The translations under genes were made by a program, and so were the position numbers. Positions 1 to 52,313 of a stretch of DNA of 52,313 nucleotides are shown piece after piece; position 1 is the stretch's first letter; the number at the start of each line of letters is the position of its first letter. The notes under the pieces were generated by a model, which saw only the letters and a program-made list of their open reading frames with translations, was not told where the DNA came from and ran no database searches. The DNA is taken from assembly GCA_017470945.1 (NCBI GenBank), contig JAFUXH010000047.1, forward strand, positions 1-52,313. The letters are read 5' to 3'. The DNA comes from Clostridia bacterium. GTDB taxonomy: Bacteria > Bacillota > Clostridia > Christensenellales > Aristaeellaceae.

Positions 1-1
1 C

Positions 2-325
2 GAGCGCGGCCAGGTGCTGGCGAAGCCCGGCTCCATCAAGCCCCACACTCACTTCTTCGGCCAGGTGTACGTGCTGAAGAAGGAAGAAGGCGGCCGTCAT
101 ACCCCCTTCTTCAACGGCTATCGTCCCCAGTTCTTCTTCCGCACCACCGACGTGACCGGCTCCATCAAGCTGCCCGAGGGCGTTGAAATGGTTATGCCTG
201 GCGACAACGTGGAAATGGAAGTCGAATTGATCACCCCCATCGCCATCGAAGCTGGTTTGCGTTTCGCTATCCGCGAAGGCGGCCACACCGTGGGCGCTGG
301 CGCCGTGACCCGCATGGTCGAATAA
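2..325 (+). CDS. tuf: Elongation factor Tu, C-terminal part (partial)
   Basis: The 5' end lies outside the window; 107 codons of the C-terminus are present. EF-Tu is the GTPase that delivers aminoacyl-tRNA to the ribosome. The visible part is beta-barrel domain 3, recognisable from [11 protein letters not shown], the [16 protein letters not shown] stretch and the terminal [13 protein letters not shown]. No frameshift is seen. The gene is followed immediately by a strong terminator, so it is the last gene of its transcription unit. Confidence 0.97.
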
Positions 326-344
326 TTCAGGCTTATAAGCGTTC

Positions 345-379
345 ATCCTGCAGATCCCTGCGATCTGCAGGATTTTTTT
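345..379 (+). terminator. Intrinsic terminator after tuf
   Basis: A perfect 12-bp stem (345-356 with 362-373) with a 5-nt loop is followed by a run of T. It lies 20 bp after the tuf stop codon. Confidence 0.92.
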
Positions 380-417
380 GCATTTTGTTCATAAAGTGTA
401 AACAATCGCCCAGGCGG

Positions 418-446
418 TTGAAAAACATAAATATTTGTGATACAAT
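418..446 (+). promoter_or_regulatory. Sigma-A-type promoter for the exported Ig-like protein
   Basis: TTGAAA (418-423), a 17-bp spacer and TACAAT (441-446), in an AT-rich stretch about 66 bp upstream of the TTG start at 513. Confidence 0.75.
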
Positions 447-512
447 ACAAATTAGGAATTTATACGAAATTCCAGACTCAGATCCCGATTTGTTGGAAGG
501 GAGGCGCAAGCA

Positions 513-2024
513 TTGCGCAAATTTGTATTCTGCCTGATTTGCCTGGCGCTGCTTTTTACCGCGTCCGCCCTGGCGGAAACCTATAGCTTCAATGAAATCA
601 ACGCCAGTGTGGATATCCCCAAGGATTACGAGGTGGTGCTGACCCCCTTTAATTTGAGCGCCAACGCTGCCTGGATGGAAAGACACGGCATGGATTACGA
701 CGCCACGCTGAATGAATTTGAGGCGGAGGGCATCCTGCTGCAGGCGTACGACGCCGAAAATAACCGGGTGTTCGTGCTGTCGGCCCTGGCGGATCTGGAT
801 GGGCAGACCTATTTTGACCTGAACAATCAGGATGAGGCCATGCGCAAGGAATTCCGTACCAACCACACCAATGGGATCGGCTATTCCACGTTGGGCTATT
901 CCTATTCCAGCGCCAAATGGGTGAATTACAAGGGGACCACCCTGCGCTTTTTGCAGACCAAGTATTCCCTGCGGCAGGACGGCCAGCAGGTGTGCACCGG
1001 CTATCAGCGGCGCACCATCCGCAACGGCTACACCATCACGCTGGATATGCAGGTGCGGGATCGGGCGGCCAAGGAAGCGGATAATACCGCCCTGGAAAAG
1101 ATCATGAAAACCTTCACCTTTTCCCAGATCCTGCCTATGCCGGAGGTGCCGGTGAAGCTGTCGATCTCATCCGCACCGCCGACGGAGACCAACGAGGATA
1201 CCTTCACCATCAAGGGCACCACCGGGAAAAACGCCAACGTGACTGCCACGGTGGTTTCCCTGGGCAGCGGCGGCAGCAAGAATTACAATGTGACGGCGGG
1301 GAAAAACGGCGCCTTCAGCATCAAGGTCACTCTGCCCGCCCAAGGCGTGTATTCCGTCACCCTGACGTCGGAAGCGGAGGGGGCCAAAACGGCCCAGCGG
1401 CTGTATTCCGTCACTTTCCGGCAGGGCATGCTGCCGGTGGATATCACATTGTCGCCCAACGCGGTGCTGTCCGACAGCACGGTAATTTCCGGCAGCACCA
1501 TCGGCGGGGCCAAAACCCAGCTGTCGGTATCCGGCCCGGTGAATTTCAGCAAGACTTCTACCAGCAAAACCTTCAAATTCACCGTCGATACCAGCGCTCC
1601 CGGCACCTATCAATTCGTGCTGGCTGTGACCAAGAAAGGCCTGGAGGAGCGTGTGTTCACCTATACCGGCACCCGTACCTATACCGACGCGGAGCTGGAA
1701 GCCCGGATGCGCTCCTCCGCCAAAAAAGTCACTTACGCCCAATTGTCCAAGAACATCGCGGAGGGGAAAACCGTCACCTTCACCGGATATTTGACCGCGA
1801 TCAACCCCAGCATCGACGAATGGGTGCTGACGGTGGCCATGACCAAATCTGGCTCCAGCTACAAGAACAGCGTGTATGTGATCAGCAAAACGCAGCCGCA
1901 GTTCGTGGTGGATGACCAGGTGAAGTTGTACGGCACCTACTCCGGCAAATACAGCGTGCTGGACGCCGATGGCAACGTGAAAACCTATCCCCGGGTAGAC
2001 GCCATTCTGATCGAAGCGCTGTAA
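513..2024 (+). CDS. Exported protein with Ig-like repeats, function unknown
   Basis: A 503-residue secreted protein I do not recognise as a named family. It begins with a signal peptide (residues 1-21, hydrophobic core CLICLALLFTASALA, likely signal peptidase I cut after ALA). Residues ~22-205 form a domain of unknown type. Residues ~215-300 and ~305-390 look like bacterial Ig-like beta-sandwiches rich in Thr/Ser/Gly. Residues ~400-503 (FTGYLTAINPS...LYGTYSGKYSV) resemble an OB-fold-like beta domain. The start is TTG, chosen because a GGGAGG ribosome-binding site lies just upstream and the signal peptide begins there. It is monocistronic, between its own promoter and a terminator. A cell-surface or cell-wall role is plausible but unproven. 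Confidence 0.75.
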   Translation: MRKFVFCLICLALLFTASALAETYSFNEINASVDIPKDYEVVLTPFNLSANAAWMERHGMDYDATLNEFEAEGILLQAYDAENNRVFVLSALADLDGQTYFDLNNQDEAMRKEFRTNHTNGIGYSTLGYSYSSAKWVNYKGTTLRFLQTKYSLRQDGQQVCTGYQRRTIRNGYTITLDMQVRDRAAKEADNTALEKIMKTFTFSQILPMPEVPVKLSISSAPPTETNEDTFTIKGTTGKNANVTATVVSLGSGGSKNYNVTAGKNGAFSIKVTLPAQGVYSVTLTSEAEGAKTAQRLYSVTFRQGMLPVDITLSPNAVLSDSTVISGSTIGGAKTQLSVSGPVNFSKTSTSKTFKFTVDTSAPGTYQFVLAVTKKGLEERVFTYTGTRTYTDAELEARMRSSAKKVTYAQLSKNIAEGKTVTFTGYLTAINPSIDEWVLTVAMTKSGSSYKNSVYVISKTQPQFVVDDQVKLYGTYSGKYSVLDADGNVKTYPRVDAILIEAL

Positions 2025-2044
2025 TTCCTTCTATCTACTAAATA

Positions 2045-2076
2045 AAATCCCCGATTCTGCATCGAATCGGGGATTT
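2045..2076. terminator. Bidirectional terminator between convergent genes
   Basis: A perfect 13-bp stem (2045-2057 with 2064-2076) whose arms begin AAA and end TTT, so it can work for the plus-strand exported protein and for minus-strand nrdD. Confidence 0.9.
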
Positions 2077-2095
2077 GTTGTTCGATCGGTTTTGA

Positions 2096-4414
2096 TCAAT
2101 CGATATTGTGCTTCACGCGGTCGCGCTCCTCGGCGCGTTTGGCGTTGTTGAAGCGATCCAGCGTGCCGACCAGATAGCCGGTGATGCGGCGGATACGCTC
2201 AAAGGCGTGGCCGTTTTCCTCCCGGCCGCAGCAGGGGCAGGTATCGCCGATGATGCCGTTGAAGCCGCACAGGGGATCCCGGTCCACCGGGTGGTTGATG
2301 GAGCCGTAGCCGATGCCGCAGTCGTGCATATGGCGCACGATCTTTTCAAAGGCTTCCAGGTTCTTGGTGGGGTCGCCATCCATTTCCACATAGCTGATGT
2401 GGCCGGCGTTGGTCAGGGCGTGGTAGGGGCCTTCGATGCTGATCTTGTCAAAGGCGCTGATGGGATAATACACCGGCACGTGGAAGGAGTTGGTGTAATA
2501 ATCCCGGTCGGTGACGCCCTCGATCACGCCGTAGCGCTCCCGGTCCATGCGCACGAAGCGGCCGGACAGGCCTTCGGCGGGGGTGGCCAGCAGGGTGTAA
2601 TTCATTTTGCGTTCGGCGGTCAGCTTATCCAGGAAAGCGCGCATGAAGCCCACGATTTCCAGGCCCAGGTTCTGGCTTTCCTCGCATTCGCCGTGATGCT
2701 TGCCCCGAAGGGCCTTCAGCGCTTCCGCCAGGCCGATGAAGCCTACGGACAGGGTGCCGTGCTTGAGCACCTCCCGCACCTCTTCATCCCATTCCAGCTT
2801 TTCGGAATCAATCCACACGCCCTGGCCCATCAGGAAGGGGAAGTTGTATACCTTCTTGCGGGCGATGATTTCGTAGCGTTCGTCCAGCTGATCCACCACC
2901 AGCTTCATTTTATTTTCCAGCTCGTTAAAGAACCATTCCACGTCGCCGTTGGCCTTGATGGCGATGCGGGGCAGGTTGATGGAGGTGAAGGACAGGTTGC
3001 CCCGGCGGGGGGCGATTTCCCGGGTGCGGTCATAGGCGTTGCCCATCACGCGGGTACGGCAGCCCATGTAGCTCACTTCGGTTTCGGGGTGGCCGGGCTT
3101 GTAATACTGCAGGTTGAAGGGCGCGTCCAGGAAGGAGAAGTTGGGGAACAGCCGCTTGGCGCTGACCCGGATGGCCAGGCGGTACAGATCGTAATTGGGT
3201 TCGCCGGGGTTATAGTTGATGCCTTCCTTGACGCGGAAGATTTGGATGGGGAAGATGGGGGTTTCGCCCCGGCCCAGGCCAGCCTCGGTGGCCAGAAGCA
3301 CCTGCTCCATGATCAGGCGGCCTTCGGGGGAGGTGTCGGTGCCGTAGTTGATGGAGGAGAAGGGCACCTGCGCGCCGGCGCGGGAATTCATGGTGTTCAG
3401 GTTGTGCACCAGGGCTTCCATGGCCTGGTAGGTGGAGCGGCGGGTTTCCTTGGTGGCATACTGCTGCACAAAATCAAAAATTTCCTGGGCGGAAGCGTCG
3501 AACAAGGGAGCGATCTTTTCCTTGAACGCGGCGACGAATTCTTCCTCGGGCTGCAGGGAAGGATGCAGGCCTGTTTCCGCTTCGATCTCATCCAGCAGGG
3601 CTTTGGCGGTATCGTCGGCGTTTTCGTCGCCCGCGCGCAGCGTCAGCGCCCGGGACAGGTTATCCCGGAAACGCTTGATAAAGGTTTTGCGCACGCCGGG
3701 GGCCATGCCGTAATCGAAATCCACGATGGATTGGCCGCCGTGCTGATCGTTCTGGTTGGCCTGAATGGCGATGCAGGCCAGGGCGGAATAGCTGGCGATA
3801 TCTTTGGGCTCCCGCAGCACGCCGTGGCCGGTGGAGAAGCCGCCCTTGAACAGGGTGGACAGCTGGATCTGGCAGCAGGTGGTGGTCAGGGTCAGGAAGT
3901 CCAGATCGTGGATGTGAATATCCCCTTCCCGGTGGGCCTGGGCATGCTTGGGGTTGAGCACGAACATATCGTAAAACTGCTTGCTGCCCTCGCTGCCGAA
4001 TTTCAGCATGCTGCCCATGGCGGTATCGCCGTTGATGTTGGCGTTTTCCCGCTTGATATCGCTGTCGATGGCGTCCTTATACGCGATATCCTCAAACACC
4101 TTCATCAGCCGGGTGTTCATTTCCCGAACGCGGCTGCGCTCGGCCCGGTAGAGGATATAGGCCTTGGCGGTACGCACAAAGCCTTTTTCGATCAGCACCC
4201 GCTCCACCGCGTCCTGCACTTCCTCCACGGTGGGCACGCTGCCGATATTTTCGTTGTTCTCCAGCTCGGTCTCTACCTGCTGGCTGATGGCCCGGGCGGT
4301 CTCTTCGCCCTTGGCGCTGCCGGATGCTTCAAACGCTTTTTGCACGGCGCCCTGGATTTTTTCCATGTCGAACGGCACGATACGGCCGTCCCGCTTCCGA
4401 ATGGATGTAATCAC
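2096..4414 (-). CDS. nrdD: Anaerobic (class III) ribonucleoside-triphosphate reductase
   Basis: A 772-residue oxygen-sensitive glycyl-radical enzyme reducing ribonucleoside triphosphates to dNTPs. Residues ~1-95 are an ATP-cone allosteric domain (SIRKRDGRIVPFDMEKI). The C-terminus carries the zinc-site motif DTCPCCGREE and the glycyl-radical region RRITGYLVGTLDRF. The GTG start at 4414 is preferred over an upstream in-frame TTG because GGAGG sits just before GTG and the upstream TTG would overlap it. No nrdG activase gene is adjacent, so the activase must be encoded elsewhere. A good promoter and a possible NrdR box lie upstream. Confidence 0.97.
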   Translation of the reverse strand: MITSIRKRDGRIVPFDMEKIQGAVQKAFEASGSAKGEETARAISQQVETELENNENIGSVPTVEEVQDAVERVLIEKGFVRTAKAYILYRAERSRVREMNTRLMKVFEDIAYKDAIDSDIKRENANINGDTAMGSMLKFGSEGSKQFYDMFVLNPKHAQAHREGDIHIHDLDFLTLTTTCCQIQLSTLFKGGFSTGHGVLREPKDIASYSALACIAIQANQNDQHGGQSIVDFDYGMAPGVRKTFIKRFRDNLSRALTLRAGDENADDTAKALLDEIEAETGLHPSLQPEEEFVAAFKEKIAPLFDASAQEIFDFVQQYATKETRRSTYQAMEALVHNLNTMNSRAGAQVPFSSINYGTDTSPEGRLIMEQVLLATEAGLGRGETPIFPIQIFRVKEGINYNPGEPNYDLYRLAIRVSAKRLFPNFSFLDAPFNLQYYKPGHPETEVSYMGCRTRVMGNAYDRTREIAPRRGNLSFTSINLPRIAIKANGDVEWFFNELENKMKLVVDQLDERYEIIARKKVYNFPFLMGQGVWIDSEKLEWDEEVREVLKHGTLSVGFIGLAEALKALRGKHHGECEESQNLGLEIVGFMRAFLDKLTAERKMNYTLLATPAEGLSGRFVRMDRERYGVIEGVTDRDYYTNSFHVPVYYPISAFDKISIEGPYHALTNAGHISYVEMDGDPTKNLEAFEKIVRHMHDCGIGYGSINHPVDRDPLCGFNGIIGDTCPCCGREENGHAFERIRRITGYLVGTLDRFNNAKRAEERDRVKHNID

Positions 4415-4477
4415 GGTACGTTCCTCCAAAATTTTTCCGTTTATTTACGGAATCGTTACATTTCAAAACCGCACCTC

Positions 4478-4506
4478 AGTATATAAGGCGCGGCATGAAT
4501 TGTCAA
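4478..4506 (-). promoter_or_regulatory. Promoter of nrdD
   Basis: Read on the minus strand: TTGACA (4506-4501), 17-bp spacer, TATACT (4483-4478). It lies about 63 bp upstream of the nrdD GTG and is a near-consensus housekeeping promoter. Confidence 0.85.
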
Positions 4507-4545
4507 TACCATATTTGGGATATTTTTGCGTTTTTTTTGGTTTGG

Positions 4546-4561
4546 CCACAATATCTTGTGG
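4546..4561. promoter_or_regulatory. NrdR-box-like palindrome upstream of nrdD
   Basis: The 16-bp near-palindrome CCACAATATCTTGTGG matches the published NrdR-box pattern (ACACWATATMTTGTGT-like) at nearly every position. It is about 40 bp upstream of the nrdD -35. NrdR usually binds two boxes; I see only one convincing copy, so binding is an inference. Confidence 0.5.
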
Positions 4562-4596
4562 TTCTGGGCGATATTGTATTTCGCCTGTATTTCCCC

Positions 4597-4896
4597 TCAG
4601 GGCAGGATGATGGTCGGGTCCTTCCGGCGGGGGCGGTAGATGCAGAATTTGCTTCCGATGCACTGCACTGGGGCGGCGTGGGTTTTTTCGCACAGGGCAG
4701 CGCAGGCTTCCCGGGCGGTAAGGGGGGCTTCCCGCTGCACGGAGCACTTGATCAGCTCCCGTGCCTCCAGAACATTCCAGGCCTCGGTCACGGTGTTGTC
4801 GGTGATGCCGTCCTTGCCGATATAGAGGACGGGCTGCAGCGTGTTGCACAAAGAGCGCAGATAAGCCCGCTGCTTGCTGTTCAATGCCAATTCCAT
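4597..4896 (-). CDS. yhbY: YhbY/CRM-domain RNA-binding protein
   Basis: A 99-residue single-domain protein of the CRS1/YhbY family, which associates with 50S ribosomal precursors. The family pattern is seen as LNSKQRAYLRSL near the N-terminus, the GxxG-type loop IGKDGITDN and the region HAAPVQCIGSKFCIYRP at the end. It starts 18 bp after the obg stop codon on the same strand, so obg-yhbY is probably one ribosome-assembly operon, an arrangement common in Firmicutes. Length is normal for the family. Confidence 0.92.
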   Translation of the reverse strand: MELALNSKQRAYLRSLCNTLQPVLYIGKDGITDNTVTEAWNVLEARELIKCSVQREAPLTAREACAALCEKTHAAPVQCIGSKFCIYRPRRKDPTIILP

Positions 4897-4914
4897 TTTC
4901 CTGATATCCTTTCT

Positions 4915-6180
4915 TTATTCCACAAAGTCAAATTCCATCTCTTCCATGCGCACGGTGCTGCCCTCCCGGGCCCCAGCCTGGCGCAGGGCGTCGATAATGC
5001 CGGCCCGGCGCATGGTGCGGTGGAACCAATTCATGGATTCCTCGTCGCTGAAATTCACGCTGTCCAGCAATTGCACGATGGCAGCGCCGGTGACCACGAA
5101 CACCGGCCCGTCCATGGTGATTTCAAAGCCGCTGCTTTCCAGCATTTCAGGCAGCCACTCTTCCTCGGCAAATGGCTCCATGGGGGGCAGGGAGGCGAGG
5201 GTTTGGGCCACGCAGGCCATGAGCTGGTCAAAGCCCTGGCGGGTGGCTGCGCTGATGGGGAAAACGGGGTATTGACCGTTCACGTGGGCCTTGAGCATTT
5301 CGTAGCCCGTTTCGCCGTCAGGCAGATCCATTTTGTTGGCGGCGATGATCTGCGGCCGCGCCGCCAAATCGCCGTAGCGCTGCAATTCCTGGTTGATCTG
5401 CTCGTAATCCGATACGGGATCGCGGCCTTCGCTGCCGGCGGCGTCGATCACGTGCAGCAGCAGGCGGGTGCGCTCCACGTGCCGCAGGAAATCGTGGCCC
5501 AGCCCCGCGCCTTCGCTGGCGCCCTCCACCAGGCCGGGGATATCGGCCATGATGAAATCCTGCCCGTGATGGCGCACCATGCCCAGGTTGGGGGTCAGGG
5601 TGGTGAAATGATAGTTGGCAATTTTGGGCTTGGCCGCCGTGACTACCGACAGGATGGTGCTTTTACCCACGTTGGGATATCCCACCAGCCCCACGTCGGC
5701 GATGGATTTCAATTCCAGGGTGAATTCGTGCCGCTCGGTTTTGATGCCGGGCTTGGCGAAATTAGGCGCTTGCCGGGTGGGAGTGGCGAAATGGCTGTTG
5801 CCCCAGCCGCCCCGGCCGCCCCGCAGCAGCACCTTTTCCCGGCCCGCTTCATACATATCGGCTACCACCACGCCGGTGGCCTTATCCCGCACCACAGTGC
5901 CCACCGGCACCTTCACGATCAGGTTTTCGCCCTTTTTGCCCTGGCGGCGGCCGGAGGAACCGTCCGTTCCGGCCTCCGCTTCGTATTTGCTGCGGAAGCG
6001 AAAATCCAGCAGGGTGTGCATGTTCACGTCGGCGTACAGGATCACGTCGCCCCCGTGGCCGCCGTCGCCGCCGTCAGGCCCGCCGTTCTGCACGAATTTT
6101 TCCCGGTGAAAAGAAACGCAGCCGTTCCCGCCGTTGCCGGCCTTGGCGATGAAGGGCGCGCGATCAACAAAAGAAGCCAT
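4915..6180 (-). CDS. obg: GTPase Obg/CgtA
   Basis: A 421-residue essential GTPase of late 50S assembly and stress response. The glycine-rich Obg fold is at residues ~1-158 (FIAKAGNGGNGCVSFHREKF, NGGPDGGDGGHGGDV). The G domain follows, with G1 GYPNVGKST, G3 DIPGLVEGA, G4 NKMD and G5 SAA. A C-terminal OCT domain (~340-421) ends in EEMEFDFVE. The ATG at 6180 is chosen because AGGAGG precedes it and the Obg fold begins there; upstream in-frame codons lack a ribosome-binding site. It is transcribed with yhbY. Confidence 0.97.
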   Translation of the reverse strand: MASFVDRAPFIAKAGNGGNGCVSFHREKFVQNGGPDGGDGGHGGDVILYADVNMHTLLDFRFRSKYEAEAGTDGSSGRRQGKKGENLIVKVPVGTVVRDKATGVVVADMYEAGREKVLLRGGRGGWGNSHFATPTRQAPNFAKPGIKTERHEFTLELKSIADVGLVGYPNVGKSTILSVVTAAKPKIANYHFTTLTPNLGMVRHHGQDFIMADIPGLVEGASEGAGLGHDFLRHVERTRLLLHVIDAAGSEGRDPVSDYEQINQELQRYGDLAARPQIIAANKMDLPDGETGYEMLKAHVNGQYPVFPISAATRQGFDQLMACVAQTLASLPPMEPFAEEEWLPEMLESSGFEITMDGPVFVVTGAAIVQLLDSVNFSDEESMNWFHRTMRRAGIIDALRQAGAREGSTVRMEEMEFDFVE

Positions 6181-6211
6181 ACGTTCCTCCTGGCGCTTGA
6201 TAAAGCAATAT

Positions 6212-6241
6212 AGTATACCATGGGTCGGCGCTGAAATGCAA
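6212..6241 (-). promoter_or_regulatory. Promoter of obg-yhbY
   Basis: Minus strand TTGCAT (6241-6236), 18-bp spacer, TATACT (6217-6212), about 31 bp upstream of the obg ATG. Confidence 0.7.
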
Positions 6242-6274
6242 TCCTTTTTCGCGCGTCCTTTGAAAAAAGCATGC

Positions 6275-6307
6275 AAAAACGCCCTGGTCACAGCAAGGAT
6301 CAGGGCG
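6275..6307 (-). terminator. Intrinsic terminator after nfnB
   Basis: A stem of about 10 bp (6280-6289 with 6298-6307, one G-U pair) followed on the minus strand by TTTTT. It separates the nfnA-nfnB unit from obg. Confidence 0.82.
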
Positions 6308-6325
6308 AGGCGGAGGATCGTTTGA

Positions 6326-7714
6326 TTATTTCGCGGACAAATACGCGTCGATGGCCGCGGCGGCGGTTTTGCCGGCCCCCATGGCCAGGATCACCGTGGC
6401 GGCGCCGGTGACGGCGTCCCCGCCAGCGTACACCCCGGGGCGGGAGGTGAGGCCCGTTTCCTCGTTAACGATGATGCCGCCCCACTTCTGGGTTTCCAGC
6501 CCTTCGGTGGTGGATTTGATCAGCGGGTTGGGGGAGGTGCCCAGGGCCATGATCACGCAGTCCAGATCGAGGGTGAATTCGCTGCCCTCCTTGGGCACCG
6601 GGCGGCGGCGGCCGGAAGCGTCCGGCTCGCCCAATTCCATCTCCTGGCACCGGGCGGCGCGCACCCAGCCCTGATCATCCCCCATGATCTCCAAGGGGTT
6701 GGTGAGGAATTTGAATTGGATGCCCTCCTCCATGGCGTGCTCCACTTCTTCCCGGCGGGCGGGCAATTCCGCCTCCGTGCGGCGATACAGGATGGTCACG
6801 TCGGCCCCCAGGCGCTTGGCGCAGCGGGCCGCGTCCATGGCCACGTTGCCGCCGCCCACCACCGCCACGTGCCTGCCGTGCTGGATGGGGGTATCGCCGT
6901 CGGGCTGATAGGCCTTCATCAGGTTGATGCGGGTCAAAAACTCGTTGGCGGAATAAACGCCCTTCAGGTTCTCCCCGGGGATGTTCATGAATTTGGGCAG
7001 CCCCGCGCCGGAGCCGATGAACACCGCCTCGAACCCGTATTCCTGCATCAATTCGTCGATGGTGATGGTGCGGCCGATCACCACGTTGGTTTCCACTCGC
7101 ACGCCCAGGGCGATCAGGGTGTCGATTTCCTTTTGCACGATGGCCTTGGGCAGGCGGAATTCGGGAATGCCGTATACCAGCACGCCGCCGGCCAGGTGCA
7201 GCGCCTCAAAGACGGTGACCTGGTAGCCCATCTTGGCCAGATCCCCCGCGCAGGTGAGCCCGGAGGGGCCGGAGCCGATCACCGCCACCCGATGCCCGTT
7301 GGAGGCGGGCTTTTCGGGGGCCTTCGCGCAGTGGGCGTTGTGATAATCGGCGGCGAAGCGCTCCAGCCTGCCGATGGCCACCGGCTCGCCCTTCTTGCCC
7401 CGCACGCACTGGCATTCGCACTGGCTTTCCTGCGGGCACACCCGGCCGCACACCGCGGGCAGGGAGGAGGATTGGGCGATGATCTGATACGCTTCTTCAA
7501 AATTCCCCTGGGCCATTTGCTGGATAAAATCGGGGATGTGCACCCGCACGGGGCAGCCCGATACGCAGGGCCTGTTTTTGCAGTTTAGGCAGCGCTGGGC
7601 CTCGTCGATGGCCTGCTCGGGGGTATAGCCCAGGGCCACCTCCAGGAAATTCCGGTTGCGCTCCTCCGGGGCCTGGGAGGGCATGGGGTTCTTTTTCAGG
7701 GCCATGTTGGGCAT
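6326..7714 (-). CDS. nfnB: NfnB/GltD-like NADPH-binding flavoprotein
   Basis: A 462-residue pyridine-nucleotide oxidoreductase. N-terminal Cys motifs CLNCKNRPCVSGCPV and CGRVCPQESQCECQC bind [4Fe-4S] clusters. An FAD Rossmann motif (VIGSGPSGLTCAGDLAKMG) and an NADPH-binding motif (VGGGNVAMDAARCAKRLGA) follow. Alone it resembles the GltD/SudA small subunit, but nfnA lies directly upstream with a 1-nt gap, which points to the electron-bifurcating NADH-dependent ferredoxin:NADP+ oxidoreductase. The ATG at 7714 is preferred because GGAGG lies 9 nt before it, inside the end of nfnA. GltD-like function without a GltB subunit is the alternative. Confidence 0.88.
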   Translation of the reverse strand: MPNMALKKNPMPSQAPEERNRNFLEVALGYTPEQAIDEAQRCLNCKNRPCVSGCPVRVHIPDFIQQMAQGNFEEAYQIIAQSSSLPAVCGRVCPQESQCECQCVRGKKGEPVAIGRLERFAADYHNAHCAKAPEKPASNGHRVAVIGSGPSGLTCAGDLAKMGYQVTVFEALHLAGGVLVYGIPEFRLPKAIVQKEIDTLIALGVRVETNVVIGRTITIDELMQEYGFEAVFIGSGAGLPKFMNIPGENLKGVYSANEFLTRINLMKAYQPDGDTPIQHGRHVAVVGGGNVAMDAARCAKRLGADVTILYRRTEAELPARREEVEHAMEEGIQFKFLTNPLEIMGDDQGWVRAARCQEMELGEPDASGRRRPVPKEGSEFTLDLDCVIMALGTSPNPLIKSTTEGLETQKWGGIIVNEETGLTSRPGVYAGGDAVTGAATVILAMGAGKTAAAAIDAYLSAK

Positions 7715-7715
7715 A

Positions 7716-8555
7716 TCAATTCGCCTCCTTGAACAGGTTGCAGGCTTTTTCATAGGCATGACGCTCGAAATCCTGATAGGTGCGGCCCCGGGCGATGGCC
7801 TCGTCAAAATCGATCTCATGGGCGTTGAATTCCGGGCCGTCCACGCAGGCGAAGCGGGTCTTTCCGCCCACCGTCAGCCGGCAGCCGCCGCACATGCCGG
7901 TGCCGTCGATCATGATGGGGTTCATGCTGGCGATGGTTTTGACGCCGTACTCCTTCGTCAGGCGGCTGACGAATTTCATCATGGGCAAGGGCCCAATGGT
8001 GATTACTTCGTCATATTGCTCGCCGCTTTCAATCAAGGCGCGCAAAGCGTCTGTCACCAGGCCCTTTTCGCCCCAGGTGCCGTCGTCGCTCATGCGCTTG
8101 AGCACGGTGCTGACGGCGGCGAATTCATCCTCCAGGATCTTCAGATCCCGATTCCGGAAGCCGATGATGCTGTGCACCTCGGCGCCTTGATCGTGCAGCT
8201 TTTTCGCCACGGGGTAGGCGATGGCGCAGCCCACGCCGCCGCCCACCACGGCCACCTTGCGCAGCCCCTCGGTGTGGGTGGCGCGGCCCAGCGGGCCCAC
8301 GAAATCGTGAATGAAATCCCCCTCGTTCAGGTGGTTCAGCTTTTCGGTGGTGCCGCCCACGATTTGGAAAATGATGGTGATGGTGCCCTTTTCCCGGTCG
8401 TAATCCGCCACGGTCAGGGGGATGCGTTCCCCGTTTTCATCCACGCGCAGAATGATGAATTGGCCGGGCTCCGCCTTCCGGGCCACCAGCGGGGCGTCCA
8501 CCTTCATCAGGGTCACGGTGGGGTTCAGGCTTTTCTTTTCCAGAATTTTATTCAA
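7716..8555 (-). CDS. nfnA: NfnA/SudB-like FAD/NAD-binding [2Fe-2S] subunit
   Basis: A 279-residue ferredoxin-NADP reductase-type protein. An FAD-binding beta-barrel is at residues ~1-100, an NAD-binding domain at ~100-220 (VGGGVGCAIAYPVAKKL), and a C-terminal [2Fe-2S] motif reads MCGGCRLTVGGKTRFACVDG. It is homologous to DHODH electron-transfer subunit PyrK, but pairing with nfnB supports NfnA of the bifurcating transhydrogenase that balances NADH, NADPH and reduced ferredoxin. The start is TTG at 8555, with AAAGGAGG 7 nt upstream; a nearby ATG is out of frame and quickly closed. Confidence 0.88.
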   Translation of the reverse strand: MNKILEKKSLNPTVTLMKVDAPLVARKAEPGQFIILRVDENGERIPLTVADYDREKGTITIIFQIVGGTTEKLNHLNEGDFIHDFVGPLGRATHTEGLRKVAVVGGGVGCAIAYPVAKKLHDQGAEVHSIIGFRNRDLKILEDEFAAVSTVLKRMSDDGTWGEKGLVTDALRALIESGEQYDEVITIGPLPMMKFVSRLTKEYGVKTIASMNPIMIDGTGMCGGCRLTVGGKTRFACVDGPEFNAHEIDFDEAIARGRTYQDFERHAYEKACNLFKEAN

Positions 8556-8612
8556 GGGTCATCCTCCTTTGGCTTTTGGCCGAATGGACAATTGCATGCT
8601 GATGCAAGCTCC

Positions 8613-8618
8613 ATTATA
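8613..8618 (-). promoter_or_regulatory. Possible -10 element for nfnA-nfnB
   Basis: TATAAT on the minus strand, about 58 bp upstream of the nfnA TTG. The -35 at 17-bp spacing is poor, so the site is only a candidate. Confidence 0.4.
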
Positions 8619-8693
8619 GCAGATTTCACGGGAAATTTGTATGAAAAATTCAGGCTTCCCAAGAATATTTTGCATTTATGCGGTACTTTTTTC

Positions 8694-8722
8694 TTGACGG
8701 TTTTTCCGGAACGCTGTATCAT
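8694..8722 (+). promoter_or_regulatory. Promoter of the Gx/HepI-type gene
   Basis: TTGACG (8694-8699), 17-bp spacer, TATCAT (8717-8722), about 41 bp upstream of the ATG at 8764. Confidence 0.75.
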
Positions 8723-8763
8723 GATCCTATCCTCATCGGCATGGAAAGGAGCAAGGGGCGGGT

Positions 8764-9276
8764 ATGAAGCAAACATCCAACCGGGAAAGGACCAGGCGGG
8801 TCGCCCTGTCCGGCCTGCTGATCGCCATGATGCTGGTGCTGGGCTATGTGGAAAGCCTGATCCCGGCGGTCAGCGGCGTGCCGGGCATCAAGCTGGGGCT
8901 TTCCAACGGCGTGCTGATTTTTGCCGTGTATATGCTGGACCTGCCCACGGCCTGGGTGCTGATGGTGCTGAAGGTGCTGCTCAGCGGGCTTTTGTTCGGC
9001 GGGTTCAATACCATCATGTATGCCCTGGCAGGGGGCGTGCTGAGCATGCTGGGTATGACGCTGCTCAGCCGGCTGCAGGGCATGCATCCGGTCACCGTTA
9101 GTATGGCGGGGGGCGTTTTGCACAATGTGGGCCAGGTGCTGGTGGCCATCGCGGTGCTGGGCACCCAGCAATTGTATTATTATATGGCGATTCTGGTGCT
9201 GGTAGGCGCGGCCTGCGGGGCCCTGACTGGCGTGTGCGCCAACAGCGTGATGAAGCACCTGAAGAAAATGAAATAA
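8764..9276 (+). CDS. Gx transporter / HepI-like membrane protein
   Basis: A 170-residue integral membrane protein with about five hydrophobic segments, of the family annotated as Gx transporter or heptaprenyl diphosphate synthase component I. It resembles S (substrate-binding) subunits of ECF transporters; its substrate is unknown. Seen: the basic N-terminus RERTRRVALSGLLIAMMLVL, the conserved loop GIKLGLSNGVLIFAVYMLD and GGFNTIMYALAGG. An AAAGGAG site precedes the ATG. It has its own promoter and a terminator 25 bp downstream, so it is monocistronic. Confidence 0.85.
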   Translation: MKQTSNRERTRRVALSGLLIAMMLVLGYVESLIPAVSGVPGIKLGLSNGVLIFAVYMLDLPTAWVLMVLKVLLSGLLFGGFNTIMYALAGGVLSMLGMTLLSRLQGMHPVTVSMAGGVLHNVGQVLVAIAVLGTQQLYYYMAILVLVGAACGALTGVCANSVMKHLKKMK

Positions 9277-9300
9277 GCAAAAGGATCGTCAGGATCGTTT

Positions 9301-9329
9301 GAGCGGATGGGTTTTCCCGTCCGCTTTTC
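9301..9329 (+). terminator. Intrinsic terminator after the Gx-family gene
   Basis: Stem 9302-9311 with 9316-9325 (10 bp, one G-U pair), 4-nt loop, followed by TTTT. Confidence 0.85.
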
Positions 9330-9376
9330 ATTTGCACAGCTTGAAGCGCATACCATGGGGCGGAGGGGAAGGAAAA

Positions 9377-10432
9377 ATGCTGCTTCGCTTGATCTTATGT
9401 ATCATGAGCGCCATGGTGGGCGCGGGGTTCGCTTCCGGCCGGGAGATCCTGTGGTTTTTCAGCCGGTACGGCTCCTTTTCCTGGGGGCTGATCGCCCTGG
9501 CCGGGGGCGGGATGGCCTGGCTGATTGACCGGGCGATGGCATTTCCCAGCCTGCAGGCCCTGCTTCCGGGCGGTTTATGGAAGAAGCCGGGGCAAGGCGC
9601 GCTTCTGCTGATGCTGCTGTGTACGGCGGGGGCCATGGCGGCAGCGGCGGGGGAGCTGGCGGCGCTGATCATTCCCTTGCGTTACGCCCGGGGCCTGGGT
9701 ATGGCGGTCGCGATCGCCGGCTGTCTTGCGCTGTCGGATCGCTGCGTGGCGGCGCTGGGGTGGATCGGCGGGGCGCTTTTGCCGGTGCTGATCCTGGCGC
9801 TGCTTTTGTGCCTGCGCATCCCGGGGGAGGCGCTGCCGGCGGAGGTTCCCGGCTGGAAGAGTATTCCCGGGGCGATCACGCAGGCGGCCTGCTATGCCGG
9901 GCTGAACGTGCTATTGTCCGCCGGGGTGCTGTGCGAAGCGGGAAAGCGATGCGCGCCTTCCCAGCGGAAGTGGGCGGCCATTGGCGCGGGCGCGTTGATC
10001 GCCCTGCTGCTGGCCCTTGGCAACGCGGCGCTGCTGCCTCATCTGCGCGCGTTGCGGGATCAGCCCCTGCCGTTTGTGCAGCTGCTGCGGGGCTACGGGA
10101 AAACGGGCTTTTATCTGGCGGCGGCGGTGCTGTACCTGGCGGTGGTCACCACGCTGATTGCCGTATGCCGGGGAGCGCTGGCGGGGATGGAGGGCTGGCG
10201 GGGACGGCACAAAAAAATCAGCGTCGGCTTGATCGCGGCGCTGATTGGCCTGAGCGGCTTTGAAAATATTGTAGCGACGGTTTACCCGGCGCTGGGCCTT
10301 GTCAGCCTGCTTCTTTTCCTCCTGGCGGGGAGGGAACGAAGGTTTAATCGACGTGGCAGGCGAAGGCCACCCAGTCGCCCTTGTGCTGAATTTCGTCGAT
10401 CCCATAGCCGGCGGCCAGCAGGGCTTCGTTGA
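9377..10432 (+). CDS. YkvI-like membrane permease, function unknown
   Basis: A 351-residue polytopic membrane protein with roughly ten hydrophobic helices. The start motif MSAMVGAGFASGREILWFFSRYG is typical of the YkvI family, distantly related to amino-acid/sodium symporters. ATG at 9377 is preceded by a purine-rich GGAGGGGAAGG site. After the last helix (LVSLLLFLLAG) the frame runs into an Arg-rich tail of about 40 residues that overlaps the 3' end of prmA on the other strand by 89 bp. The tail has the look of antisense-of-prmA sequence rather than a selected domain, so the ancestral stop may have been lost. Confidence 0.8.
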   Translation: MLLRLILCIMSAMVGAGFASGREILWFFSRYGSFSWGLIALAGGGMAWLIDRAMAFPSLQALLPGGLWKKPGQGALLLMLLCTAGAMAAAAGELAALIIPLRYARGLGMAVAIAGCLALSDRCVAALGWIGGALLPVLILALLLCLRIPGEALPAEVPGWKSIPGAITQAACYAGLNVLLSAGVLCEAGKRCAPSQRKWAAIGAGALIALLLALGNAALLPHLRALRDQPLPFVQLLRGYGKTGFYLAAAVLYLAVVTTLIAVCRGALAGMEGWRGRHKKISVGLIAALIGLSGFENIVATVYPALGLVSLLLFLLAGRERRFNRRGRRRPPSRPCAEFRRSHSRRPAGLR

Positions 10433-11270
10433 CGTCGGCTTCCGCCTCGGCGATGATGCCGGAGCAGATGAACCGCCCGCCGGGGGTCAAATGCTTTTTC
10501 AGCGGGGCGGCCAGCATGCAGATTACCGGGGCCAGGATGTTGGCCACCGCGAAATCGAATCGCTGGGACAGGCCCTGAAGCAGATCGCCTTGGCGCACCG
10601 CAATGGCCTCCGTCAGGCCGTTGTGGGCCACGTTTTCCCTGGCGACGCGCACCGCGTCGGGGTCGATATCCACCGCCACGATCCCCATGGCCCCCAGCCT
10701 GGCGGCGGCGATGGCCAGGATGCCGCTGCCGGTGCCCACGTCCAGCAGGGAACCGCCCCGATAGTATTTTTCGATCAGCCCCACGCACATGGCGGTGGTT
10801 TCGTGGGTGCCGGTGCCAAAGGCCATGCCGGGGTCGATCTCGATGATCAGATCCCCCGCCTGGGCCTGCCAGGGCTCCCAGGTGGGCTTTACCACCATGT
10901 GATCCCCCAGCCGGAAGGGCTTGTAATACTGCTTCCAGTTTTCGCTCCAATCCTCTTCCTTGACGCCCTGTAGCGTGATGCTCAGCGTGCCCAGGGAGGG
11001 GTCCTTCATCAGGGCCAATTGCTCCCGCAGGGAGCTCAATACCCGCGAAGTGCTCTCCTGGTCGAACCAGGCCTTCACCTGCACGTCCTCCGGCATGGCG
11101 TCGATGACGCTTTGATCCATCAGCTCCCAGTTGGCGGTGGGCTTGCCGGGGTCGGGCAGGTCGGCCCGATCCAGGATCTGGGTGCCCACAGCGCCCAGGC
11201 GCATCAGGATATCTGAAACGATTTCCGATCCCGGGGTGGTGGTGGATACGGTTACTTCTGTGTATTCCAT
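10344..11270 (-). CDS. prmA: Ribosomal protein L11 methyltransferase
   Basis: A 308-residue SAM-dependent methyltransferase that trimethylates ribosomal protein L11. The N-terminal substrate domain (VTVSTTPGSEIVSDILMRLG at the start) precedes a Rossmann domain with the family signature MAFGTGTHETTAMC, SAM motif LLDVGTGSGILAIAAARLGA and NILAPVI. ATG at 11270 follows a GGAGGAAGCAGC spacer region. Its first 19 bp overlap the end of the upstream acetyltransferase gene, suggesting translational coupling. Its 3' end is overlapped by the convergent permease gene. Confidence 0.95.
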   Translation of the reverse strand: MEYTEVTVSTTTPGSEIVSDILMRLGAVGTQILDRADLPDPGKPTANWELMDQSVIDAMPEDVQVKAWFDQESTSRVLSSLREQLALMKDPSLGTLSITLQGVKEEDWSENWKQYYKPFRLGDHMVVKPTWEPWQAQAGDLIIEIDPGMAFGTGTHETTAMCVGLIEKYYRGGSLLDVGTGSGILAIAAARLGAMGIVAVDIDPDAVRVARENVAHNGLTEAIAVRQGDLLQGLSQRFDFAVANILAPVICMLAAPLKKHLTPGGRFICSGIIAEAEADVNEALLAAGYGIDEIQHKGDWVAFACHVD

Positions 11271-11803
11271 GCTGCTTCCTCCGCGTGCCGGAACAGGCGC
11301 ATCAGCACCAGGTCGTGATACGCCCCTTCCCGGTATATTTCCTTTTCCAGCCGTCCTTCCACTTCAAAGCCGCATTTTTCATAGCAGCGCAGGGCGGGCG
11401 TGTTGAAATCGATCACCGATACTTTGATTTTCCGCAGGTTCATCTCATCAAAGCCAAAGGCGCACAGGGTGCGGATGGCGTCGGCCCCGTAGCCCTTACC
11501 CCGGTAGCGGGCGTCGCCGATCAAAATGGCCAATTCGCCCACCCGGTTTTTCCAATTGATTTGAATAAACCCGCACTGGCCGATCAGAACTCGGTCTGTT
11601 TTCGTTTCCAGGGCGAATTGATACGCGCCGGTGGAGCGGTTGGTGTTGCCGCCCATCTCCCGGGCTGCGTCATCCACCGTGGCGGGGTACAGGATGTTGC
11701 CCGACGCGCAGCGCATGACGCTGTAATCGTTGCTGAAATCCTGCAGCTTCATCAGATCGCTGCTGTCCATGGCCCGCAGGCGGACCAGCTGGCCTTCGTA
11801 CAT
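11252..11803 (-). CDS. GNAT acetyltransferase, RimJ/RimL-like
   Basis: A 183-residue N-acetyltransferase using acetyl-CoA. The GNAT fold is visible: motif A is GDARYRGKGYGADAIRTLC (pyrophosphate loop RGKGYG) and the C-terminal motif is VIDFNTPALRCYEKCGFEVEG. It may acetylate a protein N-terminus, as RimJ/RimL do, or a small amine; the substrate is not readable. A GGAGCC site precedes the ATG. It lies in a minus-strand unit between the SpoIID-like gene and prmA. Confidence 0.88.
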   Translation of the reverse strand: MYEGQLVRLRAMDSSDLMKLQDFSNDYSVMRCASGNILYPATVDDAAREMGGNTNRSTGAYQFALETKTDRVLIGQCGFIQINWKNRVGELAILIGDARYRGKGYGADAIRTLCAFGFDEMNLRKIKVSVIDFNTPALRCYEKCGFEVEGRLEKEIYREGAYHDLVLMRLFRHAEEAAWNTQK

Positions 11804-11861
11804 GGCGAGGCTCCTTCCGTAAGTGATCGCGCTTCATGATAGCGCCGGGGAGGGGCGCTTG

Positions 11862-13595
11862 TCAAGGGGCGGGCGTGGGGGTGATCCGGGTAACGAACTG
11901 GGCCATCACGTAGCCCTCCGCGTCGTCGGTGCGCACCTTCAGCCATTCCCCCTGATCCTGGGTGACGATCAGGGCCTGGCCGTAATACAATTGCCGCAGT
12001 ACGGCGGCCTGGGTGTTGGGCTCGGCCCGCAGGTTCAGGTAGGAGGTCGCCCCGATGTTGGTCACCGTGACCAGGGATTGGCCCGGCCCGGGGGTGCTGC
12101 GCACCGGCATCAGGGTGGGCCGGGGCGTGGGGGTGGCCGCCGGCCCGGGGGTGGCCAGGAAACGGGCGGCCAGGGCGGTGGGCAGGGTGAAGGTGTAATC
12201 CATTGGGCTCACCGTCATGCCGGGATAGTAGAATTTCAGGATCTGGTCATAGGTCCACCGGTGGTTTTCCGCCATGACTTGCGCGCCCCGCTGGCTCATG
12301 CCCACCCCGTGGCCATAGCGGCGGGCCTCCAGGATAAAGGCCGTATCGTTTTCCCGGATGGTCATGATCTCGTTGCTGCCGCCGTTGATGGAAAGGCCGA
12401 GGGCTCCTTCCACCGTGGGGAACAAATTGAGGGAAATCACGATGGGGCTGGGCAGCGGCTGCATGGATGACCAGGCTTCCCGCTTTTCTTTTTTATCGGG
12501 GACCGGGGTCGAAGGCGCCTCCCGGGGATTGTCGAACATGGATACGTCCTCTTCGTTGTCCTCCTCGATCAGCCTTCGACCCTCCGCCTGCAGCGTCAGG
12601 CGCAGGGCCGTCATGATCTTCGAGGGGGTATCGGTATACAGGGGCGATTCCACCTTCGCGTCCAGAATGCCGGTGACCCGGATGTGGGCCATATCCCCGT
12701 CGTAGCCCATGGCTTCCACAGTTTCGGACAGGATGCTCATGATCGTTTCCTTCAGGGGCCCCAGGTGATCGTTATCGGAAAGGGATTTTGGAAACGCAAA
12801 GCTTTTCACCGTGCTTTCGGGGTTTTCCAGGTCGTAGGGATCATCCGTCATGGCAAGGTAGCCGTAATCGCCGCGGCCCCACACGTGCAATGGGATTTCC
12901 GTCTGGCCGCCGTTGCTGGCGGTGTAGAAGCATTCGGCCAGGGCGCCTTTGTAATACCCGCACTGTCCCGCCGTTTCCCGAACGGCCTGGGCGGCCCGGG
13001 CGTTTTCTTTTTTTACGCCCAAATAAACCTGATCGTTGGTGTTGTCCACCACGTCGTAATCCTTTTTCTGGCTGTTGACCGCCCGGCGCAGCGCGTAGGT
13101 GCGGGCCGCCACAGCCTGGGCCTTCAGGGCTTCCAGGGGGAAGGAATCGCTCATTTCGTAGGGCACCACGCCCAGCAAATACTCCTCCACCGGCGCGTAC
13201 AGGATGGCCTGCAGCTGCCCGTTTTGGATGGAAAGCTGCAGATCGCCGGGGTGCAATTCATAAGCCCCGTTGACCCGGAAGCCGTTTTCCTGACCATCCG
13301 TCACCGCGTGGCGAGTGAAGGTGACCTGCTGTCCCGCGTCGAAGGCCAGGCCCTCGTAATACACAAAAATGGATTGATCCGCCAGCGCGGCCACCACGTG
13401 GCTGCCCCGCTGGAAGGACAAGCCCTGCACGGTATAGCTGCCGTCCAATGCGATTTCGACGCGATCGGTCAGGCTCAGCTTGGTCAAAAGCACCCGAATG
13501 ACACCGCTGCTTTTTTCCGCCCTGGCCGGCAGCGCAGCCAGCGGCAGCACGATCAAAAGCGCCAGCAGCAGCGATAAACAGCGTCGGGGTTTCAT
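11862..13595 (-). CDS. SpoIID/LytB-domain protein with C-terminal SH3 domain
   Basis: A 577-residue exported cell-wall protein. Signal peptide ~1-26 (LSLLLALLIVLPLAALPARA). The SpoIID domain contains VEEYLLGVVPYEMSDSFPLE, LKAQAVAARTYALRRA and, further on, GHGVGMSQRGAQVMAENH; in SpoIID this domain is a lytic transglycosylase on stripped glycan. A Pro/Thr linker leads to an SH3 domain (SYLNLRAEPNTQAAVLRQL...GYVMAQFVTRI). ATG at 13595 gives the best signal peptide; the ATG four codons upstream sits directly on the ribosome-binding site. SH3 fusion and long length suggest a vegetative wall enzyme as much as a sporulation protein. Confidence 0.88.
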   Translation of the reverse strand: MKPRRCLSLLLALLIVLPLAALPARAEKSSGVIRVLLTKLSLTDRVEIALDGSYTVQGLSFQRGSHVVAALADQSIFVYYEGLAFDAGQQVTFTRHAVTDGQENGFRVNGAYELHPGDLQLSIQNGQLQAILYAPVEEYLLGVVPYEMSDSFPLEALKAQAVAARTYALRRAVNSQKKDYDVVDNTNDQVYLGVKKENARAAQAVRETAGQCGYYKGALAECFYTASNGGQTEIPLHVWGRGDYGYLAMTDDPYDLENPESTVKSFAFPKSLSDNDHLGPLKETIMSILSETVEAMGYDGDMAHIRVTGILDAKVESPLYTDTPSKIMTALRLTLQAEGRRLIEEDNEEDVSMFDNPREAPSTPVPDKKEKREAWSSMQPLPSPIVISLNLFPTVEGALGLSINGGSNEIMTIRENDTAFILEARRYGHGVGMSQRGAQVMAENHRWTYDQILKFYYPGMTVSPMDYTFTLPTALAARFLATPGPAATPTPRPTLMPVRSTPGPGQSLVTVTNIGATSYLNLRAEPNTQAAVLRQLYYGQALIVTQDQGEWLKVRTDDAEGYVMAQFVTRITPTPAP

Positions 13596-13635
13596 GAAAG
13601 CGGTCATCTCCTTCCCGGATGGCGGCAACAATACG

Positions 13636-14286
13636 TCAGGGGTTCAGCCGGTGCAGCAGGTTGAAATCCTTCACGGTGCTCAGCGCCGCCCAAAACAGAG
13701 CGTAGGTTTGCTGATAGCCGCAAATCAGGCCGGCATCGTTTTTGATGGGGGAAATCACTTCGCTGCCGGGGATGCACTCCCGCACGGCGGCGCGCACCCG
13801 TTCATCGGCGCTTTCGCTGAAGGGATCGGCGGCCAGCACCTGCTTTTCACCGTTCACCGTGCGCCCGCCGATCAGCGCCACGATGTGGCCCACCCGCAGG
13901 TTGCACAATGCCGCGCCGCCCCGCAGCAGGTGATCATGCAGTGTATCCAGGTCGTTGCGCAGGCCGTCGCCCTGGTAGGCAAAGCCGTGGCGGGCGGCCA
14001 GGCCGTGGGCCTGCATGGCGGCCAGCAGGGTGGGCCGGTCGGTGCCAGTATCATCCCGCCCGCCGGTTTGGCAGGCAAAATCGGCCAATTTTTCCGGGTC
14101 CACCCGTTCGCCCCGCAAATATTGGGCGGCGTTGACGATGGAAAAAATGCCGCAGCCGGCGTTGGTCAGCGTGGAGCCGTTGTGGTCCCATTCGTAGGGG
14201 TGGGTCCAATCCCGGCAGCGCTGATTGCCCAATTCGTAATGGATGCCATCGTAATCCACAGAAATATATTTCCCGGTCAGTTCCAC
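13636..14286 (-). CDS. C39-like cysteine peptidase-fold protein
   Basis: A 216-residue protein resembling the C39-like peptidase superfamily. The putative nucleophile is Cys45 in NAGCGIFSIVNAA and the putative catalytic His is His134 in LRVGHIVALIGG. There is no signal peptide or membrane helix, so it is probably cytoplasmic or exported by another route. The start is GTG at 14286 with AGGAG 9 nt upstream. It is the first gene behind the promoter at 14342-14370 and precedes the SpoIID-like gene by 40 bp. The substrate is unknown; a catalytically inactive homologue is possible. Confidence 0.65.
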   Translation of the reverse strand: MELTGKYISVDYDGIHYELGNQRCRDWTHPYEWDHNGSTLTNAGCGIFSIVNAAQYLRGERVDPEKLADFACQTGGRDDTGTDRPTLLAAMQAHGLAARHGFAYQGDGLRNDLDTLHDHLLRGGAALCNLRVGHIVALIGGRTVNGEKQVLAADPFSESADERVRAAVRECIPGSEVISPIKNDAGLICGYQQTYALFWAALSTVKDFNLLHRLNP

Positions 14287-14341
14287 GGTTATACACTCCT
14301 TTTCCCATATACGATCACAGCAGACGTGGTTTTCACATCAT

Positions 14342-14370
14342 ATTATATCGGAAAAGCGCCAAATTGCCAA
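14342..14370 (-). promoter_or_regulatory. Promoter of the C39-like/SpoIID/GNAT/prmA unit
   Basis: Minus strand TTGGCA (14370-14365), 17-bp spacer, TATAAT (14347-14342), 55 bp upstream of the GTG. The 358-bp divergent region 14287-14644 otherwise holds the yicC promoter and a small hairpin with a T-run (14541-14564); no gene is seen in it. Confidence 0.8.
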
Positions 14371-14587
14371 CGGCAAAGTTTTTCTTCCGCTGCGGAAATC
14401 TGCGAAATTTGCAAAAAAATCGGGCGAAAACCGAATGAGAAAAAACAGAATACGGTATGTTTATGGCTGGTTGACGCAGGGAAAACTGTACGGAAGCAGG
14501 CTTTGTTTCCGTTTTGTCTCGTTTTGCGGTCTTTGATACGGGGGTTCGCCCCATTTTCTTTTTTGATGAAAAACCGAAATTTGGGCT

Positions 14588-14616
14588 TTTCAGGATCTGG
14601 TGATCTGTGATATAAT
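14588..14616 (+). promoter_or_regulatory. Promoter of the yicC-rsmA operon
   Basis: TATAAT at 14611-14616, with a weak -35 (TTTCAG, 14588-14593) at 17-bp spacing, 28 bp upstream of the yicC ATG. The -10 is convincing, the -35 is not. Confidence 0.6.
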
Positions 14617-14644
14617 CAATAGGTTAAAAGGGGAGGTGCTGCCT

Positions 14645-15529
14645 ATGCGAAGCATGACGGGCTACGGCCGCCGGCAAATCAGCCGGGATGGGCGGGAAAT
14701 GACGGTGGAGATCAAAACGGTGAATCACCGGTTTTTGGATGTATCGATCCGTTTGCCCCGGGCGCTCTCCTTTGCGGAGGACGCGTTGCGCAAGCAAATC
14801 GCCGCCGCTCTTCGCCGGGGCCACGCCGACGTATCGGTGACCTATGTGAACCTGCGGCAGGACGCCCGGGAGGTGCGGCTGGACGAGGGGCTGGCGCTTC
14901 AATACAAGGAAGCACTGCTGAACGCCCGGCTCATCGCGCGGGGCGAAAGATCCTCCATCCGGGATGAGGATGTGGCCTGGATCGTTCAGCAGCCGGACGT
15001 GATGCAGGTGACGGTGAAGGAGGAGGATCAGGAGGCGGTGCTTTCCCTGCTGCGGGATACCGCCGGCGCAGCCCTTGCCGACGTGACCGCCATGCGGGAC
15101 CGGGAGGGGGAAGCCCTGAAGGCTGATCTGTCCTTCCATCTGGACGAGGTGGCCCGGCTTCGGGAAGAAATCGCCCGTCTGGCCCCCGGCGTGCCCAAGG
15201 CGTATCAGGAAAAAATGCAGGCCCGGGTCAAGGAATTGGGCGTGCAGGAGATCGACCCCCAGCGCCTGGCCCAGGAAGTGGCCCTGATGGCCGACCGCTG
15301 CGCTATCGACGAGGAATTATCCCGCCTGGAATCCCACATATCGCAGATGCGCGGCGCGCTGCAGGCCCGGGACGAGGTGGGCCGCCGCCTGGATTTTCTG
15401 ACCCAGGAATTGAACCGGGAGGTCAACACCATCGGTTCCAAGGCGTCGGACGCGGAAATCACCAAGCTGGTGGTGCAGGGCAAAAGCGAGATCGAAAAGC
15501 TGCGGGAGCAGGTGCAGAACGTGGAGTGA
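14645..15529 (+). CDS. yicC: YicC/YloC family endoribonuclease
   Basis: A 294-residue protein of the YicC family, which has metal-dependent endoribonuclease activity. The family start MRSMTGYGRRQI and the hallmark VEIKTVNHRFLDVSIRLPR are present, and the C-terminal DUF1732 region ends in ELNREVNTIGSKASDAEITK. A GGGGAGG site precedes the ATG at 14645; an upstream in-frame start overlaps the promoter. It heads a plus-strand operon that runs without a visible terminator to rsmA, in the gene order typical of Firmicutes (yloC-remA-gmk-rpoZ). Confidence 0.93.
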   Translation: MRSMTGYGRRQISRDGREMTVEIKTVNHRFLDVSIRLPRALSFAEDALRKQIAAALRRGHADVSVTYVNLRQDAREVRLDEGLALQYKEALLNARLIARGERSSIRDEDVAWIVQQPDVMQVTVKEEDQEAVLSLLRDTAGAALADVTAMRDREGEALKADLSFHLDEVARLREEIARLAPGVPKAYQEKMQARVKELGVQEIDPQRLAQEVALMADRCAIDEELSRLESHISQMRGALQARDEVGRRLDFLTQELNREVNTIGSKASDAEITKLVVQGKSEIEKLREQVQNVE

Positions 15530-15535
15530 TCGGAT

Positions 15536-15793
15536 ATGAGATTTCTGAATATCGGCTTTGGCAATCTGGTGGCCGCCGGGCGGATCATCGCCGTGGTAGC
15601 GCCGGATTCCGCGCCGGTCAAGCGGCTGGTGCAGGAGGCCAGGGATTCCGGCCGCCTGGTGGATGGCACGGCGGGGCGGCGCACCCGGGCGGTGCTGATG
15701 ATGGACGACGGGCACGTGGTGCTGTCCGCCGTGCAGCCGGAAACCATCGCCGGCCGCCTGCAATCTGATACGGAAGAAGGAAAAGGCAAATGA
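15536..15793 (+). CDS. remA: RemA-like DNA-binding regulator (DUF370)
   Basis: An 85-residue RemA-family protein; in Bacillus RemA activates matrix and osmoprotection genes by forming a DNA-binding ring. The family is recognised from [20 protein letters not shown], the [19 protein letters not shown] region and [15 protein letters not shown]. It lies 6 bp after yicC and overlaps the gmk start by 4 bp (ATGA). The ribosome-binding site is weak, so translation may depend on coupling to yicC. Confidence 0.9.
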
Positions 15794-16389
15794 AGGAAGA
15801 CAGAAAAGGAATGCTGATCGTGATTTCCGGCCCCTCCGGCACGGGAAAAGGCACCATCTGCAAAAAGCTGCTGGCGGAGGACCCCAGCCTGACGTTTTCC
15901 GTCAGCGCCACCACCCGCGGCCCCCGGTACGACGAAATCGACGGGGTGCACTATTTCTTTCTGACGGAAGCGCAGTATGACGATTTGCTGGCTCAGGACG
16001 CCTTTTTGGAGCACGCCACCGTGCACGGCCACCGGTACGGCACGCTGAAAAGCCAGGTGGAGGAATTGATGGCCAAGGGCCTCAACGTGGTGCTGGATAT
16101 CGATCCCCAAGGCGCGCGGGAGGTCATGCGGCAAAAGCCGGACTGCGTGTCGATCTTCATCCTGCCCCCGTCCTACGCGGAACTGCGGGTACGGTTGCAC
16201 ACCCGCAATACCGACGATCCCCAGGAGATCGAGCGCCGCCTGGGCAACGCCAAGGGCGAAATCGACCAGATGCATTTGTATCAATACGCCGTGGTGAACG
16301 ACGACCTGGAATTGGCCTACAGCCAGGTGGCCAGCATCATCGCCGCGGAAAAACAGCGTACAACCCGGTATTTCCCCGTGGTTGAATGA
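15790..16389 (+). CDS. gmk: Guanylate kinase
   Basis: A 199-residue kinase converting GMP and ATP to GDP and ADP. The P-loop is [11 protein letters not shown]. The GMP-binding region contains [19 protein letters not shown], and the lid region contains [17 protein letters not shown]. Length and domain order are normal. Start ATG overlaps the remA stop codon (ATGA), and AGAAGGAAAAGG upstream acts as ribosome-binding site. Confidence 0.97.
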
Positions 16390-16407
16390 TAGAGGAGGAA
16401 AAGAACC

Positions 16408-16623
16408 ATGCCTGTAAACAAGCCTGCCATTGACGAACTGTGTGAAAAAGTGGATTGCCGCTATACCCTGGTGGTGGAATCGGCCAAGCGCGCCCGGGAA
16501 CTGGTGGGCGGCAGCCAGCCCCTGATCGACCCCAAGGATAAGAAGCCCGTATCCATCGCCGTGGATGAAATCAACCGGGGGCTTTTGACCTATCACCGCA
16601 ACCTGGAAGACGAAGAGGGCTGA
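16408..16623 (+). CDS. rpoZ: RNA polymerase omega subunit
   Basis: A 71-residue omega subunit that helps assemble RNA polymerase. The family pattern is visible in DELCEKVDCRYTLVVESAKRAREL and the KKPVSIAVDEINRG motif. It is preceded by GAGGAGG and lies 18 bp after gmk and 7 bp before coaBC, the usual Firmicutes arrangement. Confidence 0.95.
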   Translation: MPVNKPAIDELCEKVDCRYTLVVESAKRARELVGGSQPLIDPKDKKPVSIAVDEINRGLLTYHRNLEDEEG

Positions 16624-16630
16624 GAAAACC

Positions 16631-17836
16631 ATGAACCTGGAAGGAAAGCAGATCGTGCTGGGGGTGACCGGGGGCATCGCCGCCTATAAGGCGTGCGAAG
16701 TGACCTCCCGGCTCAAAAAGGCCGGGGCTCAGGTGCACGTGGTCATGACGAAGAACGCCTGCGAATTCGTGACCCCCCTGACGTTTGAAACCCTGTCCAA
16801 CCACCCCGCCGTCACCGATACCTTCGCCCGCCCCGAAACCTGGGAGGTGGAGCACGTGGCCCTGGCCAAACGGGCCGATCTGTTCGTGATCGCCCCGGCC
16901 ACCGCCAACATCCTGGCCAAAATGGCCTGCGGCATTGCCGATGATATGCTGTCCACCACCGTGCTGGCCACCCGGGCGCCCATTCTGGTGGCCCCGGCGA
17001 TGAACACCGGTATGTGGGAAAACGCCGCCACCCGGCAGAACGTGGAAACGCTGAAAAGCCGGGGCGTGCGCTTCATCGGGCCGGAGGGGGGCTATTTGGC
17101 CTGCGGCGATACCGGCGCCGGGCGCATGAGCGAGCCGGAGCAGATCGTTCGGGCCATCGAGGAGATCCTGTGCCCCCGCCTGGATTTTGCGGGCGTGCGG
17201 GTGCTGGTCACCGCCGGCCCCACCCAGGAAAAAATCGACCCCGTCCGGTATCTGACCAACCGCTCCAGCGGCAAAATGGGCTATGCCATCGCCGAGGCCG
17301 CCCGGCAGCGGGGGGCGCAGGTGACGCTGATTTCCGGGCCCACCAATCTGGCCGCCCCCGCGGGGGTGGAGCGGGTGGATATCCTGTCCACCCAGGATCT
17401 GTACGAGGCCATGACGGCCCGCTGTCCCCAGGCGGACGTGGTGATCCAGGCCGCCGCCCCGGCGGATTTTACGCCGGAAAAAGCAGCCGATCAGAAAATC
17501 AAAAAGCAGGGGGACGGGCCGCTGACCCTTTCCTTCCGCCAGACGCCGGACGTGGCCGCCGCCGTTGGCAGGCAAAAACGCAGCGGCCAGGTGCTGGTGG
17601 GCTTCGCCGCGGAAACCAACGACGTGATGGAAAACGCCGGCCAGAAGCTGAGCAAAAAGAACCTGGATATGATCGTGGCCAACGACGTAACGGCCCCCGG
17701 TGCGGGGTTCGACGTGGATACCAACATCGTCACCTTCCTAACAAACGATGGGGCCGAGACCCTGCCCTGCCTGCCCAAGCGGCAGGTGGCCGATGAATTG
17801 CTGGACCGGGCGGTCCGTATCCTGCGCAAGCATTGA
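16631..17836 (+). CDS. coaBC: Bifunctional phosphopantothenoylcysteine decarboxylase/synthetase
   Basis: A 401-residue fusion for two coenzyme A steps. The CoaC flavoprotein domain (~1-180) has GVTGGIAAYKACEVTSRLKK and the substrate-clamp motif APAMNTGMWENAATRQN. The CoaB domain (~185-401) has TAGPTQEKIDPVRYLTNRSS, AAAPADF and KKNLDMIVANDV. Both halves appear intact and of normal length. It sits between rpoZ and priA. Confidence 0.97.
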   Translation: MNLEGKQIVLGVTGGIAAYKACEVTSRLKKAGAQVHVVMTKNACEFVTPLTFETLSNHPAVTDTFARPETWEVEHVALAKRADLFVIAPATANILAKMACGIADDMLSTTVLATRAPILVAPAMNTGMWENAATRQNVETLKSRGVRFIGPEGGYLACGDTGAGRMSEPEQIVRAIEEILCPRLDFAGVRVLVTAGPTQEKIDPVRYLTNRSSGKMGYAIAEAARQRGAQVTLISGPTNLAAPAGVERVDILSTQDLYEAMTARCPQADVVIQAAAPADFTPEKAADQKIKKQGDGPLTLSFRQTPDVAAAVGRQKRSGQVLVGFAAETNDVMENAGQKLSKKNLDMIVANDVTAPGAGFDVDTNIVTFLTNDGAETLPCLPKRQVADELLDRAVRILRKH

Positions 17837-17849
17837 GGAGGAGCAGCCT

Positions 17850-20072
17850 GTGTACGCGGAAATCATCGTGGATATCGCATCCGAGCAGGTGGACCGCGTA
17901 TTCACTTACCGGGTGCCCCAGGGGATGGAATTGGCCCCCGGCACACGGGTGCAGGTGCCCTTCGGCCCCCGAATGAAGGAAGGCTTCGTGATCCGGTTAA
18001 AGGAGCGGGCCGATTTTGACGAAAGCAGGATCAAAAACGTGGCGGCCAGGCTGGAAGCCTACCCCGCCCTGCTGCCTCCCCTGATGGCGCTGGCGGAGGA
18101 AATCCGGCAAAAGGCCCACTGCCCGCTGTGCGAGGCGCTGCGGCTGATGATCCCAGCGGAAATGCGGGGTGGCCGGATCAAGGTGAAAACCGAGCCCTAC
18201 GCCCGTCTGCTGATCCCACCGGATCGGATCGACGAGGCCATTCAGGCCCAGAAAAGATCCAAAAAGCGGCAGCTGCTGATCACGCTCCTGTCCGACGGGC
18301 AGGCCCATCCCTTAGAGGAATTGCGGGGCATGATCCGGGACGTGCGGGAGCCGCTGAATTACCTGGTGGAAAAAGAAATGGCGGAGGTGTTTGACAAAGA
18401 AGCCCTCCGCTCGCCTTATTATGGCCGGGTGGACGCGCCGCCCGACCCCGCGCTGACCGACGAACAGCGGGAAGCGCTGAGCGAATTGATCCCCGCCCTG
18501 CAGCGCCCGGAAAAACCCTTCCTTCTGCACGGGGTCACCGGCTCCGGCAAAACGGAGGTGTATATCCGTTTGGTGCGGGAAGCGCTGAAAATGGGCAAGG
18601 GGGCCATCATCCTGGTGCCGGAAATCGTGCTGACGCCCCAGATGATCACCTGGTTCCATTCCCGCTTCGGCAACGCCATGGCGGTGCTGCATTCCAGGCT
18701 GTCCGCCGGGGAACGGTTTGACGAGTGGCGGCGCATCCGATTGGGGGATGCCCGCATCGTCATCGGCGCGCGGTCGGCAGTGTTTGCCCCGGTGGAGAAT
18801 TTGGGGGCCATCATCGTGGATGAGGAGCACGAGCAAACCTACCTTTCCGACCGCTTCCCCCAGTACGACGCCCGGGAAATCGCCGCATCCCGGGGAAAAA
18901 GGGAGGGGGCGGTGGTGCTTTTATCCAGCGCCACCCCCAGCGTGTATTCCTACGCCATGGCCCGCCGGGGAGATTATATGCTCATCGAAATGCCCCATCG
19001 GGTGCTGAACCGCCCGCTGCCCCGGGTGCATGTGGTGGATATGCGGGAGGAACTGCGCCTGGGCAACCACGGCATGTTTTCCAATCTGCTGCAGCAGAAG
19101 CTGGACGACTGCATCGCCCGCGGCCAGCAGGCCATGCTGTTCATCAACCGGCGGGGGTACGCCAGCTCGGTCAATTGCCGCAAGTGCGGGGAAACCATCA
19201 AATGCAGCCGGTGCGACGTATCGCTGACCTATCACAGCTTTGATCACACCCTGCGCTGCCATTATTGCGGGGGCATCCAGCCCATGCCCAAGACGTGCCC
19301 CGCCTGCGGCAGCCCCTACATCCGCCCCATGGGCATCGGTACCCAGAAGGTGGAGGAGGAGCTGAACAAGCGCTTCCCCGGCGCGGGGGTGATCCGCATG
19401 GATATGGATACCACCGCCGGGAAAAACGCCCATTTCGAATTGGTGGATCGCTTCCGGGCCGGCCAGGCCCAGATCCTGCTGGGCACGCAGATGATCGCCA
19501 AGGGGCTGGATTTTCCCCAGGTGACGCTGGTGGGCGCGGTGATGGCCGATATGACGCTGAATTTTCCCGATTACCGGGCGGCGGAGCGGACCTTCCAGCT
19601 GCTTGTGCAGGTGGCGGGCCGGGCGGGCCGGGGGGAAAAGCCCGGCGAAGTGGTGATCCAAACCTACCAGCCCGATCATTACGCCATCGCCGGGGCGGCG
19701 GCCCAGGATTACCGGGCCTTCTTCACCCGGGAGTTCGACCGGCGGAAGGCCGATCTGTACCCGCCCTTTACGATGATGGCCCGTTTTTTGTGCGAGGCCA
19801 GGGAATTGAGCGTGGCCCTTTCCGTGGCGGAAAGCATCAAAAACCAGGTGCTGAAGGAATTCGGCGATACCGCCCTGTTCCGGCGCATTTTCTTTATCCG
19901 GGCCGACGAGGCGCCCATCAACCGCATCCAGGACCGCGCCCGGGCCCATGTGCTGATGAAATTATTGAACCACCCGGATACCGACGTTCTGCTGGCCCGT
20001 TTTCAGGAACTGGCGGGCGGGGAATACCCGGCCCGGGTGCAGCTGGAAATCAATCCGGCGTCGCTTGCATAG
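17850..20072 (+). CDS. priA: Primosomal replication helicase PriA
   Basis: A 740-residue 3'-5' helicase for replication restart. The N-terminal DNA-binding domain (YAEIIVDIASEQVDRVFTY) is followed by Walker A GVTGSGKTEVY, the DEEH box IIVDEEHEQTY, and paired zinc sites (CRKCGETIKCSRC, CHYCGG, CPACGS). Helicase motif VAGRAGRGEKPGEVVIQTY lies near the C-terminus. The GTG at 17850 is preferred because GAGGAGGAG lies just upstream and the family N-terminus starts there; further upstream the frame lies inside coaBC. Confidence 0.97.
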   Translation: MYAEIIVDIASEQVDRVFTYRVPQGMELAPGTRVQVPFGPRMKEGFVIRLKERADFDESRIKNVAARLEAYPALLPPLMALAEEIRQKAHCPLCEALRLMIPAEMRGGRIKVKTEPYARLLIPPDRIDEAIQAQKRSKKRQLLITLLSDGQAHPLEELRGMIRDVREPLNYLVEKEMAEVFDKEALRSPYYGRVDAPPDPALTDEQREALSELIPALQRPEKPFLLHGVTGSGKTEVYIRLVREALKMGKGAIILVPEIVLTPQMITWFHSRFGNAMAVLHSRLSAGERFDEWRRIRLGDARIVIGARSAVFAPVENLGAIIVDEEHEQTYLSDRFPQYDAREIAASRGKREGAVVLLSSATPSVYSYAMARRGDYMLIEMPHRVLNRPLPRVHVVDMREELRLGNHGMFSNLLQQKLDDCIARGQQAMLFINRRGYASSVNCRKCGETIKCSRCDVSLTYHSFDHTLRCHYCGGIQPMPKTCPACGSPYIRPMGIGTQKVEEELNKRFPGAGVIRMDMDTTAGKNAHFELVDRFRAGQAQILLGTQMIAKGLDFPQVTLVGAVMADMTLNFPDYRAAERTFQLLVQVAGRAGRGEKPGEVVIQTYQPDHYAIAGAAAQDYRAFFTREFDRRKADLYPPFTMMARFLCEARELSVALSVAESIKNQVLKEFGDTALFRRIFFIRADEAPINRIQDRARAHVLMKLLNHPDTDVLLARFQELAGGEYPARVQLEINPASLA

Positions 20073-20084
20073 GAGGGAGAAGCT

Positions 20085-20567
20085 ATGGTCAGAAACATTT
20101 TGAAATTGGGGGATGAAACCCTGCGGAAAATCAGCAAGCCCATGGCGAAATTTGATCTTCGGCTGTGGCTGCTGTTGCGGGATATGGCCGATACCATGTA
20201 CAAGGCGGACGGCGTGGGCCTGGCCGCCCCCCAGGTGGGCATTTTGCGCCGGGTGGTGGTGATCGACGTGGGGGATGATCACGGCCTGATCGAGCTGGTG
20301 AACCCCGAAATCATTGCCACTGAAGGCGAGCAGGCGGGCAGCGAGGGGTGCCTCAGCGTGCCGGGCCGGCGGGGTTACGTGGTGCGGCCGCAGAAGGTGA
20401 CCGTCCGCGCCCAGGACAGGAAGGGCAAGTTTTTTGAAATCACGGGGGAGGACCTGCTGGCCCGGGCCCTGTGCCACGAAATCGACCATCTGGACGGCAT
20501 CGTGTACGTGGATAAAATGGATCACGAAATTTTCGACGACGAAGAAGAAAACAGGGAGGAATCCTGA
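20085..20567 (+). CDS. def: Peptide deformylase
   Basis: A 160-residue metalloenzyme that removes the N-terminal formyl group from new proteins. All three motifs are intact: [18 protein letters not shown] and HEIDHLDG (metal-binding Cys and two His). Its stop overlaps the fmt start by one base (TGATG), coupling the enzyme that removes formyl groups to the one that adds them. Confidence 0.98.
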
Positions 20568-21520
20568 TGCGGGTGGTCTTTTTGGGCACGCCCGAATTCG
20601 GCGTGCCGTCGCTGAAGGCGCTGGTGGAGGTGGGCTACGAGGTGGTCGGGGTGTTTACCCAGCCCGATAAGCCCAAGGGCCGGGGCAACAAAATGCTGCC
20701 CAGCCCCGTGAAGCAGTGCGCCGCCGCCTACGGTATTCCCGTTTTCCAGCCGGTAAAGATCCGGGTGGACGGCATCGAGGATCTGCGGGCGCTGAAGCCC
20801 GATCTGTGCGTCACCGCCGCCTTTGGGCAGATCCTGTCCCAGGAGGTATTGGATATCCCGACGATCGGCACCGTCAACGTGCATTCGTCGCTCTTGCCCA
20901 AATACCGGGGCTCCGCCCCTATCAATTGGGCGATCATCGAGGGAGAAACCGTCACCGGCGTCACCACCATGATGACCAACAAGGGGCTGGATACCGGGGA
21001 TATCCTGCTGCAAAAAGCCGTCGATATCCTGCCGGGGGAAACGGCGGAGGAATTGACCGCCCGTTTGGCCCCCATCGGGGCGGAATTGCTGATCGAAACC
21101 ATCCGCCGTTTGGCGGCGGGGGATTGCCCGCGCCGGCTGCAGAACGAGGAGGAGGCCAGCTATTTCCCCATGCTGAAAAAAGAAATGGGGGAAATCGACT
21201 GGCGTTTGCCTGCCCGTCAGATCGTGTGCCTGGCGCGGGGGCTGACCCCCTGGCCCGGCGCGTGCCTGACCTGGGGAAACGGCGAAGTGATCAAGGTGTG
21301 GCAGGCGGAGGAAGCCGATAACCCGGATCACGCGGCCCCGGGCCGCATCCTGGTCGCCGATGGAAAGCAAGGCCTGATCATCGCCGCCGGCGTCGGGGCC
21401 GTGCGGGTGGTTGAATTGCAGGCCCAGGGCGGCAAGCGCATGAACGCCAAGGATTATTTGCGGGGCCATCCCGTGGCCTTCACCCACTGCACTGTGACGG
21501 AGGAAGAGAATCATGACTAA
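20567..21520 (+). CDS. fmt: Methionyl-tRNA formyltransferase
   Basis: A 317-residue enzyme that formylates initiator Met-tRNA using 10-formyl-THF. Motifs: FLGTPEFGVPSLKAL at the start, the formyl-THF/catalytic region NVHSSLLPKYRGSAPINWAI, and a C-terminal tRNA-binding domain (~205-317). An AGGGAGGA site precedes the ATG. It overlaps def by 1 bp and rsmB by 8 bp. Confidence 0.97.
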   Translation: MRVVFLGTPEFGVPSLKALVEVGYEVVGVFTQPDKPKGRGNKMLPSPVKQCAAAYGIPVFQPVKIRVDGIEDLRALKPDLCVTAAFGQILSQEVLDIPTIGTVNVHSSLLPKYRGSAPINWAIIEGETVTGVTTMMTNKGLDTGDILLQKAVDILPGETAEELTARLAPIGAELLIETIRRLAAGDCPRRLQNEEEASYFPMLKKEMGEIDWRLPARQIVCLARGLTPWPGACLTWGNGEVIKVWQAEEADNPDHAAPGRILVADGKQGLIIAAGVGAVRVVELQAQGGKRMNAKDYLRGHPVAFTHCTVTEEENHD

Positions 21521-23084
21521 AGACGGCGCACGGCAAGGCGGGAAGCCCCCTTACGCGGCCCGGGAAGGCCGGCCCTTCCGGCAGGAAAAGAAGGCGGAGG
21601 ACCGCCGCGGCGCTCGCCCGCCCCGGACGGACGGTAAGCGTCCGGATGGAAGCCGGCCGGCAGGCAAAGGGCCGTATCACCGCCCGCGCATGGAAAAACC
21701 CATCCAGCGCGGGATGGCCAAGCCTGCCCCTCGGGATCCCAACGCCCCCAGCAGCCTGAGCCGCCGGGTGGCGCTGGATATATTTGAGGATGTGATCCGC
21801 AAGGACGCTTACGCCTCCCTGTCCCTGGACGAGCGGCTGCGCAGCGTCAATTTGTCCCAGCTGGACAAGCGCTTCTGCGCCAGCATCGTATACCGCACGC
21901 TGGAAAACCTGATCCGCATCGATTACGCCCTGAGCTTTTTCCTCAAGGACGCCGACGCGCTGGAGCCCAAGGTGCGGGATATCCTGCGCATCAGCGCCTG
22001 CCAATTGCTGTTTCACGACAGGATCCCCGATAACGCCATCGTGGATGAAGCGGTGAAGCTGACGCGGGGCGCGGGGCTGGAGGGCCTGACCGGCCTGACC
22101 AACGCGGTGCTGCGCAATATGATCCGGGGGAAGGATGAAATCAAGTGGCCGGATCCCAACGAAGGCCCGCAGGCGCTATCGATCCTGTATTCGGTGCCGC
22201 TGTGGCTGGCCAATAAGCTGACCGAGGCCTACGGCCCGGATATGGCCCGAGAAATCTGCGCCTATCGCAGCGAAAGCCATTATACGGTGATCCGCCCCAC
22301 CCTGACCCGGTATACCGACGAAGCGTTTGAAGCGCTGCTGCAGAAGAAGGTGTGGGAATCGGAAAAGGGCGTGGTGGCCCACGCCTACCGGGTGCGCATG
22401 GCCTCGGATATCGGCAGGGACGCCGATTACCTGGCGGGCAATTTCTCCATCCAAGGGGAAAGCAGCATGCTGGCGGCCCAGGCCGTGGATGTGAAGCGGG
22501 GCAGCCAGGTGCTGGATTGCTGCGCCGCCCCCGGCGGGAAAACCGCCTACCTGGCGGAGCAAATGCGGGGCACCGGCCGGGTGTACGCCTGGGATGTGCA
22601 CGAGCATCGGGTCAAGCTGATCCAGGCCCAGGCCCGGCGCCTGAAGCTGGATAATATCCGCCCGGCGGTGCGGGACGCCTCCGTTTTGAAGGACGATTTG
22701 GCGGGCATGATGGACGCCGTGCTGCTGGACGCCCCCTGCTCCGGCCTGGGCGTGATGGATAACAAGCCCGATATCAAGATCCGGGCCACGGAGGAAGGGC
22801 TGCGGGAATTGACCGCCCTGCAGGAAAAATTGCTGAATACCTGCTGCCAGTATGTGAAAAAAGGCGGCACCTTGGTATATTCCACCTGCAGCATGCTGCC
22901 GGAAGAGAATAAGGATCAGGTGAAGCGCTTCCTGGAAAGCCACCCCGATTTTGCGATTGATCCGCTGCCGGACGGCGTGGGGGAAGCTTTCCAACGCGCC
23001 TATACGGACTGCGGCCTTCAATTGCTGCCCCATCGGGATGGGGTGGAGGGCTTCTTTATCGCGCGGATGCGCAGGGTGAAATAA
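21513..23084 (+). CDS. rsmB: 16S rRNA (cytosine-967-C5)-methyltransferase
   Basis: A 523-residue protein of the RsmB/Sun family. The NusB-like domain (~75-215) is followed by a Rossmann methyltransferase with SAM motif VLDCCAAPGGKTAYLAEQM, catalytic LDAPCSGLGVM and STCSMLPEEN (both catalytic Cys present). The odd feature is an extra N-terminal segment of about 70 residues rich in Arg, Gly, Pro and Lys, probably disordered and RNA-binding, which makes the protein longer than usual. The start overlaps fmt by 8 bp. Confidence 0.95.
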   Translation: MTKDGARQGGKPPYAAREGRPFRQEKKAEDRRGARPPRTDGKRPDGSRPAGKGPYHRPRMEKPIQRGMAKPAPRDPNAPSSLSRRVALDIFEDVIRKDAYASLSLDERLRSVNLSQLDKRFCASIVYRTLENLIRIDYALSFFLKDADALEPKVRDILRISACQLLFHDRIPDNAIVDEAVKLTRGAGLEGLTGLTNAVLRNMIRGKDEIKWPDPNEGPQALSILYSVPLWLANKLTEAYGPDMAREICAYRSESHYTVIRPTLTRYTDEAFEALLQKKVWESEKGVVAHAYRVRMASDIGRDADYLAGNFSIQGESSMLAAQAVDVKRGSQVLDCCAAPGGKTAYLAEQMRGTGRVYAWDVHEHRVKLIQAQARRLKLDNIRPAVRDASVLKDDLAGMMDAVLLDAPCSGLGVMDNKPDIKIRATEEGLRELTALQEKLLNTCCQYVKKGGTLVYSTCSMLPEENKDQVKRFLESHPDFAIDPLPDGVGEAFQRAYTDCGLQLLPHRDGVEGFFIARMRRVK

Positions 23085-23085
23085 G

Positions 23086-24120
23086 ATGCTGGAATGGATG
23101 GGGATGTACCCCGACGAATTGAAGCAGGCCCTTGCCGACATGGGGGAAAAGCCCTTCCGGGCCGGGCAGTTGTTTTCCTGGCTGCATCGGGGGGCGTGCT
23201 TTTCCGATATGACCAACCTGCCGCTGAACTTGCGGGAGAAGCTGGCCGACCGGGGCGTGGATCAGCCGGTGGAGGTGCGGGATATCCGGGTGTCCCAACT
23301 GGATGGCACCCGGAAATTCCTGTTCGCCCTGCGGGACGGCAATTGCGTGGAAGGGGTGCTGATGCGCTACCACTATGGGGCCACGCTGTGCATTTCCACC
23401 CAGGTGGGCTGCAAAATGGGCTGCCGTTTCTGTGCCAGCACCCTGGATGGCTGCGTCAGGAACCTGACCGCGGCGGAAATGCTGGGCCAGGTGCAGTGCG
23501 CCAACCGGCTGCTGGATGGCGAAAGGGTGCACAACATCGTGCTGATGGGCAGCGGCGAACCCATGGATAATTACGATCAGGTGGTGCGGTTTCTTCGGCT
23601 GGTTTCCCATCCGGATGGGCTGAATATCGGGCTGCGCCACATTTCGGTGAGCACCTGCGGCCTGGTGCCCCAGATGCGCGCCTTTGCCCAGGAGGGGCTG
23701 CCGGTCACCCTGTCGCTTTCCCTCCACGCGCCAAACGACGGGATCCGGCGGCAGATCATGCCCATCGCCAACCGCTACACCATCGACGAAACGCTGGACG
23801 CCTGCCGCTATTACATCGAAAAAACGGGCCGGCGTGTGGTGCTGGAATACGCGCTGATCGATGGGGTGAACGCCGATCCCGCCTGCGCCGACGAATTGGC
23901 CAAGCGCCTGCGGGGCATGCAGTGCCATGTGAACCTGATCCCTTTGAACACGGTGAAGGAAAGAAATCTGTACGGCGTGCAGGAGAGCCAGGTGCGCGCG
24001 TTTTTGACCGCCCTGGAGAATCGGCATATATCCGCCACCCGCCGCCGGGAAATGGGCGATGATATCGAAGGGGCATGCGGCCAGCTGAGAAAAAAAGTGA
24101 TGCAGGAGGAACGGGCATGA
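23086..24120 (+). CDS. rlmN: 23S rRNA/tRNA adenine-C2 methyltransferase
   Basis: A 344-residue radical-SAM enzyme that methylates A2503 of 23S rRNA. The N-terminal domain has FRAGQLFSWLH; the [4Fe-4S] motif is GCKMGCRFCAS; SGEPMDNYD and SVSTCGLVPQM follow. The late Cys needed for the methyl intermediate is probably that in DIEGACGQLR near the end. It begins one base after rsmB and overlaps prpC by 4 bp. Confidence 0.96.
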   Translation: MLEWMGMYPDELKQALADMGEKPFRAGQLFSWLHRGACFSDMTNLPLNLREKLADRGVDQPVEVRDIRVSQLDGTRKFLFALRDGNCVEGVLMRYHYGATLCISTQVGCKMGCRFCASTLDGCVRNLTAAEMLGQVQCANRLLDGERVHNIVLMGSGEPMDNYDQVVRFLRLVSHPDGLNIGLRHISVSTCGLVPQMRAFAQEGLPVTLSLSLHAPNDGIRRQIMPIANRYTIDETLDACRYYIEKTGRRVVLEYALIDGVNADPACADELAKRLRGMQCHVNLIPLNTVKERNLYGVQESQVRAFLTALENRHISATRRREMGDDIEGACGQLRKKVMQEERA

Positions 24121-24824
24121 AGGTAGCATCCAGGACCCACGTGGGCAACGTGCGCCCCTCCAATCAGGACGCGCTGCTGATCCTGCCGGGGAAATACGGC
24201 TTGTACGGCGTGGCCGACGGCATGGGCGGCCACAAGGCCGGCGACGTGGCTAGCCAAATGGCGGTGGTGCTTTTGGCCCGGGTGCTGGAGGGGGTACGCC
24301 CCCGGGAGGACCTGCTGCGGGGCGGCATCGAGGAGGTCAACCAGGCCATTTTTGAAGAGCAGAAAAAGGATGAGGCCCTCAGCGGCATGGGCACCACCCT
24401 GACCGTGATCTGGGAGGATGAGAACCGGGTGCTGCTGGGCCACGTGGGCGACAGCAGGGCTTATTTGCTGCGGGATGGGGTGATCCGGCAAATCAGCGTG
24501 GATCATTCCATGGTGGGGGAAATGCTGCGGGACGGTCTGATCACTCCGGAGCAGGCCCTGCGCCATCCCTACCGCAATGTGATCACCCGGGCCCTGGGGG
24601 CCGCGGGGGACGTGGAAGTGGATATCACGGTGCTCAACAAGCAGGCGGGGGATCAGTATCTGATCTGCTCCGACGGCTTGTCGGAATACGTGATGCCGCA
24701 GCAGATGGCCGACGTGATGACGGCCCTGCCCCTGGAGGAGGCGGCTGATACGTTTTTGCGCCTGGCCCTGGAGGGCGGCGGCCGGGATAACATTTCCGTA
24801 GTGTTGGCGGAGGTGACGGCATGA
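24117..24824 (+). CDS. prpC: PP2C-type protein phosphatase PrpC/Stp
   Basis: A 235-residue Mn-dependent Ser/Thr phosphatase opposing the PASTA kinase encoded next. PP2C motifs: RTHVGNVRPSNQDALL, VADGMGGHKAGDVAS, GHVGDSRAYLLRDG and CSDGLSEYV supply the metal-binding Asp residues. ATG at 24117 overlaps the rlmN stop (ATGA), and the 3' end overlaps prkC in the same way, so the pair should be translated in step. Confidence 0.96.
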   Translation: MKVASRTHVGNVRPSNQDALLILPGKYGLYGVADGMGGHKAGDVASQMAVVLLARVLEGVRPREDLLRGGIEEVNQAIFEEQKKDEALSGMGTTLTVIWEDENRVLLGHVGDSRAYLLRDGVIRQISVDHSMVGEMLRDGLITPEQALRHPYRNVITRALGAAGDVEVDITVLNKQAGDQYLICSDGLSEYVMPQQMADVMTALPLEEAADTFLRLALEGGGRDNISVVLAEVTA

Positions 24825-26530
24825 TCGGCAAAATGCTGGATAACCGCTACGAATTGGTGGAATTCGTAGGCAAGGGCGGCATGGCGCTGGTGTATCGGGC
24901 GGTGGATCACCGCACCGGCCATTCGGTAGCCGTCAAGATCCTGCGGCCGGAATTCAACCAGGACGCGGAATTCTCCAGCCGCTTCGAGCGGGAGGCCACC
25001 ACCGCCAGCAAAATGAGCCACCACAACATCGTCAATTTGCTGGATGTGGGCCAGGATGGGGATATCCGCTACCTGGTGATGGAATATGTGAAGGGGCAGA
25101 CGTTAAAGGAAGTGATCCGCCAAAAGGGCGCTCTGCCGCCCTCGGTGGCGGCGCAGATTGGCATCCGCATCCTGTCGGCGCTGCAGCATGCCCACAACAA
25201 CGGCATCATCCATCGGGATATCAAGCCCCAAAACGTGCTGGTGCACGCCGATGGGCACATCAAGGTGGCCGATTTCGGCATCGCACGGGTGGCAGGGGCC
25301 AACACCATCAGCTCCGAGGACAGCGTGATGGGCTCCGTGCACTATTTTTCGCCGGAGCAGGCCAAGAATGAAAGCGTCACCTTCGCCAGCGATTTATACA
25401 GCGTGGGCGTGTGCCTGTATGAAATGATGACGGGCCAGCCCCCCTTCGACGGGGAAACCCCCGTGGCGGTGGCGCTGCAGCATATCAACGCCAAGCCCCG
25501 GCCCATGAGCGAAATCAACCCCACCGTGCCCCCGGCCATGGAGCGGGTGGTGGAAAAGGCCATGGAAAAGCGGCCGGAAATGCGCTATCAAAGCGCCCTG
25601 GAAATGGCGCAGGATCTGCAGCGCGCCCTGCAGGAGCCGGACGGCACCTGGCTGGGCCGCCTGCCCGATAAGCAGCAAAGCCCCGTCGGCCCCGTGAAAT
25701 TCGGCAATACCACCACCCGGCAAAAGCCCATCCACTCCAAGAAGTGGCTGTGGACGCGGATCGGGATCATCGGCATGGGCGTGGCCATCGTGGCGGCGCT
25801 GGTGCTGGGCGGGGTGCTGATTTACGATCAGATCGTCAACGTGGTGGAGGCCCCCTACTGCCTGGATGAAACGGAGGCCGACGCCCTGAAGCTGATTTCC
25901 CGGGCGGGGTTGAAGGCGGAAATTTCCCGCTCCAGCGATCCCCTGCGTCCCGCCGGCACGGTGTCCCTGCAATCGCCGGAATACGGCACCTCCATGCGGA
26001 AAAATGAAACCGTGCTGCTCACCATCTCCACCGGGCCGGAGGAACAGCCCGTGCCCCGGGTGGCCGGCATGACGCTGGAAGCCGCCCGCACCGAATTGGA
26101 ACGCATGGGCTTTATCCTGTTGGCGCTGCCCGATCGATCCCTGTCCACCACGCCGTGGGATACGGTGCTGGCCCAATCCCCGGAGGAAGGGGAGATGCTG
26201 CCCAGCGGCAGCGTGGTGCAGGTGATCCTCAGCGGCGGCAGCGTGACGCTGCCAAACCTGGTGGGCCTGACGCGGCAGGAAGCGCTGCTGCAGATTCAGC
26301 AATTGCAGCTGAGCCTGAATGAAATCAGGAAGATCCCGGTGGGGGATGCCTCCCAGTTCGACCGGGTGGCCGCCCAGCAGTATTTCGATGGGAATTTCAA
26401 TCAGTACGCCCCGGGCGATCAGGCCATGCAGCAAACCCAGGTGATCCTGGGCATCTATGTGTCCGATCAGGAAGCGGAAGAAGAACCGATAGAAGAAACA
26501 GAAAGCGATGTGGAGGAAGAAGCTCCGTGA
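24821..26530 (+). CDS. prkC: PASTA-domain Ser/Thr protein kinase
   Basis: A 569-residue membrane kinase that senses muropeptides or lipid II and controls growth and wall synthesis. Kinase domain ~1-270: GKGGMALVYRA, VAVKIL (Lys), HRDIKPQNVL, DFGIAR and activation-loop region SVMGSVHYFSPEQA. One transmembrane helix at ~310-335 (IGIIGMGVAIVAALVLGGVL). The outside part has three PASTA-like repeats (~340-545) and ends in an acidic Glu-rich tail. It overlaps prpC by 4 bp and rsgA by 1 bp. Confidence 0.96.
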   Translation: MIGKMLDNRYELVEFVGKGGMALVYRAVDHRTGHSVAVKILRPEFNQDAEFSSRFEREATTASKMSHHNIVNLLDVGQDGDIRYLVMEYVKGQTLKEVIRQKGALPPSVAAQIGIRILSALQHAHNNGIIHRDIKPQNVLVHADGHIKVADFGIARVAGANTISSEDSVMGSVHYFSPEQAKNESVTFASDLYSVGVCLYEMMTGQPPFDGETPVAVALQHINAKPRPMSEINPTVPPAMERVVEKAMEKRPEMRYQSALEMAQDLQRALQEPDGTWLGRLPDKQQSPVGPVKFGNTTTRQKPIHSKKWLWTRIGIIGMGVAIVAALVLGGVLIYDQIVNVVEAPYCLDETEADALKLISRAGLKAEISRSSDPLRPAGTVSLQSPEYGTSMRKNETVLLTISTGPEEQPVPRVAGMTLEAARTELERMGFILLALPDRSLSTTPWDTVLAQSPEEGEMLPSGSVVQVILSGGSVTLPNLVGLTRQEALLQIQQLQLSLNEIRKIPVGDASQFDRVAAQQYFDGNFNQYAPGDQAMQQTQVILGIYVSDQEAEEEPIEETESDVEEEAP

Positions 26531-27414
26531 TGGAAGGGATCATCGTGCAGGGCCGGGGCGGGCTGTATACCGCCCGGGATCAGGCGGGGCAGGAATACGT
26601 GCTGCGGGCCAAGAAAAAATTTCGTCGGCAGGGTACCTCCCCCCTGGTGGGCGATCGGATCACCTTCACCCCCGGCGGCATCAGCGACGAGCACGGCTGG
26701 GTGGAGGAGATTCATCCCCGGGTCAGCCAGTGCCTGCGCCCGCCGGTGGCCAATGTGACGCTGCTGTGCATCATCGTGTCCCCCCAGCCCGCGCCGGATT
26801 GGCTGCTGGTGGATAAGCTGCTGATCTTCGCCCGGAAACAAAATTTGCGCCCCCTTTTGATCGTCAATAAAACCGACCTGGACGACCAGGGGCAAACAGC
26901 CCGGCAGGCGAAAAGCGCCTATGCCGGGGCGGAGATGGAGGTATTTTCCGTCAGCGCCGAGAAGCGGGAGGGGCTGGATGCTATCCGCGCCCGCCTGCGG
27001 GGGGAAACCTGCTGCTTTTCCGGCCAATCCGGGGTGGGGAAATCCACGCTGCTCAACGCCCTGTTCGGCCTTTCGCAGGAAACGGGGGATATCAGCCGGA
27101 AGATTTTGCGGGGCAAGAACACCACCCGTCACGCCCAGCTGTTTTCATTCGACGATGTGCAGGTGATCGACACGCCGGGGTTCAGCTTGCTGGAAATCGA
27201 TGAGGTGTTCGACCCTGTGCTGCTGCGGGAATACTACCCCGAATTCGCGGAATACGAAGGAATGTGCCGCTTTTCCCCCTGCTATCACGGCAGCGAGCCA
27301 GGATGCGCCGTGCTGCGCGCGGTGCAGGAGGGGAAGATTGCCCAGGACCGGGTGGAGCGGTATCATGTGCTTTTGGCGGATTGCCGCCAAAGATGGAGGG
27401 AACGCTATGATTGA
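26530..27414 (+). CDS. rsgA: Ribosome small-subunit GTPase RsgA
   Basis: A 294-residue circularly permuted GTPase of 30S maturation. An OB-fold N-terminus is followed by G4 NKTDL, G5 SAEK, then G1 GQSGVGKSTLLNAL and G3 DTPGF. The C-terminal zinc site is CRFSPCYHGSEPGCAV. Start: either GTG at 26527 or ATG at 26530; I choose the ATG, which forms a TGATG overlap with the prkC stop codon. It overlaps rpe by 8 bp. Confidence 0.96.
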   Translation: MEGIIVQGRGGLYTARDQAGQEYVLRAKKKFRRQGTSPLVGDRITFTPGGISDEHGWVEEIHPRVSQCLRPPVANVTLLCIIVSPQPAPDWLLVDKLLIFARKQNLRPLLIVNKTDLDDQGQTARQAKSAYAGAEMEVFSVSAEKREGLDAIRARLRGETCCFSGQSGVGKSTLLNALFGLSQETGDISRKILRGKNTTRHAQLFSFDDVQVIDTPGFSLLEIDEVFDPVLLREYYPEFAEYEGMCRFSPCYHGSEPGCAVLRAVQEGKIAQDRVERYHVLLADCRQRWRERYD

Positions 27415-28048
27415 ATTGGCGCCGTCGCTGCTGGCGGCGGATGTGATGAATCTGGGCCGGGAAATTGAGCGGATGCTGCAAACGGGCGTGCGCATCCTGC
27501 ATTACGACGTGATGGACGCGCATTTCGTGCCCAATCTGTCCTTTGGGCCGTCGCTGTGCCGCAAGATCCACGCGCAGTTCCCCGACGTGCGGCTGGACGT
27601 GCACCTGATGCTGGATAACCCGGAAAAATACGTTCAGGTGTTCGCCGATGCCGGGGCGGAAAGCATCACCGTGCACCGGGAAATCGCCGACGACGTGGGG
27701 CCGGTGCTGGAAAAAATCCGCGCGCTGGGCGTAAAGTGCGGCCTGTCCGTCAAGCCGGGAACGGGGGCAGATACGCTGCTGCCCTACCTAAAGCAGGTGG
27801 ATGCCATCCTGATCATGACGGTGGAACCCGGCTTCGGCGGGCAGAAATTCATGCCGCAGCAGATGGAAAAGATCCGCTTCCTGCGCCGGGCGGGCTTTGA
27901 AAAAACCATTTCGGTGGATGGCGGCGTCAGCCTGGAAAACGCCCCGCTGCTCGTGCAGGCGGGGGCTACAAGGCGGGTGATGGGCACGGCGTTTTTCCGC
28001 GTGCCTGACGCCGCGGCGGTGGCCGAGGCCGTGAGGTGCATGGGATGA
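27407..28048 (+). CDS. rpe: Ribulose-phosphate 3-epimerase
   Basis: A 213-residue TIM-barrel enzyme interconverting ribulose-5-P and xylulose-5-P in the pentose phosphate pathway. Motifs: APSLLAADVMNL, HYDVMDAHFVPNLSFG (metal ligands), MTVEPGFGGQKF and VDGGVSLENA (phosphate loop). AGGGA precedes the ATG at 27407. It overlaps rsgA by 8 bp and rsmA by 4 bp. Confidence 0.97.
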   Translation: MIELAPSLLAADVMNLGREIERMLQTGVRILHYDVMDAHFVPNLSFGPSLCRKIHAQFPDVRLDVHLMLDNPEKYVQVFADAGAESITVHREIADDVGPVLEKIRALGVKCGLSVKPGTGADTLLPYLKQVDAILIMTVEPGFGGQKFMPQQMEKIRFLRRAGFEKTISVDGGVSLENAPLLVQAGATRRVMGTAFFRVPDAAAVAEAVRCMG

Positions 28049-28872
28049 AGCAACGGAACGGCAAAAACCAGGAATTCAAGCCCAAGCGCAGCCTGGGCCA
28101 GAATTTTCTGACCGACGAAGCGCTGTTTGAGCAGTTGGTGGCTCTTTCCGGCGTGGGGCCGGATGACGGGGTGCTGGAAATCGGCGCGGGGGCAGGGGGC
28201 ATGACCAAGGCGCTGGCCGTTCGGTGCAGGGAAGTGGTCAGCATCGAGGTGGATGGCACGCTGCTGCCCATCCTGCGAGTGGCGCTGGAAAAATGCCGCA
28301 ACGTGCATTTGGTGCATGGCGACGTGCTGCGGCTGAACCTGCCGGAATTGACCGCGCCCCTGGGGCCCTATCACATCGTGGCGAACATCCCCTATTATCT
28401 GACCACCGAGCTGATGCTGCTGCTGCTCACCTCCGATATGCCCATTCAGTCCATCAGTGTCATGGTGCAAAAGGAGGCGGCGGAGCGCATCGTGGCCCGG
28501 CCCGGGCAGGATGGCTACGGCATGCTGGCGGTGCGCAGCCAGTATTTTTACGCGCCGGAAATCGCCCTGGATGTGCCGGCCTGCCTGTTTACCCCGCCGC
28601 CCAAGGTGGACAGCGCCTTCGTGGTGATGCCGCGGCGGGACAAGCCCAAGGTGCAGGTGAGCGATGAAGCGCTTTTTTTCAAGGTGGCCGCCGCTGCCTT
28701 CGCCATGCGGCGCAAAACCATGGAAAACAACCTGATCGCCTCCGTCCGCGTCAGCCGGGAGCAGGCCAGGGAATGGCTGAACGCTTGCGGTATCCCCGTC
28801 GGCGCCCGGGGCGAAACCCTGTCCCTGCAGGATTTTGCCAGCATTGCCGATCAAATGACGAAAGAAAAATGA
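28045..28872 (+). CDS. rsmA: 16S rRNA dimethyladenosine transferase
   Basis: A 275-residue methyltransferase that dimethylates two adenines near the 3' end of 16S rRNA. Motifs: KPKRSLGQNFLTDEALF, SAM site VLEIGAGAGGMTKALA, and catalytic NIPYYLTTELM. ATG at 28045 overlaps the rpe stop (ATGA), which makes rsmA the last gene of this operon; in many Firmicutes it lies elsewhere with rnmV. The stop codon is followed within 3 bp by the MITE-like element. Confidence 0.96.
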   Translation: MKQRNGKNQEFKPKRSLGQNFLTDEALFEQLVALSGVGPDDGVLEIGAGAGGMTKALAVRCREVVSIEVDGTLLPILRVALEKCRNVHLVHGDVLRLNLPELTAPLGPYHIVANIPYYLTTELMLLLLTSDMPIQSISVMVQKEAAERIVARPGQDGYGMLAVRSQYFYAPEIALDVPACLFTPPPKVDSAFVVMPRRDKPKVQVSDEALFFKVAAAAFAMRRKTMENNLIASVRVSREQAREWLNACGIPVGARGETLSLQDFASIADQMTKEK

Positions 28873-28874
28873 TA

Positions 28875-29224
28875 ATACTAAGTCAAACCTAAAATCCTTC
28901 CGTCTTCGGTTGTCTTTTCCGTTCTGGCTGTGCTTTGGACGCCCCGTGCTACACCGCAACGCGGAAGCGCGGGTTTCGGGAGGCAATCCAAGGATTGCCC
29001 GCCCTCAGCCTCACTATGTTCGGCGCTACTCCGGTCAACGTAGCGCTGACCCGCAACCTCAATCGTCGCAAGTCCGCACAGCGGACATTGCTCGTTTCGG
29101 TTGAACTCACCTCAGACAGAACATCCGCCACAGGCGGCTGTCTGAGGTTCGTCCCTTCGTTCAGCTTAACCAGAACGAAAAATCTATTCCGAATTCTGGA
29201 ATTATTTTAGATTTGCCTTAGTAT
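28875..29224. mobile_element. MITE-like non-coding element, 350 bp
   Basis: Imperfect terminal inverted repeats bound this non-coding block. The outer 27 bp (28875-28901 versus the complement of 29224-29198) match at 23 positions, beginning ATACTAAG, and similarity continues patchily to about 60 bp. A TA dinucleotide at each tip could be a target duplication. Inside lie a perfect hairpin (28982-28989 with 28992-28999) and a large one (29109-29119 with 29138-29148, with inner stem 29125-29129/29133-29137). No credible ORF exists inside. It has the form of a non-autonomous miniature element, or of a large structured repeat, inserted right after the rsmA stop codon. Confidence 0.7.
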
Positions 29225-29269
29225 AAGAACCCAATCGAAGCAGCGGTTTGAATCACGCCGCCCCATCGA

Positions 29270-29303
29270 AAAACGCCGGAAGCAAGATTGCTTTCGGCGT
29301 TTT
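29270..29303. terminator. Bidirectional terminator between rsmA and the kinase gene
   Basis: A 16-bp stem (29270-29285 with 29288-29303, one G-U pair) with AAAA at the left and TTTT at the right end. The minus-strand reading, for the sugar-kinase gene, has the stronger T-run. It is the first terminator seen after rsmA, beyond the MITE-like element. Confidence 0.85.
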
Positions 29304-29375
29304 GCATGAGTCATGATGTGGAGCTGTTCATTGCTCGCAGCGGTTTTGTTTTCCAACGTCCATCGGACGGCTGTG

Positions 29376-30455
29376 TTATGCCAGGCCTTCGTACACATCC
29401 TTCACGACCCTGTTCATTTCATCCCAATGGGCTTCCATTTCGGAAACCAACTTGAACTGGGTGCGGCAGCGATCCAGGTTGTGGTTTTCCCGGTGGATGC
29501 TGAAATAGGTGTCGCCCTGCAAATGGTCGGTCAGGAAACGCACGCCCAATTCGAGGGTGATCAGCTTGGCGGCCAGGGGCAGGGTTTCGATTTCGATGGG
29601 CGTAAGGGATTTGCCGCAGGCCCCCAGGAAGCCTTTGGTAAAAGCGGTGTACAGCGGCATGGACAAATGGACCTTGCTCAGGTCCGGCTCGTCTTCCTCC
29701 GCCGTGCTGGCCCCGAAACGGATGGAATCGCCAAAATCGTTGCCCGCCAAGCCGGGCATCACCGTATCCAGATCGATGACGCACAGGGGGGTGCGGGTAT
29801 CCCGATCCAGCATCACGTTGTTCAGCTTGGTGTCGTTATGGGTCACCCGAAGGGGCAGCTTGCCATCCTGCAGCATGCGCACCAGGGTGCCGCCCTCTTC
29901 CTCCCGGACGAGGGCGAAGGCGATATCCTCCCGGCAATCCCGGCTGCGGCCCAACGGATCACGGCGGAGAACCTCCTTGAATTGCCGGTAGCGGTCGATG
30001 GTATCGTGGAAGTGGGGGATGGTTTCCACCAATGTGTCCGCGGGAAAATCGGCCAGCTGGTTCTGGAATTCGCCAAAGGCCACGGCGCTTTGGAAAAAAT
30101 CGTTCTCATTTTCCGCTTGATCCAGGCACACGCTGTTTTCCACAAATTCAAACATGCGGTAGTAATTTCCATCCTGGGCCAGGGTGTAAAACGCGCCGTC
30201 CAGGGTAGGCACCAGGGTGAGCACCCGGCGGGGGTCGGCGCAGCGGGCGCGCAGGTGATTGGTCACCGCCACCACGTTGTTCATCAGGGCGTCCACATCC
30301 TGAAACACGCGATGATTGATGTTCTGCAGGATATAGCGATGGCCCGTGCCGGTGGTGACGGTATAGGTTTTGTTAATATGGCCGTTGCCGCTGGGATTGC
30401 AGGAAACGGCGTTTCCCTCCATCCGGAAAGCGGAAGCGATGGCGGCTGCGTTCAT
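29376..30455 (-). CDS. Phosphotransferase of the NahK/APH family (probable N-acetylhexosamine 1-kinase)
   Basis: A 359-residue kinase with the aminoglycoside-phosphotransferase/choline-kinase fold. Seen: VTTGTGHRYILQNINHRVF (nucleotide-binding region), the catalytic loop RVTHNDTKLNNVMLD and the metal motif VIDLDTVMPG. Length and context match N-acetylhexosamine 1-kinases, which phosphorylate GlcNAc/GalNAc released from mucin or host glycans. The upstream nucleotidyltransferase gene ends 1 nt before the ATG, which supports a sugar-1-phosphate to nucleotide-sugar route. The sugar specificity is inferred, not readable. Confidence 0.78.
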   Translation of the reverse strand: MNAAAIASAFRMEGNAVSCNPSGNGHINKTYTVTTGTGHRYILQNINHRVFQDVDALMNNVVAVTNHLRARCADPRRVLTLVPTLDGAFYTLAQDGNYYRMFEFVENSVCLDQAENENDFFQSAVAFGEFQNQLADFPADTLVETIPHFHDTIDRYRQFKEVLRRDPLGRSRDCREDIAFALVREEEGGTLVRMLQDGKLPLRVTHNDTKLNNVMLDRDTRTPLCVIDLDTVMPGLAGNDFGDSIRFGASTAEEDEPDLSKVHLSMPLYTAFTKGFLGACGKSLTPIEIETLPLAAKLITLELGVRFLTDHLQGDTYFSIHRENHNLDRCRTQFKLVSEMEAHWDEMNRVVKDVYEGLA

Positions 30456-30456
30456 G

Positions 30457-31377
30457 TTATTTCCTCCATAGGGACGCGGGATACAGCCCCTTTTCTTTCA
30501 TTTGCGCGATGGCTGCCTGCAGGGCGGGCAGATCATCGTGATAGGTGATGCCGAACCATTTTTCCGTCGTTGGAATGATCCGCACCCGGGCGGTACCCTC
30601 CGCCATCATTTGGTTGGGGATCAGGGGCAGGAAGTATTCGCATTTCAGGGGATTCTTGGGCAGGTTTTCCCGCAGGAAGGGGGCGAAGCGCTGATCGATC
30701 TCCTGCATCATATTCCGGTTGAAGCCCCAGAAATTCATGGATACGATGGTGCCCGCAGGCAGGAAGGACCACGAATTGCCGTCGTCTTCGGTAAAGGCCG
30801 CGCCGCCGGGCCGGGGTTCCACGCGGGTGCGCTCCACAATGCCGGTCAGGTACGCGCCGCTGCCATCCGCCTGGCACACGCCCCGGGAAACGGAGCCGTT
30901 CTCCGTCAGCGTGTTTTCCACCCGATAGCCCACCATGGCGTGCTCATTTTCCGGATGATCGGAGGTCAAAAAATCGTAAATGGCCTGGAACGCGCCGGGG
31001 CCGTAATAATCATCGGCATTGATGGCGGCGAAGGGAGCGTCGATCACATCCTTGGCGCACAGCACCGCGTGGGCGGTGCCCCAGGGCTTGACGCGCCCCT
31101 CCGGGATGGAAAAGCCCGGGGGCAGCAGATCGGCCTTCTGATGCACGTAAATGAGCTTTGCCTGATCGCCGATGCGTCGGCCCAGGGTTTCCCGGAACAG
31201 GGGCTCGTTTTCTTCCTTGATGATCAGCACGATGTCGCCAAAGCCCGCCCGGATGGCGTCAAAAATGGAAAAATCGATGATCCAATGGCCTTCCTGATCC
31301 ACGGGGGCCATTTGCTTCATGCCGCCGAAGCGGCTGCCCAGCCCGGCAGCCATGATGATCAATTGCGGCTTTTTCAT
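30457..31377 (-). CDS. Sugar-1-phosphate nucleotidyltransferase
   Basis: A 306-residue NTP-transferase. The signature is LIIMAAGLGSRFGGMKQMAP at the N-terminus; INADDYYG is the metal-binding region. It should join a nucleoside triphosphate to a sugar-1-phosphate, probably the product of the kinase encoded next. ATG at 31377 has AGGAGG 9 nt upstream. The kinase follows after 1 nt. Transcription probably starts from the promoter region 31477-31608. Confidence 0.82.
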   Translation of the reverse strand: MKKPQLIIMAAGLGSRFGGMKQMAPVDQEGHWIIDFSIFDAIRAGFGDIVLIIKEENEPLFRETLGRRIGDQAKLIYVHQKADLLPPGFSIPEGRVKPWGTAHAVLCAKDVIDAPFAAINADDYYGPGAFQAIYDFLTSDHPENEHAMVGYRVENTLTENGSVSRGVCQADGSGAYLTGIVERTRVEPRPGGAAFTEDDGNSWSFLPAGTIVSMNFWGFNRNMMQEIDQRFAPFLRENLPKNPLKCEYFLPLIPNQMMAEGTARVRIIPTTEKWFGITYHDDLPALQAAIAQMKEKGLYPASLWRK

Positions 31378-31476
31378 GAAAAGCTTTCCTCCTGTCCGTC
31401 GGCTGGCATGCCCCGCACGGGCAGCGCATGCCAAGTGAATAACGCCCTTGCCGCCCCCGAGGGGCGACAAGAACTA

Positions 31477-31509
31477 TTGACGTTCGGTCAATTTCCACGT
31501 TATTATGCC
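31477..31509 (-). repeat. Promoter-hairpin repeat unit, copy B (near the gene)
   Basis: A 33-bp unit made of a hairpin (TTGAC 31477-31481 with GTCAA 31487-31491) next to a minus-strand -10-like CATAAT (31507-31502). It aligns without gaps with copy A 78 bp away; changes in one hairpin arm are matched in the other. Confidence 0.6.
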
Positions 31510-31554
31510 ATAACGCTCGGCGTCTTTCCCTTCGGGAGCCGCCGAGACGGAGAA

Positions 31555-31587
31555 TTGGCCTGTGGCCAATTTCCTCGTTATTATACC
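31555..31587 (-). repeat. Promoter-hairpin repeat unit, copy A
   Basis: The second 33-bp unit: a perfect 8-bp hairpin AATTGGCC/GGCCAATT (31553-31560 with 31564-31571) directly downstream of a minus-strand TATAAT (31585-31580). The palindrome would lie at the start of the transcript, a usual place for a repressor operator. Confidence 0.6.
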
Positions 31588-31608
31588 GTATTTTTTCACA
31601 TCCGTCTA
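31580..31608 (-). promoter_or_regulatory. Promoter of the nucleotidyltransferase-kinase unit
   Basis: Minus strand TAGACG (31608-31603), 17-bp spacer, TATAAT (31585-31580). The -35 overlaps the TAG stop codon of the upstream ABC-F gene. Confidence 0.7.
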
Positions 31609-33114
31609 TGATTTTTGCATATTTTCCGAGGAAATTGCAATTATTCGGGCGGAGATGTGGTCGATAAACGCCTGATCGTGCTCCACCAGCATCATGGTGG
31701 GGCGGAACTGGGTGATCAGCCGCTCGATCTGTACGCGGGATAGCACGTCCACGTAGTTCAGCGGCTCATCCCACAGGTACAGATGGGCCTTCTGGCACAG
31801 GCTGCGGGCGATCAGCGCCTTCTTTTTTTGCCCGGCGCTGAAGGATGCCATATCCTTGTCGAATTGCTCCCGTTTGAAGTCCAGCTTTCGTAGGATGGTC
31901 TTGAACAGCGTTTCATCGGCCCCGCTGTCCCGAATGAAATCCTTGAGGGAGCCGGAAAGCTCCGCCTGCTGAGGCACGATGGACAGGATCAGCCCGCTGG
32001 CCAGACGGATTTCGCCCCGGGCGGGGGCCAATTCGCCTGTGATCAAACGGATCACGCTGGATTTACCGCTGCCGTTTTTACCCGTCAGCGCGATCACGTC
32101 GCCGTTGCGGATCTCAAAGGTCAGGCCGTCAAGGATCGTGCGGCCATCGTAGGCGATGGCGACGTCCCGGCAGGTCACCAGCCGGTCGGCGGGGTGCCGC
32201 TGGGGGAAGATCTTTAATTCGTCGTTCTTTTCCACGTCCTTCAGCAGCTTTTCCTTTTCCTCGATTTCCTGGTCGATGCGGTGCTCGATGTTCTTGCGCC
32301 GCTGCTGCATTCGGCGGGATTTTTCGCCGATGAAGGCCCGGGCGTCCATGGATTTTTCCCGCCCGCCTGGCTTGATGCCGATTTTGGTGCTTTCCACCTT
32401 GTCCGCCCAGGTACGGGCCTGGCGGGCGGCGGAGCGCAGGGAGGCGATATCCCCCTTCAGGCGCTCGTTTTCATTCAGCTCATACTGATCCTGCCGGCGC
32501 TTGTTTTCCTCCCAGGAGGAATAATTGCCCTTCTGCACATCGATGGTGGCTCGGTTGATGGACAGGATGTGATCCACGCAGCCATCCAGGAACGCCCGGT
32601 CGTGGCTGACGAGGATGAAGCCCTTTTTGCCGTTCAAATATCGGCTCAATACACGCCTGCCCTCCAGATCCAGGTGGTTGGTGGGCTCGTCGATCAACAG
32701 GAAGTGATGCTCCCGGGCGAACAGGGCCGCCAGGAGCACCTTTGCCTGCTCGCCGCCGGACAAGGTGCCAAACGACCGGGTCAGGGCGTCGTCCGCCACG
32801 TCCAGGCAGGCGATTTCCTTCATGAATCGCCACACCTGGCCCTCCTCGTCCATGTCCGCGGCGATTTCGATGGGGGATAGGGCGGGATCGGAAACGGGGA
32901 AGGGGAAATAATCGAAAGCGACAGGGGCGCTGACCGCGCCGCGACCGTCCAATTCTCCCGTCAGGATGCGAAGCAAGGTGGTTTTGCCCCGGCCGTTGCG
33001 GCCAACGAAGCCCAGCTTCCAATCGGTGTCGATCTGGAAGGAGGCGTCGTCAAAGATCAGATCGGGGCTGCCGTCATAAGCAAAGGTCAAATGCGATATT
33101 TGGATGCGCGCCAT
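31606..33114 (-). CDS. ABC-F ribosomal protection-type ATPase, Lsa-like
   Basis: A 502-residue protein with two ABC domains and no membrane segment. First Walker A GRNGRGKTT, signature LSGGEQAKV, Walker B HHFLLIDEPTNHLDLEG; second Walker A GKNGSGKSS, an altered signature FSAGQKKKA, and YLWDEPLNYVDVLS. A charged linker (~190-310) joins them. Length and the start (MARIQISHLTFAYDG) resemble Lsa-type proteins, which displace lincosamides, streptogramins A and pleuromutilins from the ribosome. AGGAGGT-like GGAGGTATGAT precedes the ATG at 33114. The leader looks like an attenuator, consistent with antibiotic induction. Actual resistance is not shown. Confidence 0.85.
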   Translation of the reverse strand: MARIQISHLTFAYDGSPDLIFDDASFQIDTDWKLGFVGRNGRGKTTLLRILTGELDGRGAVSAPVAFDYFPFPVSDPALSPIEIAADMDEEGQVWRFMKEIACLDVADDALTRSFGTLSGGEQAKVLLAALFAREHHFLLIDEPTNHLDLEGRRVLSRYLNGKKGFILVSHDRAFLDGCVDHILSINRATIDVQKGNYSSWEENKRRQDQYELNENERLKGDIASLRSAARQARTWADKVESTKIGIKPGGREKSMDARAFIGEKSRRMQQRRKNIEHRIDQEIEEKEKLLKDVEKNDELKIFPQRHPADRLVTCRDVAIAYDGRTILDGLTFEIRNGDVIALTGKNGSGKSSVIRLITGELAPARGEIRLASGLILSIVPQQAELSGSLKDFIRDSGADETLFKTILRKLDFKREQFDKDMASFSAGQKKKALIARSLCQKAHLYLWDEPLNYVDVLSRVQIERLITQFRPTMMLVEHDQAFIDHISARIIAISSENMQKS

Positions 33115-33177
33115 ATCATACCTCCGGCTTTTTCCGCAGGCGAGAAAAGCGCGTTCTGATTTCGCGCGGATCGCACG

Positions 33178-33293
33178 AAAAAAAGACGCACAACGCTTCC
33201 CAGGCCTGCCTTCGGGCACGCAAAACAAAGGATGATCAGCATCCCGTTTTCCGCGCCGCTGTTATAAAAGGACAGGTCATGCGTTGTACATCT
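33178..33293 (-). promoter_or_regulatory. Probable transcription attenuator in the ABC-F leader
   Basis: Minus strand: a 13-nt arm AGATGTACAACGC (33293-33281) pairs with GCGTTGTGCGTCT (33196-33184; two G-U pairs), followed by seven T (33184-33178). The 84-nt loop contains smaller hairpins such as TGCC/GGCA. The upstream arm lies inside the short leader ORF, so a ribosome stalled there would block terminator formation. The ABC-F ATG is 63 nt beyond the T-run. Confidence 0.62.
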
Positions 33294-33309
33294 TTTCACC
33301 CCTTTCCAT
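33277..33309 (-). CDS. Leader peptide of the ABC-F gene
   Basis: ATG at 33309 encodes MERGEKMYNA and stops at TGA (33279-33277). A second in-frame ATG gives just MYNA, preceded by AGGGGTG at suitable distance. GGAGGT lies before the first ATG, but the best promoter would start transcription at about 33314, which favours either leaderless use of the first ATG or the shorter MYNA version. The codons TAC-AAC-GCA form part of the terminator arm. Confidence 0.5.
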   Translation of the reverse strand: MERGEKMYNA

Positions 33310-33320
33310 TCGATACCTCC

Positions 33321-33349
33321 ATCATACAGGAAAGAGGACAAAAATGCAA
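33321..33349 (-). promoter_or_regulatory. Promoter of the ABC-F leader and gene
   Basis: Minus strand TTGCAT (33349-33344), 17-bp spacer, TATGAT (33326-33321). Confidence 0.65.
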
Positions 33350-33381
33350 GACATTTTTTCAAGCGGATCGATCAGCCTGCT

Positions 33382-34155
33382 TTACACGAATTCCCCGGTG
33401 GTTTTGGGCAGGTTCAGGAACTCAATGAATTCCTTGATATGGGCGTCCCAGAAATCCCAGGAATGGGCGCCGGGATCCTCCACATAGGTGTAATCGAAGG
33501 GGTTGCCGGGCAGGGCGGTAAAGAAATCCCGGGTGGTATGGGCATCCTGAAGCAAAAAGTCGCTGTCGCCGCAGGCGTGGTAGATCCGGGGGCAGGGCAG
33601 CTTCTTTTTCAGGATCGTTTCCGCGCTGCCAAAGGGATCCTGATAGGTGCCCTTTTGTTCACCTTCCCCGTAGGACAGCAGGAATTTCCGTCCCTCATGC
33701 AGGGAACCGTGCGTATTCACCGCGCCGGCGGACAGGCAGCCGATGGCGCTGTATTTTTCAGGATTGCTCAGGCCGATCGCCATGCTGCCGGCCCCGCCCA
33801 TGGATAAGCCGGCGATGAAATTATCCTCCCGCCGGGTGGAAAGATTCAGCATCTTGGGCAGCGTTTCAGGCAATTCGCGGGATATGTAGGTATAGAATTT
33901 CATGCCGTGGGCCATATCGGTGTAGCTGCTGTTGTGGGCGGAGGGCATGATCACTGCCAAGCCGTAGGGGGCGGCGTAGCGCTCCACGTTGGTTCGGCGC
34001 ACCCAGTCGGTATAATTGCCGTTGGCGCCGTGCAGCAGCCACAGCACCGGCACCTTGCGGGCCTGCGCGGGGTTTTTGTACTGGGGCAGGATGGCGTTGC
34101 AGGTGACGCACATACCCAGCGCCTGGGAAAAGAAATGAATTTTAGCCAGCGCCAT
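33382..34155 (-). CDS. Alpha/beta-hydrolase esterase, EstA/FrmB-like (second copy)
   Basis: A 257-residue cytoplasmic esterase of the esterase D/acetyl-ester hydrolase type. The oxyanion region is WLLHGANGNYTDW, the nucleophile Ser lies in GLSMGGAGS, the acid is probably in CGDSDFLL, and the catalytic His is in DPGAHSWDFWD. It begins 1 nt after the upstream paralogue, and the two share the block RRTNVERYAAPYGLAVIMP / RRTSIERYAAEKGLAVIMP, so they arose by tandem duplication. The substrate is unknown; acetylated sugars are one possibility. Confidence 0.85.
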   Translation of the reverse strand: MALAKIHFFSQALGMCVTCNAILPQYKNPAQARKVPVLWLLHGANGNYTDWVRRTNVERYAAPYGLAVIMPSAHNSSYTDMAHGMKFYTYISRELPETLPKMLNLSTRREDNFIAGLSMGGAGSMAIGLSNPEKYSAIGCLSAGAVNTHGSLHEGRKFLLSYGEGEQKGTYQDPFGSAETILKKKLPCPRIYHACGDSDFLLQDAHTTRDFFTALPGNPFDYTYVEDPGAHSWDFWDAHIKEFIEFLNLPKTTGEFV

Positions 34156-34156
34156 G

Positions 34157-34954
34157 TTATTGTTCCTCCTTTCCCAGGGGCAGCCAGTTCAGCACGGTTT
34201 GGATCTTTTGATCCCAGTACATCCAGCTGTGGATGCCGGGGGATTCCTCGTACGTGAGGTCCAGGCCGACGGACAAAAGGTGATTTTTCAATTTCACATT
34301 GGCGGCGTAGAGGAAATCCTCCGTGCCGCACCACATGTAGAATTTCACCGGCGGCTTTTGCCCGCCGGCGGCGTAATCGTCGGCGGCGGCGAACAGATCG
34401 TCGAAGGAGCCCGCGATGCCGTCCAGATCGCCGAAAATATCCTGCCAGAACGCCTTGTTCCGCAGGCTTTTTTTGTCGCCGGCCAGGGAAGCAACATCGG
34501 CCACGGAGGACAGGCCGGCGGCGCAGGAAAAGGTATCATACCCCCGCAGGCCGCATTTCAGCGCGCCGTAGCCGCCCATGGAAAGGCCGGCCACGAAGGT
34601 ATCCTCCCGGCGCGGGCTCAATTGCGGGAACAGGGCCCGGCAGGTGGCGGGCAATTCCCGGGTGATGAAGGTCCAGAAAGCGTCGCCTAATTTGGCGTCG
34701 GTATAAAAGCTCAGATCGGCGCAGGGCATGATCACCGCCAGGCCCTTTTCCGCCGCGTAGCGCTCGATGGACGTGCGGCGCAGCCAGATGGTATGGTCAT
34801 CGCTCATGCCGTGCAGCAGGTACAGCGTGGGGCAGACCCGGCTTTTGCTGCCGCCCATGCCGATCATGCCCTTTGTGTCCTCCGGCAGGACGGCCAGAAA
34901 ATCCACCTCTCTTTCCAGCACCTGGGAGGAGATGGTGATATCGATCAGTGCCAA
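34157..34954 (-). CDS. Alpha/beta-hydrolase esterase, EstA/FrmB-like (first copy)
   Basis: A 265-residue paralogue of the next gene. Motifs: TLYLLHGMSDDHTIWLRRT, nucleophile GLSMGGYGALKCGL, acid in CGTEDFLY, and His in SPGIHSWMYWD. No signal peptide. Its ATG overlaps the end of the XRE regulator gene by 10 bp, and a GGAGG site is present, so regulator and both esterases form one operon. Confidence 0.86.
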   Translation of the reverse strand: MALIDITISSQVLEREVDFLAVLPEDTKGMIGMGGSKSRVCPTLYLLHGMSDDHTIWLRRTSIERYAAEKGLAVIMPCADLSFYTDAKLGDAFWTFITRELPATCRALFPQLSPRREDTFVAGLSMGGYGALKCGLRGYDTFSCAAGLSSVADVASLAGDKKSLRNKAFWQDIFGDLDGIAGSFDDLFAAADDYAAGGQKPPVKFYMWCGTEDFLYAANVKLKNHLLSVGLDLTYEESPGIHSWMYWDQKIQTVLNWLPLGKEEQ

Positions 34955-35307
34955 GGGGATCCCTCCTTTGATGATTCTTCGTCGTCTTCCGGCTCGTTCG
35001 GCAGCTCGGTGCCGTAATCCAATTCTTCCATTTGATCCCGCAGGTAGCGGGACAGGATGCGCAGCTCCTCCCGGGTATGCTGCCTGCCGGCCACGGTCAC
35101 GCTTTCCGCCAGCAGGTAATCGGTGCCGGTGCCCAGGAAATTGGCGATGTCCACCAGCGTATCCAGGCTGGGGATACGGGTGCCCCGTTCGATATTGCCG
35201 TAAAATGAAACCGAGATGTTGATGGCCTTCGCCACTTCCTCCTGGGACAGCTTTTTCATGCGCCGTTTGTAGCGCATCCGCTTGCCCATGGATTCATAAT
35301 CCACCAT
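34945..35307 (-). CDS. XRE-family transcriptional regulator
   Basis: A 120-residue protein with an N-terminal Cro/CI helix-turn-helix (~8-65: MRYKRRMKKLSQEEVAKAIN, then ISVSFYGNIERGTRIPSLDT). The C-terminal part is acidic (PEDDEESSKEG). ATG at 35307 is preferred because AGGAGGTG lies just upstream. It is first in an operon with two esterases and probably controls that operon or itself; the operator is not identified. Confidence 0.88.
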   Translation of the reverse strand: MVDYESMGKRMRYKRRMKKLSQEEVAKAINISVSFYGNIERGTRIPSLDTLVDIANFLGTGTDYLLAESVTVAGRQHTREELRILSRYLRDQMEELDYGTELPNEPEDDEESSKEGSPWH

Positions 35308-35348
35308 GCCGCGCACCTCCTGAACCATATCAGATTTCCGATGGAGAA

Positions 35349-35377
35349 ATGATATCACGATTGTCGAAAATTGTAAA
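35349..35377 (-). promoter_or_regulatory. Promoter of the XRE-esterase operon
   Basis: Minus strand TTTACA (35377-35372), 17-bp spacer, TATCAT (35354-35349). Confidence 0.72.
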
Positions 35378-35454
35378 GACGGGCCGCGCGGCCCCGGCCG
35401 ATCGAACGAGAAAGCGCGGCGAAAAAAGAAATGAAAAAAATTTTCGCAAATGGC

Positions 35455-35483
35455 TATACAAGCGGGGAAAGCTGTGCTATAAT
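35455..35483 (+). promoter_or_regulatory. Promoter of the zinc-ribbon gene, with a 130-nt leader
   Basis: TATACA (35455-35460), 17-bp spacer, TATAAT (35478-35483). The leader from about 35490 to 35621 is long for this organism's genes, but I could not match it to a known riboswitch class. Confidence 0.72.
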
Positions 35484-35621
35484 ACGCATCGAAGACCAAG
35501 CCAATGGATTTCAGGAAGTTCCTCCCGGTTTTGTTCATCGTCAAAGGACGGATGCGAGCCCTATGGAAACTGCCGGAACGTATCACTCGGTTTGGCGATA
35601 AAAATCAGGAGGTTTTGATCA

Positions 35622-35906
35622 ATGTATCAGGACAAGACGCTCACCTGCCGTGAATGCGGCAACGAATTCGTGTTCACCGCCAACGAACAGGCTTTCTACG
35701 CCGAAAAAGGCTTCCAGAATGAGCCCGGCCGTTGCCCCGCTTGCCGCGCCGCCCGCCGTCAGAACGGTGGCAACCGTGGCGAACGCCAGATGTATGACGT
35801 GGTGTGCGATGGCTGCGGCCAGCCCACCCAGGTGCCCTTCCAGCCCCGTGGCGATCGGCCCGTGTACTGCCGCGATTGCTTCCAGAAGAATCGTCCCCAG
35901 TATTGA
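35622..35906 (+). CDS. Small zinc-ribbon protein
   Basis: A 94-residue protein with two zinc ribbons: CRECGNEF ... CPACRAARR (~9-44) and CDGCGQPTQVPFQPRGDRPVYCRDC (knuckles near ~62-87). This pair is typical of a family of short zinc-ribbon proteins common in Bacillota and of unknown role, perhaps nucleic-acid or ribosome binding. AGGAGG precedes the ATG. It is monocistronic, with a strong promoter, a long leader and a terminator. Confidence 0.85.
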   Translation: MYQDKTLTCRECGNEFVFTANEQAFYAEKGFQNEPGRCPACRAARRQNGGNRGERQMYDVVCDGCGQPTQVPFQPRGDRPVYCRDCFQKNRPQY

Positions 35907-35916
35907 TTCACGGATG

Positions 35917-35950
35917 GAAAACGGTCAGGCGCAACGCCTGGCCGTTTTTT
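35917..35950 (+). terminator. Intrinsic terminator after the zinc-ribbon gene
   Basis: A GC-rich stem of about 13 bp (AACGGTCAGGCG with CGCCTGGCCGTT, one G-U pair) with a short loop and a run of T. Confidence 0.9.
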
Positions 35951-35989
35951 GATTTGCTGAAGCACGATTTCGCGGCGCAAAAACATGAC

Positions 35990-36018
35990 TTGCCAGGTAT
36001 TTACTTTTATGGTATAAT
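35990..36018 (+). promoter_or_regulatory. Promoter of the DtxR-type regulator
   Basis: TTGCCA (35990-35995), 17-bp spacer, TATAAT (36013-36018), 83 bp upstream of the ATG. Confidence 0.78.
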
Positions 36019-36101
36019 GCAATCGCAGAGGGGAAATGAATAAAAGGCGAAAGGCAAGGGGGCAAATTCCCCCTGAACATGCGACAAGGAAAGGAATCAT
36101 C

Positions 36102-36467
36102 ATGAATATTCACGAATCGGCGGAAGATTACCTGGAAATGATTTTAATGCTCAAGGAGCAAAAGGGCTATGCCCGCTCCATTGATATCGCCGCGGGGCTG
36201 AATGTGACCAAGCCCTCGGTCAGCTTCGCCATGAAGCGCCTGCGGGAAAACGGCTATATCACCATGGATGAGGATAATTATATCTCCCTGACCGATATGG
36301 GCCGGGAAATCGCCGAACGGATCTATCACCGCCACCGGGTGCTCACCAAGGCGCTGATCAAAATCGGCGTGGATGAAGCCATTGCCCGGGAGGACGCCTG
36401 CAAGGTGGAGCACGATATCTCCGAAGAATCCTTCGCGGCTATTTTAAAGCTGGTGGGCGAGGCGTGA
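36102..36467 (+). CDS. DtxR/MntR-family metal-dependent regulator
   Basis: A 121-residue repressor with an N-terminal winged helix (ESAEDYLEMILML, NVTKPSVSFAMKRLRENGYI) and a dimerisation domain; the SH3-like third domain is absent. Likely metal ligands are Asp9, Glu12, Cys100, Glu103 and His104 (motif CKVEHDIS). Cys at this place is more like DtxR/IdeR (iron) than MntR (manganese), so the metal is uncertain. AAGGAAAGGA precedes the ATG. No metal transporter lies beside it. Confidence 0.85.
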   Translation: MNIHESAEDYLEMILMLKEQKGYARSIDIAAGLNVTKPSVSFAMKRLRENGYITMDEDNYISLTDMGREIAERIYHRHRVLTKALIKIGVDEAIAREDACKVEHDISEESFAAILKLVGEA

Positions 36468-36505
36468 CGAAAACCCGGGAAGGAAAATTTTTTTCGATTT
36501 AACTA

Positions 36506-36534
36506 TTGACAAACGTATCAATTTGGCCTATAAT
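36506..36534 (+). promoter_or_regulatory. Native tRNA-Pro promoter, now in front of a truncated tRNA
   Basis: Consensus TTGACA (36506-36511), 17-bp spacer, TATAAT (36529-36534), 23 bp before the tRNA fragment. Confidence 0.85.
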
Positions 36535-36557
36535 AGCACACGTGCCGTTGAGGCCGA

Positions 36558-36596
36558 CTGGGTGTAGCGCAGCTTGGTAGCGTGCTTGAATGGGGT
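36558..36596 (+). repeat. Left attachment site: 5' half of tRNA-Pro
   Basis: These 39 bp are identical to 41070-41108, covering tRNA-Pro(GGG) from its first base through the anticodon loop. The 3' half is missing here. This is the left direct repeat of the integrated element. Confidence 0.9.
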
Positions 36597-36597
36597 A

Positions 36598-36617
36598 GGC
36601 GGGGCTGCCGCCCCGCC
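36598..36617. other. Perfect GC hairpin next to the left att repeat
   Basis: GGCGGGGC (36598-36605), 4-nt loop, GCCCCGCC (36610-36617), starting two bases after the repeat ends. A T-run is lacking. Confidence 0.7.
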
Positions 36618-36631
36618 AGAATGTGTACTAA

Positions 36632-36659
36632 AAACCGTGGTTTTTCCACGGTTTATTTT
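36632..36659 (+). terminator. Terminator between the tRNA fragment and the integrase gene
   Basis: A 9-bp stem AAACCGTGG/CCACGGTTT (36632-36640 with 36646-36654) followed by ATTTT. It should stop transcripts from the native tRNA promoter. Confidence 0.75.
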
Positions 36660-36717
36660 AATTTCAAGCGTTCTTGAATTGTCAATGATAATCTGACATT
36701 CAAGGACGCTGATTTTT

Positions 36718-37644
36718 ATGCGCATCAAGATTGAAAACCACCGCACTGCCGCAGAATGTTTTGAAGATTTCTTGCTAGCAAAAAAGGGGGCTGGCATAGC
36801 TGACAAGACGCTCAAAAGCTATGCGCAGCACTTCCATGCAGCAGGTAAATACATGGATTGGAACAAGCCTATTGATAAAATCGGCATGGGCGATATTAAC
36901 AATATGGTATCAGCCTTGCGTGACCGCAATTTATCGCCGCGCACCATTTCAACCTATGTCATATTCTGCAAAACATTCTTTTCATGGGCGCATAGCGAAC
37001 ACTTGTCGGCGCTTGTCGTGCCGCTATATAAGTGTGAGGATAGCACCAAGGAAACATACACCGATGAAGAATTGATTGCGCTGTTGAAAAAGCCTAACCT
37101 GCGCAAATGCCCCTTTTCAGAATATCGCAACTGGGTGATTATCAACTTCCTGCTTAATAGCGGATGCAGAGCGGCCACCATTCGCAACATTAAAATATCA
37201 GATGTGGATATTGCGGGCGGGCTGTGCTATTTTCGCCATACCAAGAATAAAAAGGCGCAAGTATCGCCCTTGTGCGCCGAAATGCGGGCTATCCTGCAAG
37301 AGTATTTGAAGATTCGCAAGGGCGCGGATGATGATTACTTGTTTCCCAACGAATTTAACAAGCAAATGCCCGAAAGATGTTTAAGCACCGCCATTCAACG
37401 CTATAATTTGTCGCGCGGCGTGCAGAAAACTTCAATCCACCTTTTCCGGCATACCTTTGCAAAAAAGTATCTGCTGGATTGCGGCGGCAATGCGTTTTCA
37501 TTACAAAAATTGCTCGGTCATTCCACGCTGGATATGACCCGCAAATACTGTGAGATTTTCAATTCTGACATTCTGCGCAATTATGATGAACATTCGCCCC
37601 TTGCCCAGCTTCAAACAAGCCGCAGCAAGCTAAAAATGCGCTGA
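36718..37644 (+). CDS. Tyrosine recombinase (integrase)
   Basis: A 308-residue phage-type integrase. N-terminal SAM-like core-binding domain ~5-105; catalytic domain ~110-300. The catalytic set is complete: Arg151 (NSGCRAATI), Lys in the HTKNKKAQ hairpin, His241/Arg244 (HLFRH), His268 (LLGHST) and Tyr277 (TRKYCEIF). AAGGA lies 11 nt before the ATG. It is located just inside the left att repeat, as expected for the enzyme that integrated this element. No excisionase gene is seen. Confidence 0.93.
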   Translation: MRIKIENHRTAAECFEDFLLAKKGAGIADKTLKSYAQHFHAAGKYMDWNKPIDKIGMGDINNMVSALRDRNLSPRTISTYVIFCKTFFSWAHSEHLSALVVPLYKCEDSTKETYTDEELIALLKKPNLRKCPFSEYRNWVIINFLLNSGCRAATIRNIKISDVDIAGGLCYFRHTKNKKAQVSPLCAEMRAILQEYLKIRKGADDDYLFPNEFNKQMPERCLSTAIQRYNLSRGVQKTSIHLFRHTFAKKYLLDCGGNAFSLQKLLGHSTLDMTRKYCEIFNSDILRNYDEHSPLAQLQTSRSKLKMR

Positions 37645-37752
37645 TGCTGCCGCTTGCCCCTCGGCGTGTCGCGCTCCTCCGCCTGTTTGACCTTGTTCTC
37701 CCGATGAAAAACCGACCCTCCAGCAAGTCACTTTAAGGCTCGTTTTGAGCGC

Positions 37753-37788
37753 AAAAAAATCCCCGCCGCCCTGTGAAGGGAGGCGAGG
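37753..37788 (-). terminator. Terminator of the membrane-protein cargo gene
   Basis: An interrupted GC-rich stem (37761-37772 with 37777-37788; two mismatches) followed on the minus strand by seven T. The stretch 37645-37752 holds no gene that I can see. Confidence 0.7.
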
Positions 37789-37798
37789 ACGCATGTAT

Positions 37799-38677
37799 TT
37801 ATTTACCGATTATAATTCCTTCTTGCTCAAGAGCATCTTTTGCACCTTGAAAACTATCATGACAGCTTACGCACATTCCGCTTTTCGCAATGCTCATATA
37901 GTTTCCGCCTGAATCGCCAGCATAATAAGTTTTTCCACAAACTGAGCATGTTAGGCTATGTCTATTGCTGCTTCCAGTAGGAGCTAATCCACTTGGATTC
38001 ATTAAAGCAATTCCAACGATTACAAATGCTATAATACCAATAATATGGTAAGGTCGTTTCTTTATTCGCGTTACTATGAGCTCGATAGACAAACCGATTA
38101 AGAGCGGAGTTATAACATATACTGTTCCCGCTCTATCCGATATATTTATAAAGCAGGAAACAAGAACGCCCACTACAACCATACCAAGCATACATTTATA
38201 AAGTAGACTCTTTAATTCTTCTCCGTAATCGCCATACTTTTTATGAACAATGAAATACAGCACCGCCTGTCCAAGCAGAAACACGGCCCATACCTTACTA
38301 AATGCCATTACTGGCATAATCCCGAAAACCGCAACTGCTGCCAATACGATAGGCACAATAATTGAGACAAGAAGTAATGCGTTGAATACCTTTATGAATT
38401 TTTCATCGGTCTTTTTTGAATCGGTTGATTTTGTATTTCCTCGTTTTTCCTTTTGCCGCTTCTTTAGTTCCTGCCAAGCATCTTCACCCATAACTTTCCT
38501 TGCATACTGATTACTAAAATGAATAAGTAAAGCAAGGTATAAAATATCCAAAGCAATCCCTACAATGTACATCCAGGAATACTGTTGTAATCTGGCAACT
38601 GTTAATCCTTGCTGCTGGTAAAACTCTGGATTTGAAGCGATTTTATTAGGCCAAGTTATGTAGTCTGATACAATCAT
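37799..38677 (-). CDS. Membrane protein with C-terminal zinc-binding motif, unknown function
   Basis: A 292-residue protein I do not recognise. There are about six hydrophobic segments: one near 34-54, then several between ~100 and 235. Residues ~70-95 are a Lys-rich cytoplasmic loop. The C-terminus carries C244xxC247 and C269xxC272-His273, suggesting one zinc ribbon. The gene is strongly AT-rich compared with all neighbours and runs against the other element genes, which suggests separate acquisition as cargo. No clear ribosome-binding site precedes the ATG, so the N-terminus may be cut by the junction at about 38680. Confidence 0.65.
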   Translation of the reverse strand: MIVSDYITWPNKIASNPEFYQQQGLTVARLQQYSWMYIVGIALDILYLALLIHFSNQYARKVMGEDAWQELKKRQKEKRGNTKSTDSKKTDEKFIKVFNALLLVSIIVPIVLAAVAVFGIMPVMAFSKVWAVFLLGQAVLYFIVHKKYGDYGEELKSLLYKCMLGMVVVGVLVSCFINISDRAGTVYVITPLLIGLSIELIVTRIKKRPYHIIGIIAFVIVGIALMNPSGLAPTGSSNRHSLTCSVCGKTYYAGDSGGNYMSIAKSGMCVSCHDSFQGAKDALEQEGIIIGK

Positions 38678-39202
38678 AAGTATTTGGGCGTCCTGGAATC
38701 AAACGGTTATGTTGTTTGGAAACATGGCAATGTGTATGATTTTTATACCACGCCCCGACCCGCGAATGAGCGCACCGCCCCGAAAAGCCATGCAGAAGGA
38801 TTTAATTTTGACGATGAACAGCCATTCGCCGCGCAAATTCCGCAGGACAAACCCCACACGGCGCAACAACATGAAAAATCCGCATTGCAAACGAAAACAC
38901 CGCCCAGCGAACAAGCCCAGCCGCAGGAAGAACAGCCTGATTCGCCCGCCAATATAGAAATAGATAATAAATATCATATAGATACCGATAAAGATATATC
39001 AACAGATAGCGGGGCGCTCCGCGCCCCTACGCCCGCCGCTGACGCGGCGTGCGCTCCAACAGGCAAAGTAATTGAATTTCATATCCCCAACCCATTAACG
39101 CCAGAACGGCGCAAGCCCATTGAAAAGCCCAAGCCCTTTGCATTTATGGATGATGATTTATTCAATAGAACAGACCCCGAAACAGGCGAATATGTTTTCT
39201 AA
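38669..39202 (+). pseudogene. 5'-truncated gene of the element, possibly replication-related
   Basis: The frame is open from 38669, but the only possible start (TTG 38684) lacks a ribosome-binding site and the protein begins in what reads like the middle of a domain (YLGVLESNGYVVWKHGNVYD). The rest is a disordered Gln/Pro/Glu-rich linker followed by a C-terminal motif PERRKPIEKPKPFAFMDDDLF. This layout suits the tail of a plasmid or phage replication/HTH protein whose 5' part was lost where the membrane-protein gene now abuts. The assignment to replication is a guess. Confidence 0.45.
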
Positions 39203-39390
39203 CGGCGCAAGCCGCTAAATGGTATGCCATCCGCGCGGCGAACCGCGCAGCCATGCCGCGCCGCCCAGCGAACAGCGCCCACAACATTCTTACCTCTTGT
39301 TCCTGCCCTGCCTCTTTGCTCTTGCAATGGTAGCGCCATGAGAGCAAGAGCCAATAAAAAATGCTTGCGCTGAACATTCGCCCACAAACG

Positions 39391-39435
39391 ATTAAAACGG
39401 GGCATTGCATGCCAAATTCAGCACAAAATGCCCCG
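39391..39435 (-). terminator. Terminator of the RHH/coiled-coil pair
   Basis: Stem CGGGGCATT/AATGCCCCG (39398-39406 with 39427-39435), followed on the minus strand by TTTTAAT. The stretch 39203-39390 contains a further inverted repeat (GCTCTTGC with GCAAGAGC) and no gene. Confidence 0.7.
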
Positions 39436-39460
39436 CTTATTACTTCTTGCTATTGAATCC

Positions 39461-39748
39461 CTATGTAAACGCTTGTGCAAATTCTTTTCCCGCCTGCGTC
39501 GCTTCGTTGTTAATATCGCGCAATAGCGCATCAGCCGTTTCACGTTCATACTCTTGCCGCGCGGCGGTTTCCGCAAGTTGAATTTTTCTATCCAGCACGG
39601 ATAGCTTGATTTCATAATCAGCCTTATTCCACTCCCGCCCTACATCGTCCATCAAATAGCCATACTGTTTGTATAGTCTATCGTTGCGGTTCATCAATTC
39701 ATTACGTTCTTGCCGCAAATGATTCAGCTTGTCCATTGCTTTTCCCAT
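39461..39748 (-). CDS. Small coiled-coil protein of the element
   Basis: A 95-residue highly charged helical protein (DKLNHLRQERNELMNRNDRL, then YEIKLSVLDRKIQLAETAAR), probably a coiled coil. The family is not recognised. AAGGA lies 9 nt before the ATG at 39748. It overlaps the end of the RHH gene by 47 bp, so the two are co-translated. It resembles accessory proteins found beside plasmid copy-control or mobilisation genes, but no function can be given. Confidence 0.6.
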   Translation of the reverse strand: MGKAMDKLNHLRQERNELMNRNDRLYKQYGYLMDDVGREWNKADYEIKLSVLDRKIQLAETAARQEYERETADALLRDINNEATQAGKEFAQAFT

Positions 39749-39896
39749 TGTTGCACATCCTTTCCGTTTCGCGGCCAATAAGCCGCCTAATAACGCCCGA
39801 CATTGTATTATAGGTTTCCTTTGCCAACGCTTGCAGCGCGGCGTATTCAGCCTGTGAGAGCCTTACAGACACAGTTGTCATTGAATCGCTCAACAT
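39702..39896 (-). CDS. Ribbon-helix-helix (CopG/Arc-type) protein
   Basis: A 64-residue DNA-binding protein. The strand VSVRLSQAEYAAL and helices AALQALAKETYNTMSGVIRRLI match the RHH pattern of CopG, Arc or mobilisation accessory proteins. Two starts are possible (39896, or the ATG five codons later that begins MTTVSVRL); neither has a good ribosome-binding site. Likely roles are self-regulation, copy control or binding an origin of transfer. Confidence 0.65.
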   Translation of the reverse strand: MLSDSMTTVSVRLSQAEYAALQALAKETYNTMSGVIRRLIGRETERMCNNGKSNGQAESFAART

Positions 39897-40113
39897 TGCA
39901 CCAACTTTCTATAATTTACTTCACTATTGTTGAAAAAGGCGGTTAATACATTGACTGCTCTTGTCCTTGTCCGTCTTTCAAAAATTTTTCATCACTTCGC
40001 GGGAGCATGCGCCACACAAACGCCATTTGCAGAACAAAAAAGTTTTTGTCCCGAAATAGGCCGTTCCCCCTGCATATCCCATTCCGCGCCGCGCATTGCG
40101 CAGCAGAAAACAA

Positions 40114-40173
40114 GCGTATCAAATACTATACCTTGTGATACGCTCAAAAACCGCACCATTTTGCGTATCACAA
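40114..40173. promoter_or_regulatory. Res-like inverted repeats upstream of the serine recombinase
   Basis: GCGTATCA (40114-40121) and TGATACGC (40136-40143) make a 30-bp dyad. GCGTATCACAA (40163-40173) is the exact complement of TTGTGATACGC (40133-40143). The remaining parts of 39897-40266 contain only the recombinase promoter and no gene. Confidence 0.5.
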
Positions 40174-40211
40174 ACTATAAAAACTAATTTTGAAACGTTG
40201 CAAAATTAGCA

Positions 40212-40240
40212 TTGACTTTTTGATGCATTTATGGTACACT
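40212..40240 (+). promoter_or_regulatory. Promoter of the serine recombinase
   Basis: TTGACT (40212-40217), 17-bp spacer, TACACT (40235-40240), 26 bp before the ATG. Confidence 0.72.
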
Positions 40241-40266
40241 ATACTTGTCGAAAGGAAGTGTATCAA

Positions 40267-40818
40267 ATGGCTAACATCAAGTATGTCCGCGTCAGCACCA
40301 CCGAACAGAACACCGCAAGGCAAGAAACAGACCGCGCGGCGTATGACCGCATTTATATTGAAAAGGCCAGCGGCAAGAATACTGACCGCCCACAATTAAA
40401 AGCCATGCTGGATTATGTGCGTGAAGGGGATGTTGTAACCGTAGAAAGTTACTCGCGCCTTGCCCGTGATACACGCGACCTCTTGAATATCATTGATGTT
40501 CTGAATAAAAAGGGTGTGGCGTTCATCTCGCAGAAAGAGCAGATTGACACATCAACCCCAGCGGGGCGCTTCATGCTGTCCGTGTTCGCAAGTCTGGCGC
40601 AATTTGAGCGCGAACAGATTTTAGCCCGCCAAGCGGAAGGAATCGCCATAGCAAAGCAAGAGGGGCGCATGGGACGGCCTACAATCGCGCCTTGTGATAA
40701 CTTCAATGCTATTGTTCAAGAGTGGCAAGCGGGCAATATAACCGCCGTAGAAGCCATGAAGCAAGCAGGATTGACAAAAGCCACATTTTACCGCAAAGTA
40801 AAGGCTATGAACAACTAA
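40267..40818 (+). CDS. Serine recombinase (resolvase/invertase)
   Basis: A 183-residue small serine recombinase. The catalytic domain contains YVRVSTTEQN with nucleophile Ser10 and Arg8, then SRLARDTRDLLNII and FERE. The C-terminal helix-turn-helix is GNITAVEAMKQAGLTKATFYRKVKA. AAGGAAG precedes the ATG at 40267. With the inverted repeats just upstream it probably forms a resolution system such as those that keep plasmids monomeric, which would support a plasmid origin of the element. Invertase activity is an alternative. Confidence 0.92.
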   Translation: MANIKYVRVSTTEQNTARQETDRAAYDRIYIEKASGKNTDRPQLKAMLDYVREGDVVTVESYSRLARDTRDLLNIIDVLNKKGVAFISQKEQIDTSTPAGRFMLSVFASLAQFEREQILARQAEGIAIAKQEGRMGRPTIAPCDNFNAIVQEWQAGNITAVEAMKQAGLTKATFYRKVKAMNN

Positions 40819-40951
40819 ACGATTCGCCCGCCGCTGACTTGATTGCCAAGCGACGGGCGCTCTTGTGCTATCCTCTGGAAACGCCCGCCAGCATTACGTT
40901 TTGGCAAAATTAGGAAGAAAAAATTTAACCCGAAAACATGCTTTTTAGCTA

Positions 40952-40980
40952 TTGACATTCGTATATCGTTGTGCTATAAT
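40952..40980 (+). promoter_or_regulatory. Element-borne promoter for the rebuilt tRNA-Pro
   Basis: TTGACA (40952-40957), 17-bp spacer, TATAAT (40975-40980), 89 bp before the tRNA. It resembles the native promoter at 36506-36534, including a shared AGCAC after the -10. The region 40819-40951 holds no gene. Confidence 0.82.
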
Positions 40981-40997
40981 TTAGCACGTTGTTGATG

Positions 40998-41036
40998 ATT
41001 CAAGCACGCTGGCGGGCAGAAATTCAAGCACGCTGG
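40998..41036. repeat. Integrase-type direct repeats at the right end
   Basis: Two exact 15-bp copies of ATTCAAGCACGCTGG (40998-41012 and 41022-41036). The first 12 bp occur inverted in the tRNA anticodon arm (41092-41103 and 36580-36591), and ATTCAAGGACGCT (36698-36710) is a one-mismatch copy beside the integrase gene. Confidence 0.75.
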
Positions 41037-41069
41037 ATGCTAAAATGCTTGAAGAATCACGGTTTTTAT

Positions 41070-41146
41070 CTGGGTGTAGCGCAGCTTGGTAGCGTGCTTG
41101 AATGGGGTTCAAGAGGCCGAGAGTTCAAATCTCTCCACCCAGACCA
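41070..41146 (+). tRNA. tRNA-Pro(GGG)
   Basis: 77 bases including an encoded CCA. Acceptor stem 41070-41076 with 41136-41142; D arm 41079-41095; anticodon stem 41097-41101 with 41109-41113; loop ATGGGGT with anticodon GGG at 41104-41106 and G37; T arm 41119-41135. Bases 41070-41108 form the right att repeat, so the 5' half and the promoter are contributed by the element. Confidence 0.95.
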
Positions 41147-41148
41147 GA

Positions 41149-41174
41149 AAAAGTCCGAGAAATCGGGCTTTTTT
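41149..41174 (+). terminator. Terminator after tRNA-Pro
   Basis: Stem AGTCCGA/TCGGGCT (41152-41158 with 41163-41169, one G-U pair), GAAA tetraloop, followed by T. Confidence 0.85.
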
Positions 41175-41281
41175 GTTTTCATTTTGTGGCTTTGCGGCGA
41201 TGGATCAGGCGAAGCAAGCCCCGCAGGCCCCGGGGCGCACGGATACAGATGATTCGCATGGACATAATGAATTTCTCCCTT

Positions 41282-41473
41282 CTATTTTCTCATCAAGAAA
41301 AGGCCACTCAAGATCAGCGCCGCCCCCAGCAGCGACATCCAGGCCCAGGTGGGCACGCACAGCAATATCACCAAAATGCCTGCAAATACCAACGCACCGC
41401 CCAGGATTTTCAGCGCCATGCTGCCGCTTGCGGGGTAGCATTGGGTGCGCACGGGCTCCCATCGAAGAGGCAT
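41282..41473 (-). CDS. Small membrane protein, unknown
   Basis: A 63-residue protein: a 20-residue polar N-terminus (MPLRWEPVRTQCYPASGS) and two hydrophobic helices (ILGGALVFAGILVILLCVP and MSLLGAALILSGLFLM). GGGAGGTGA lies before the ATG at 41473. No family is recognised. It is divergent from the WG-repeat gene; no gene is seen between it and the tRNA. Confidence 0.6.
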   Translation of the reverse strand: MPLRWEPVRTQCYPASGSMALKILGGALVFAGILVILLCVPTWAWMSLLGAALILSGLFLMRK

Positions 41474-41538
41474 GGTTTTGTCACCTCCCTTTCCGCAGTG
41501 TATGCTGCCGAACGCCCCTTCATGACCGGATTCTTTCA

Positions 41539-41567
41539 TTGACACTTTTCTTGTTATATGGTAGAAT
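41539..41567 (+). promoter_or_regulatory. Promoter of the WG-repeat gene
   Basis: TTGACA (41539-41544), 17-bp spacer, TAGAAT (41562-41567), 33 bp before the ATG. Confidence 0.82.
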
Positions 41568-41600
41568 TTGCAAGGATTTGGAAAGAAAGGGAATATACGG

Positions 41601-43229
41601 ATGAAACGTTTTTTGGTTGTACTTTTGTTGCTGGTTCTGGCGCTGCCTTCCTTTGCTGTTGCGGAGGAGGAAGGACTTCGGGTCATGAACCTGAAAGGAT
41701 ATGACAACGGCATGTTCCTGGTTCGTTTTTCGGATACGGATCGGGAGGGCGTGATCGATGAAACCGGTAAAAAGATCATGGAAGCGCCGGAAGATTATTA
41801 TTTGCAACTTAAAGATGTGCATACATCCAAAACCGAACATTCCCTGAAGATTTTTGTGGATGATAAGGCCGCCGTTGTGAGCACCTACAGCAATCGCACC
41901 GGCCAGCAGCAGTACGGCCTGATCAACAAAAAGGGTGAAATCATCTGCGAATGTCAGTTTGATAGCATTGATTCCTTCTATAACGGCATCGCCGTGGTCC
42001 GCTCCGGTGAAAAATACGGCCTGGTGAATACCGCCGGGAAGGTGATCAGCAAGCCCCAGTGGGATTATATCCGGGATTTCGCCGACGGCGAGGTGACCGT
42101 GGCCTGCAAAAATGATAAATACAGCATCCTCAATAAGAGCGGCAAGGTGATCAGCAAAAACTGGCAATCGGCGTTGGAGCCTCAGCATGGCTACGTGGCC
42201 GTGAAAAACAGCAAGGGCTGGGGCCTGATCGACAGCAAGGGCAATCAAGCGGTCAAGTGCCAGTATACCTCCATCGTCATGCTTGGCAACAATCTGTTTG
42301 GCGTGCAGAACCGCAACAACAAAAACATCTATTGGTACGCCCTGATGAACCAGAAGGGCAAGCTGCTGACGGATTTCAAATATGAATTCCGGGCATTCAG
42401 CGACGGTGTCAGCATCGTGCATTATCGGGGTGGCATGGATTTGGGATACGACGGCGCCATGGATACCAAGGGCAAGGTGAACGTGTCCTTCGGTGAAAGC
42501 TCCAAATTCAACGTCAGCGATTATAAAAACGGCATGGCGCTGATCAAATACAACAACTCGAATTCCAAGAAAGCTACCTGGGGTTATAAAAACAAGAAGG
42601 GCAGCTGGGTCATCCCGCTGAAAGAACGCACCTTTGAACCGGATTACAATGCCTGGGTCAGCAGCAGCCTGATCAAGGTGCACACCGTGGGCACTGATTA
42701 CAGCAATACCAAATACGGCCTGATCGACAAATCCGGCAAAACCGTCGTGAAGGTGCAGTATAAATCTATTGACAGCTTCAAGGACGGCTTGGCCGTGGTC
42801 CGCAACAAAAATGATCTGTACGGCTTCATCAACACCAAGGGCAAATTGGTGGTGGCCTGTAAGTGGAAATACGCTTCTTCTTCCGATCAGCGCAATGGCC
42901 TGATGGTGGTGAAGGACGAAAATTATCAGGCTGAGTGTATCAATAAGAGCGGCAAATCGATCCTGAAAGGGTACGATTCCATCTTCATCGGCGACAATGC
43001 GATCGCCGCCAAAAAGAACGGATATCTGTACCTGTTCACCCTGAAGGGCAAGGCCATCCCCGTTGCAGCACCGGACCCCATCACCGTCGAAGCCCCGGTC
43101 ACGGAGGAAGCGCCTGTGACGGAGGAAACTCCCACCACCGAGGAAACCCCCGCTGCGGAGGAACCCTTCGAAACCCCCGAGCAACCGACGGAAACCACCG
43201 AGCCCGAAATCACGGAACAGGCGGCGTAA
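41601..43229 (+). CDS. Secreted WG-repeat protein
   Basis: A 542-residue exported protein with signal peptide ~1-21 (FLVVLLLLVLALPSFAVA). Residues ~30-485 hold a series of WG (KWG) beta repeats, each with a core like YGLINKKGEIICECQFDSI or YGLVNTAGKVISKPQWDYI. The C-terminal ~50 residues are a low-complexity tail of Thr/Glu/Pro repeats (APVTEEAPVTEETPTTEE), which may be a flexible wall-spanning or surface segment. No LPxTG motif is present. The ligand is unknown. It is monocistronic, with a strong promoter and terminator. Confidence 0.88.
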   Translation: MKRFLVVLLLLVLALPSFAVAEEEGLRVMNLKGYDNGMFLVRFSDTDREGVIDETGKKIMEAPEDYYLQLKDVHTSKTEHSLKIFVDDKAAVVSTYSNRTGQQQYGLINKKGEIICECQFDSIDSFYNGIAVVRSGEKYGLVNTAGKVISKPQWDYIRDFADGEVTVACKNDKYSILNKSGKVISKNWQSALEPQHGYVAVKNSKGWGLIDSKGNQAVKCQYTSIVMLGNNLFGVQNRNNKNIYWYALMNQKGKLLTDFKYEFRAFSDGVSIVHYRGGMDLGYDGAMDTKGKVNVSFGESSKFNVSDYKNGMALIKYNNSNSKKATWGYKNKKGSWVIPLKERTFEPDYNAWVSSSLIKVHTVGTDYSNTKYGLIDKSGKTVVKVQYKSIDSFKDGLAVVRNKNDLYGFINTKGKLVVACKWKYASSSDQRNGLMVVKDENYQAECINKSGKSILKGYDSIFIGDNAIAAKKNGYLYLFTLKGKAIPVAAPDPITVEAPVTEEAPVTEETPTTEETPAAEEPFETPEQPTETTEPEITEQAA

Positions 43230-43242
43230 CCGCATCAACAAA

Positions 43243-43277
43243 GCCCGTCAGATTATCACGTCTGACGGGCCGCTTTT
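43243..43277. terminator. Terminator between the WG-repeat and PHP genes
   Basis: A perfect 10-bp stem GCCCGTCAGA/TCTGACGGGC (43243-43252 with 43261-43270), followed by CCGCTTTTT; mainly for the plus strand. Confidence 0.85.
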
Positions 43278-43290
43278 TATTATTCTTGGT

Positions 43291-43992
43291 TTACTTTGGA
43301 GAGTCGATCCACCGCAAAAACGCGGCCACGCTTTTTTCCGGCAGGTGCAGCACAGATTCCTTTTCCAGTATATCGCCCAGATAATGCGCGTCGGAGGAGT
43401 GCAGCACGTGCTTGTTTTCCAGGGCTTCCATGGGGCAGGGCAGGTGCCGCCAAACCTCCACCGTGGGGAAGAAAGGCTCCTTGGGCATTATGCCCAGGTT
43501 GATGAGCAGCCCGTTGCTGCCCCGGTTGATGTGGGCGGGCACCGGCACGCCGCCATAGGCCCGCACCCGGGCAGCCGCCTCGGCCAAGGGCAGGTCGGTG
43601 GCGCCGATGAGCAGGGCGTCCTCCTCGCCGATCACGTTGTCATCCTCATCGACGATCCACTGATCGCCAAACAGGGATGGCTTGTTTTTCCGGTTGGGCA
43701 GGTGCTCCCGCAGCATATCGCCAAAATCCACCGCCGCCTCCACGGAAGGGAAGTAGCCCAGCATGTGTACCTCCTCCCGGGTGGTGATTTCCATGCCGGG
43801 GATCAGCAGGATGCCGTACGCGTCGGCCACCTTTTGGGCGGTGGGCAGGTTGCGGGCGGCATTGTGATCCGATATGGCCACCATATCCAGCCCCTTCACC
43901 ACCGCCATGCCCAGGATGTTGGCGGGGGTCATATCGTTGTCCCCGCAGGGGGACAGGCAGGTGTGGATATGCAGATCGGCAAATAACTCCAT
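43291..43992 (-). CDS. PHP-domain phosphoesterase
   Basis: A 233-residue PHP-fold protein. Metal motifs: DLHIHTCLSPCGD, ISDHNAARN, GMEITTREEVHMLGYF and SSDAHYLGDI. PHP proteins hydrolyse phosphoesters, such as pAp or nucleotides; the substrate here is not readable. It is the last gene of a five-gene minus-strand operon with an [FeFe]-hydrogenase-like sensor, starting 5 bp after the second DRTGG gene. The set suggests redox-linked signalling rather than DNA repair. Confidence 0.85.
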   Translation of the reverse strand: MELFADLHIHTCLSPCGDNDMTPANILGMAVVKGLDMVAISDHNAARNLPTAQKVADAYGILLIPGMEITTREEVHMLGYFPSVEAAVDFGDMLREHLPNRKNKPSLFGDQWIVDEDDNVIGEEDALLIGATDLPLAEAAARVRAYGGVPVPAHINRGSNGLLINLGIMPKEPFFPTVEVWRHLPCPMEALENKHVLHSSDAHYLGDILEKESVLHLPEKSVAAFLRWIDSPK

Positions 43993-43997
43993 AGCGT

Positions 43998-44345
43998 TTA
44001 TTCCGCCTTCTCCGGCACGCCCTGGGCCGCCATGCGGCCGCAAATGGCGTACGCCGTCAAGGGGCTTTTCAGGATCACCAGGCCCTCATCGGCGGCCTTT
44101 TCAAGGCTTTCCTGGGGCATGTCGATGTTCTCCGGCAGGATCACGCAGGCCATATCGGCCAGCACCGCCACCGCCACCACGTTCATATGGGTCTGCACGG
44201 TGACCCAGGCCATGCCATCCTCCCCGTGGGCCATGACCCAGGACAAAAGATCGCAGGTGTAGCCGCAGGTGATTTCCCGCTCCATGGGCAGGGTGGGGGT
44301 TTGATTTTCCGCCTCGATCAGGGCGGCAAGCGCAGCAATCGTCAA
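43998..44345 (-). CDS. DRTGG-domain protein (second copy)
   Basis: A 115-residue protein resembling the DRTGG domains beside [FeFe]-hydrogenase operons (ITCGYTCDLLSWVMAHGEDG, ADMACVILPENIDMP, ADEGLVILKSPLTAYAICG). The start is TTG at 44345 with GAGGAGG 8 nt upstream. It resembles the first gene of the operon in the C-terminal half. The domain probably binds a nucleotide or small ligand; its exact role is unknown. Confidence 0.72.
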   Translation of the reverse strand: MTIAALAALIEAENQTPTLPMEREITCGYTCDLLSWVMAHGEDGMAWVTVQTHMNVVAVAVLADMACVILPENIDMPQESLEKAADEGLVILKSPLTAYAICGRMAAQGVPEKAE

Positions 44346-44361
44346 GGGTGATTCCTCCTCG

Positions 44362-45666
44362 TTATTCGCGTTTGGTTTGGGCCAGCTCCACCATCTGCTG
44401 GGCCATGACCTTCAATTGGTCCTTCAATTTATGAATACAATCCATTTCACCGCAGAAGCCCCGCACGATATCCTCGGCGAAGGTGCGGCAGGTGGGGGAG
44501 CCGCAGGAGCCGCAGTCGTACCCCGGCAAATCTTCCAGGATCTGGTTCATGCGCTCCATTTTCTGCATGGCCACCATCAAATTATCATCCAGCTTCATGA
44601 CGCTGTTGGGCTCGATGGGCACGTCGTTGTACAGGGGATATTTGGTCATCATGGAGGCGGGCACGTCGTCCACCGGGTGCACCTTTTTCCCGCTGTCCAC
44701 CAATTTGCGCACGGTATTCTTGGCCACGTAATTGTTTTCAAAGGCCAGCGGCCCGCCCACGCAGCCGCCCATACAGGCGTTGCCCTCGAAAAACACCAGG
44801 TCGTTCAATTTATTGTTTTCAATTTCTTCCAGCACCCGGATCACGTTTTGAATGCCGTCCACCGCCAGGGAGTTTTCGGGGCAGACCGCGCTGGCCTCCC
44901 CGCTGCTGGACGCCCAGCCGATGCCGTAGGATGTCGACGTGGCGGGGGTGGGGTTTTCGGTGTATTTACCGATGTGGGGCAGCAGCATGCCGTAAATTTC
45001 CATCATGGAAATGGCGCCGTCCACCGCCGATTTATTCTGGCCGATGGGGGAGCGGATGGCCGTCATCTTGGCCGGGCAGGGGGTGATGAAGAAAATGCCC
45101 ACGTCCTCCGGGTCGCACTGGTGCTTGCGGCAGAATTCGTCCCGGGCGATCATGGCGGCCACCTCCATGGGCTGGCGCACATCCACCACGTTTGGCAGCA
45201 GATCGGGGAAGCGCACCTGGATCAGACGCACCACCGCCGGGCAGGCGGAGGAAATCAGGGGCTTGGGCAGCCCGGGCTCCCGCAGCTTTTCGTGAATGGC
45301 CCGGCTGACCACGTCGGCCCCCCGGGCGACCTCGTACACTTCCTCAAACCCGATGCATTTCAGCGCGTCCAGCACCTGGCTGATGGATTTCAAATTTTTG
45401 TATTGCCCGTACAGGGAAGGGGCGGGAATGGCGATGGTGTGGGCATAGCCCCGAATGGCGCTGATATCGTCGGTCACCGCCACTTTGGCGTGGTAATCGC
45501 AGATGCGGATGCATTCGCCGCAGTCGATACAGCGCTCGTCGATGATGTGCGCCCGGCCCCCGCGCACCCGGATGGCCTCGGTGGGGCAATGCTTCAGGCA
45601 GTTGGTGCAGCCCTTGCACTGGGTTTTATCCAGACGAACGGAATGATAGCGTGTGATAGGTTCCAT
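44362..45666 (-). CDS. [FeFe]-hydrogenase-like iron-sulfur protein, sensory type
   Basis: A 434-residue protein. N-terminal 2x[4Fe-4S] ferredoxin domain (CKGCTNCLKHCP, CIDCGECIRIC). The hydrogenase H-domain follows, with altered signatures: L1 ISSACPAV (Cys142), L2 TPCPAKM (Cys197) and L3 GNACMGGCVGG (Cys298, Cys302). The four H-cluster Cys ligands are present, but the Cys that normally donates protons is Ala141, as in HydS-type sensory hydrogenases. A C-terminal Fe-S domain reads YDCGSCGSPTC. No catalytic hydrogenase or maturase gene is near. Most likely a redox or H2 sensor. Confidence 0.82.
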   Translation of the reverse strand: MEPITRYHSVRLDKTQCKGCTNCLKHCPTEAIRVRGGRAHIIDERCIDCGECIRICDYHAKVAVTDDISAIRGYAHTIAIPAPSLYGQYKNLKSISQVLDALKCIGFEEVYEVARGADVVSRAIHEKLREPGLPKPLISSACPAVVRLIQVRFPDLLPNVVDVRQPMEVAAMIARDEFCRKHQCDPEDVGIFFITPCPAKMTAIRSPIGQNKSAVDGAISMMEIYGMLLPHIGKYTENPTPATSTSYGIGWASSSGEASAVCPENSLAVDGIQNVIRVLEEIENNKLNDLVFFEGNACMGGCVGGPLAFENNYVAKNTVRKLVDSGKKVHPVDDVPASMMTKYPLYNDVPIEPNSVMKLDDNLMVAMQKMERMNQILEDLPGYDCGSCGSPTCRTFAEDIVRGFCGEMDCIHKLKDQLKVMAQQMVELAQTKRE

Positions 45667-45683
45667 AGCAGCCCGCTTTCCGC

Positions 45684-46106
45684 TCAGGCCAGGTTAAACC
45701 GCATGCTGATGCGGGTCCCCTTGCCCGGCTCGCTTTCTATTTCAAAATCATCGGCGTTTCGCTTCATGTTGGGCAAACCCATGCCGGCGCCAAAGCCTAA
45801 GGATCGGGCCTCCTCATTGGCGGTGGACCAGCCCTCCCGCATGGCCAGGCTCAGGTCGGGAATGCCGGGGCCCACGTCCTGGCTGATGAGCCATACGCCG
45901 TTCTGATCCACATCCAGATCCAATTGTCCCCCCAGGGAATGGATCACCAGGTTCAATTCCACCTCGTAGGAAGCCACGGCAACCCGGCGCAGCACGTCGC
46001 TGCCCACGCCCAATTGCTTCAGCCTGCGCTTGATATCGGCGGACGCTTCGCCGGCCCGGGTGTAATCCCCGGACGCTACGGGATATTCCGCGTGAATAAA
46101 GCTCAT
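45684..46106 (-). CDS. GHKL ATPase-domain protein (anti-sigma/RsbW-like)
   Basis: A 140-residue single HATPase domain: N-box ASYEVELNLVIHS, G1 box DVGPGIPDLS and G2 box GFGAGMGLPNMKRNAD. It resembles serine kinases such as SpoIIAB/RsbW, but the usual sigma and anti-anti-sigma partners are absent; its partner is probably the hydrogenase-like sensor encoded next. AAGGAGG precedes the ATG at 46106, which overlaps the upstream DRTGG gene by 4 bp (ATGA). Confidence 0.85.
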   Translation of the reverse strand: MSFIHAEYPVASGDYTRAGEASADIKRRLKQLGVGSDVLRRVAVASYEVELNLVIHSLGGQLDLDVDQNGVWLISQDVGPGIPDLSLAMREGWSTANEEARSLGFGAGMGLPNMKRNADDFEIESEPGKGTRISMRFNLA

Positions 46107-46474
46107 GCTTCGTCCTCCTTGGGCCACTCGATGGGCACGCCCCGCAGGCCGGCCTCATACAGCAAACCACAGGCGGTAAAGGCGGTGACGGCGGTGGTCA
46201 TCACCACCAGGCCCTGCTCATCCGCCTGTTCCAGGATATCGTCGTTGGGCACCTTGCCCCGGGCGAATACCAGGCATTTCAAATCCAGCATATCCGCCGT
46301 GCGCACCACGTGGGGGTTGGTCAGGCCGGTGATCAAAACCGTTTTTTCATTCACAAAAGCCAGCACGTCGCTCATCAGATCGGAGCAGCAGGCGGTGTGC
46401 GCCGGGCGATCCAGCCGGTCGCCACCGCAGAGCACTTTGGCGTGCAGGATGGTGACGATGTCTCCAATTGTCAT
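46103..46474 (-). CDS. DRTGG-domain protein (first copy)
   Basis: A 123-residue protein, first in the sensor operon. Features: VTILHAKVLCGGDRLDRPAH, CCSDLMSDVLAFV, ITGLTNPHVVRTADMLD. The same type of protein accompanies group C [FeFe]-hydrogenase loci in Clostridia. GGAGGAATTAT precedes the ATG. It overlaps the HATPase gene by 4 bp. Confidence 0.78.
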   Translation of the reverse strand: MTIGDIVTILHAKVLCGGDRLDRPAHTACCSDLMSDVLAFVNEKTVLITGLTNPHVVRTADMLDLKCLVFARGKVPNDDILEQADEQGLVVMTTAVTAFTACGLLYEAGLRGVPIEWPKEDEA

Positions 46475-46524
46475 ATAATTCCTCCGTTTTCATATATCGT
46501 GGAAATAAGCATCGTATATTCGTT

Positions 46525-46553
46525 ACTATACACTTTTTTGCTTTACGTGTCAA
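46525..46553 (-). promoter_or_regulatory. Promoter of the hydrogenase-like sensor operon
   Basis: Minus strand TTGACA (46553-46548), 17-bp spacer, TATAGT (46530-46525), about 50 bp before the first ATG. Confidence 0.85.
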
Positions 46554-46587
46554 CAGAAAAGGTCGAAATCCGGTCAGATCGTCCATG

Positions 46588-46619
46588 AAAAAGGCCTGAA
46601 GCAATGTGCGCTTCAGGCC
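46588..46619 (-). terminator. Terminator after cvpA
   Basis: A perfect 10-bp stem GGCCTGAAGC/GCTTCAGGCC (46593-46602 with 46610-46619), followed on the minus strand by TTTTT. Confidence 0.92.
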
Positions 46620-46638
46620 AATCAATCCGTGTTCCGAT

Positions 46639-47346
46639 TTACAGCTTCCCCGCGATCACGCCGGCGAAAAATCCGTCGCTTTGAAAAATGGGGGCCAGGG
46701 TGCTTTGGGCCAGCAGGTCGTTGAAGGAATCCAGGGGGATGATAGTGCTCAGGATGGGTACCAGCAAAAACAGCACGTACACCAGCAGCGCTCCCCGGGC
46801 CAGGCCGAACACGCCGCCGGCCAGCCAATCCAATTGCTTCAGGATGGGCAATTGGAACACGTGCTGGATCAGGCTGACGATCACCGACAGCACCAGGTAG
46901 CACAGCACGAAGCAGACGATGAAGCTCAGGGCGTTGACGGCCACCGCCACCACCGTGTTGGACACATAATCATTGACCGTGGTGAGGCCGGTGCCCTCGA
47001 ATGTGCGGGCGCGCAGGTTGTTTTCCAGGATGTTGGCGATGGGTTCCGGCAGGGATACGCTGCTCAGCACCTGGCGGATGACCCCGTCGGACAGCTGATT
47101 GACCGGGGTGGAGGCCAGATTGTAATCGCCCACCCGGGCCACGGCGTCGGTATAGGTGGCCAGGGTGGAGGATACACCCTGGCTGCCGCTGATGGCGGCG
47201 GACAGCCGGGGGCCGAAGGAAAAGGCCACCAGCACGGAAATCAGGCAGCAGGCCACCGACAGAACGGTTTGTACGAAGCCCCGATACAGCCCGTATATCA
47301 CGCTGACGACCAGGATGCCCAGAATGACCAGATCGATGATGTTCAT
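46639..47346 (-). CDS. cvpA: CvpA family membrane protein
   Basis: A 235-residue protein of the CvpA (colicin V production) family, with helices near 5-23, 27-46, and several after ~120. The start MNIIDLVILGILVVSVIYGL followed by YRGFVQTVLSV is typical. A central soluble segment (~50-120) is longer than in the shortest members. The role is unclear in the family (envelope function, bile stress). AGGAGG precedes the ATG at 47346. It follows lepA by 63 bp and probably shares its transcript. Confidence 0.82.
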   Translation of the reverse strand: MNIIDLVILGILVVSVIYGLYRGFVQTVLSVACCLISVLVAFSFGPRLSAAISGSQGVSSTLATYTDAVARVGDYNLASTPVNQLSDGVIRQVLSSVSLPEPIANILENNLRARTFEGTGLTTVNDYVSNTVVAVAVNALSFIVCFVLCYLVLSVIVSLIQHVFQLPILKQLDWLAGGVFGLARGALLVYVLFLLVPILSTIIPLDSFNDLLAQSTLAPIFQSDGFFAGVIAGKL

Positions 47347-47409
47347 GGGGTCCTCCTGAAATGGATTTGATCCATGATAGAAACGATGCGGCACGGCGTT
47401 TTCATGCCG

Positions 47410-49218
47410 TCAGTCGTCGCCCATTTTCAGCACGGCCATGAAGGCCTCGCCGGGCAATTCCACAGTGCCGAACTGCCGCATGCGCTTCTTGCCTTCCTTT
47501 TGCTTTTCCAGCAGCTTCTTTTTTCTGGTGATATCGCCGCCGTAGCACTTGGCCAGCACGTCCTTGCGCACGGCCTTGACGGTTTCCCGGGCGATGATCT
47601 TGCCGCCGATGGCCGCTTGGATGGGGATCTCGAACTGCTGGCGGGGAATGACCTCCTTCAGCTTTTCGGCAATGCTGCGGCCCCGGCCGTAGGCCTTATC
47701 CTTGTGCACGATCATGGTGAAGGCGTCGCAGATATCGCCGTTAAGCAGGATATCCATCTTCACCAGGTCGCTCGCCTGATAGCCGGTGATTTCATAATCG
47801 TAGCTGGCGTAGCCCTTGGATCGGCTTTTGAGCTGATCGAAAAAATCAAAAATCATTTCGTTCAGCGGCACGTCGTAGAGCAATTTGATGCGCTTGCCCT
47901 CATACTGCATATCGATGAAGGTGCCCCGTTTGTCCTGGCACAATTGCATCAGCGTGCCGGCAAAATCCTGGGGAGTATAGATGGTGGCCCGGCAGTAGGG
48001 CTCCCGCATCTCGGCGATTTCGTTCACGGGGGGCAGGTTGGTGGGATTGTCGATGCGCATTTCGGTGCCGTCGGTTTTCACGATCTCGTAAATGACGCTG
48101 GGGGCGGTGGTGACCAGATCCAGGTCAAATTCCCGCTCCAGCCGCTCCTGAATGATTTCCATGTGCAAAAGCCCCAGGAAGCCGCAGCGGAACCCGTAGC
48201 CCAGCGCCACGCTGGTTTCCGGCTCAAAGGACAGAGAAGCGTCGTTCATCCGCAGCTTTTCCAGCGCGTCCCGCAAATTGTCGTAATCCGCGCCGTCGGC
48301 GGGATAAATACCGCAGAACACCACGGGCTGCACGTCCTTATACCCCGGCAGGGGCGCATCCGCGGGGCGTGCGGCGTCGGTGATGGTATCGCCCACCCGG
48401 GTGTCCCGCACGTCCTTGATGGAGGCGGAGATATACCCCACGTCCCCGGGCAGCAGCGCGTCGCAGGGGGTATAAGAGGGGGAAAACGTGCCAACCTCCA
48501 CCACGTCGAATTCCGCCCCAGTCTGCATCATGCGCATGCGCATGCCGGGATAGGCTTTGCCGTGCATCACCCGGATAAAGCAGATGGCGCCCCGGTAATT
48601 GTCATACACCGCGTCGAACACCAGGGCCTTCAGCGGGGCGGTTTCATCGCCGCCGGGGGCGGGCATTTGGTTGACCACCGCTTCCAGCACGTCCTCGATG
48701 CCGATGCCCATCTTGGCGGAAATCAGCGGCGCGTTGGATGCGTCCAGGCCGATATCCTCCTCGATCTCGGCTTTGGTTTCCTCCGGCTGGGCGGAGGGCA
48801 GGTCGATCTTATTGATCACCGGCACGGTTTCCAAATCGTGCTCCAAGGCCATATACACGTTGGCCAGCGTTTGCGCCTCCACACCCTGGGTGGCGTCCAC
48901 CACCAGCAGGGCCCCTTCGCAGGCCGCCAGGGCCCGGCTGACCTCGTAGGAAAAGTCCACGTGGCCGGGGGTATCGATCAGGTTCAGGGTGTAGGTTTCC
49001 CCATCCTGCGCCTTGTATTGCATGCGCACGGCCTTGGATTTGATGGTGATGCCCCGCTCGCGTTCCAATTCCATGGAATCCAGGATCTGATCCACCATCT
49101 GGCGCTGCTCGAACACGCCGGTTTTTTCCAGGATCCTGTCCGCCAGGGTGGATTTTCCGTGATCGATGTGGGCGATAATGCAAAAATTGCGGATATGGCT
49201 TAAGCGGTCGTTGGCCAC
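47410..49218 (-). CDS. lepA: Elongation factor 4 (LepA)
   Basis: A 602-residue translational GTPase that aids 30S biogenesis and elongation under stress. G1 [10 protein letters not shown]2 ERERGITI, G3 DTPGHVDF and G4 NKIDLP are present. The EF-G-like domains are followed by the LepA-specific C-terminal domain ([20 protein letters not shown]). The start is GTG at 49218, with GGAGG 8 nt upstream. Confidence 0.97.
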
Positions 49219-49250
49219 GGGTGTTTCCTCCTTATCCTTGTAACCATATC

Positions 49251-49279
49251 ATTATAAAGGATTCAGCCCAAAAAGGCAA
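49251..49279 (-). promoter_or_regulatory. Promoter of lepA-cvpA
   Basis: Minus strand TTGCCT (49279-49274), 17-bp spacer, TATAAT (49256-49251), 33 bp before the GTG. Confidence 0.75.
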
Positions 49280-49280
49280 A

Positions 49281-49309
49281 TAAAAAAGCGCCTTTGTAAG
49301 ACGCTTTTC
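49281..49309 (-). terminator. Terminator after the flavodiiron protein gene
   Basis: Minus strand stem AAAAGCG...CGCTTTT with inner CTT/AAG pairs, followed by T-rich DNA. It lies directly before the lepA promoter. Confidence 0.75.
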
Positions 49310-49323
49310 ATTAGGTATCATGT

Positions 49324-50475
49324 TTACGCCAGCAGCTCGTCCGCCAGGGCGTTCAATTGCGCCCGGCTTGCATCGTTCAGGGTGGATTTGATGGTGACGG
49401 TGTTTTCGCAGAAGGTCACGTCCTTGCAGCCTTCCAGCAGAGCTTTCATCTGCTTGGCGGCCATGGGGGCCCAGGTGCCGTTTTCGATCAGGCCCACCTT
49501 GCGCTTCTGGAAGGCCTTGGCCTTCAGGTGGCTGATGAAATCTTCCATCTTGGGGAAGATGCCGCCGTCGTAGGTCGGCGCGGCCAGCACCACCTTATCG
49601 TACCGGAAAGCCGCCGCCACGGTTTCGGACAGGTTGCACCGGGCCAGATCGGCCACTTCCACGGTTTCACCCTTGTCCGCGAGCAGCTGTGCCAGCGCCT
49701 TGGCGGCCTGAGCGGTATTGCCGTGCAGGGTGCCGTAAGCGATCAGGGTGCCCTTTTCCTCGGGGACGTAGCTGCTCCAGGTCTGATATTTGCCCAGGTA
49801 GAAGGGCAGATTTTCGTCCAGCACCGGGCCGTGCAGGGGGCAGATCTTGGCGATTTGAAGCCCCGCGGCCTTTTTCAGCACCGTCTGCACCGGGCCGCCG
49901 TACTTGCCCACGATGTTGATGTAGTACTCCCGGGCCTCGTCCAGCCATTCCTCTTCTTCATCCAGCGCGCCGAAGCGGCCGAAGGCGTCGGCGGAAAACA
50001 GCACCTGCTCGCTTTCCTCGTAGGTGATCATCACTTCCGGCCAGTGCACCATGGGGGCCATCAGGAAACGCAGGGTGTGGCTGCCCAGGGCAAGCGTGTC
50101 GTTTTCCTTGACGGTGACCGCGCGCCCGGCCAGCGCGCCGTAGCCAAACTGCGCCAGCATGCCGACGGCTTTCGCGCTCATGACCAATTGCATAGCGGGG
50201 TATTTTTCAGCGATCTGCATCAGGCTGCCGCCGTGGTCGGGCTCCATATGGGAAACCACCAGATAATCGGGCGCTTTGCCGTTCAGCGCCTGCTCCACGT
50301 TGCCCAGCCATTCGTCGGTTTTCCGGGCGTCCACGGAATCCATGAGCGCGATTTTTTCATCCAAAATCACATAGGAATTATAACTGATACCGTCGTGCAC
50401 GTCGTACTGGCCTTCGAACAGGTCCAGTTCTTTGTCATCCACACCGACGTACAGAATAGAATCACTGATCCGCAT
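49324..50475 (-). CDS. Flavodiiron protein (FprA-type)
   Basis: A 383-residue oxygen and/or NO reductase that protects anaerobes. The metallo-beta-lactamase-like diiron domain (~1-250) has SHMEPDHGG, the MVHWPEVM region and PLHGPVLDENL. The flavodoxin domain (~255-383) has AYGTLHGNTAQAAKAL and APTYDGGIFP for FMN. ATG at 50475 is preceded by GGGAGATGG and begins the family N-terminus. It is monocistronic, with a palindrome near its transcription start. Confidence 0.93.
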   Translation of the reverse strand: MRISDSILYVGVDDKELDLFEGQYDVHDGISYNSYVILDEKIALMDSVDARKTDEWLGNVEQALNGKAPDYLVVSHMEPDHGGSLMQIAEKYPAMQLVMSAKAVGMLAQFGYGALAGRAVTVKENDTLALGSHTLRFLMAPMVHWPEVMITYEESEQVLFSADAFGRFGALDEEEEWLDEAREYYINIVGKYGGPVQTVLKKAAGLQIAKICPLHGPVLDENLPFYLGKYQTWSSYVPEEKGTLIAYGTLHGNTAQAAKALAQLLADKGETVEVADLARCNLSETVAAAFRYDKVVLAAPTYDGGIFPKMEDFISHLKAKAFQKRKVGLIENGTWAPMAAKQMKALLEGCKDVTFCENTVTIKSTLNDASRAQLNALADELLA

Positions 50476-50499
50476 GTGTTTCCATCTCCCTTTGCAAAT

Positions 50500-50530
50500 T
50501 TTGAGCCGGAGCTCAAACACCAAAAGTATA
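50500..50530 (-). promoter_or_regulatory. Palindrome and -10 upstream of the flavodiiron gene
   Basis: TTTGAGC/GCTCAAA (50500-50506 with 50511-50517) is a perfect 7-bp dyad just downstream of a minus-strand TATACT (50530-50525). The -35 at 17 bp is weak (TTCTCT). The dyad is placed as an operator. Confidence 0.5.
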
Positions 50531-50564
50531 CCATAGATGAAGCGGAAAGAGAAGGGGGAATTTT

Positions 50565-50609
50565 ATAACAGAACGTTTTTTGAATAATTCCATAAAAACG
50601 TTCGGAAAA
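50565..50609. promoter_or_regulatory. PurBox-like inverted repeat upstream of guaA
   Basis: A perfect 10-bp inverted repeat GAACGTTTTT (50571-50580) / AAAAACGTTC (50594-50603). The right arm extends to GTTCGG (CCGAAC on the other strand, the PurR PurBox core); the left core is CAGAAC, one mismatch. Its position upstream of the guaA promoter fits purine control, but the spacing is a few bases larger than in Bacillus. Confidence 0.5.
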
Positions 50610-50644
50610 ACGACGAAAAAATACGAAAAAACGAAAATTTATCC

Positions 50645-50673
50645 TTGCTTATGCGTTTTTTTCGTGCGATAAT
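50645..50673 (+). promoter_or_regulatory. Promoter of guaA
   Basis: TTGCTT (50645-50650), 17-bp spacer, GATAAT (50668-50673); a leader of about 100 nt follows before the ATG. Confidence 0.7.
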
Positions 50674-50783
50674 AAGGCAGCAGGGGAGGAAATGCCCCCG
50701 CAATGAACGGCAGAACGATCCTTTTCCCGCTATCCGGGGGAGGAGCGGCGCATAAGCTGAAACAGGAAACGGAGGAATACGCC

Positions 50784-51764
50784 ATGGAAAACAACAAGCG
50801 TCCGGAGAATATGGAAAGGATCACCACCCAGGCATTGGCCCAGGCGTTCATTGATGAGCAAATCACGGCGATCAAGCGGCAGGTGGGGGAGAAGAAGGTG
50901 CTGCTGGCCCTGTCCGGCGGGGTGGATTCTTCCGTTGTGGCCGCGTTGCTGATTCGTGCCATCGGGAAAAATCTGGTGTGCGTGCACGTCAATCACGGCC
51001 TGCTGCGCAAGGGCGAGCCGGAGCAGGTGATCCGGGTGTTCCGGGATGAAATGGACGCCAACTTGGTGTATGTGGACGCCGTCGACCGCTTCCTGGATCG
51101 GTTGGCCGGGGTGGCCGAGCCCGAACAGAAGCGGAAAATCATCGGCGCGGAATTCATCCGCGTGTTCGAGGAGGAGGCCCGCAAGCAGGAGGGCATCGAA
51201 TTCCTGGCGCAGGGCACCATTTATCCCGATATCCTGGAAAGCGGCCCGGTGAAGGCCCATCACAATGTGGGCGGCCTGCCGGACGATCTGCAGTTCGAAC
51301 TGGTGGAGCCCCTCAAGTTCCTGTTCAAGGATGAGGTGCGCGTGGTGGGTAAGACCCTGGGTCTGCCCGACAATATGGTGTACCGTCAGCCCTTCCCGGG
51401 CCCCGGCCTGGGCGTGCGTTGCCTGGGCGCCATCACCCGCGATCGGCTGGAAGCCCTGCGGGAGAGCGATGCGATCCTGCGGGAAGAGTTCGCCAAGAAC
51501 GGCCTGGAGGGTAAGGTGTGGCAGTATTTCACCATCGTGCCCGATTTCAAGTCCGTCGGTGTGAAAGATAACAAGCGCAGCTTTGAATGGCCTGTCATCC
51601 TGCGCGCCGTCAACACGCGCGACGCCATGACCGCCACGGTGGAAAACGTGCCCTTCGACCTGCTGCAGCACATTACCGACCGTATCACCCACGAGGTCCC
51701 CGGCGTGAACCGTGTCCTCTACGACCTGACGCCCAAGCCCACCGGGACGATTGAATGGGAATAA
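50784..51764 (+). CDS. guaA: GMP synthase, ATP-pyrophosphatase subunit only
   Basis: A 326-residue protein with the ATP-PPase domain (P-loop LLALSGGVDSSVVAALL) and the C-terminal dimerisation domain (RQPFPGPGLGVRCLGA, RAVNTRDAMTATVENVPF, ending KPTGTIEWE). It amidates XMP to GMP. The usual N-terminal glutamine amidotransferase domain (about 190 residues) is absent: only about 45 residues precede the P-loop. GGAGG lies 8 nt before the ATG at 50784, so the short form is real. Ammonia must come from solution or from a separate glutaminase subunit, not seen in this window. Confidence 0.93.
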   Translation: MENNKRPENMERITTQALAQAFIDEQITAIKRQVGEKKVLLALSGGVDSSVVAALLIRAIGKNLVCVHVNHGLLRKGEPEQVIRVFRDEMDANLVYVDAVDRFLDRLAGVAEPEQKRKIIGAEFIRVFEEEARKQEGIEFLAQGTIYPDILESGPVKAHHNVGGLPDDLQFELVEPLKFLFKDEVRVVGKTLGLPDNMVYRQPFPGPGLGVRCLGAITRDRLEALRESDAILREEFAKNGLEGKVWQYFTIVPDFKSVGVKDNKRSFEWPVILRAVNTRDAMTATVENVPFDLLQHITDRITHEVPGVNRVLYDLTPKPTGTIEWE

Positions 51765-51859
51765 AGATCAAGATCCCGAAACCCGCATAAAACAAGGGTT
51801 TCCGGGCGGTCAAAGTCCCGGGTGGCAACAATTTGGCAACAAAAATCCATCATTCCGAA

Positions 51860-51905
51860 AATAAGGGCTAACTGATTTTGTTAAGAATCAGTTAGCCCTA
51901 TTTCT
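51860..51905 (+). terminator. Terminator after guaA
   Basis: A long stem of about 17 bp (AATAAGGGCTAACTGATT with its near-complement at 51886-51903; one bulge), followed by TTT. It may work in both directions, since the next gene converges. Confidence 0.88.
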
Positions 51906-51931
51906 ATGCGATTTTCGGAAGGATGGAGGTG

Positions 51932-52312
51932 TCATTCATGATCGCCGTCTGGATTGTCCTGAAGTCCGGCAACCAGATCATCCATCAGCCCCTGGGGCGG
52001 AACTTTCACCCACCGCCGGGTGGTGTCGCCATCGGGGAAATTGTAACGCCACTGGTCGTAGGCTTCCTGGGTGATCTCGCCCTTCTTCAGCGCGGTAGCC
52101 GCTGCCTGCCATTCGTACAGCATGCGATGCAGTTCAGCCGCTTGCTGACTGTCACGAAGGTCCACTCGCAGGCAGACATCGCCTTCAGATTCCTCCACAT
52201 ACAGGCCGTACCGATCCTCCAGGGTGAAAAGGGTGTGCATGAGGCCGACGTAGGAATCAATATCCGGAACTGAGATGGCATGGGGAGAAACGCCGAATAT
52301 GGACGCCATCTG
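51932..52312 (-). CDS. XRE-type regulator, C-terminal part (partial)
   Basis: The 5' end lies beyond the right edge; 126 codons are visible. The first residues, QMASIFGVSPHAI, look like the last helices of a Cro/CI helix-turn-helix (a LAxxFGVSPHAL-type motif). The rest (VPDIDSYVGLMHTLFTLEDR, LYEWQAAATALKKGEITQEA, YDQWRYNFP) matches a family of Clostridial XRE regulators with a C-terminal sensor-like domain. The target is unknown. Confidence 0.7.
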   Translation of the reverse strand, partial: QMASIFGVSPHAISVPDIDSYVGLMHTLFTLEDRYGLYVEESEGDVCLRVDLRDSQQAAELHRMLYEWQAAATALKKGEITQEAYDQWRYNFPDGDTTRRWVKVPPQGLMDDLVAGLQDNPDGDHE

Positions 52313-52313
52313 C

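Follow-up and report, generated by a model that had tools for sequence, protein, structure and literature searches.

A small integrative element in tRNA-Pro(GGG) that very probably restores the 5' half and the promoter of its target gene

Introduction

A passage of one review states that invaded tRNA genes keep their original promoter, with very few exceptions (PMC8371274). In the window, by which we mean the whole stretch of 52,313 nucleotides analysed, a mobile segment separates a truncated tRNA-Pro from an intact one, and each copy is preceded by a promoter of its own. The question is which half of the intact tRNA and which of the two promoters belong to the host, and which came with the element. 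The assembly that holds the window is a draft with an estimated contamination of 8.4%.

The integrated element and its target

Comparison of the window sequence with itself gave two identical repeats at 36558-36596 and 41070-41108 (39/39 bp). The single tRNA found in the whole window by ARAGORN is tRNA-Pro(ggg) at 41070-41146, with the anticodon at position 35, so the repeat corresponds to nt 1-39 of the tRNA. Its final base is also that of the anticodon loop (nt 33-39, ATGGGGT, 41102-41108). A chance origin was rejected because a match of 39/39 bp ending at the loop edge is far beyond chance in 7 kb. The original prediction of exact 39-bp tRNA-Pro repeats around an element of about 4.5 kb was thus borne out, up to the 3' edge of the anticodon loop. 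The flanking repeats also support the bounds proposed for the element (36558-41146), but the right end at 41146 takes in the native 3' half of the tRNA; the mobile segment is 36597-41108 (4,512 bp), and any phase within the 39-bp repeat is equivalent. The junctions and promoters are as follows.

36506..36534, + strand: native tRNA-Pro promoter, TTGACA-17-TATAAT, now upstream of the truncated tRNA (12/12 consensus; matches the tRNA-Pro promoter of the empty-site congener G015)
36558..36596, + strand: attL, the native 5' half of tRNA-Pro left stranded, nt 1-39 up to and including the anticodon loop (exact 39-bp repeat; native side by comparison with G015)
40952..40980, + strand: element-borne promoter now preceding the intact tRNA-Pro (12/12 consensus, TG before the -10)
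41070..41146, + strand: attR, the intact tRNA-Pro(GGG), nt 1-39 from the element side and nt 40-77 native (ARAGORN, repeat and comparison with G015)
41102..41108, + strand: anticodon loop, presumed crossover (overlap) segment, placed from the repeat ending at its 3' edge; left counterpart 36590-36596

A tyrosine integrase stands at one end of the element and a serine recombinase at the other, with these features between the repeats.

36598..36617, + strand: GC-rich hairpin right after the truncated tRNA, on the element side (fold -19.7 kcal/mol, z -3.9)
36632..36654, + strand: terminator-like hairpin in the interval between truncated tRNA and integrase (sequence and fold)
36718..37644, + strand: tyrosine integrase, 308 aa (PF00589, E 3.6e-24; 71% identical to the integrase of a second element, L031)
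37799..38677, - strand: cargo ORF, 292 aa, no assigned family (weak matches, none above a curated cut-off)
38684..39202, + strand: cargo ORF, 172 aa (no family match)
39461..39778, - strand: cargo ORF, 105 aa (no family match)
39702..39896, - strand: small ribbon-helix-helix protein, 64 aa (PF01402, E 1.4e-4, above cut-off)
40267..40818, + strand: serine recombinase of the resolvase/invertase type, 183 aa, at the distal end, frame open from 40231 (PF00239, E 4.2e-41; L031 counterpart 83% identical)

The 64-aa ribbon-helix-helix protein is weakly NikA-like, below cut-off. Matches of the six ORFs to PHROGs comprise an integrase, an invertase-type recombinase, a repressor-like protein and one unknown family. 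Family profile searches gave no relaxase match among the six ORFs, and no phage structural or packaging genes were recognised in them; an integrative mobilizable element and a prophage were rejected on these respective grounds. The element is a tRNA-gene island of the tyrosine-integrase type: it encloses a PF00589 integrase between an intact tRNA at one end and a collinear fragment at the other, and a relative has the site unoccupied. It belongs to the 5'-fragment class of such islands, as the displaced 5' part (36558-36596) lies upstream of the intact tRNA (41070).

Empty-site comparison and polarity of restoration

The genome G015, from the same genus as the window, has the tRNA-Pro locus without the element. 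Its contig C172 matched the left flank of the window (76% over 1,894 bp), and in its contig C74 one match covered the left copy's promoter together with its 5' half (89% over 91 bp) and another the right flank (83% over 3,164 bp, with right-flank proteins alike up to 92% over 450 aa). The tRNA-Pro of G015 is intact, with a left-type promoter immediately upstream. The locus is divided between two contigs, which have 26 bp in common close to their ends (by eye) before each continues into other sequence, so the empty site is seen piecewise. Since G015 agrees with the left side of the window in left flank and promoter and with the right side in right flank, the native promoter is the left one, and the 5' half of the intact tRNA, its leader and its promoter came with the element. 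Both assignments, together with the native origin of the 3' half, had been proposed from the window itself, and the empty-site comparison suggested at that time has now been run: at this locus G015 speaks against a native origin of 40952-41069.

A second locus, L031, from another genus, has the same plan, including a hairpin between truncated tRNA and integrase. Its 5' half at 7843-7883 adjoins the integrase, and its intact tRNA lies at 13256-13331. Two relatives of L031, G424 and G428, match its right flank, and both are outside the 2/308 family genomes in which the integrase is present (E <= 1e-60). The tRNA leader of G424 matches the left side of L031 (83% over 52 bp), and for G428 the likeness of the leader is visible by eye in the alignment only. 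The unoccupied site of L031 is represented by G424 and, less strongly, by G428. The window and L031 are the only two element-bearing loci of the 5' type found.

From these sequence comparisons we conclude with high confidence that a small integrative element in tRNA-Pro(GGG) restores the 5' half and promoter of its target and strands the native ones. The tyrosine integrase of the element would carry out integration into tRNA-Pro(GGG), with a crossover in the anticodon loop, as the end of the repeat suggests. As comparison with the element-free congener shows, the native promoter and native 5' half are stranded on the integrase side, and an intact tRNA is rebuilt at the far end from the element-borne promoter, leader and 5' half and the native 3' half. 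Pattern searches of viral contigs for the attP junction of an excised circle (one exact pattern) and for the right arm gave 0 matches each. As the element supplies the front half together with its promoter, the host tRNA-Pro probably now runs under a borrowed, element-supplied switch.

Both promoters have 12/12 sigma-70 consensus positions and 17-nt spacers, and their sequences agree at 72% over 46 bp. Among 60 relatives searched, the element promoter has its best non-self match in the native tRNA-Pro(GGG) promoter of the congener G010 (E 1.7e-6 for one genome). This match lends some support to the original suggestion of capture from another host's tRNA-Pro locus; the element promoter probably derives from the tRNA-Pro locus of a related host.

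Putative integrase sites at the element ends

A 12-mer occurs at both ends of the element, where the chance expectation is 0.002-0.010 matches per arm.

36668..36679, - strand: putative integrase site, left arm, one mismatch to ATTCAAGCACGC (12-mer scan)
36698..36709, + strand: putative integrase site, left arm, one mismatch to ATTCAAGCACGC (12-mer scan)
40998..41009, + strand: putative integrase site 1, tRNA leader, 60 nt from the tRNA start (exact ATTCAAGCACGC)
41022..41033, + strand: putative integrase site 2, tRNA leader, 36 nt from the tRNA start (exact ATTCAAGCACGC)

The 12-mer is also present in the integrase-proximal arm of both elements (window and L031), and it is nearly absent from 17.7 kb of flanks (scanned at 30000-36500 and 41147-52313). 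It is probably the site of the integrase. Across the family, motifs of the integrase leader covary with the target tRNA (555 vs 486.5 +/- 8.1, 0/2000 permutations, a significance that is overstated because the permutation ignores the relatedness of the integrases). The own half-site ranked first in 21/38 loci, 10 of the 21 being tied with another. When integrase leader and distal arm were compared for shared sequence in nine 3'-type elements, five (L042, L043, L048, L049 and L065) were above all 40 shuffles and four (L033, L037, L039 and L051) were not. The match in L042 sits at the start codon and not in the repeats.

The integrase family

Eighty loci of the integrase family were collected and 50 were examined for an upstream tRNA; an intact tRNA ends <=400 bp from the integrase match in 38. 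The 28 loci of the first homologue set outside the 50 comprise 27 without any tRNA and L077, whose tRNA is far from the integrase. Ten of the 38 loci (L033, L037, L039, L042, L043, L048, L049, L051, L060 and L065) show the usual polarity, with a displaced block reaching from nt 13-32 to the 3' end of the tRNA 4.7-8.6 kb downstream. Outside these ten, 3' fragments are also present in L052, at a distance of 1.3 kb, and in L074, limited to nt 56-76. L072 was flagged for a 5' tRNA-Leu fragment and was not counted as 5'-type, because a separate intact tRNA-Leu precedes its integrase. No tRNA fragment pair was found in L100-L115. Plasmids and phages gave distant integrases only (<=33% identity among the 20 matches listed of each).

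In a quick tree of 45 integrases, with SH-aLRT support only, the window and L031 integrases are sisters (SH-aLRT 100). The pair is nested in a 28-row set (SH-aLRT 90, not starred), the other members of which are 3'-type or unassigned loci. L057 has an end branch of 10 and is probably a misread frame. As the rest of the family restores the 3' half although its integrases are oriented to the tRNA in the same way, the polarity of restoration probably switched from 3' to 5' in the lineage leading to the window and L031, and the sister relation of the two 5'-type integrases suggests a single switch.

Site-bearing leaders without an element

A pattern search found site-bearing tRNA-Pro leaders in 6/300 family genomes (backward control 0), and the integrase is present in only 2/6 of them. 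A leader very like 40952-41069 precedes tRNA-Pro in G425, a genome of another genus without the element (93% over 127 bp). The leaders of the four integrase-free genomes are probably leftovers: 5'-type elements of several lineages would have entered tRNA-Pro and later lost their bodies through deletions, for instance between the two related promoters, while the leader and its integrase sites would have stayed because the tRNA depends on it. We give this account somewhat more credence than doubt. The outcome of the pattern search, the missing integrase and the sites, which mark both element ends and are nearly absent from the flanks scanned, favour it, as does the geometry kept by two-site leaders: the distances to the tRNA are 60/36 nt in both the window and G425, 61/37 nt in G426 (2 and 1 mismatches) and 59/35 nt in L031 and G757 (1 and 0 mismatches in G757). 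The leader of G429 appears decayed and is shorter by the length of one site. G798 has a single site and 0.7 kb of upstream sequence. Against leftovers, the promoter of G757 seems native by its match to G810 (77% over 57 bp), so that a leftover would need its junction inside the leader. Moreover, none of the six element proteins has a match upstream in G425 (5.3 kb), G426 (15.2 kb), G757 (13.5 kb) or G429 (15.0 kb), and the similarity of G425 to the window starts only about 10 bp before the -35.

The near-identical leader of the element-free G425 means that part of the element leader could predate the element. It is conceivable, if unlikely, that the 12-mer pair belongs to certain host tRNA-Pro leaders and that an aberrant excision brought it into the element along with the promoter and the 5' half. 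The native-looking promoter of G757 with its array, the four array leaders without the integrase and the resemblance of the element promoter to native tRNA-Pro promoters of congeners would fit such a capture, but the same 12-mers stand in the integrase-proximal arm of both elements, the leader motifs vary with the target tRNA (with relatedness ignored), and the arrays are rare and patchy.

That the window instead holds an ordinary 3'-type element or a tandem duplication, with a foreign left fragment and a native right promoter, is very improbable and was rejected on G015, G424 and, less strongly, G428: the right-type leader of G425 and the likeness of the two promoters, as duplication could give, speak for it, but G015, of the same genus and with both flanks matching, has the left-type promoter before an intact tRNA, L031 repeats this with its own relatives, and the end of the repeat coincides exactly with the edge of the anticodon loop, with the integrase at the truncated end.

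Discussion

Under the preferred reading of 5' restoration, we tentatively hypothesize, with less than even confidence, that the integrase lineage switched from 3' to 5' restoration via a captured host tRNA-Pro promoter. Such elements may then form a one-way route of promoter and leader replacement, in which the site-studded leader outlasts the element, as in three genera besides that of the window.

Like the window element, the 3'-type relatives (among L032-L072) have a related integrase proximal to the tRNA and blocks whose start coincides with the anticodon arm or lies close to it; judged by eye, a C-terminus resembling a serine recombinase also closes L037, L042 and L043. The 3'-type elements bring along the 3' half, and the promoter upstream stays in place, whereas the window and L031 carry the 5' half and the promoter. 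As this reversed arrangement occurs alongside conventional elements whose integrases belong to the same family, it can be asked how polarity switches, whether a borrowed promoter alters the level of the tRNA and whether the host becomes dependent on it once the element is lost.

Insertion with a 5' fragment is a rare class that is already known, both from islands and from archaeal pTN3. In the Thermococcus pTN3/TKV4-type elements, as far as described in parts of two papers, attP and attB share 41 bp in the 5' half of tRNA-Leu, and a full-length tRNA is rebuilt yet cut off from its original promoter, as in the window (PMC5495485, PMC8371274). In those elements integration disrupts the integrase gene, and the integrase promoter is described as serving the tRNA (PMC5495485, PMC8371274). 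The window element, in contrast, keeps an intact 308-aa integrase frame at the other end and has a separate sigma-70 promoter before the tRNA. Of the 3,919 candidate islands counted in the consulted part of Islander, 3,760 have 3' fragments and 159 have 5' fragments (PMC4383910), in agreement with the original statement that most tRNA-integrating elements restore the 3' end. The 5'-fragment islands described there resemble the window, with a tyrosine-integrase island between an intact tRNA and an upstream displaced 5' fragment (PMC4383910). That class is known from its count in this part of the source (PMC4383910), whereas for the window element an element-free locus, a promoter exchange, a 3'-type sister family and array-only leaders are described here.

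Structure of the tRNA-Pro insertion

The original prediction of 39-bp repeats, an intact tRNA-Pro(GGG), two consensus promoters and an intervening 4.5-kb segment was confirmed in every part. The features at the locus are as follows:

36506-36534, left promoter
36558-36596, left 39-bp repeat copy
36598-36617, GC-rich hairpin immediately inside the left copy
36632-36654, terminator-like hairpin just inside the left copy
40952-40980, right promoter
41070-41146, intact tRNA-Pro(GGG)

The repeat corresponds to tRNA nt 1-39, its end coinciding with the 3' edge of the 7-nt anticodon loop. Because of the two hairpins, transcription from the old promoter would probably stop before the integrase. When the tRNA was searched against the window's genome (E <= 0.001), the sole match besides the 39-bp fragment was a tRNA-Pro with a CGG anticodon, which suggests a single GGG gene in this draft assembly. 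A tyrosine integrase of 308 aa adjoins the truncated tRNA end of the element and a serine recombinase the intact end. The remaining ORFs encode a 64-aa ribbon-helix-helix protein and three products without assigned function; neither a relaxase nor phage structural genes were recognised among the element's proteins. The first interpretation of the element is supported: very probably, its own 5' half and promoter rebuild the intact tRNA-Pro and leave the native left promoter stranded.

The left side had been claimed as native, and an empty-site relative of the same genus (G015) agrees. Its contig C172 matches the left flank (76% over 1,894 bp) and encodes the same DtxR-type regulator (84% aa), and contig C74 matches the promoter and tRNA 5' half (89% over 91 bp) and the right flank (83% over 3,164 bp). 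Its tRNA-Pro is intact, with the left-type promoter and leader upstream and a terminator resembling the window's downstream. This promoter and leader show the left side to be native and 40952-41069 foreign to the locus. The two contigs (loci L142 and L210) have 26 bp in common near their ends, by eye, followed by other, unrelated DNA; this looks like a separate insertion in G015 just upstream of tRNA-Pro, at the contig ends.

The original prediction further suggested that the element promoter was captured from another host's tRNA-Pro locus. With 40935-40999 as query against 60 relatives (E values for one genome), the best non-self match was the tRNA-Pro(GGG) promoter of a congener, G010 (80% of 54 bp, E 1.7e-6), followed by 36-bp matches in G016 (2.6e-4), G041 and G008 (both about 0.006); the G020 tRNA-Pro promoter matched weakly (0.047). 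These matches are consistent with capture from a related tRNA-Pro locus but are no proof of it.

A second case and the polarity of the integrase family

Searching one genome per species gave 67 relatives of the integrase. L031, at 71% identity the nearest of them, lies in a genome of the same family but another genus (G422, also G812) and has the window's layout: the 5' half adjoins the integrase and the intact tRNA lies 5.4 kb away. Its recombinase is 83% identical to the window's and its cargo differs. Two relatives, G424 and G428, both match the L031 right flank; the tRNA leader resembles the L031 left side at 83% over 52 bp in G424 and by eye only in G428. At E <= 1e-60, the integrase occurs in 2/308 family genomes, the window's and that of L031.

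The upstream-tRNA check took in 50 of 80 integrase loci from two combined searches. An intact tRNA ends <=400 bp upstream of the integrase in 38; the other 12 are L031, L038, L040 and nine viral contigs. At 10 loci, a block from nt 13-32 through the tRNA 3' end lies kilobases downstream. Targets include Pro, Thr, Lys, Val, Ala, Leu, Gln and Phe tRNAs. By these layouts, the rest of the family is of opposite polarity to the window and L031. In a quick tree, these two integrases are sisters (SH-aLRT 100) inside a 28-member set (SH-aLRT 90, not starred) in which none of the others is 5'-type; this suggests a single polarity switch, with the integrase keeping its side.

At L040 (1720-1970) and L100 (a viral contig), the tRNA-Pro 3' half stands alone before the integrase and non-tRNA sequence replaces the 5' half, as a circular attP form or truncated end would. 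L072 and L068 (7400-8000) carry a tRNA-Leu 5' half and, after about 150 bp similar to the DNA at the far tRNA-Leu of L072, an entire tRNA-Leu that differs slightly and stands before the integrase. The layout may stem from nested or tandem events, or from an element that brought a whole tRNA with it.

Putative integrase sites and the leaders that carry them

The motif ATTCAAGCACGC is the complement of tRNA nt 23-34. The right arm of the element holds two perfect copies (40998 and 41022), and the left arm two with one mismatch each (36668, inverted, and 36698); L031 carries two perfect copies on the right plus one on the left. The matches expected from shuffled arms number 0.002-0.010 at <=2 mismatches; the rest of the element has one two-mismatch match, and the 17.7 kb of flanks scanned has one match. 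Integrase leaders family-wide carry inverted motifs resembling the 5' anticodon half-site of the target tRNA, with a summed match of 555 vs 486.5 +/- 8.1 (reached in 0/2000 permutations, which ignore relatedness of the integrases). In 21/38 loci the own half-site ranked first (in a tie at 10 of these); most of the Leu group did not show this. We infer that the integrase binds these putative sites. At L032-L074, the inverted motifs lie between tRNA terminator and integrase start codon, change with the target's anticodon stem and are clearest for Pro GGG, Pro CGG, Thr, Val and Gln. Since they vary with the target and are often near the ribosome-binding site, the integrase may also regulate its own gene.

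One such site 25-50 nt before tRNA-Pro was found in 6/300 family genomes (backward control 0; a related screen 5/299): the window's, G812 (L031), G827, G780, G757 and G798. The integrase was not found in the last four in the screen of 308 family genomes at E <= 1e-60; these were equated with G425, G426, G479 and G530 by identical contig positions. In the window, L031, G425 and G426, the paired sites precede the tRNA by 59-61 and 35-37 nt, and the -10 precedes it by 88-89 nt; in G757, the sites are at 59/35 nt. Measurement of 23 further leaders gave 12-70 nt for 22 of them, shorter than these, and 92 nt for G004; none carries sites in that orientation at <=2 mismatches. The G425 leader is 93% identical to the window's over 127 bp, and that of G429 looks like a decayed copy.

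We slightly favour the reading that elements came and were lost while promoter and leader stayed. The hardest fact for a simple form of it is G757, where the array accompanies a native-looking promoter, so that the junction would have to fall inside the leader. That the element instead captured a native leader type is possible, though we hold it the less probable.

Immediately downstream of the same tRNA-Pro, L136/L166 (G426), L145 (G006), L146 (G013) and L169 (G798) carry other, distantly related integrases; in G426 and G013, 3' fragments of the tRNA follow after several kb. Thus, tRNA-Pro seems to be a target of invasion from either side. Of the family genomes that were compared, few pairs, even within a genus, have common genes around tRNA-Pro(GGG), and this neighbourhood therefore looks unusually unstable.

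Comparison with known systems

That most elements do the opposite, as originally stated, accords with the Islander counts, where 5'-fragment islands make up only 159/3,919 candidates (PMC4383910). Archaeal pTN3 has 41 bp in common with its tRNA-Leu site, and the rebuilt tRNA is parted from its promoter (PMC5495485). A review states that pTN3-like sites are tRNA 5' halves, that the integrase promoter serves these tRNAs, and that bacteria seldom show a comparable situation (PMC8371274, citing Williams 2002). The 5'-fragment class is therefore known and rare. A limited literature search, in other wording, turned up neither a polarity switch within a single integrase family nor leftover leaders. 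It is the 3'-type relatives and the array-bearing leaders in genomes without this integrase that set the present case apart from the known class.
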